Below are positions 1 through 21,621 of a stretch of 21,621 bases of DNA, piece after piece (the stretch's first letter is position 1; the number at the start of each line of letters is the position of its first letter). The position numbers and the translations under genes are program-made. Source of the DNA: a virus. Where the stretch lies: IMG/VR virus record IMGVR_UViG_3300035698_007329, positions 1-21,621 of that record; one strand, written 5' to 3'. The notes below the pieces were generated by a model. The model saw only the letters and a list, made by a program, of their open reading frames with translations, did not search any database and had not been told where the DNA came from.

Positions 1-2
1 CA

Positions 3-56
3 GTGGTTTCATTTGTAAATGAGAAAAAACCAAACATAATTAGTTATAAATATTAA
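3..56 (+). CDS. C-terminal end of an upstream gene (partial)
   Basis: An open frame enters from the left edge and runs 17 codons to a TAA at 54-56; its last residues read IISYKY. The other two forward frames stop earlier (positions 16-18 and 20-22), so this is the most likely end of the preceding gene. The 31-base gap to the next start fits the tight packing of the operon. In phages with this gene order the preceding gene is often a capsid or other head protein, but the fragment is too short to identify. Confidence 0.4.
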   Translation: MVSFVNEKKPNIISYKY

Positions 57-87
57 GAGTTTATATATATAAAATAAAATTAAAAAT

Positions 88-1278
88 ATGGCAGATACAC
101 AACCAAGATTTAATCGAATTAAATTCGCAAACCCTCCATTAAAAGGTAACAATAGAACATATCTTACTGCTGATGTTGCTGCAACTGGTACAGATTTACC
201 CGTTATGTCAACATCTGGTGACCAGTTTAAAATAACTGGAGATGCTGATTATTATGTAATAACTGGTAATTATGGTGAAGAAAAATCAGAGATAAAATTA
301 GTTGATGCTTCAGATGCTGGAACAGATGCAACTGGTTTTACTGTTGCTGCATTAACATATGCTCACAGTGCTTCTGAACCAGTTACTTATATACCTTATA
401 ATCAAATTCAAATATTTGGATCTACAACTTCTGGTGGAACAAAAGTACCATTAGGAACAATAGATATAGATCCAACACAGCAATTTACAGAATATATTTA
501 TGAAGGAACTACAGATGGGGATTATGCTTATTTCTATGTTGCATATTATAATTTAAACGATACTGAACTAGGACCATATAGTGATGAAATTGAAGCTTCA
601 AAATTTGGACATAGTTCTGTTAAAAGGGTTATTGAAGCTGGTCTTAGAAAAGCATTAACAAAAGTTGATGAGAATGAAAATGGTACAATTACTTGGGATA
701 ATGCAATTGAAATTATACAAGATGGTATAGATGAAATAATGGCAAGAAAAAGAAAATGGCCATTCTTACATAAATTAGATACATCACAAACAACAACAGC
801 AAGTACTGCTTATGTTAGTTTACCGAGTGATGTTTCAGTTTTAGACTTTGTTATTGTTAATGATAAGAAGTTATTTAGAATGAGTCGCCTTGACCATGAT
901 AAATATACTAAAGCTGGTGCTGTAATATCTACTGGATCACCAACTCATTATACTTTAAAGAATGATAAAATATACTTTTATACAACACCAGATCAGGCTT
1001 ATGATATTATATTTGAATATTATAAGAATCCTGCCGTAACAGATTCTTTGGTGGATACAATAAACCAACCGTTTATTGTTCCATTAGTATATTACTCTGC
1101 AAGTCAATTTGCCTCACTTAGAGGAAATGACAAAAGATCAGATAAGATGTATTCATTATTTGAAAAACTCGTAGAACAACAGGTAGAAGAATATACTGGA
1201 CCAGAACAATCTGGAGAAGCAGAATATATAGAACAAACATCTACTTACGGTGAAGAAGATGTTAATGTAATACTATAA
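88..1278 (+). CDS. Head-tail adaptor / tail tubular protein A-like
   Basis: Probable neck protein joining the portal to the tail. Residues about 180-396 have the layout of phage adaptor proteins (P22 gp4 and T7 gp11 type): an N-terminal helix, an acidic loop (VDENENGTITWD), a helix rich in Ile/Asp (EIIQDGIDEIMARKRKWPF), then beta strands with an LPSDV turn and a C-terminal helix. Residues 1-175 are a beta-rich, Gly/Thr-rich extension that looks like an immunoglobulin or fibronectin-like domain, so the protein is longer than a minimal adaptor. The nozzle gene follows 4 bases later. The start ATG lies in an A-rich leader without a Shine-Dalgarno. The call rests on fold-like pattern and gene order, not on an alignment. 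Confidence 0.6.
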   Translation: MADTQPRFNRIKFANPPLKGNNRTYLTADVAATGTDLPVMSTSGDQFKITGDADYYVITGNYGEEKSEIKLVDASDAGTDATGFTVAALTYAHSASEPVTYIPYNQIQIFGSTTSGGTKVPLGTIDIDPTQQFTEYIYEGTTDGDYAYFYVAYYNLNDTELGPYSDEIEASKFGHSSVKRVIEAGLRKALTKVDENENGTITWDNAIEIIQDGIDEIMARKRKWPFLHKLDTSQTTTASTAYVSLPSDVSVLDFVIVNDKKLFRMSRLDHDKYTKAGAVISTGSPTHYTLKNDKIYFYTTPDQAYDIIFEYYKNPAVTDSLVDTINQPFIVPLVYYSASQFASLRGNDKRSDKMYSLFEKLVEQQVEEYTGPEQSGEAEYIEQTSTYGEEDVNVIL

Positions 1279-1282
1279 TTAT

Positions 1283-2746
1283 ATGGGACAAACACCAATA
1301 AGATACCTACAATGGGATGGTCTTTTAAATGCTAACACATCAGATTTCTTAATGAAAGATGATGAACTTGTTGCATGCAAAAATGTTTATGTTAATAAAC
1401 TTGGAAGATTGGAAAAAGTTCCTGGATATGCAAAAGCAGTTGATGATACTATTGTAGTATCTAAAACTGTAAATTATTTACATCATTATTATAGACCATC
1501 AACAGCTACTGATTATTTAATTGGTGGATCTGATAGTGGTTCTGATTACATATTAGAATATAGAACAACTGGCAGTTGGACAACACTTTCTGCTACATAT
1601 GCAAGTCGTGCTGGATCCGAAGTTTCAATGACAAATTTTTTAGATAAAGTATTTATTGTTGGACATGATTCTGGTACATTTTTAAGTCCTGCAACCATTG
1701 ATGGAACTACATATACAGTGTCTGCTGTTACAGATACAGATTTGGATGCAATGCCAAAAGCTAAATATATTGCAAGATACAGAGACCTTTTATATGTTGC
1801 TAATGTAGATATATCTGGAACAAAGTATCCAAATAGAGTTTATTTTTGTGATGAACCAACTGGTGGTGCGATAACATGGACTGTAGCAACAGAACTTATT
1901 GAAGTTGGTTACGATGATGGCGATGAACTTACTGGAATTGGAGTAGCTTTTGATAGATTGATTATGTTTAAGCATTATTCAATGTGGACATTTAATGAAT
2001 CTTCAAAGATAGAAATTGCTCAAATTGGTTGTGATAGTTATAGATCTATTGTAACTTTAGCGAATTCATTATACTGGTTTAATAGAAATGGTTTTTGGAG
2101 ATGGACTGGGGCATACCCAGAACTTGTATCTTCGAAAGCACAACCATTTATTGATGCTATAGTACAAGCAAATCTTGGAAATGTAGTTGGTGGAATTTAT
2201 GATGGTTTTGAATACAGAGCATTTATTGGTACAGTAACAGTTGCAGGAATAACATACACAAATGCATGGTGGTGTTTTGATATTAGAAGTGAAACAGAAT
2301 ATATTAGATGTACTGCTCATACTGGAGGTTCCATATGTGAATATATAGAAAGTAGTATAAAAAGAACATATTTTGGTGCTACTAACGGATTTGTTTATAA
2401 ATTTGCTACAGATATAGATGAAGTATACAGTGATGCTGGAAGTAATATAAGTTCATTCTTTATTACTAAAAGTTTTGATCATGGTGTACCAGAAGATAGA
2501 AAGTTTACAAATCATTTAACTGTATTTTCTGAGAATGCACAAGGAATGAAAATTCTTGTTGAAGCAAACAACAAAGGACAATATGATGCATCACAAACAC
2601 AAGTATTAGAAAAGAATGTTCAACCACTTGATATAACCGCAGAAGCTAATAGATATAGATATATGTTTGCAGAAACTGGACAAGGTAAGTCTTGGACATT
2701 TGATGGATTTGTTGTTGAAACTCAAATAAACGAAGAAAAACAATAA
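1283..2746 (+). CDS. Tail nozzle / packaged-DNA stabilisation protein
   Basis: Beta-rich 487-residue protein in the position of P22 gp10 or T7 gp12 (tail tubular protein B). The N-terminus has the usual opening of this family: a short strand (LQWDGLLNA), then an acquired-residue segment with a K-x-G-R-L-x-K-x-P-G-Y-like turn (residues about 40-50). Repeated blades follow with aromatic turns such as RYRDLLYVANV and DRLIMFKHYSMWTF, and NSLYWFNRNGFWRWTG near residue 270. This is typical of the beta-propeller nozzle. It should close the head and form the end of the tail tube. It sits between the adaptor and fibre genes, separated from the latter by one base. Confidence 0.65.
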   Translation: MGQTPIRYLQWDGLLNANTSDFLMKDDELVACKNVYVNKLGRLEKVPGYAKAVDDTIVVSKTVNYLHHYYRPSTATDYLIGGSDSGSDYILEYRTTGSWTTLSATYASRAGSEVSMTNFLDKVFIVGHDSGTFLSPATIDGTTYTVSAVTDTDLDAMPKAKYIARYRDLLYVANVDISGTKYPNRVYFCDEPTGGAITWTVATELIEVGYDDGDELTGIGVAFDRLIMFKHYSMWTFNESSKIEIAQIGCDSYRSIVTLANSLYWFNRNGFWRWTGAYPELVSSKAQPFIDAIVQANLGNVVGGIYDGFEYRAFIGTVTVAGITYTNAWWCFDIRSETEYIRCTAHTGGSICEYIESSIKRTYFGATNGFVYKFATDIDEVYSDAGSNISSFFITKSFDHGVPEDRKFTNHLTVFSENAQGMKILVEANNKGQYDASQTQVLEKNVQPLDITAEANRYRYMFAETGQGKSWTFDGFVVETQINEEKQ

Positions 2747-2747
2747 T

Positions 2748-3551
2748 ATGCCAAATTATTTAGATATAGGATACTCTAATCTATTAACAAAAGAACAACC
2801 ACAAAACTTGATTAATGATATTAATGCTAGTGCAATATTTGGATTTAATGCTGTCACATTTGATAAAACAACACTTGATAGATTAAATCCTAAAGAAAAT
2901 ATACAATCAAGAGATTTTATTACTGGTTCAGCTGGATGGCAAATTAAAGGAAATGGAGACGTTGAATTTAACGATGGTACATTTAGAGGAACTCTTGATG
3001 CTGCTACAATTGAAGGTGGTACAATAATTGGTGCTACTATAAAGACAGCAGATGAAGCATATCCAGATGTTCTTATTGATAGTTCAGGTTTAACTCTACA
3101 CGGTGAGAAAGCAATATTTAAATCAGGTAACGGGACACAAGTTGGTACAATAGGTGGAGGTTCAACTGCTGATTTAGATATAAAAGCAGCAAGTGGTAAA
3201 AATATAGACATAGACGGAGAAGATGTTTTAATAAATGCAATTGATGATATTATTTTACAAGCAGGAGATGGAAGTGGTGGATATATTGGGTTTTTAAATA
3301 CTCATTTAGCATTAGACGGTGGTGCTGGAAATATAATTTTTACAAAAGAATTCCAACCATATTCAAATAATTCAACAGATATTGGAGATAATACTTATAA
3401 AGTAAAAGATGTTTATGCTTATAGACTCAGATTAATAAGTACAAATATAGGTGACCATTCTAGTCCTCAAAGTGGTGATATTATAAATGTTGGTGGAAAA
3501 CTTGGAATTTATAATGGATCAGCATGGGTAGTTGTTGGATCACAATTTTAA
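2748..3551 (+). CDS. Tail fibre-like protein
   Basis: 267-residue structural protein. Residues about 56-100 carry the sequence style found in central fibre and tip-attachment proteins: a GSAGWQIKGNGDVEFNDG block, then Gly/Thr/Ile repeats (FRGTLDAATIEGGTIIGATI), suggesting a beta-helical or trimeric stalk. The middle is Asp/Gly-rich and repetitive. The C-terminus (GGKLGIYNGSAWVVVGS) resembles the short beta-tip seen at the end of many phage fibres. It probably binds the host surface or connects a longer fibre. At this length it may be an adaptor fibre, with the true receptor binder encoded elsewhere. No chaperone or peptidase domain is visible. Confidence 0.6.
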   Translation: MPNYLDIGYSNLLTKEQPQNLINDINASAIFGFNAVTFDKTTLDRLNPKENIQSRDFITGSAGWQIKGNGDVEFNDGTFRGTLDAATIEGGTIIGATIKTADEAYPDVLIDSSGLTLHGEKAIFKSGNGTQVGTIGGGSTADLDIKAASGKNIDIDGEDVLINAIDDIILQAGDGSGGYIGFLNTHLALDGGAGNIIFTKEFQPYSNNSTDIGDNTYKVKDVYAYRLRLISTNIGDHSSPQSGDIINVGGKLGIYNGSAWVVVGSQF

Positions 3552-3567
3552 TTAATAATATATACAT

Positions 3568-3723
3568 ATGAAAGATGAAAAATTAAAAGAAGAAAAAAAA
3601 GACGTAATGCGTGAAATTATAATTAAAACAGATGGAAACAAGATACAAGTTGTGAAAGCAGAAGTTGCGGGCAATTTAGAATTCAAAGAAATTCTAAGAC
3701 AAATTCTTGCGAACCTTAGTTAA
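3568..3723 (+). CDS. Small hypothetical protein in the tail operon
   Basis: A 51-residue frame fills the gap between the fibre gene and the next virion gene. It begins MKDEKLKEEK and ends LRQILANLS. The N-terminus is highly charged; the middle alternates like two beta strands (EIIIKTDGNKIQVVKAEV) and a short helix follows. The start ATG is in the AT-rich context used by its neighbours (ATACATATG), and the stop leaves 5 bases before the next gene. It may be a small neck or chaperone-like factor, but no family is recognised. Its place in an otherwise gapless operon is the main support. Confidence 0.65.
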   Translation: MKDEKLKEEKKDVMREIIIKTDGNKIQVVKAEVAGNLEFKEILRQILANLS

Positions 3724-3728
3724 AAAAT

Positions 3729-5021
3729 ATGGCAACAATAACAATCAAAAGAGGAAATGATACAATGCAAATACCTTCTGGTGATATGAATTACTGGCAA
3801 GGTCAGGGTTGGTCTTCCTCTGGGGATTCTACTATAGACCCCACTACTACTGGTAAGAAAATATTAACAAGTAGGCGTGATGTTATTGCTAATTTTCATA
3901 AATACATGGGGAGGAATCCGTCCAGTCAAGAAGATTGGGATACTATTGATTATTTAACAACAAAACCCCCAGCAGAAGTTGAAAGTAAATTAAAGGGTTC
4001 TGCTCCAAAAGAAAAAGGAGAAACAGAAGGAACAGATGAAACAGAAGGAACAGAAGAAGAAACAGAAATAGATCCTTTTAAAGAAGCTGCAAAGTATGGA
4101 TACACAAAAGAAGATTTTGCAAACGATCCTGGATTTTACGATTACTGGAAGAATAAGTCAGCAGATGAATTAAAGAATGGTTTAGCAAATAGAGGTGATT
4201 GGAATAGTACAGATAGTAAAAAGAAAACAGAAGAAGATTCAACCAGAGATACTGCTACAGAAGATTGGATTCAAGAACTTATAGATTCTGGTCAAATTAA
4301 TGAAAATCAAGGATCTATATTAGAAGAGATATTAGCAGGTGATTATACATCAACTACAGCACCTACAGATGAAGAGATAGAACAAATTATAAGTGATGCA
4401 GAACTTAATGCAACTACAGATTTATCACCTTATTATAAAAAAACAACTCAAGAAGAGTTAGAAGATTTAAAGACATCTTATGCAGATATTAGAGGTGAGT
4501 CATTAAGATATCAACAGCAAGAATCAAAAGACTATGCTGGTTTACTTAAAAGTACAAAAGCAAATTTAAGAGCTAGAAATATGACATTTTCTGGAGAGTC
4601 TAGACAAACACTTGGTGCTGAAAGTGCATTAAGAGACAACCTTGGAATAGAAGGAGAAGTACCAATGGAAAGAAGATATAACTGGGAAGATAAATCAGCT
4701 GATTGGCAACAGAGATCAAGAGATGTTGGAACAGCCGCAGAGAGACGACTTGGTAGTGGAAAGTTACATGAAGAAAGAGATTATTTACAAGGAGAAGGTT
4801 TAGCAGATCCTTACGGAATGGGTAAAGGTAATACATACGGAACAGAATATGATAGAAGTCGCCTTGCTCCAATTTTTAGACCACATAAGAAAGAACACAG
4901 AGAATACGTTAAATATGGTGATTTACCACTAGAGAGAAAGAAAGCTATAGAAGAAAGCAAATGGTCAAGAGTTGAAAAATATAAAATAGACACCCCAAGA
5001 TTATCTAAATATGGTTATTAA
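3729..5021 (+). CDS. Probable internal virion protein, charged, 430 aa
   Basis: No enzymatic domain is seen. Residues about 47-90 form a small helical unit (TSRRDVIANFHKYMGRNP, then WDTIDYLTTKPPAEVESKL) that recalls the DUF4214-like 'GR-x-P' helical repeats of phage structural proteins. Residues 92-114 are a low-complexity Glu/Thr/Gly linker. A second helical unit lies near 115-155 (YGYTKEDFANDPGFYDYW). The C-terminal half is helical, polar and rich in Gln, Arg and Glu (residues about 235-340), then basic. Lying between the fibre and two larger putative ejection proteins, it fits the position of a T7 gp14/gp15-like or P22 gp7-like internal protein. That role is inferred from order only. Confidence 0.5.
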   Translation: MATITIKRGNDTMQIPSGDMNYWQGQGWSSSGDSTIDPTTTGKKILTSRRDVIANFHKYMGRNPSSQEDWDTIDYLTTKPPAEVESKLKGSAPKEKGETEGTDETEGTEEETEIDPFKEAAKYGYTKEDFANDPGFYDYWKNKSADELKNGLANRGDWNSTDSKKKTEEDSTRDTATEDWIQELIDSGQINENQGSILEEILAGDYTSTTAPTDEEIEQIISDAELNATTDLSPYYKKTTQEELEDLKTSYADIRGESLRYQQQESKDYAGLLKSTKANLRARNMTFSGESRQTLGAESALRDNLGIEGEVPMERRYNWEDKSADWQQRSRDVGTAAERRLGSGKLHEERDYLQGEGLADPYGMGKGNTYGTEYDRSRLAPIFRPHKKEHREYVKYGDLPLERKKAIEESKWSRVEKYKIDTPRLSKYGY

Positions 5022-5032
5022 TATATAAAAAT

Positions 5033-6364
5033 ATGGCAGAATACAAACCAGCGACATTATACGATCCAAAGGATCCTAAAAATACAAGAACACCAGCAAG
5101 AACCAAAGCAGAGGCAGATAGGCTCTTTGCTTCAGGTTATCAATTAGAAAAAGCTCCACCTGACCCTTCAGAGGTTAGAAGAACCGAAGATGGTGGAATA
5201 GAAAGTCTAATTACTGCTGATAATTTGTCTAACTGGAAAAATAAAGCAAAGTTTTACGACATTGTTAAAGAAGGAATTAAGTTGAAACAAGGCATGAATA
5301 AAGATATTCGTGGTGCTAAAACTTATTGGAGAACAACCGCAAAGGATACATCTCCATTTGCAGAAGAAGAATTTACAATGATGAGTCCAGCTCAACAGGC
5401 TTCAGTCAGATCAAAGAAGTATGCAACTGCAACTGCACATCTTACTGGTCTAGAAGAAGAGGAATCATATCGTGAAGGCAGAATGTCAGATACATTAAGA
5501 AACCTTCAAGATGTTGTTGAAGAAGAATCAGATAGACCTGGTAAAGAATTAGATGCAAAAATTAAAGAATTAAAGTTTTTAAAAGATTTAGAAGATTCTG
5601 GTTTAAAATATGAGGATGGTGAGTTTACTAAAAGCTTTACAGGAGCTGATGCTAAAAGTATTGCAGAAGCTATTAAGAAAGCTGAAGGTGGTGTATCTTA
5701 TGATTACTCAGATCCAAATAGATCTGAAAAAGGTGCTTACCAATTTATGCCAGATACTTGGGCAAGTTGGTCAAGTCAATATGCTTCAGAGGTTTTACAA
5801 GAGTCTACAAGAGAGCTTGCAATGACTCAAAAAAATCAAGATGATGTTGCTCAATGGAAGATACAAAAATGGTTAGATGCAGGATATAATCCACAACAGA
5901 TTGCTGCTCTATGGAACAGTGGTAAACCGACATATAAAGGTAGAAGTGGTACAAGTACAATAACAGGTGAACCATATGACGTTGAAGCTTATGTTGATAG
6001 ATTTTCTACAGCATTAGGAGAAGTAATGCCAGACAAACCAGAACCAATAGTATTAACAGATTCAGTTAAGGGAACAATAATGAAAAACCTTGGATGGGAT
6101 AATAATGTTGTAAAAGATTTAACAGAGGATGATTGGTTTGTAATTGGAACAGAAGCAAAAGAAGTAGCTTATGAAGAAGCTCATACTTATGTAAAAGGTG
6201 AAATTAAAAAAGGTAAAGGAAAAGATAAGAAAGAGCAACAAAGAATAAAAGGAGTTCTACAAGAAGAATATGGAACTATTTTATCTGCAGGCGATATTAA
6301 CGCAGTACTATACCAAAATGGATTGGTAGAAGTAAGTGATGTGTTTATACCTGTTGGAGGTTAA
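5033..6364 (+). CDS. Virion protein with lytic transglycosylase domain
   Basis: Residues about 207-305 match the SLT/lysozyme-like transglycosylase pattern: a helix ending in the candidate catalytic Glu218 (AIKKAEGG), then EKGAYQFMPDTWASW at 232-246, and the C-terminal AALWNSGKP helix at 291-299 that closes the sugar cleft. The enzyme would cut the glycan strand of peptidoglycan so the phage can deliver DNA. Residues 1-200 are helical and charged; the C-terminal 120 residues include a Lys/Gly-rich stretch. With no signal peptide, and lying among virion genes, it is better read as a virion-associated hydrolase than as the lysis endolysin. It probably acts with the 1804-residue protein that follows 10 bases later. 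Confidence 0.75.
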   Translation: MAEYKPATLYDPKDPKNTRTPARTKAEADRLFASGYQLEKAPPDPSEVRRTEDGGIESLITADNLSNWKNKAKFYDIVKEGIKLKQGMNKDIRGAKTYWRTTAKDTSPFAEEEFTMMSPAQQASVRSKKYATATAHLTGLEEEESYREGRMSDTLRNLQDVVEEESDRPGKELDAKIKELKFLKDLEDSGLKYEDGEFTKSFTGADAKSIAEAIKKAEGGVSYDYSDPNRSEKGAYQFMPDTWASWSSQYASEVLQESTRELAMTQKNQDDVAQWKIQKWLDAGYNPQQIAALWNSGKPTYKGRSGTSTITGEPYDVEAYVDRFSTALGEVMPDKPEPIVLTDSVKGTIMKNLGWDNNVVKDLTEDDWFVIGTEAKEVAYEEAHTYVKGEIKKGKGKDKKEQQRIKGVLQEEYGTILSAGDINAVLYQNGLVEVSDVFIPVGG

Positions 6365-6374
6365 TTAATAATAT

Positions 6375-9300
6375 ATGAAAGAAAGCTTAAAGCAAAAAAT
6401 ATTACAACGTATAAAAGATAGAGGTATTCTTGATAAGGATAAAAAGAAAGCTAAAGAGTTTACTGCTGAGGATTATTATTCTATTTTAGATAAAGCTGAC
6501 CCTTACAGGAAAGCAAGAGAAGCCACCCCAGTCGCAAAACCCATACCACAGCCTCAACCAAGACAACCAGTTCAAGAACAACCAGTTGGTCCAGTTATTC
6601 CCACAGAGAGAGCTGAAAGAGCAGAAGGAGCTAGAAGAGAATTAAGAAGGCAACCAACAACTACAAGAATGTTAAAGGATGAAGTACTTGAAACACGAGT
6701 ACCAGATGAATTGGCTGCTTCAACACCAAGAACTGCATTAAAAGATTTGGAAGCTCCAATAGATGAAGCTGAAATAAGAAAACAAATAGTAACTGGTATA
6801 GAAACTGGTGGTCGTTTTATTGGAGAAAAACTTGGTGCTGGGATTGGTTATATCACTGGGCTTTTATCTGAAAAAACAAGACAAGACTTTGAAGTACTTA
6901 GGGGTAAGAGAGATTTTGCTGATTATGATTTAGACAAATTAGGAGAAGTTGCAAAAGAAATATCAGAATCCACTAAACAATTTGGTGGAGGAATTGTTGG
7001 TACTGGAGCCATTGTAATACCAGAAGCTCTTAATACTGTTATAGATGTTACAAAAGCTACTCCTGGTGTTATCACTGGTAAAGAAGAAGATTTTATTAAT
7101 ATAGCTGCGGATAATTTCGTAGAACAATATAGTACTGAACTTGGTAAGTTTACTGGAGAAGCTCCAAGAATTACAAAAGAACAAGCTAGAAATTATCTTG
7201 TTACTGGAAACCTAGAGGGTGATGTAAGTAAAATAGATAATAATGAAGTTGTTAAAGCTTGGTTTTCTACATTAGTACCAATTGGAATAGACTTTTGGAT
7301 TATATCTGATTTAGTTGCATCAGCATTTAGATCTCCAACAAGAAAACTTGCTTTAAAAAATTCAGCTTCTAAACAAGAAATTAAACATGCGTATAAAGAA
7401 CTCGGATTAAAAGAGAGTTCTTCGATAACTCAAGTTAAGAAAAGATTTAGAGAACTTGCTCATCAATATCATCCAGATAAATTATCCAATGCTTCAGAAG
7501 CACAAGTAAAAGAAGCTTCTGAGATTTTTAATCGTGCAAGTAGAGCTTATGAAATATTAAAAAAGAATATTGCTAGGCAACCCGCTAAAACTCCAGAAGG
7601 AACTAAACCAGAAGTAGTTGTTAAAAAAGAACCTAGTGTTGTAAGAAAAGCTGAACCAGTAAGACCTGGTGAAGAAGGTTTAAAAAGTAAGCTAACTAAG
7701 ATATTAGAAAAACAGAAACTTAAAGTTGAACGTGGTAAAGCAGATCCGAAAGGTCTTGCATTATTAGAAAAGGTTGTTGCTAATATTAAACAACCTAAAG
7801 AGGTTGCTAAACCAGAGATTATAAAACCTAAAGAGGTTAAACCAAAAATTAAATCAATGGAAGATTTATGGAACACAGCTACTGTAAAAGAAAGAAAAGA
7901 AATGGCTATTGGTGTGATTCCTAAAAGACTTGAAAAAAAGTTTGGAAAGGAAACTTCTGCTTATGATGAATTCTTTTTTGGAGAAGAAAATAGACAAGAA
8001 ATTCAAGATTATTTTGATTCAAGATTAGTTATTAAACCAAAAGTTGTTAAACCTAAATCTAAACCTATAAAAGAAATACCCAAACCAGTAAAAGTACCTC
8101 AGAAGATAACTAAAAAAATTACACTAACAGATCAGATAAAAGCTAGAAAAGTTGAAACACCTTCAAGAGTTATGGCAGAAGTTAAAGAAAGGGTTGCTAA
8201 AGAAGAAGCTAAGCTAGAAAGAATAGCAAAAAAAATATCAGAATCAAAGAAGGTTGAAGTAGGAAAAGAGCCAAAAGGTTATATTGCAAAAATGCAATAC
8301 TATGGTAAGCTATCACAATCTAAAGATAAGAAGGTTAGTAAGGATGCTCTTAAAAAGATGAGAGAATTACTTAACGAAGAAAAGCAAAGAATATTAAAAG
8401 AAAAAGGAACAGAAGGTTTAACACCAAAACAGATAGCAAAAGAAGAAGCTATAATAAGAGGAGAAGGAGAAGATGTACGAGAAATATCTGAGGAAGCAAG
8501 AGGAAGATTACATAAAGAAACAACTAAACTTCCAAGTGGAGACGAGACAGATTATCTTGGTGGTAAAGGTTATGCTTCTACTGGCGATTACAGAAAGATA
8601 ACTATACCAGATAACATGACAAACATACAGATGCCAGAAATGTTAAAGTTATCTAAACAATTAACTGGTGGTAAAGTACCATTCTTAAAAAAGTATCCAA
8701 AAGCAAGAGGTATGTTTTATCCTGGAGAGAGAAGAATTGGATTACACCCAGATATATTTAAAGATACAGTTCTTGCAGCTCAAGTATTTGCTCATGAAAT
8801 AGGACATCTTATTGATAATTTACCAGACATGGATGTCAAGCTTAGTGGTAATTTAATGAATAAATTTGCTACTATAAGAAGAGCTAATAGACAAATCACA
8901 AAAGCTATTGAAGAACTTTCTGAAACAAACCTAAAAACAGTTAAGAAAGAGCTATGGGATTTAAGTAAATGGTGGAGACCTATTGATGAGAAAACTGCCA
9001 AAGTAAGTGAATTAAAATATAGAAAACAAGCATCCGAGTTATATGCGGATTGGATTTCTGTTCTTTTTAATAAACCAGAAATACTTCCAAGACAAACTCC
9101 AGAAGTTTACAACATGTTCTTTAAGTTTTTAGATGAAAAGCCAGAGTTTAAGGATGCATACTTTAAAGTAATTGATTTCTTAAGTGGTACATCAGATAGT
9201 GTAATGAAAGCTAGAGATCTTGACATGGAAACAATGTTCAAGAGTAGTGAGTTACAATTTAGAGAAAAAGCATTACAAGCTAGACAGAAGAATAAAACAG

Positions 9301-11789
9301 TATTCTATTTAGCAAAATATGAATTCTTTGATAAGAATACAGAAATTATTAATAAATTTAAACAAGCCAAAAAAGAAGGTAAGATTAAGAATGAAGATGA
9401 CAATATTGTTTATTCTTTTGAAGAAAATGAGTTTATTGCCAATGATGTTAAAAATGCTTTAGCAAAGCTTGATCCAACAAGAAAAGATTATTTAAAAAAA
9501 GGATTAACTGATGTTGATTTTGGTAAGATACTTTTCTTTAAGAGGGTTATGGGAGATAGGTCTGGAATAGCAAATCCTTTAGGACACAATCCAAAAACAG
9601 CTGAAGATCAACTTAATTATTTATATAGAAAGCTAGGAGAATCAAAATACAAACTAGCAGAAAAAGCAGTAGAGAAATTAAACAATGTATTTAGAACAGA
9701 AATACTAGACGAACTTCTTAAGAGTGGTTTAATGAAACCAGAGTTACATAAGGAATTAACAAAATCTGATAATCCTTACGGTACATTTCAATCTACTAAA
9801 CATATAGTAGAAGGTTTTGTTTCTTCATCTATTTTAGAACAAGTTGGTACACTTGATGATATTGCAAATCCATTGCCTGCAACGTTGCTTAAAATGATTG
9901 CTTTTAAAAAAGCTATATTTAAAAACAACCTTAGAAGAGAAACTACTGATTGGTTAAAAAAGAACTACCCAGATGAAATTACAGAGGTTAAAGTTGATGC
10001 TAGAACTGGTCATGTAAAAGCTGCACCTCCTGGATATGATATAATGAAAACAAAAGAAAATGGAATCATAAAAGCACATTATGTAGATGAATATATTGTA
10101 AAATCACTAGAATTTCAATCAAATGCTTTTAGTCAAGTTATTAAAAGAACTATTGGTTTAGCAAATAGTTATTATTTTAGACCATTATTCGTTGGTCTTA
10201 ATGTGGGATTTCAAACCTACAATCTTGTAAGAGATTTTACAAGAACTTGGGCAGCTACTCCAGGAATGAGTTTTCTCAGATTAGTAAAACAATATGCAAA
10301 AGTTCTTCCAGCATCAGTAGATAGAGCTGTTGGAATTGAGAATCCAACTATAAGAGAAATGGAAGATAACTACATGCTTGGACTTACATATAATGATATA
10401 ATTGTTGGAAACAAAACCGAGGTAGATCAGGCAGAAGCTTTAGCTCGTAGATACGATTTAATGCCAAAGGAAGCAAGAAAGCATAAAGTATTACAACCAA
10501 TATTAGATTTCTTTGAACAGATTAAATTGGTTGGTGATACAATAGAAACACTTCCAAAAGTTGCTGCATATACATACTTGAAAGATAAAGGAACTTTTGG
10601 TAAGAAAGAACTAGCACATATTATTAGAACTAGAGTTGGAACACCTGCATATATGAGACAGGGAGCTGCTGCATTGTCTTACAATAACATCTTCTTGTTT
10701 GCCAATATAGCAAAGGAAGGATATAGATCAGATTTTGAAACAGCAGTAACAGATCCAAAAACAAGAAGTGGACACTTCTATAAGAGAATTAAATTGAATG
10801 TACTTCCAAAGATACTAATGTGGTTAGCTGGATTAGGATTATTTGGAGACGTTGTACAAGATTTAATGAGAAAACAATCAGAGTATAAGAAAAGAAGTTA
10901 TACAGTTATTCCTTTTGGTTATGATGAAAAAGAAAATTCAATGGCAGCAACTATACCAAGTGATGAAACTGGTAGAATTATTGGAGCTATGACTTGGGAG
11001 TTTTTACGAATGATTCAATTTAAGAAATTACCAACAGATTTTCTTATAAGTGTTTTAGATTATACTGGTGGTCAATTACCAGGAATAAGTCCCGCACTTG
11101 AAATAACAGAATCTACTGCATTAATGCTTTTAGGAAAGAATCCAAAAGATAGATTTAGAGATAGAAATGTTTTAACAGATGATGAAATGAAAGCAGGAGG
11201 TTGGTATAGATGGGAACCATATCTAAGATGGCTTATTAATAAAGCTGGAATCACAAGATTAGAACTTAGAGATAGAGTTAAAGATGAATCTGTTGCACAG
11301 AAAATAGTTAAGTGGACTCCAGTTGCTAGTAGATGGGTATCGATATCAAGTTATGGTATTGCAGATGAATTAAAAATGGTAAAAGTTAAAGTTGAAAAAG
11401 ATGAGTCTATTGCTAAGCTAGAAAAGAATAAAGCTTTATATAAATATACTAAAGAATGGAAGAATATTGATAAAGACATTAGTAGAGAAAAATATGAAAA
11501 AGAGTTTGCAGATATTTTTGATGACTTAAAAGTGGCTGTTTACGGAGGAGAAACTGTAACAATGCAACAGATAACACACTTACATCAATCGTTTGTTGAA
11601 GATATTTTACAACTTAAAGGAGACCCAAATGTCACATCATTAATATATTCTAATACAATTAAACAACAAACTGCTTTATTAAAAGAAATAAAGAAAACAA
11701 TGCCACTTAATAAGTACAATGAATTTGGTAGGTTAATTACTGGAGCTAAGGTAATATCAATAGCAACGTGGAATAAAGCACAACAATAA
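6375..11789 (+). CDS. Giant internal/ejection protein with J domain and HEIGH peptidase motif
   Basis: 1804 residues, the largest gene here. Residues 50-80 are Pro/Gln-rich. Gly-rich, hydrophobic helices lie at about 140-220 and 292-318 and could insert in a membrane. Residues about 342-398 form a DnaJ-type J domain with the diagnostic HPD at 366-368 (LAHQYHPDKL) and a following helix ending RAYEILKK. Residues 410-720 are Lys/Glu/Pro-rich repeats. A zinc peptidase motif HEIGH is at 807-811, with a likely third ligand Glu888 in SELYADW. The region about 1260-1560 (LNVGFQTYNLVRD and after) resembles the late domain of phage 'large polyvalent proteins'. It is probably packed in the capsid and ejected with the DNA, as T7 gp16 is. 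The role is inferred; the two motifs are seen directly. Confidence 0.7.
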   Translation: MKESLKQKILQRIKDRGILDKDKKKAKEFTAEDYYSILDKADPYRKAREATPVAKPIPQPQPRQPVQEQPVGPVIPTERAERAEGARRELRRQPTTTRMLKDEVLETRVPDELAASTPRTALKDLEAPIDEAEIRKQIVTGIETGGRFIGEKLGAGIGYITGLLSEKTRQDFEVLRGKRDFADYDLDKLGEVAKEISESTKQFGGGIVGTGAIVIPEALNTVIDVTKATPGVITGKEEDFINIAADNFVEQYSTELGKFTGEAPRITKEQARNYLVTGNLEGDVSKIDNNEVVKAWFSTLVPIGIDFWIISDLVASAFRSPTRKLALKNSASKQEIKHAYKELGLKESSSITQVKKRFRELAHQYHPDKLSNASEAQVKEASEIFNRASRAYEILKKNIARQPAKTPEGTKPEVVVKKEPSVVRKAEPVRPGEEGLKSKLTKILEKQKLKVERGKADPKGLALLEKVVANIKQPKEVAKPEIIKPKEVKPKIKSMEDLWNTATVKERKEMAIGVIPKRLEKKFGKETSAYDEFFFGEENRQEIQDYFDSRLVIKPKVVKPKSKPIKEIPKPVKVPQKITKKITLTDQIKARKVETPSRVMAEVKERVAKEEAKLERIAKKISESKKVEVGKEPKGYIAKMQYYGKLSQSKDKKVSKDALKKMRELLNEEKQRILKEKGTEGLTPKQIAKEEAIIRGEGEDVREISEEARGRLHKETTKLPSGDETDYLGGKGYASTGDYRKITIPDNMTNIQMPEMLKLSKQLTGGKVPFLKKYPKARGMFYPGERRIGLHPDIFKDTVLAAQVFAHEIGHLIDNLPDMDVKLSGNLMNKFATIRRANRQITKAIEELSETNLKTVKKELWDLSKWWRPIDEKTAKVSELKYRKQASELYADWISVLFNKPEILPRQTPEVYNMFFKFLDEKPEFKDAYFKVIDFLSGTSDSVMKARDLDMETMFKSSELQFREKALQARQKNKTVFYLAKYEFFDKNTEIINKFKQAKKEGKIKNEDDNIVYSFEENEFIANDVKNALAKLDPTRKDYLKKGLTDVDFGKILFFKRVMGDRSGIANPLGHNPKTAEDQLNYLYRKLGESKYKLAEKAVEKLNNVFRTEILDELLKSGLMKPELHKELTKSDNPYGTFQSTKHIVEGFVSSSILEQVGTLDDIANPLPATLLKMIAFKKAIFKNNLRRETTDWLKKNYPDEITEVKVDARTGHVKAAPPGYDIMKTKENGIIKAHYVDEYIVKSLEFQSNAFSQVIKRTIGLANSYYFRPLFVGLNVGFQTYNLVRDFTRTWAATPGMSFLRLVKQYAKVLPASVDRAVGIENPTIREMEDNYMLGLTYNDIIVGNKTEVDQAEALARRYDLMPKEARKHKVLQPILDFFEQIKLVGDTIETLPKVAAYTYLKDKGTFGKKELAHIIRTRVGTPAYMRQGAAALSYNNIFLFANIAKEGYRSDFETAVTDPKTRSGHFYKRIKLNVLPKILMWLAGLGLFGDVVQDLMRKQSEYKKRSYTVIPFGYDEKENSMAATIPSDETGRIIGAMTWEFLRMIQFKKLPTDFLISVLDYTGGQLPGISPALEITESTALMLLGKNPKDRFRDRNVLTDDEMKAGGWYRWEPYLRWLINKAGITRLELRDRVKDESVAQKIVKWTPVASRWVSISSYGIADELKMVKVKVEKDESIAKLEKNKALYKYTKEWKNIDKDISREKYEKEFADIFDDLKVAVYGGETVTMQQITHLHQSFVEDILQLKGDPNVTSLIYSNTIKQQTALLKEIKKTMPLNKYNEFGRLITGAKVISIATWNKAQQ

Positions 11790-11810
11790 AATAAAAATAC
11801 ATTGAAATAA

Positions 11811-11844
11811 AAGAACCCCCCATCCCTGGGAGGTTCTTCTTTTT
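11811..11844. terminator. Bidirectional rho-independent terminator between convergent operons
   Basis: An inverted repeat of 11 positions with one internal mismatch (arms 11811-11821 and 11828-11838, core AAGAACC / GGTTCTT) closes a six-base loop. On the plus strand it is followed by CTTTTTG, and on the minus strand the outer arm runs into TTTTATTT. It therefore can end both the rightward virion operon and the leftward early operon. Confidence 0.85.
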
Positions 11845-12043
11845 GTATGCAAATACTTCTAGCAGTCAGATAATAATTTGCCAACAAATAATTACCCATC
11901 TACCCGTTTTGTTAAGCTGGATTACTTCACGTAAACAACTTGTTTCTATCGTTTTATTACTTTATGTGATATGTATCACCTTACGGAAAGTCGTCATTTA
12001 CATAATCTGGCCAAAACGAAGGTTTCTGCAAAGAGTCTGGTGG
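11845..12043. other. Gene-free stretch between the terminator and the last minus-strand gene
   Basis: About 200 bases with no convincing gene on either strand. The only plus-strand frame here starts with TTG inside the terminator T tract. The base composition is less AT-rich than the genes around it. It contains a perfect dyad, GTGATA-TG-TATCAC at 11966-11979. On the minus strand this is the 3' untranslated region of the early transcript, so a small RNA or processing site is possible but not shown. Confidence 0.5.
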
Positions 12044-12271
12044 CTATGTGGACTTTTTTTGTGGAATACTTTTTTTTAGACTCTCTTTATTTTTTTCAAA
12101 TATATTTACAAAACGTCTTGTAAATAACTTTCTAAAACTTTTAGTAGTGGTCGAACTATCTATCTTTTTTAGAAGTTTTACAAGTGTAATGTAAGTGTTA
12201 TTAAATGCAACTGGAGGAATCTTTTTAAATTCCCTAAGTGCATAGAAAAAATCATCTTGTTTAATCATCAT
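12044..12271 (-). CDS. Hypothetical protein, 75 aa
   Basis: Last gene of the leftward operon. The protein is short and basic, with a helical N-terminal half (DDFFYALREFKKIPPVAF, then ITLVKLLKKI) and a Ser/Thr/Lys-rich C-terminus. No family, signal peptide or membrane segment is recognised. Two consecutive ATG codons offer the start, and neither has the T at -1 that is usual in this phage. It is separated from its upstream neighbour by 39 bases. The frame is open for 75 codons in AT-rich DNA and could be fortuitous, but there is no better candidate here. Confidence 0.45.
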   Translation of the reverse strand: MMIKQDDFFYALREFKKIPPVAFNNTYITLVKLLKKIDSSTTTKSFRKLFTRRFVNIFEKNKESLKKSIPQKKST

Positions 12272-12310
12272 TCATAATCTTATTTTTAAACTATCAATCC
12301 ACCTAAGTCG

Positions 12311-12637
12311 CTAAGTGTTTAATCTTCTATATTCTATTCTTCTATTATTTTTTACTGCATCTTTAATACCAAATTCCATTCCTTTACTGATTCCAAAATC
12401 AATATAGACTACAGTCTTTTCTGCACCCTTACCCCATTCTAATCCTGCCTTTATACCTAGGTCTCTTTCTTTCTTAATATCATCATTGAGACATTGAGTA
12501 TATAGCATATGTGAGGCGAATGGGTATTCTTTTTTCTCAAAACAATCCCTCATACAAAGTATTAGATACTCTGTATTTCTTTTAACGTTACCAGAAAGTG
12601 GTGATTCTAATACTACTTTCATACTATTTTTGCTCAT
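12311..12637 (-). CDS. DUF7768-like protein
   Basis: 108 residues with the pattern of the phage family DUF7768, a small Rossmann-like domain related in style to nucleoside 2-deoxyribosyltransferases and DUF4406. Strand 1 and turn are KVVLESPLSGNVKRN (7-21), the middle helix leads to PFASHMLYTQCLNDD (39-53), and the last strand and turn are VVYIDFGISKGM (76-87). The order SP..G, SH.LYTQ and D.GIS.GM is what I recognise. Members are common in phages next to DNA-modification or nucleotide genes; the substrate is unknown. Its ATG lies inside the 3' end of the upstream gene (14-base overlap), with AAAGGAAAGAT just before it, one of the few SD-like leaders in the window. Confidence 0.65.
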   Translation of the reverse strand: MSKNSMKVVLESPLSGNVKRNTEYLILCMRDCFEKKEYPFASHMLYTQCLNDDIKKERDLGIKAGLEWGKGAEKTVVYIDFGISKGMEFGIKDAVKNNRRIEYRRLNT

Positions 12638-12902
12638 ATCTTTCCTTTAAACATTGTTTATTAAGCTCCTTTATTTCTTTTGGGCTATCTTTTATTGGTG
12701 GTTTCCAATTTGAATTAAATCCCATACGTATTGACATCATTTCTACATACTGTTCGTTAACCTCTCGCATTCTTTCTTCATGTGCTCTCATATCTTCTTC
12801 ATGACTTGTAGTTGCATCAACTTCTATGGGTTCATTTGAAGCACCTTCAAATATTGGATCAATTGATGTTCTGTAATAATCATACATTGTTGAAAGTGTC
12901 AT
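12624..12902 (-). CDS. Small protein with shared CLKxRYE C-terminal tail
   Basis: 92 residues from the first ATG; a longer version would need a TTG at 12917 and would overlap the preceding stop. The chosen ATG sits one base after the upstream TAA (TAATATGAC). The body has an acidic, helical middle (EEDMRAHEERMREVNEQYVEMM, residues about 38-60). The last 15 residues read KELNKQCLKERYEQK, nearly identical to the tails of two proteins 8 kb away (20663 and 20916). The tail codons overlap the start of the DUF7768-like gene. No function is recognised; the tail may be a docking peptide or the by-product of a conserved start-site cassette. Confidence 0.6.
   Translation of the reverse strand: MTLSTMYDYYRTSIDPIFEGASNEPIEVDATTSHEEDMRAHEERMREVNEQYVEMMSIRMGFNSNWKPPIKDSPKEIKELNKQCLKERYEQK
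12633..12671 (-). repeat. Copy A of the KELNxxCLKxRYE cassette
   Basis: Encodes KELNKQCLKERYE at the end of the 92-residue protein. The ATG of the DUF7768-like gene (12635-12637) is contained in it, in another frame. Related copies are at 20347-20385, 20675-20713 and 20928-20966. Confidence 0.7.
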
Positions 12903-12903
12903 A

Positions 12904-13095
12904 TTATAAAACTTCAATACACTTCACCTCAGCCTCATCCCTATTGCCAATTTTTCTAGCAATAAATAGGGCATGCTGTTCGTCAAGTGCTTGAACGATT
13001 ATATCTACATGATTAAAAGCGTGTGAAATTCCTGCAGATGAATGACTCTCGTCAAAGCAATGAATTATATATTTATTTGATTTTTGTTCTCTCAT
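12904..13095 (-). CDS. Hypothetical protein, 63 aa
   Basis: Short alpha/beta protein: strand YIIHCFDESH near residues 9-18, a strand VDIIVQALDE, helix QHALFIARKIG and strand AEVKCIEVL at the C-terminus. This beta-helix-beta layout is common in small phage proteins of unknown function. No catalytic pattern stands out. It lies between the putative transglutaminase-like gene and the 92-residue protein. The start ATG has T at -1 and a purine-rich leader (AGTAAAGAAGT), which also reads in another frame as a degenerate copy of the CLKxRYE tail. Confidence 0.6.
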   Translation of the reverse strand: MREQKSNKYIIHCFDESHSSAGISHAFNHVDIIVQALDEQHALFIARKIGNRDEAEVKCIEVL

Positions 13096-13214
13096 ACTTC
13101 TTTACTAAGCATTGAAGACTAGCTATCTAGATTGCATTGTGCCGAACTCTATAAAGTATACTCGCAAGTTCTATTTTACATAACAATCACTATCTTCAAT
13201 GTTTAAAAAACAAA
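13096..13214. repeat. Intergenic stretch with a long-range inverted repeat
   Basis: A 9-base inverted repeat, CATTGAAGA at 13110-13118 and TCTTCAATG at 13193-13201, extends to 12 positions with one bulge and encloses about 74 bases. Inside are a smaller dyad CTAG-ctat-CTAG and, on the minus strand, a TATACT (13157-13162) that could be a -10 element, without a good -35. It could be a structured leader for the 63-residue gene. Confidence 0.35.
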
Positions 13215-13688
13215 TTAATTACATACTACTTGATAAGTATTGTCTTTAACTTCTCCTATGTTTTGATCACCCCATACCTTGTACGAACCATTTGTTGGCT
13301 CTATCCATGGTGCAATCCACGCATGACTTCTATCTTGATTAATCATTATACTGGATTCAATTCCTACTTTTAGAAATTCTTTCTGTAACCACTGAGCTTG
13401 TTGATAACAGTTGTTAGTTTCTTTGTCGTAGTCTCTCATGTTTCTTGTTGCCAAAACTTTAGTAAGTGCATCGTGTTGTGTATATGTTTCTAATAGCTCA
13501 TCATAATCTTCCTTTAATTCTCTATACTGTTTAAGAGCTATTTCGTTTTGGTTTATTGCTTCGTCGTATATAGAACTCTTATCATAGAATTCTCCTAATG
13601 CCCCAATCTTAAATGTTGTTACTCCAACTAATAGGAGCAATATACAAATCATTATAAGAGGAGGCAATCCCTCTTTATTTAAGGTCAT
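13215..13688 (-). CDS. Membrane-anchored protein with transglutaminase-like Cys-His-acid pattern
   Basis: 157 residues. Residues 9-27 are one strong membrane segment (LIMICILLLLVGVTTF), so the rest probably faces the outside or is a lipid-side anchor. Residues about 45-85 are a short coiled coil (ALKQYRELKEDYDELLETY). The C-terminal domain has NNCYQQAQWLQKEFLKVGI (Cys94 at the head of a helix), then SHAWIAPWIEPTNG (His122 and Glu130), as in transglutaminase-like/NlpC-related thiol enzymes, where Cys, His and Asp/Glu form the site. It might act on cell-envelope peptides or proteins. It starts with MTLN inside the end of the 51-residue gene. The fold call is by pattern only and could be wrong. 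Confidence 0.5.
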   Translation of the reverse strand: MTLNKEGLPPLIMICILLLLVGVTTFKIGALGEFYDKSSIYDEAINQNEIALKQYRELKEDYDELLETYTQHDALTKVLATRNMRDYDKETNNCYQQAQWLQKEFLKVGIESSIMINQDRSHAWIAPWIEPTNGSYKVWGDQNIGEVKDNTYQVVCN

Positions 13689-13830
13689 ATTTCTTTCTTA
13701 ATGCGTTAATACACATCTTAAATAAGGAACGACCTTTATGCATTCTTTTTGCGTTACTACGGTTCTTGCGTTCCTTGTTTAAACGTCTTCTCCGTCTTTC
13801 TTTATTAATGTATTTTCTATTTAATGTCAT
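13675..13830 (-). CDS. Very basic 51-residue protein
   Basis: Begins MTLNRKYINKE and is followed by a run of five arginines (residues 12-16) and many Lys/Arg to the end (ALRKKYDLK). Such a charge suggests nucleic-acid or DNA-mimic-partner binding, but no family is recognised. Its stop overlaps the start of the next gene by 14 bases, in the same arrangement as the CLKxRYE genes (AAGAAATATGAC holds both the Lys-Lys-Tyr-Asp codons and the next ATG). Both this gene and the next begin with nearly the same codons (ATGACNTTAAAT). The frame is 51 codons with start context AT-T, so I judge it real. Confidence 0.6.
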   Translation of the reverse strand: MTLNRKYINKERRRRRLNKERKNRSNAKRMHKGRSLFKMCINALRKKYDLK

Positions 13831-13878
13831 ATATATAATCCTCTGTTTTTGAGGTGTTTAAAAAGTTAGTAATTCTTT

Positions 13879-13925
13879 GCTAATATTAAGTAATATATGC
13901 TAATACTAACTTGGCTAATATTAGC
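13879..13925. repeat. GCTAATATTA repeat cluster
   Basis: Three related elements follow one another: GCTAATATTA at 13879-13888, GCTAATACTA at 13899-13908 and GCTAATATTAGC at 13914-13925, the last a perfect 12-base palindrome. They lie in a 160-base gap upstream of the minus-strand gene starting at 13830. They look like iterated operator sites for a regulator, or short iterons. Confidence 0.55.
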
Positions 13926-13990
13926 GAATCGCTTAAAATCACCGTATAGGATGGCTTGTAAGCTGTTTTTAGAGCAGTTTTGGTATCTTG

Positions 13991-14206
13991 CTACCTTTCC
14001 CAATATTTTTGTGGGAAATTGCCCATAAAGTCTTTTCTTTTAATGCTACCACTTTTAAGGAATTCTGCTAAGCATCTATTCATTACATAGTAATCAAAAT
14101 CTATTTTCTTAATTACCTTATTAAAACACTCGGCTGTATTTAGATTCTTATGTTTTCTTTTGGCATTTTTAAATTTAAGCTTTATTTCGTTTTCTAATTC
14201 CATCAT
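13991..14206 (-). CDS. Hypothetical protein, 71 aa
   Basis: Short, basic and mostly helical (ENEIKLKFKNAKRKHKNL, then AECFNKVIKKIDFDYYVM). It has two adjacent ATG codons; the first overlaps the TGA of the RusA-like gene (sequence TATGATGG), so the two are probably translationally coupled. No family is recognised. It may be a small accessory factor of the resolvase or simply a linked early gene. A 160-base gap with operator-like repeats follows it. Confidence 0.55.
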   Translation of the reverse strand: MMELENEIKLKFKNAKRKHKNLNTAECFNKVIKKIDFDYYVMNRCLAEFLKSGSIKRKDFMGNFPQKYWER

Positions 14207-14598
14207 ACTATTTTAATATTGATAATTACTTTAGGTTCTTCTCCGTAAACCTTCTTTGCGACGAGTGTGGCTATCTGATTATCGTCATGATAAAAGATGC
14301 CAGTAAACACATCCATATAAAACTTAACCATATTGTCAATATCGGGTTTCTTAATATGTGGTTGCCCAATTAGTTCTTCTCTTTTCTTTTTAGATGTGCT
14401 TTTAGGAATTGGCATATAAGCAGTAAGCTCAAACTCTAATACTCCTTCTAGTAATTCTTCTTTAAAGTCTTTTCTTATAGCTTCCTTTTCTTTTTTATGT
14501 GGATCATAAACAGATATAAACTTACCGAGTCTTCTTGCTCTTGGTCTACCTTGTGCTTGTGGTTTTCCTAAAATTGTTATATCTTTTATTCCTTCCAT
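14203..14598 (-). CDS. rusA: RusA-family Holliday junction resolvase
   Basis: 131 residues from the ATG at 14598; the frame could be extended to a TTG at 14634, but the ATG matches the usual AATATG start context and puts the first strand (DITILGKPQAQGRPR) at the N-terminus as in the family. The diagnostic segment is KKPDIDNMVKFYMDVFTG (residues 84-100), with Asp86 and Asp88, followed by FYHDDNQI with Asp105/106 and VAKKVYG. These acidic residues hold the metal ions. RusA enzymes are dimeric and cut four-way DNA junctions, resolving recombination or replication intermediates before packaging. The SSB and Cas4-like nuclease genes in the same operon fit this role. Confidence 0.9.
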   Translation of the reverse strand: MEGIKDITILGKPQAQGRPRARRLGKFISVYDPHKKEKEAIRKDFKEELLEGVLEFELTAYMPIPKSTSKKKREELIGQPHIKKPDIDNMVKFYMDVFTGIFYHDDNQIATLVAKKVYGEEPKVIINIKIV

Positions 14599-14708
14599 AT
14601 TATCTTCTAAATCACCAATACCATTTAAGCCCAAAAATTAAAAGTTTTACCCTAAGTTCAAATGATTAGTGATTGTGACTTGAAACCTTGCGGTGATTCA
14701 AAAGACAA

Positions 14709-14981
14709 TTAATATTCTAGAAAGTAATATGTTATGTCAATCTTTAATTTTCCACACAACTTCTTAAACTCCTCTTTAGTTCCAGAGAACTTAAAAAAGT
14801 AGTCAGTCCATTGGTCTGGTTTTCCTCTGTAAGACATGTCTATTCTATAACAAAAACCCATCTCATCTTCGTTCTCTATTACTCCAATTATCTTATCCAT
14901 CTCGCCTTGATTAAAGCTTTGTGTCTTCAGTGGAATCTCTATAATCAGTTTGTTCTTTTTTGCGTATATTTTTTCTTGCAT
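14709..14981 (-). CDS. Hypothetical protein of a common phage type, 90 aa
   Basis: Alpha/beta protein. The N-terminal strand KNKLIIEIPLKTQSFN leads to a Glu-rich helix, then MGFCYRIDMSYRGKPDQWTDYFFKF (residues about 41-65) and a C-terminal helix EFKKLCGKL. The block 'FCYRIDMSYRGKPDQWTD' has the look of a widespread phage protein of unknown role. No catalytic residues are evident. It starts at an ATG with T at -1 and is followed by a 110-base gap before the RusA-like gene that contains no gene, only a weak imperfect hairpin near 14680-14701. Confidence 0.6.
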   Translation of the reverse strand: MQEKIYAKKNKLIIEIPLKTQSFNQGEMDKIIGVIENEDEMGFCYRIDMSYRGKPDQWTDYFFKFSGTKEEFKKLCGKLKIDITYYFLEY

Positions 14982-14995
14982 ACATTTACAACAAC

Positions 14996-15029
14996 GATAG
15001 TTGCCCCAATGTATACTGAGGCGACTATC
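14996..15029. repeat. Imperfect inverted repeat upstream of the 90-aa gene
   Basis: Arms 14996-15007 (GATAGTTGCCCC) and 15018-15029 (GAGGCGACTATC) pair over 10 of 12 positions, closing a 10-base loop. There is no T tract in either direction, so a terminator is unlikely. It falls in the minus-strand leader of the 90-residue gene and may be an operator or an RNA hairpin. Confidence 0.45.
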
Positions 15030-15044
15030 ATTAATCGAATTCGG

Positions 15045-15293
15045 TTATTTCTTTTTTCCTTTTTCTGGGTGTAATTTGTTATGTTTTCCAATGGCTGAGA
15101 CTCCTTTCCCAGGTTTCAATTTCTTTAAATTACTTCTTTTGTTATCCTTCTTATTGTGATTGTTATGATGAACGAGTTCACCTTTTTTTGCATTTTTGAT
15201 ACGTCTTCTATAATCACTTGAAACTCCATTCTTCCAACGTCCATTCGATTTTCCGAATCTGGCCATTTTTGGGTTCTTTCCTTGAGGTGGCAT
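15045..15293 (-). CDS. Small HNH endonuclease-like protein
   Basis: 82 residues, strongly basic. After an N-terminal ARFGKSNGRWKNG block and SDYRRRIKNAKKG, the segment ELVHHNNHNKKDNKRSNLKKL (residues 39-59) has the His-His, Asn and NL spacing of the HNH (beta-beta-alpha metal) motif. The ending SAIGKHNKLHPEKG is also found in this type of phage protein. It could cut DNA as a homing-type or packaging-assisting nuclease, or act only in DNA binding; the usual zinc-binding cysteine pairs are missing. It lies directly after the DNA methyltransferase gene, with 19 bases between them. Confidence 0.6.
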   Translation of the reverse strand: MPPQGKNPKMARFGKSNGRWKNGVSSDYRRRIKNAKKGELVHHNNHNKKDNKRSNLKKLKPGKGVSAIGKHNKLHPEKGKKK

Positions 15294-15312
15294 AATATAA
15301 AATATAAATTAA

Positions 15313-16002
15313 TTATAAGTTTAACGTTTGTTTCCTTGAGACTTCTTCAATTCTTTTATGTGATATGTCGCAATATTTTTCATCAACTTCACAGCCAATG
15401 AAATTACGACCTTGTTGTATCGATGCAACTGCTAGTGTTCCACTTCCTATAAATGGATCAAGAACTATGTCATCTTTATTACTCGAATATTTCACGGGTA
15501 ATTCCATTACGGTTATTGGTTTTTGTGTAGGGTGTTGATAGAAATTTTCTCTCTTAAATGACCAAATATCTGGTACATTCTTCTTCTCGAAGTTTAATTC
15601 TGGTTTACCTTTAACTGCGTATATTATAAACTCATGTTGGAATCTATAACTTTGTCCCATTCCTATACTACACTTATTCCAAACAATACAATTTTTTATT
15701 TCAAAGTATCTATCAACTAAGTTATATATCCTTGGATAATTTCTATAGTCAATAAATATATAGATAGCAGTATTGTCTTTTAATATTCTGTACAACTCTT
15801 TAAGAATAGTATCAAACCAAACTGAATGTTGTTCTGGATCTAAGTCGTCGTTGTCGAAGCCTTTAAAATCTTCTTTGCCACGACCACTATAAGCCATGTT
15901 GTAAGGAGGATCTGTTACAACTAAGTCGATTGACTCATCTTGTAATCTCCCCATCACCTCCAAACAATCCTCGTTCAAGACTTGATTTAAAATTTCTTCC
16001 AT
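15313..16002 (-). CDS. Beta-class DNA methyltransferase (N6-adenine or N4-cytosine)
   Basis: 229 residues. The catalytic DPPY motif (TDPPYN, 30-35) comes first and the S-adenosylmethionine motif DPFIGSGT (182-189) near the end; this order defines the beta class. A HPTQKP motif at 157-162 precedes the cofactor site, as in most N6-adenine and N4-cytosine enzymes. The target-recognition part between about 40 and 150 is short, so a small recognition site is likely. No restriction enzyme gene is evident nearby other than a tiny HNH protein. A solitary methyltransferase in a phage usually protects the genome from host restriction or marks DNA for regulation. The call as an N6/N4 enzyme is secure; the exact base and site are not. 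Confidence 0.9.
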   Translation of the reverse strand: MEEILNQVLNEDCLEVMGRLQDESIDLVVTDPPYNMAYSGRGKEDFKGFDNDDLDPEQHSVWFDTILKELYRILKDNTAIYIFIDYRNYPRIYNLVDRYFEIKNCIVWNKCSIGMGQSYRFQHEFIIYAVKGKPELNFEKKNVPDIWSFKRENFYQHPTQKPITVMELPVKYSSNKDDIVLDPFIGSGTLAVASIQQGRNFIGCEVDEKYCDISHKRIEEVSRKQTLNL

Positions 16003-16010
16003 AGTTGTTC

Positions 16011-16214
16011 TTATGCTTTTGACTCTTCAATATCTTCTTCTATTTCCTGAATCTGATCATCTATGTCCTGTACCATATCCTGTACTGTTTCCTCACTTTT
16101 CTTTTCTGCTACTTTCTTAAGATACTTGAAAGCCAATAAAGCAAACTTTTTATCGGATGTTTCGAAATCTATTTCGTTATTACAACCGTTATACTTTTTT
16201 AATGGTGCTCTCAT
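16011..16214 (-). CDS. Hypothetical acidic helical protein, 67 aa
   Basis: The N-terminus is basic (MRAPLKKYNG) and the rest becomes acidic and helical, ending in a probable coiled coil (DMVQDIDDQIQEIEEDIEESK, residues about 46-66). No family is recognised. It overlaps the end of the upstream HNH-like gene by 26 bases and is 8 bases from the methyltransferase start, so the three are likely cotranscribed. It could be a small oligomerising partner; this is inference. Confidence 0.55.
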   Translation of the reverse strand: MRAPLKKYNGCNNEIDFETSDKKFALLAFKYLKKVAEKKSEETVQDMVQDIDDQIQEIEEDIEESKA

Positions 16215-16527
16215 AATACTTTTTGTTTTTTTCTAGAAACTCTAAATCTTTATTGTTTGGTTTGTAACCACGAGACTCTAGAAAAACTTTAGTTTTTATT
16301 AAGTACTTCCTCCTAACTTCAAAACTATGAATGTATTGAAGTCTTTTTCTACCCTCTGGTAGATGATTCCGTACGTTATTCAGAGGGGCTGCATTGTAGG
16401 GACTGTTGGACGACCTGGTTAGAATATGATGCAATGCATTTGCATCGTTTCTCCCATCTTCCCAATCAAGACAATACCCACCTAAATCAAATAATTCCCT
16501 AACCTTAGCTGAGAAATTATTCTTCAC
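16189..16527 (-). CDS. HNH-like protein, 112 aa
   Basis: Starts at a GTG that directly follows the TAA of the upstream gene (TACTAAGTG). Residues 30-56 contain ALHHILTRSSNSPYNAAPL, then NNVRNH, the layout of a compact HNH nuclease (His33-His34, Asn50/51, His55) seen in small phage proteins that carry an 'HHI.GR.S' block. The C-terminal half is basic and helical (KYLIKTKVFLESRGYKP). It may cut or nick DNA. The metal-site cysteines of the larger HNH family are absent. Evidence is motif-like only. Confidence 0.5.
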   Translation of the reverse strand: MKNNFSAKVRELFDLGGYCLDWEDGRNDANALHHILTRSSNSPYNAAPLNNVRNHLPEGRKRLQYIHSFEVRRKYLIKTKVFLESRGYKPNNKDLEFLEKNKKYYESTIKKV

Positions 16528-16764
16528 TTAGTACTCACGTGTGATTAATGGTTTCTGCCAAAAACGTGAATGCTTTTTAGCAAATAAACCTACTGCTCTT
16601 GGACAGGTTGCAACTCTGACGTACCTTCGTAATCCGCTGATACTACCGTAAGATCCAATCCTAGACAATGCAGGAATAAATGCTTTTGCGTCTTCAACTG
16701 CAACTACTGATAGTTCCAGTTTACATCCGCAATGACTACAATACTTTTTTGATGCTTCTCGCAT
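16528..16764 (-). CDS. Small cysteine-rich protein with partial zinc-binding motif
   Basis: 78 residues. The N-terminus has CSHCGC (Cys9, Cys12, Cys14), the start of a zinc ribbon; the only later cysteine is Cys54 (ATCPR), so the second half of a classical ribbon is incomplete and His65 could contribute. The middle is Gly/Ser/Arg-rich (SRIGSYGSISGLRRYVRV). A DNA- or RNA-binding role is possible. The gene runs straight into the GTG of the HNH-like gene, indicating coupled expression. Confidence 0.5.
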   Translation of the reverse strand: MREASKKYCSHCGCKLELSVVAVEDAKAFIPALSRIGSYGSISGLRRYVRVATCPRAVGLFAKKHSRFWQKPLITREY

Positions 16765-16765
16765 A

Positions 16766-16954
16766 TTATTGTTTTCCTATTAGAGCATAAAATAATATTA
16801 TGCACAAACAGAAAATTATTATTAGTAAAAATGGAAGCCATATTGGTGAAAATATCCACCACCAATTCCACGTTATAACTCCAGTTGTTTTTAAAACAGC
16901 AAGAATTATTACAGCAAAGCCCAATAAGATACCTCCCTTTATTTTTGATTCCAT
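16766..16954 (-). CDS. Two-helix small membrane protein
   Basis: 62 residues from the ATG at 16954, in the usual TATG context; a longer frame beginning at a TTG at 17023 is less likely. Residues about 6-24 (KGGILLGFAVIILAVLK) and 36-58 (LPFLLIIIFCLCIILFYAL) are membrane segments, joined by an aromatic turn (ITWNWWWIFSPIW). The 'TW.WWW..SP.W' turn is seen in many small phage membrane proteins, sometimes annotated as transmembrane Fragile-X-F protein. A holin-like or membrane-remodelling role is conceivable, but the gene sits in the early operon, away from any lysis gene. Confidence 0.7.
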   Translation of the reverse strand: MESKIKGGILLGFAVIILAVLKTTGVITWNWWWIFSPIWLPFLLIIIFCLCIILFYALIGKQ

Positions 16955-17040
16955 ATGTTTTAATTTTCCAAACGAATTAGATATGTAACTTGTATAGGAT
17001 AAGCAAATATCTAATCCATTCAAAAAACTAAAATTCTCCC

Positions 17041-17373
17041 TTATTCTTTAGTGTCTTCATCATGTTTATTTTTTTCTAATTTATGATATCCGCCTTTAAG
17101 CCATAGGATATAGCAATAACAGGCAACCTTGAGCAAATCTTTCTCACGACCAAAGTTTTTATATCGTCCTAAATATTTTAAACAAGTTCCAAGTATCCAA
17201 TCAACTCCTGTTTCTCCTGGAAACATTTCACAAAGACCATCTGTAAATTCTTTATCCTTATTTAATTTATATTTATCTCCTCCATGCCAAAACTGATTCT
17301 TTACTAATATTACAAAAAAACTGAAATACTTTTTCTTTTGTTCCACATTAGTACTACACTTATCTAGGTTCAT
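17041..17373 (-). CDS. Hypothetical protein, DUF3310-like tail (110 aa)
   Basis: The C-terminal half has VDWILGTCLKYLGRYKNFGREKDLLKVACYCYILWLKGG (residues about 57-96, quoted here in parts: ILGTCLKYLGRY, EKDLLKVACY, YILWLKGG). The 'KYL.R....G...DL.KA..Y' spacing recalls the DUF3310 region of phage nucleotide-kinase-like proteins. The N-terminal half is basic and lacks a Walker motif, so kinase activity is not supported. It overlaps the upstream helical gene by 14 bases. The family link is tentative. Confidence 0.5.
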   Translation of the reverse strand: MNLDKCSTNVEQKKKYFSFFVILVKNQFWHGGDKYKLNKDKEFTDGLCEMFPGETGVDWILGTCLKYLGRYKNFGREKDLLKVACYCYILWLKGGYHKLEKNKHDEDTKE

Positions 17374-17854
17374 AAGAATCTGCCTCTTGTTTTTGAAGTT
17401 CCTTTACTCTCTGCATAATAGCAGATAGAGCATCATCAACAGAGCCGAGTTTTAATTTATAACTATGGTACATTGTTTCGTATAATATCTGTTTGATTTG
17501 TAGGTCTTTTGTTTCTAAAACAAGTGCATTCTCAATCTGTTCTTTATTCTTGACCTTACCATCCTTAGCTTTTATTTTCTCAGATATCTCATTCCACCTT
17601 TTAGCTTTAATTTCTTTCAGTTCAATCTTTATACTCTCTGAAATCCTTTGTAAATCACAAATGTAATCTGAAAGATAGAATTTATATCCAAGCAATTTTG
17701 TCCTAATCTCAGCCAATTCTCCACCATTATACTCTAAAAAAGAACTACCAAGATGATTAATAATACTTGTAATCTTTTGCATTACTTTATATCCATCTTC
17801 TTCTTTACGTTCCTTATAAAATTCTTCTTTTATAAGTTGGTATTTTTCTAACAT
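17360..17854 (-). CDS. Helical protein, possible UvsY-like recombination mediator
   Basis: 164 residues, almost all helix and strongly charged. The layout is an N-terminal helix pair, a middle 'EYNGGELAEIRTKLLGY' and 'YLSDYICDLQRISESIKI' region, a Lys-rich stretch (IKAKRWNEISEKIKAKDG) and a final long helix (SVDDALSAIMQRVKELQKQ). This resembles the small helical proteins that load or hold recombinases and SSB in phages (UvsY of T4), and it lies immediately downstream of a Cas4-like nuclease and the SSB-like gene. The similarity is of shape, not of clear motifs, so alternatives such as a structural coiled-coil protein remain open. Confidence 0.35.
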   Translation of the reverse strand: MLEKYQLIKEEFYKERKEEDGYKVMQKITSIINHLGSSFLEYNGGELAEIRTKLLGYKFYLSDYICDLQRISESIKIELKEIKAKRWNEISEKIKAKDGKVKNKEQIENALVLETKDLQIKQILYETMYHSYKLKLGSVDDALSAIMQRVKELQKQEADSYEPR

Positions 17855-17856
17855 AA

Positions 17857-18549
17857 TTATTTAGAATATGGACAGTTATTTGTACCCTTCTTCGAATATG
17901 GACACCAATAACAGTGTGTTCCAGGATTAGGATTAAATCTTTTCTTCTTCATCTTCTTCACAAAAACTTTCAGCTCATCTTTAAAGATGTCAAGCTCTGC
18001 ATCTGAATAGTTTACTGGTAAGATTTGTGGTTTATACTTTTTATTATCTACCTTCTTTTTATTTACAACAGAATAAATTAATGGAACATTTTTCCCAAAC
18101 ATTGTTCTGTGAAAATAACAGTAGGCTTTTGATTGAATTGTTTTAGTGTGTTCCTCTTTATAATCAAAAGAGGAGGTTTTATATTCTACTATCTTGTCAG
18201 TATCTAACCTATCGTAGACTCCATCAAATGGGAGTGGTGTAAAGTCAAGACTGACTCTAAACCTTTTTTCTGTTTCAATAACCTCTCCATAGACAGGATT
18301 TTCTTTATACTTTACAAACAACTTCTTAACAAGCTCAATATCTTCGTTAGTGACTGATGTGGCTTTCTTAACTTCTTTAAAGTTCGGCTCTAAGCCAGTA
18401 CTATAATATAGTTCTAAACTTTTATGATAGGCATTTCCTATTGAAAAGTTTTTGTTTGATAGTTGTAAAAGTCTTACTATATAAGTCCATTTAAATTGTA
18501 GTGGACAAGAATTATAAGTGTTGAATTTTGTAGCCGATATTCTATCCAT
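17857..18549 (-). CDS. Cas4/RecB-like PD-(D/E)XK exonuclease with four cysteines
   Basis: 230 residues. The N-terminal SCPLQFKW gives Cys15; His42 lies in GNAYHKSLELYY; the catalytic centre is FDGVYDRLD (Asp109) and KIVEYKTSS (Glu122, Lys124), followed by the QxxxY helix IQSKAYCYF (139-143). The C-terminus has THCYWCPYSKKGTNNCPYSK with Cys213, Cys216 and Cys226, which with Cys15 can hold a 4Fe-4S cluster as in Cas4 and AddB-type nucleases. It should trim DNA ends during recombination-dependent replication. No CRISPR array or other cas gene is present, so the adaptation role of Cas4 is not implied. It shares one base region (TAATGG) with the stop of the upstream gene. Confidence 0.85.
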   Translation of the reverse strand: MDRISATKFNTYNSCPLQFKWTYIVRLLQLSNKNFSIGNAYHKSLELYYSTGLEPNFKEVKKATSVTNEDIELVKKLFVKYKENPVYGEVIETEKRFRVSLDFTPLPFDGVYDRLDTDKIVEYKTSSFDYKEEHTKTIQSKAYCYFHRTMFGKNVPLIYSVVNKKKVDNKKYKPQILPVNYSDAELDIFKDELKVFVKKMKKKRFNPNPGTHCYWCPYSKKGTNNCPYSK

Positions 18550-18947
18550 TATTTATGCATCTTTATCTTTTCTACGTTATAGTAATTAGTAACGACTTGG
18601 TCATCTATTTTCTTAATCTTATCTTCTAGAGATTTAAAGTTTTCTTTATCACCTGTTGCATCTGCTATTAACTTAAACATATCTGATTGTTCTTTCGTAG
18701 TTGCAATTTCTTTTATAACGACAGGGGCTTGTGGTTCTAATAGTTCTTTCTTAATTCTTTCGTAATATTCGCTAAGTTCTATTGATAATAAGTCTCTACC
18801 AACTTGTATTACTTCGATAGGATCTTGTCCCTCTAGGACTTCAATCTCCATAGAGCCGAAGTAATCTCTTGTTTCATAATTGCCAAGATTAATTTTTTGA
18901 CATAAAGAAACAGATACTTTTTTTACTTGTTCTTTTTTAATTTCCAT
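18549..18947 (-). CDS. Hypothetical protein between SSB and nuclease, 132 aa
   Basis: The N-terminus is a beta strand pair (QVKKVSVSLCQKINLGNYETRDYFGSMEIEV, residues about 7-38, in short: KVSVSLCQKINLGNYE and GSMEIEVLEG), the pattern of a phage family found beside SSB and recombination genes. A helix follows (DLLSIELSEYYERIKKELL), then an acidic, Lys-rich C-terminus. No active site is visible. Its place between the SSB-like gene and the Cas4-like nuclease suggests a role in DNA replication or recombination, perhaps as an accessory ssDNA-binding factor. That role is inferred from position. Confidence 0.55.
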   Translation of the reverse strand: MEIKKEQVKKVSVSLCQKINLGNYETRDYFGSMEIEVLEGQDPIEVIQVGRDLLSIELSEYYERIKKELLEPQAPVVIKEIATTKEQSDMFKLIADATGDKENFKSLEDKIKKIDDQVVTNYYNVEKIKMHK

Positions 18948-18953
18948 ACTTTT

Positions 18954-19691
18954 TTAAAATGGAATCTTCTCCAAGTTTATAGCTTCTTCTTCCTTTACTT
19001 CCTTTACTTCTTCTGTTTTCTTTTCAAATTTGTTTAACTCTTGAAGTAATCCGTTTTGTAATTTTTCCTCAGTATCTTGGTCTACAATTTCTCCTTTAGT
19101 TGCTTCTGCTTTCCAAAATTCAATATCACCAACAACCTTTTTAGATAGGTCAAAGTTTGTGACATAGGATAATAAACTTTCTTCTTCGTCTTTAAATAAT
19201 TTTTGGTACTCAAATAGATTACAATTTCTATTAAGTTTCCATTTGAATTTTAGTATCTCGCCAGTAGCATTATAGTCGACATAAACGGAAGCAAAAACTT
19301 CATAAGTTTTACTTTTAACGTCTTGACTGTCTCCTGGATTGAAATACTTTTTTGCGTCTTCATAGTCACCATTAAAGATAACTTTCTTTTCGTCAAATGA
19401 GTAAGCTCTAACAGTGTCCTTGCCACTCTCGAACTCAAATTCATTTGTAATAAATGCAGGTTTTAGACCATACTTTGACCTCATGAAAAATTTTGATGCT
19501 AAAATAACACCACTAAATTCCTTGTTAAAGAATTTGTTTTCATAATTGCCATCGTTTTTTGTTGAAATGTTAAATCCCTCTTGTGGAGCTAATTTAACCT
19601 CTACATTCTTTCCATCGATTTCTGCCATCTTTTTCTCCTGCTTGTTATTGATGGTTACTTCCGAAAAGAATGTTCTTTTTTCGTTTTCCAT
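18954..19691 (-). CDS. Probable single-stranded DNA-binding protein with terminal IPF tail
   Basis: 245 residues. The body is beta-rich and consistent with an OB-fold (strands near ISTKNDGNYENKFF, GVILASKFFMRS, ATGEILKFKWKL). The last 20 residues are acidic and end EKIPF, the same kind of tail as the DIPF tip of bacterial SSB, which recruits replication partners. It should coat single-stranded DNA during phage replication. The ATG at 19691 matches the T-at--1 rule; an in-frame ATG at 19628 has AGGAG 6 bases upstream and would give a 224-residue form, so the true start is open. It is followed by recombination genes. The call rests on tail and context; the fold is not proven. Confidence 0.6.
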   Translation of the reverse strand: MENEKRTFFSEVTINNKQEKKMAEIDGKNVEVKLAPQEGFNISTKNDGNYENKFFNKEFSGVILASKFFMRSKYGLKPAFITNEFEFESGKDTVRAYSFDEKKVIFNGDYEDAKKYFNPGDSQDVKSKTYEVFASVYVDYNATGEILKFKWKLNRNCNLFEYQKLFKDEEESLLSYVTNFDLSKKVVGDIEFWKAEATKGEIVDQDTEEKLQNGLLQELNKFEKKTEEVKEVKEEEAINLEKIPF

Positions 19692-19705
19692 AGTTTACGA
19701 ATGTG

Positions 19706-19737
19706 TCCTACTGGTTTATAGAGTACATACAGTAGGA
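19706..19737. repeat. 8-bp inverted repeat upstream of the SSB-like gene
   Basis: Perfect arms TCCTACTG (19706-19713) and CAGTAGGA (19730-19737) with a 16-base loop, in the gap before the SSB-like gene. It may be an RNA hairpin in the leader or an operator. No T tract accompanies it. Confidence 0.4.
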
Positions 19738-19778
19738 AAAATATTATTAGTGAATACATTTTTAAAGTGCTTCATATT

Positions 19779-20096
19779 TTATATAAGTTGTTCTAAGTGT
19801 ACTACTTCCTTTTTGTGCTTTTCTATTCTTTCATCTGTGGTTGGCTCTTTCCTTAGCCTCTTTTCATAACCATTCTTCCAATCAAAAAAGCTTTGTGGTA
19901 TGGTGACTTTTCCTTTATCTTTTGTACAGGGAATTCCCCATATTTGCTTCTTTTCATTCCATACTAGACCACCTTTCTTTATTTCTTCAAGTGGTAAAAT
20001 TCCAAATGATGTTTTTTCCCAACCTTCCTTTATCTTTCTTTCACGCCATTCCTCTGCTAATTCTAGTACCTTTTTTGTATTTTTTAAATCTATCAT
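19779..20096 (-). CDS. Hypothetical protein, first gene after the strong leftward promoter
   Basis: 105 residues: an N-terminal helix (TKKVLELAEEWRERKIKEGW), a middle with Gly, Trp and Lys (KGGLVWNEKKQIWGIPC), a short beta part (GKVTIPQSFFDW) and a highly charged C-terminal helix. No known family is recognised. As the first gene read from the promoter at 20165-20193, with a leader of about 60 bases, it should be expressed very early and may help take over the host or control the operon. That timing is inferred from position only. Confidence 0.6.
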   Translation of the reverse strand: MIDLKNTKKVLELAEEWRERKIKEGWEKTSFGILPLEEIKKGGLVWNEKKQIWGIPCTKDKGKVTIPQSFFDWKNGYEKRLRKEPTTDERIEKHKKEVVHLEQLI

Positions 20097-20157
20097 ACTA
20101 CTATAAGCTTCGTTTTATACTTATTATTAACTATTTTACCTACTTGTGATTGACTTA

Positions 20158-20170
20158 TATACTAAGTATA
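20158..20170. promoter_or_regulatory. Palindromic operator over the -10 and start site
   Basis: TATACT-A-AGTATA (20158-20170) is a perfect 6+1+6 palindrome that covers the -10 and the probable start point of the leftward promoter. A related element is at 21601-21613 in the other promoter. A dimeric repressor bound here would block the polymerase. Confidence 0.5.
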
Positions 20171-20193
20171 GCATCACAAAACCTTTGTGTCAA
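20165..20193 (-). promoter_or_regulatory. Strong sigma-70 promoter, leftward
   Basis: On the minus strand, TTGACA (20188-20193), a 17-base spacer ending TGC (an extended -10), then TATACT (20165-20170). All six -35 bases match the consensus and spacing is ideal. Transcription should start near 20158 and run into the 105-residue gene and the whole DNA-metabolism operon. Confidence 0.85.
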
Positions 20194-20337
20194 GTCACCC
20201 TGTTTTTGTTTAATATTAGTACAATTATACTTGTGGATAACTTTTAGGTTTTTTTTGCGACCTGCAAAACTGTGGATAACTTTACTTATATAAATAAACT
20301 GCTAACATTAGTAAAAATATTAACCATAAGATTTCTT

Positions 20338-20679
20338 TTATTGTTTTGAATACTTTTTCTTTAGACATAATTTGTTAGTGTCTTTAATGGCTTGTGGAGA
20401 ATCTCCACAGAATATTTCTATATAAGCATTCTCATTATTAAAAGTAATCCCCCAACTACACTCATATCCCCTTGTTTTTGGAAGAATATTTCCACAACCA
20501 CCAAAACGTTCATTTTGCCAAACATAAAAAATATTATCTTTTATTTCACCGACTATTCCTTCAATAAATTCAAATTGATTTTTCTCATAATCACTTATAA
20601 TATCTGATCCATTACCATCTGTTTTAACCTTTTGTCCAACCTTTAGTATGTTTCTACAATCTTTAACTTTTAGTTTCAT
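20338..20679 (-). CDS. Small beta-barrel-like protein, WQNE family, 113 aa
   Basis: Paralogue of the next gene upstream (20663). The shared core reads GEIxxxIxYxWQNExxGxxGxxxPxxxGY, here GEIKDNIFYVWQNERFGGCG and LPKTRGYECSW (residues about 44-77). The N-terminal half opens with KVGQKVKTDG, the kind of strand-turn that starts SH3- or KOW-like barrels. The C-terminus ends KDTNKLCLKKKYSKQ, a diverged copy of the shared tail. This copy does not contain the start of another gene, so the peptide seems to have been kept for itself. No function is known; a role in nucleic-acid or ribosome binding is only suggested by the fold style. Confidence 0.6.
   Translation of the reverse strand: MKLKVKDCRNILKVGQKVKTDGNGSDIISDYEKNQFEFIEGIVGEIKDNIFYVWQNERFGGCGNILPKTRGYECSWGITFNNENAYIEIFCGDSPQAIKDTNKLCLKKKYSKQ
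20347..20385 (-). repeat. Copy D of the KELNxxCLKxRYE cassette (diverged, no downstream start)
   Basis: Encodes KDTNKLCLKKKYS. Unlike the other three copies it carries no ATG (AAGTATTCA replaces AGATATGA) and no gene follows, which argues that the peptide matters, not only the start site. Confidence 0.6.
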
Positions 20680-20932
20680 ATCTTTCTTTTAGACATTGTC
20701 TATTTAGTTCCTTAATAGATTGATTAATTAATTTCATATGTAAAGTATTTTTCATTACACAAAAACTATATTTATATCCCTTTGATTGTGGATTAAGTTC
20801 TCCAGAAGTTCCTGGTTGTTCATTCTGCCAAATATAAATAATTGCAGTACCAATTTCTCCTATTTCACCATTCTTAATTTTATTCACTCCATTATATTCT
20901 ACTTTATCTCCGACTTTATATTCTCTTTTCAT
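20663..20932 (-). CDS. Small beta-barrel-like protein, WQNE family, 89 aa
   Basis: Second paralogue. KVGDKVEYNG (residues 6-15) begins a probable SH3/KOW-like barrel, followed by GEIGEIGTAIIYIWQNEQPG and LNPQSKGYKYSF (residues about 22-57). The last residues read SIKELNRQCLKERYETKS, very close to the tails at 12633 and 20928. The tail codons overlap the ATG of the next gene by 17 bases. The paralogy is clear by eye over about 70 residues. It may be a member of a small family expanded in this phage, next to the possible origin. Confidence 0.65.
   Translation of the reverse strand: MKREYKVGDKVEYNGVNKIKNGEIGEIGTAIIYIWQNEQPGTSGELNPQSKGYKYSFCVMKNTLHMKLINQSIKELNRQCLKERYETKS
20675..20713 (-). repeat. 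Copy B of the KELNxxCLKxRYE cassette
   Basis: Encodes KELNRQCLKERYE and contains, in another frame, the ATG of the 113-residue gene (20677-20679). Confidence 0.65.
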
Positions 20933-21149
20933 ATCTTTTCTTTAAACATTTCTTATTAAGCTCTTTGGTTGATGGATTATATAGTTTTGCTTTACTATCT
21001 TCAAGTTGACTATCAAATAATACAACAGAGTTCTTTTTGTTATCTTTTTCTATAAATATATAATAGCCTAATTGTGATATATTATCAACAAAATAGACCT
21101 TATCATTATCGTTATTAAATGTAATCTCATCTCCTAATTTAAATTTCAT
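20916..21149 (-). CDS. Small protein with shared tail, 77 aa
   Basis: The N-terminus KFKLGDEITFNN is the same strand-turn opening as in the two genes downstream, but the middle (YFVDNISQLGYYIFIEKDNKK) lacks the WQNE core, so it is a more distant relative or a different barrel. It ends STKELNKKCLKKRYEKRI. The stop overlaps the ATG of the 89-residue gene by 17 bases. With its two neighbours it forms a run of three small genes ending in one tail motif. No function is recognised. Confidence 0.6.
   Translation of the reverse strand: MKFKLGDEITFNNDNDKVYFVDNISQLGYYIFIEKDNKKNSVVLFDSQLEDSKAKLYNPSTKELNKKCLKKRYEKRI
20928..20966 (-). repeat. Copy C of the KELNxxCLKxRYE cassette
   Basis: Encodes KELNKKCLKKRYE and contains, in another frame, the ATG of the 89-residue gene (20930-20932). 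Confidence 0.65.
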
Positions 21150-21173
21150 ATTGTGTCTTTAGTGGGCTCAGAT

Positions 21174-21467
21174 TTATTTGAGCTCTTTTCTTAGTTTATA
21201 TTTAATAGCTTCCCAGAGAGCATCACAAAGTTCTTCATTATTCACATCTAATCCCCATCTTTCCTTTCCTTTAATATTTTGATATGTATCGTGTATTAAA
21301 GCTAGCCAATCATCTCCCAAGAACTCTATCATTTTACCAATGGTAATTAATTCAAACATTCCTGTAACATAGGCAACGTGCTTACTATCAGGAATTGTTA
21401 GTAGATACATCTTCTTTTCTTTATTGCTCAATGTATCCCACTGTTCTTTTGTTATATGTTGTTTCAT
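21174..21467 (-). CDS. Hypothetical protein, 97 aa
   Basis: The ATG at 21467 (ACTATG) fits the local start rule; the frame could be extended to a GTG at 21491, but that GTG is part of a DnaA box. The protein is helical: KEQWDTLSNKEKKMYLL, then MFELITIGKMIEFLGDDWLALI and a C-terminal helix ELCDALWEAIKYKLRKEL. It has a mildly hydrophobic middle but no clear membrane segment. The residues near 'ISDSKHVAYVTGMFELITIG' could form a small helix-turn unit, but this is not strong. As the first gene of the leftward transcript from the right edge it may be early or regulatory. Confidence 0.55.
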   Translation of the reverse strand: MKQHITKEQWDTLSNKEKKMYLLTIPDSKHVAYVTGMFELITIGKMIEFLGDDWLALIHDTYQNIKGKERWGLDVNNEELCDALWEAIKYKLRKELK

Positions 21468-21483
21468 AGTGACTATTGTGGAC

Positions 21484-21541
21484 TTATCCACAGTTTTATT
21501 TAATTATATTATTTAGTATTGATATTTGCTCCTGTGGATAA
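21484..21541. other. Two DnaA boxes near the right edge
   Basis: TTATCCACA on the plus strand at 21484-21492 and on the minus strand at 21533-21541, both perfect. They face each other across about 40 bases of A/T-rich DNA. With the pair at 20232-20279 they make four perfect boxes in 1.3 kb. Confidence 0.55.
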
Positions 21542-21577
21542 CTTTTTCTTTACTAACATTAAAGGATACTCAGGGAC

Positions 21578-21606
21578 TTGACTCCTATTTCCAAGGATGC
21601 TATACT
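21578..21606 (+). promoter_or_regulatory. Sigma-70-type promoter, rightward
   Basis: TTGACT (21578-21583), 17-base spacer ending GATGC, then TATACT (21601-21606), with an extended -10 TGC. It shares GACTTGAC and GATGCTATACT with the leftward promoter. The palindrome TATAC-TGG-GTATA (21601-21613) covers the -10. It should drive genes beyond the right edge. Confidence 0.8.
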
Positions 21607-21621
21607 GGGTATAGAAGGATA

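Follow-up and report, generated by a model that had tools for sequence, protein, structure and literature searches.

Giant phage proteins that are encoded in virion gene blocks and carry a zincin metallopeptidase as their hub domain have been described as polyvalent proteins by Iyer et al. 2017 (PMC5512222), the main text of which does not mention DnaJ. The 4515-aa protein gp69 of JC1, which has an LPD38 domain, was detected in purified virions by mass spectrometry (PMC9144972), and the large ejection protein gp16 of T7 refolds and spans the membrane and the cytoplasm after ejection (PMC8954989). Ejected phage proteins pass through the tail in an unfolded state, and they refold and draw DNA in. 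Phage-encoded J domains are also known: Rki of RB43 is able to act on host DnaK (PMC3486835), and the DnaJ proteins of jumbo phages have been described as separate cochaperones (PMC7824862, PMC12619734). We found no report in the open-access literature of a J domain in an ejection or polyvalent protein.

The window analysed here is the whole stretch of 21,621 nucleotides that makes up the 21.6 kb virus record IMGVR_UViG_3300035698_007329, which is classed as linear and is probably a fragment. A reading of this DNA made from its sequence alone (hereafter the sequence-only reading) had described an ejected protein of 1804 residues combining a J domain with a HEIGH metallopeptidase, and the ORF at 6375-11789 indeed translates to 1804 aa. 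The features of this protein are as follows.

6375-11789, plus strand: giant multidomain protein of 1804 aa (polyvalent, putatively ejection-type), from the ORF and homology to the Baldr 2329-aa protein and family ORFs
7272-7322, plus strand: hydrophobic segment, residues 300-316, a putative membrane anchor from hydropathy, lying about 19 aa N-terminal to the J domain; charge -2 before and +5 after
about 7371-7577, plus strand: predicted J domain, residues about 333-401, from the PF00226 match, AlphaFold helices and Foldseek J-domain matches
7470-7478, plus strand: HPD motif of the J domain, residues 366-368, from the sequence
7581-8564, plus strand: Lys-rich, charged linker, residues 403-730, its flexibility predicted from composition
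8568-9290, plus strand: predicted zincin metallopeptidase, residues 732-972, from conservation in relatives, model and VIA
8793-8807, plus strand: HEIGH motif, residues 807-811, from the sequence
9036-9038, plus strand: third zinc ligand Glu888, in ELYAD, from conservation
9291-11786, plus strand: conserved helical C-terminal module, weakly LPD38-like, from conservation in the family

The span 7413-9040 assigned earlier to the two domains is right for HPD, HEIGH and Glu888, but the J domain starts slightly earlier, at about 7371. The linker at residues 403-730 yielded no Pfam domain at or above its cut-off in the Pfam scan.

Compared with the known systems, the 1804-aa protein shares with polyvalent proteins its place in a virion gene block, the zincin hub and an Asp three residues past HEXXH, and its family shares their interchangeable ART, RadC, methylase, helicase and GGDEF domains (PMC5512222). 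Its C-terminal module resembles LPD38 only weakly. Like T7 gp16 and other ejection proteins (PMC8954989), it would be the large last protein of the ejection set and is expected at the membrane and in the cytoplasm. No sequence relation between it and these ejection proteins was detected. To our knowledge, T7 gp16 has neither a J domain nor a zincin. As in Rki, a phage-encoded J domain is expected to act on host DnaK, whereas Rki has no zincin. A further comparison is a 2329-aa hypothetical protein of the cultured Pelagibacter phage Baldr (EXVC032P), which has 22% identity and shares the zincin (HELGH and ELMAE) and the C-terminal module but differs in that no J domain was detected in it and in that the same chain has, by eye, an apparent transglycosylase stretch.

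Judged by profile match and predicted structure, residues 339-401 are a real J domain. PF00226 matched these residues with E=1.7e-10 and 41.3 bits against a gathering cut-off of 27.8, and the NCBIfam J models agreed, with ActJ and DjlA scoring best (5.9e-9 for the DjlA model, a match below its full-length cut-off, as expected with one domain only). A PDB sequence search returned J proteins, with a DnaJ-like protein at the top (1.3e-5). The AlphaFold model, built from a two-row alignment with a mean pLDDT of 66.5 overall and about 78-87 over the J part, places helices at residues 333-342, 351-364 and 375-400, HPD occupying the loop that joins helices II and III. Foldseek matched this model to solved J domains, including DnaK-bound 5nro_B, at a probability of about 1.00, with no E-value <=0.001. 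The full J-domain pattern proposed earlier is thus borne out both by a score above the gathering threshold and by the presence of the expected helix hairpin. Pfam gave PF00226 only, and no G/F region, zinc-finger or DnaJ C-terminal domain was found, indicating a type III (class C) J protein; the DnaJ equivalog models of NCBIfam scored far under their cut-offs.

Residues 732-972 are, on conservation and modelling, a zincin with all catalytic and zinc residues. In an alignment of 77 relatives, H807, E808, G810, H811 and E888 were invariant together with Ala891 and Pro909, and D814, three residues past HEXXH, was nearly invariant. The HEIGH motif is not a chance occurrence, since none of these relatives departs from the H, E, G and H of HExGH or from the Glu in ELYAD, and the earlier assignment of Glu888 as the likely third ligand is borne out. 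The predicted structure of this region (pLDDT 87, pTM 0.81) also agrees with a zincin: the top-Z rows in VIA were metallopeptidases, namely IrrE/PprI (Z 7.7) and lethal-factor-type zincins (Z 6.8), and the polyvalent zincin, with its Asp three residues after HEXXH, was tied to the same fold by Iyer et al. 2017 (PMC5512222). These Z values are moderate, with no match at Z 8 and no Foldseek E-value reaching 0.001, and naming a nearest structural relative was not upheld because every Z was below 8. Single relatives matched M48 (to 1e-6) and SprT-like (to 5e-6) families, whereas the zincin of the 1804-aa protein alone gave sub-threshold Pfam matches to zinc peptidase families (best 14.8 bits) and scored below the curated cut-offs of M48, SprT and M78, so that it is assigned to no named peptidase family. 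Many relatives (L097, L007, Baldr) have about 125 extra residues inserted between HEXGH and the Glu ligand, which the 1804-aa protein, L003 and L005 lack.

The 1804-aa protein as sole query found no viral contigs, and its family was opened by using an alignment of it with the Baldr homologue as query. Alignment-based scans returned 8, 80, 9 and 57 loci, duplicates among them, and a scan with the 1804-aa protein and L097, a phage-like stretch in a Bacteroidetes MAG, added no further members. About 150 homologous ORFs, including duplicates, were obtained from IMG/VR and GTDB contigs. L097 is the top-scoring relative in direct comparison (31% identity over 845 aa), and in a wider BLAST table other relatives match the 1804-aa protein over at least 1000 residues at 33-37%. 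The C-terminal module is present in 94/99 member ORFs; PF18857 (LPD38) matched one relative with E=0.0008, under its cut-off, and did not match the 1804-aa protein itself. The N-terminal parts vary among relatives and include RadC, helicases, methylases, ART-PolyVal, GGDEF, Zeta_toxin and LPD3. Sequence comparison shows a large family of giant phage proteins that is defined by the zincin and the C-terminal half, while the N-terminal domains are swapped among its members. The combination of at least two unrelated domains in one phage protein with a zincin, in a family that exchanges its N-terminal domains, matches the pattern that Iyer et al. 2017 (PMC5512222) described for polyvalent proteins. 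One member, L005:6443-12847, has apparent GGDEF and ART domains N-terminal to its zincin.

Within this family the J domain recurs. L097 carries one that scores above the PF00226 cut-off (30.7 bits), and at about 31% identity it keeps both domains with their key residues, so that the loss which would have refuted the sequence-only reading is not seen there. The near copies L114 and L115 also keep HPD and score just under the cut-off (26.8 bits), so that HPD is retained in three lineages. J-like domains in which HPD is lost or reads NPD were found in L122 (20.1 bits), L111 (19.2) and L074 (16.4), and L092 is a weaker case that is perhaps suggestive of a J-like domain with HPD changed or lost. 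All J copies lie upstream of the zincin in their proteins, and every PF00226 match in about 112 related virus records falls inside an ORF of the giant-protein family. Reversed and shuffled controls gave nothing comparable to the J-like matches; the J-profile was partly built from the sequences it recovers, which leaves the Pfam model as the independent test. A tree of 106 sequences was made by a quick method, and its branch order within the J-bearing part is uncertain. It places all seven J rows within a set of 34 whose support of 94 is not starred, but requires five changes, indicating that the module was gained or lost more than once.

In most members no J domain could be detected. Several complete relatives gave no J-like match, among them L045, which is the sister of L097. 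Therefore a J domain universal in the family was rejected, as was one unique to this phage, given the copies in L097 and L114/L115 and the decayed copies elsewhere. On profile evidence, the J domain is a recurrent, patchy and sometimes decayed module of the giant-protein family, which extends the finding from one protein to a module. Because most members are without it and HPD is changed or lost in L074, L111, L122 and L092, the family does not depend on DnaK recruitment. The sequence-only reading had called the presence of both domains in one protein unusual; the pairing is there, but its rarity was overstated, since phage polyvalent proteins usually have a zincin as their hub domain (PMC5512222) and J domains recur in distantly related phages. 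This recurrence suggests that injected phage proteins may sometimes borrow host protein-pulling machinery, and extends the known repertoire of polyvalent protein domains by one that recruits a chaperone.

The best hint to the mode of action of the J domain is the hydrophobic segment ahead of it, which had been missed earlier. In all seven proteins with a J or J-like domain, a hydrophobic stretch ends 16-29 residues ahead of this domain, ranks in the top 0-0.7% of the hydropathy windows of its own protein, and has a net charge of -1 to -5 before it and +1 to +5 after it. Among members without a J domain, the same negative-before, positive-after pattern is seen in 26% of N-side hydrophobic segments, and at this background seven of seven has a chance of about 1e-4, or about 1e-3 with sisters counted once. 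The position test taken alone is modest (combined p about 5e-4, with related sequences not independent), and the segments, which come from hydropathy counts rather than a membrane predictor, are of moderate mean hydropathy only (1.15-1.78). By the positive-inside rule, the charge asymmetry would put the J domain on the cytoplasmic side. The arrangement fits an inner-membrane anchor with a cytoplasmic-side J domain, as in DjlA, Sec63 and Pam18, in which a hydrophobic segment likewise precedes a J domain that faces the side on which Hsp70 acts, although these are cellular proteins and the rest of their chains is unrelated to the 1804-aa protein. As far as the open-access literature shows, a J domain beside a hydrophobic segment in a polyvalent protein appears to be new. 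Across the family ORFs, hydrophobic segments on the C-terminal side of the zincin have the reverse asymmetry, positive before and negative after, as expected for a second, returning membrane pass; T7 gp16 likewise has two such regions.

The giant gene lies in a tail/ejection block, with a probable fibre gene and the following two features upstream.

88-1278, plus strand: tail adaptor protein SU10_adaptor, Pfam PF24175, E=1.6e-14
5033-6364, plus strand: 443-aa protein directly upstream of the giant gene, with an EGG...GAYQF stretch resembling a lytic transglycosylase motif

The gene for the Baldr homologue is similarly preceded by tail tube genes and followed by one for a tail fibre. Gene order and relatives thus suggest that the 1804-aa protein is ejected and is probably located in the virion. 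A transglycosylase identity for the 443-aa neighbour was not adopted, as it comes from the pattern only and no transglycosylase-type match was obtained in PHROG or PDB.

The reading we favour, at about even confidence, is that this polyvalent protein is of the ejection type, that on entry it recruits DnaK of the host at the membrane, and that its zincin processes it or cuts host proteins. The 1804-aa protein would be a giant internal virion protein of the pilot or ejection type in a tailed phage, and on entry it would thread from the virion at least partly unfolded. The hydrophobic segment would insert into the inner membrane, leaving the J domain just after it on the cytoplasmic side, where it would recruit host DnaK and trigger the DnaK ATPase. 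DnaK could then capture the remaining approximately 1400 residues (zincin and C-terminal module) and help to pull in or fold them, and the zincin might release portions of the chain by cutting itself within the long linkers, or might cleave host proteins. Both host Hsp70 use and peptidase processing, as proposed in the sequence-only reading, are plausible; we infer the use of DnaK, the protease activity and its target. With a recurring J domain next to a putative membrane segment in a protein that is probably ejected, a chaperone-driven step can be tested directly, and the natural HPD-lacking relatives are ready controls. It seems improbable to us that the virion-delivered, membrane-anchored J domain amounts to an import motor powered by DnaK, like those that Sec63 and Pam18 build at cellular translocons, by which the ejected protein and perhaps also the genome would be pulled through the inner membrane.

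Alternatively, the J domain might work in the producing cell, where DnaK would keep the giant protein soluble and aid its loading into the capsid and the zincin would mature it by the time packaging is complete. In P1, cleavage of DdrB precedes its packaging (PMC5512222), and the predicted role of phage J proteins is usually in folding and assembly (PMC7824862), but assembly would not need the putative membrane segment with its charge asymmetry beside the J domain in 7/7 proteins, and close relatives without a J domain presumably assemble, so we regard this as unlikely. The fixed place beside the hydrophobic segment, which argues for a local role, also weighs against an early hijack or counter-defence in which the delivered J domain diverts DnaK, altering the heat-shock response or blocking chaperone-based phage sensing. 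Such diversion has precedents in Rki of RB43, which binds DnaK, is toxic and stabilises sigma-32 (PMC3486835), and in bNACHT25 sensing, which reportedly needs DnaJ (as cited in PMC12619734). It would also suit polyvalent proteins as bearers of anti-host domains, the relatives here having ART, GGDEF, RadC and methylase. Few copies are delivered per virion and DnaK is abundant, which counts against diversion, and we rate it as rather improbable. The changed or lost HPD in L074, L111, L122 and L092, in which other features persist, would be explained if the J-like domain served chiefly for structure or protein docking, as J-like proteins of the Pam16 type do, with Hsp70 stimulation incidental. 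This seems improbable: HPD is kept in the 1804-aa protein, L097 and L114, and its retention suggests selection, given that the first two share no more than about 31% identity outside the J domain.

Apart from the virion block, the window has a block of small genes on the minus strand at 11900-21500, including the following, named by eye.

14203-14634, minus strand: RusA-like protein
15313-16002, minus strand: DNA methylase
17857-18549, minus strand: PD-(D/E)XK nuclease with a Cys-rich end

Near the giant genes of relatives, an IS200/IS605-type TnpA and TnpB pair was seen by eye just 3' of the phage gene in the MAG contig (L097:5547-7039), and the record entitled EXVC032P Baldr (L001, OQ414636.1) has locus tags that read EXVC031PHodr. 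Just upstream of the giant gene in L015 (5566-7110) lies a PHROG match to L-alanyl-D-glutamate peptidase (5.7e-30), a cell-wall enzyme adjoining a probable ejection protein.
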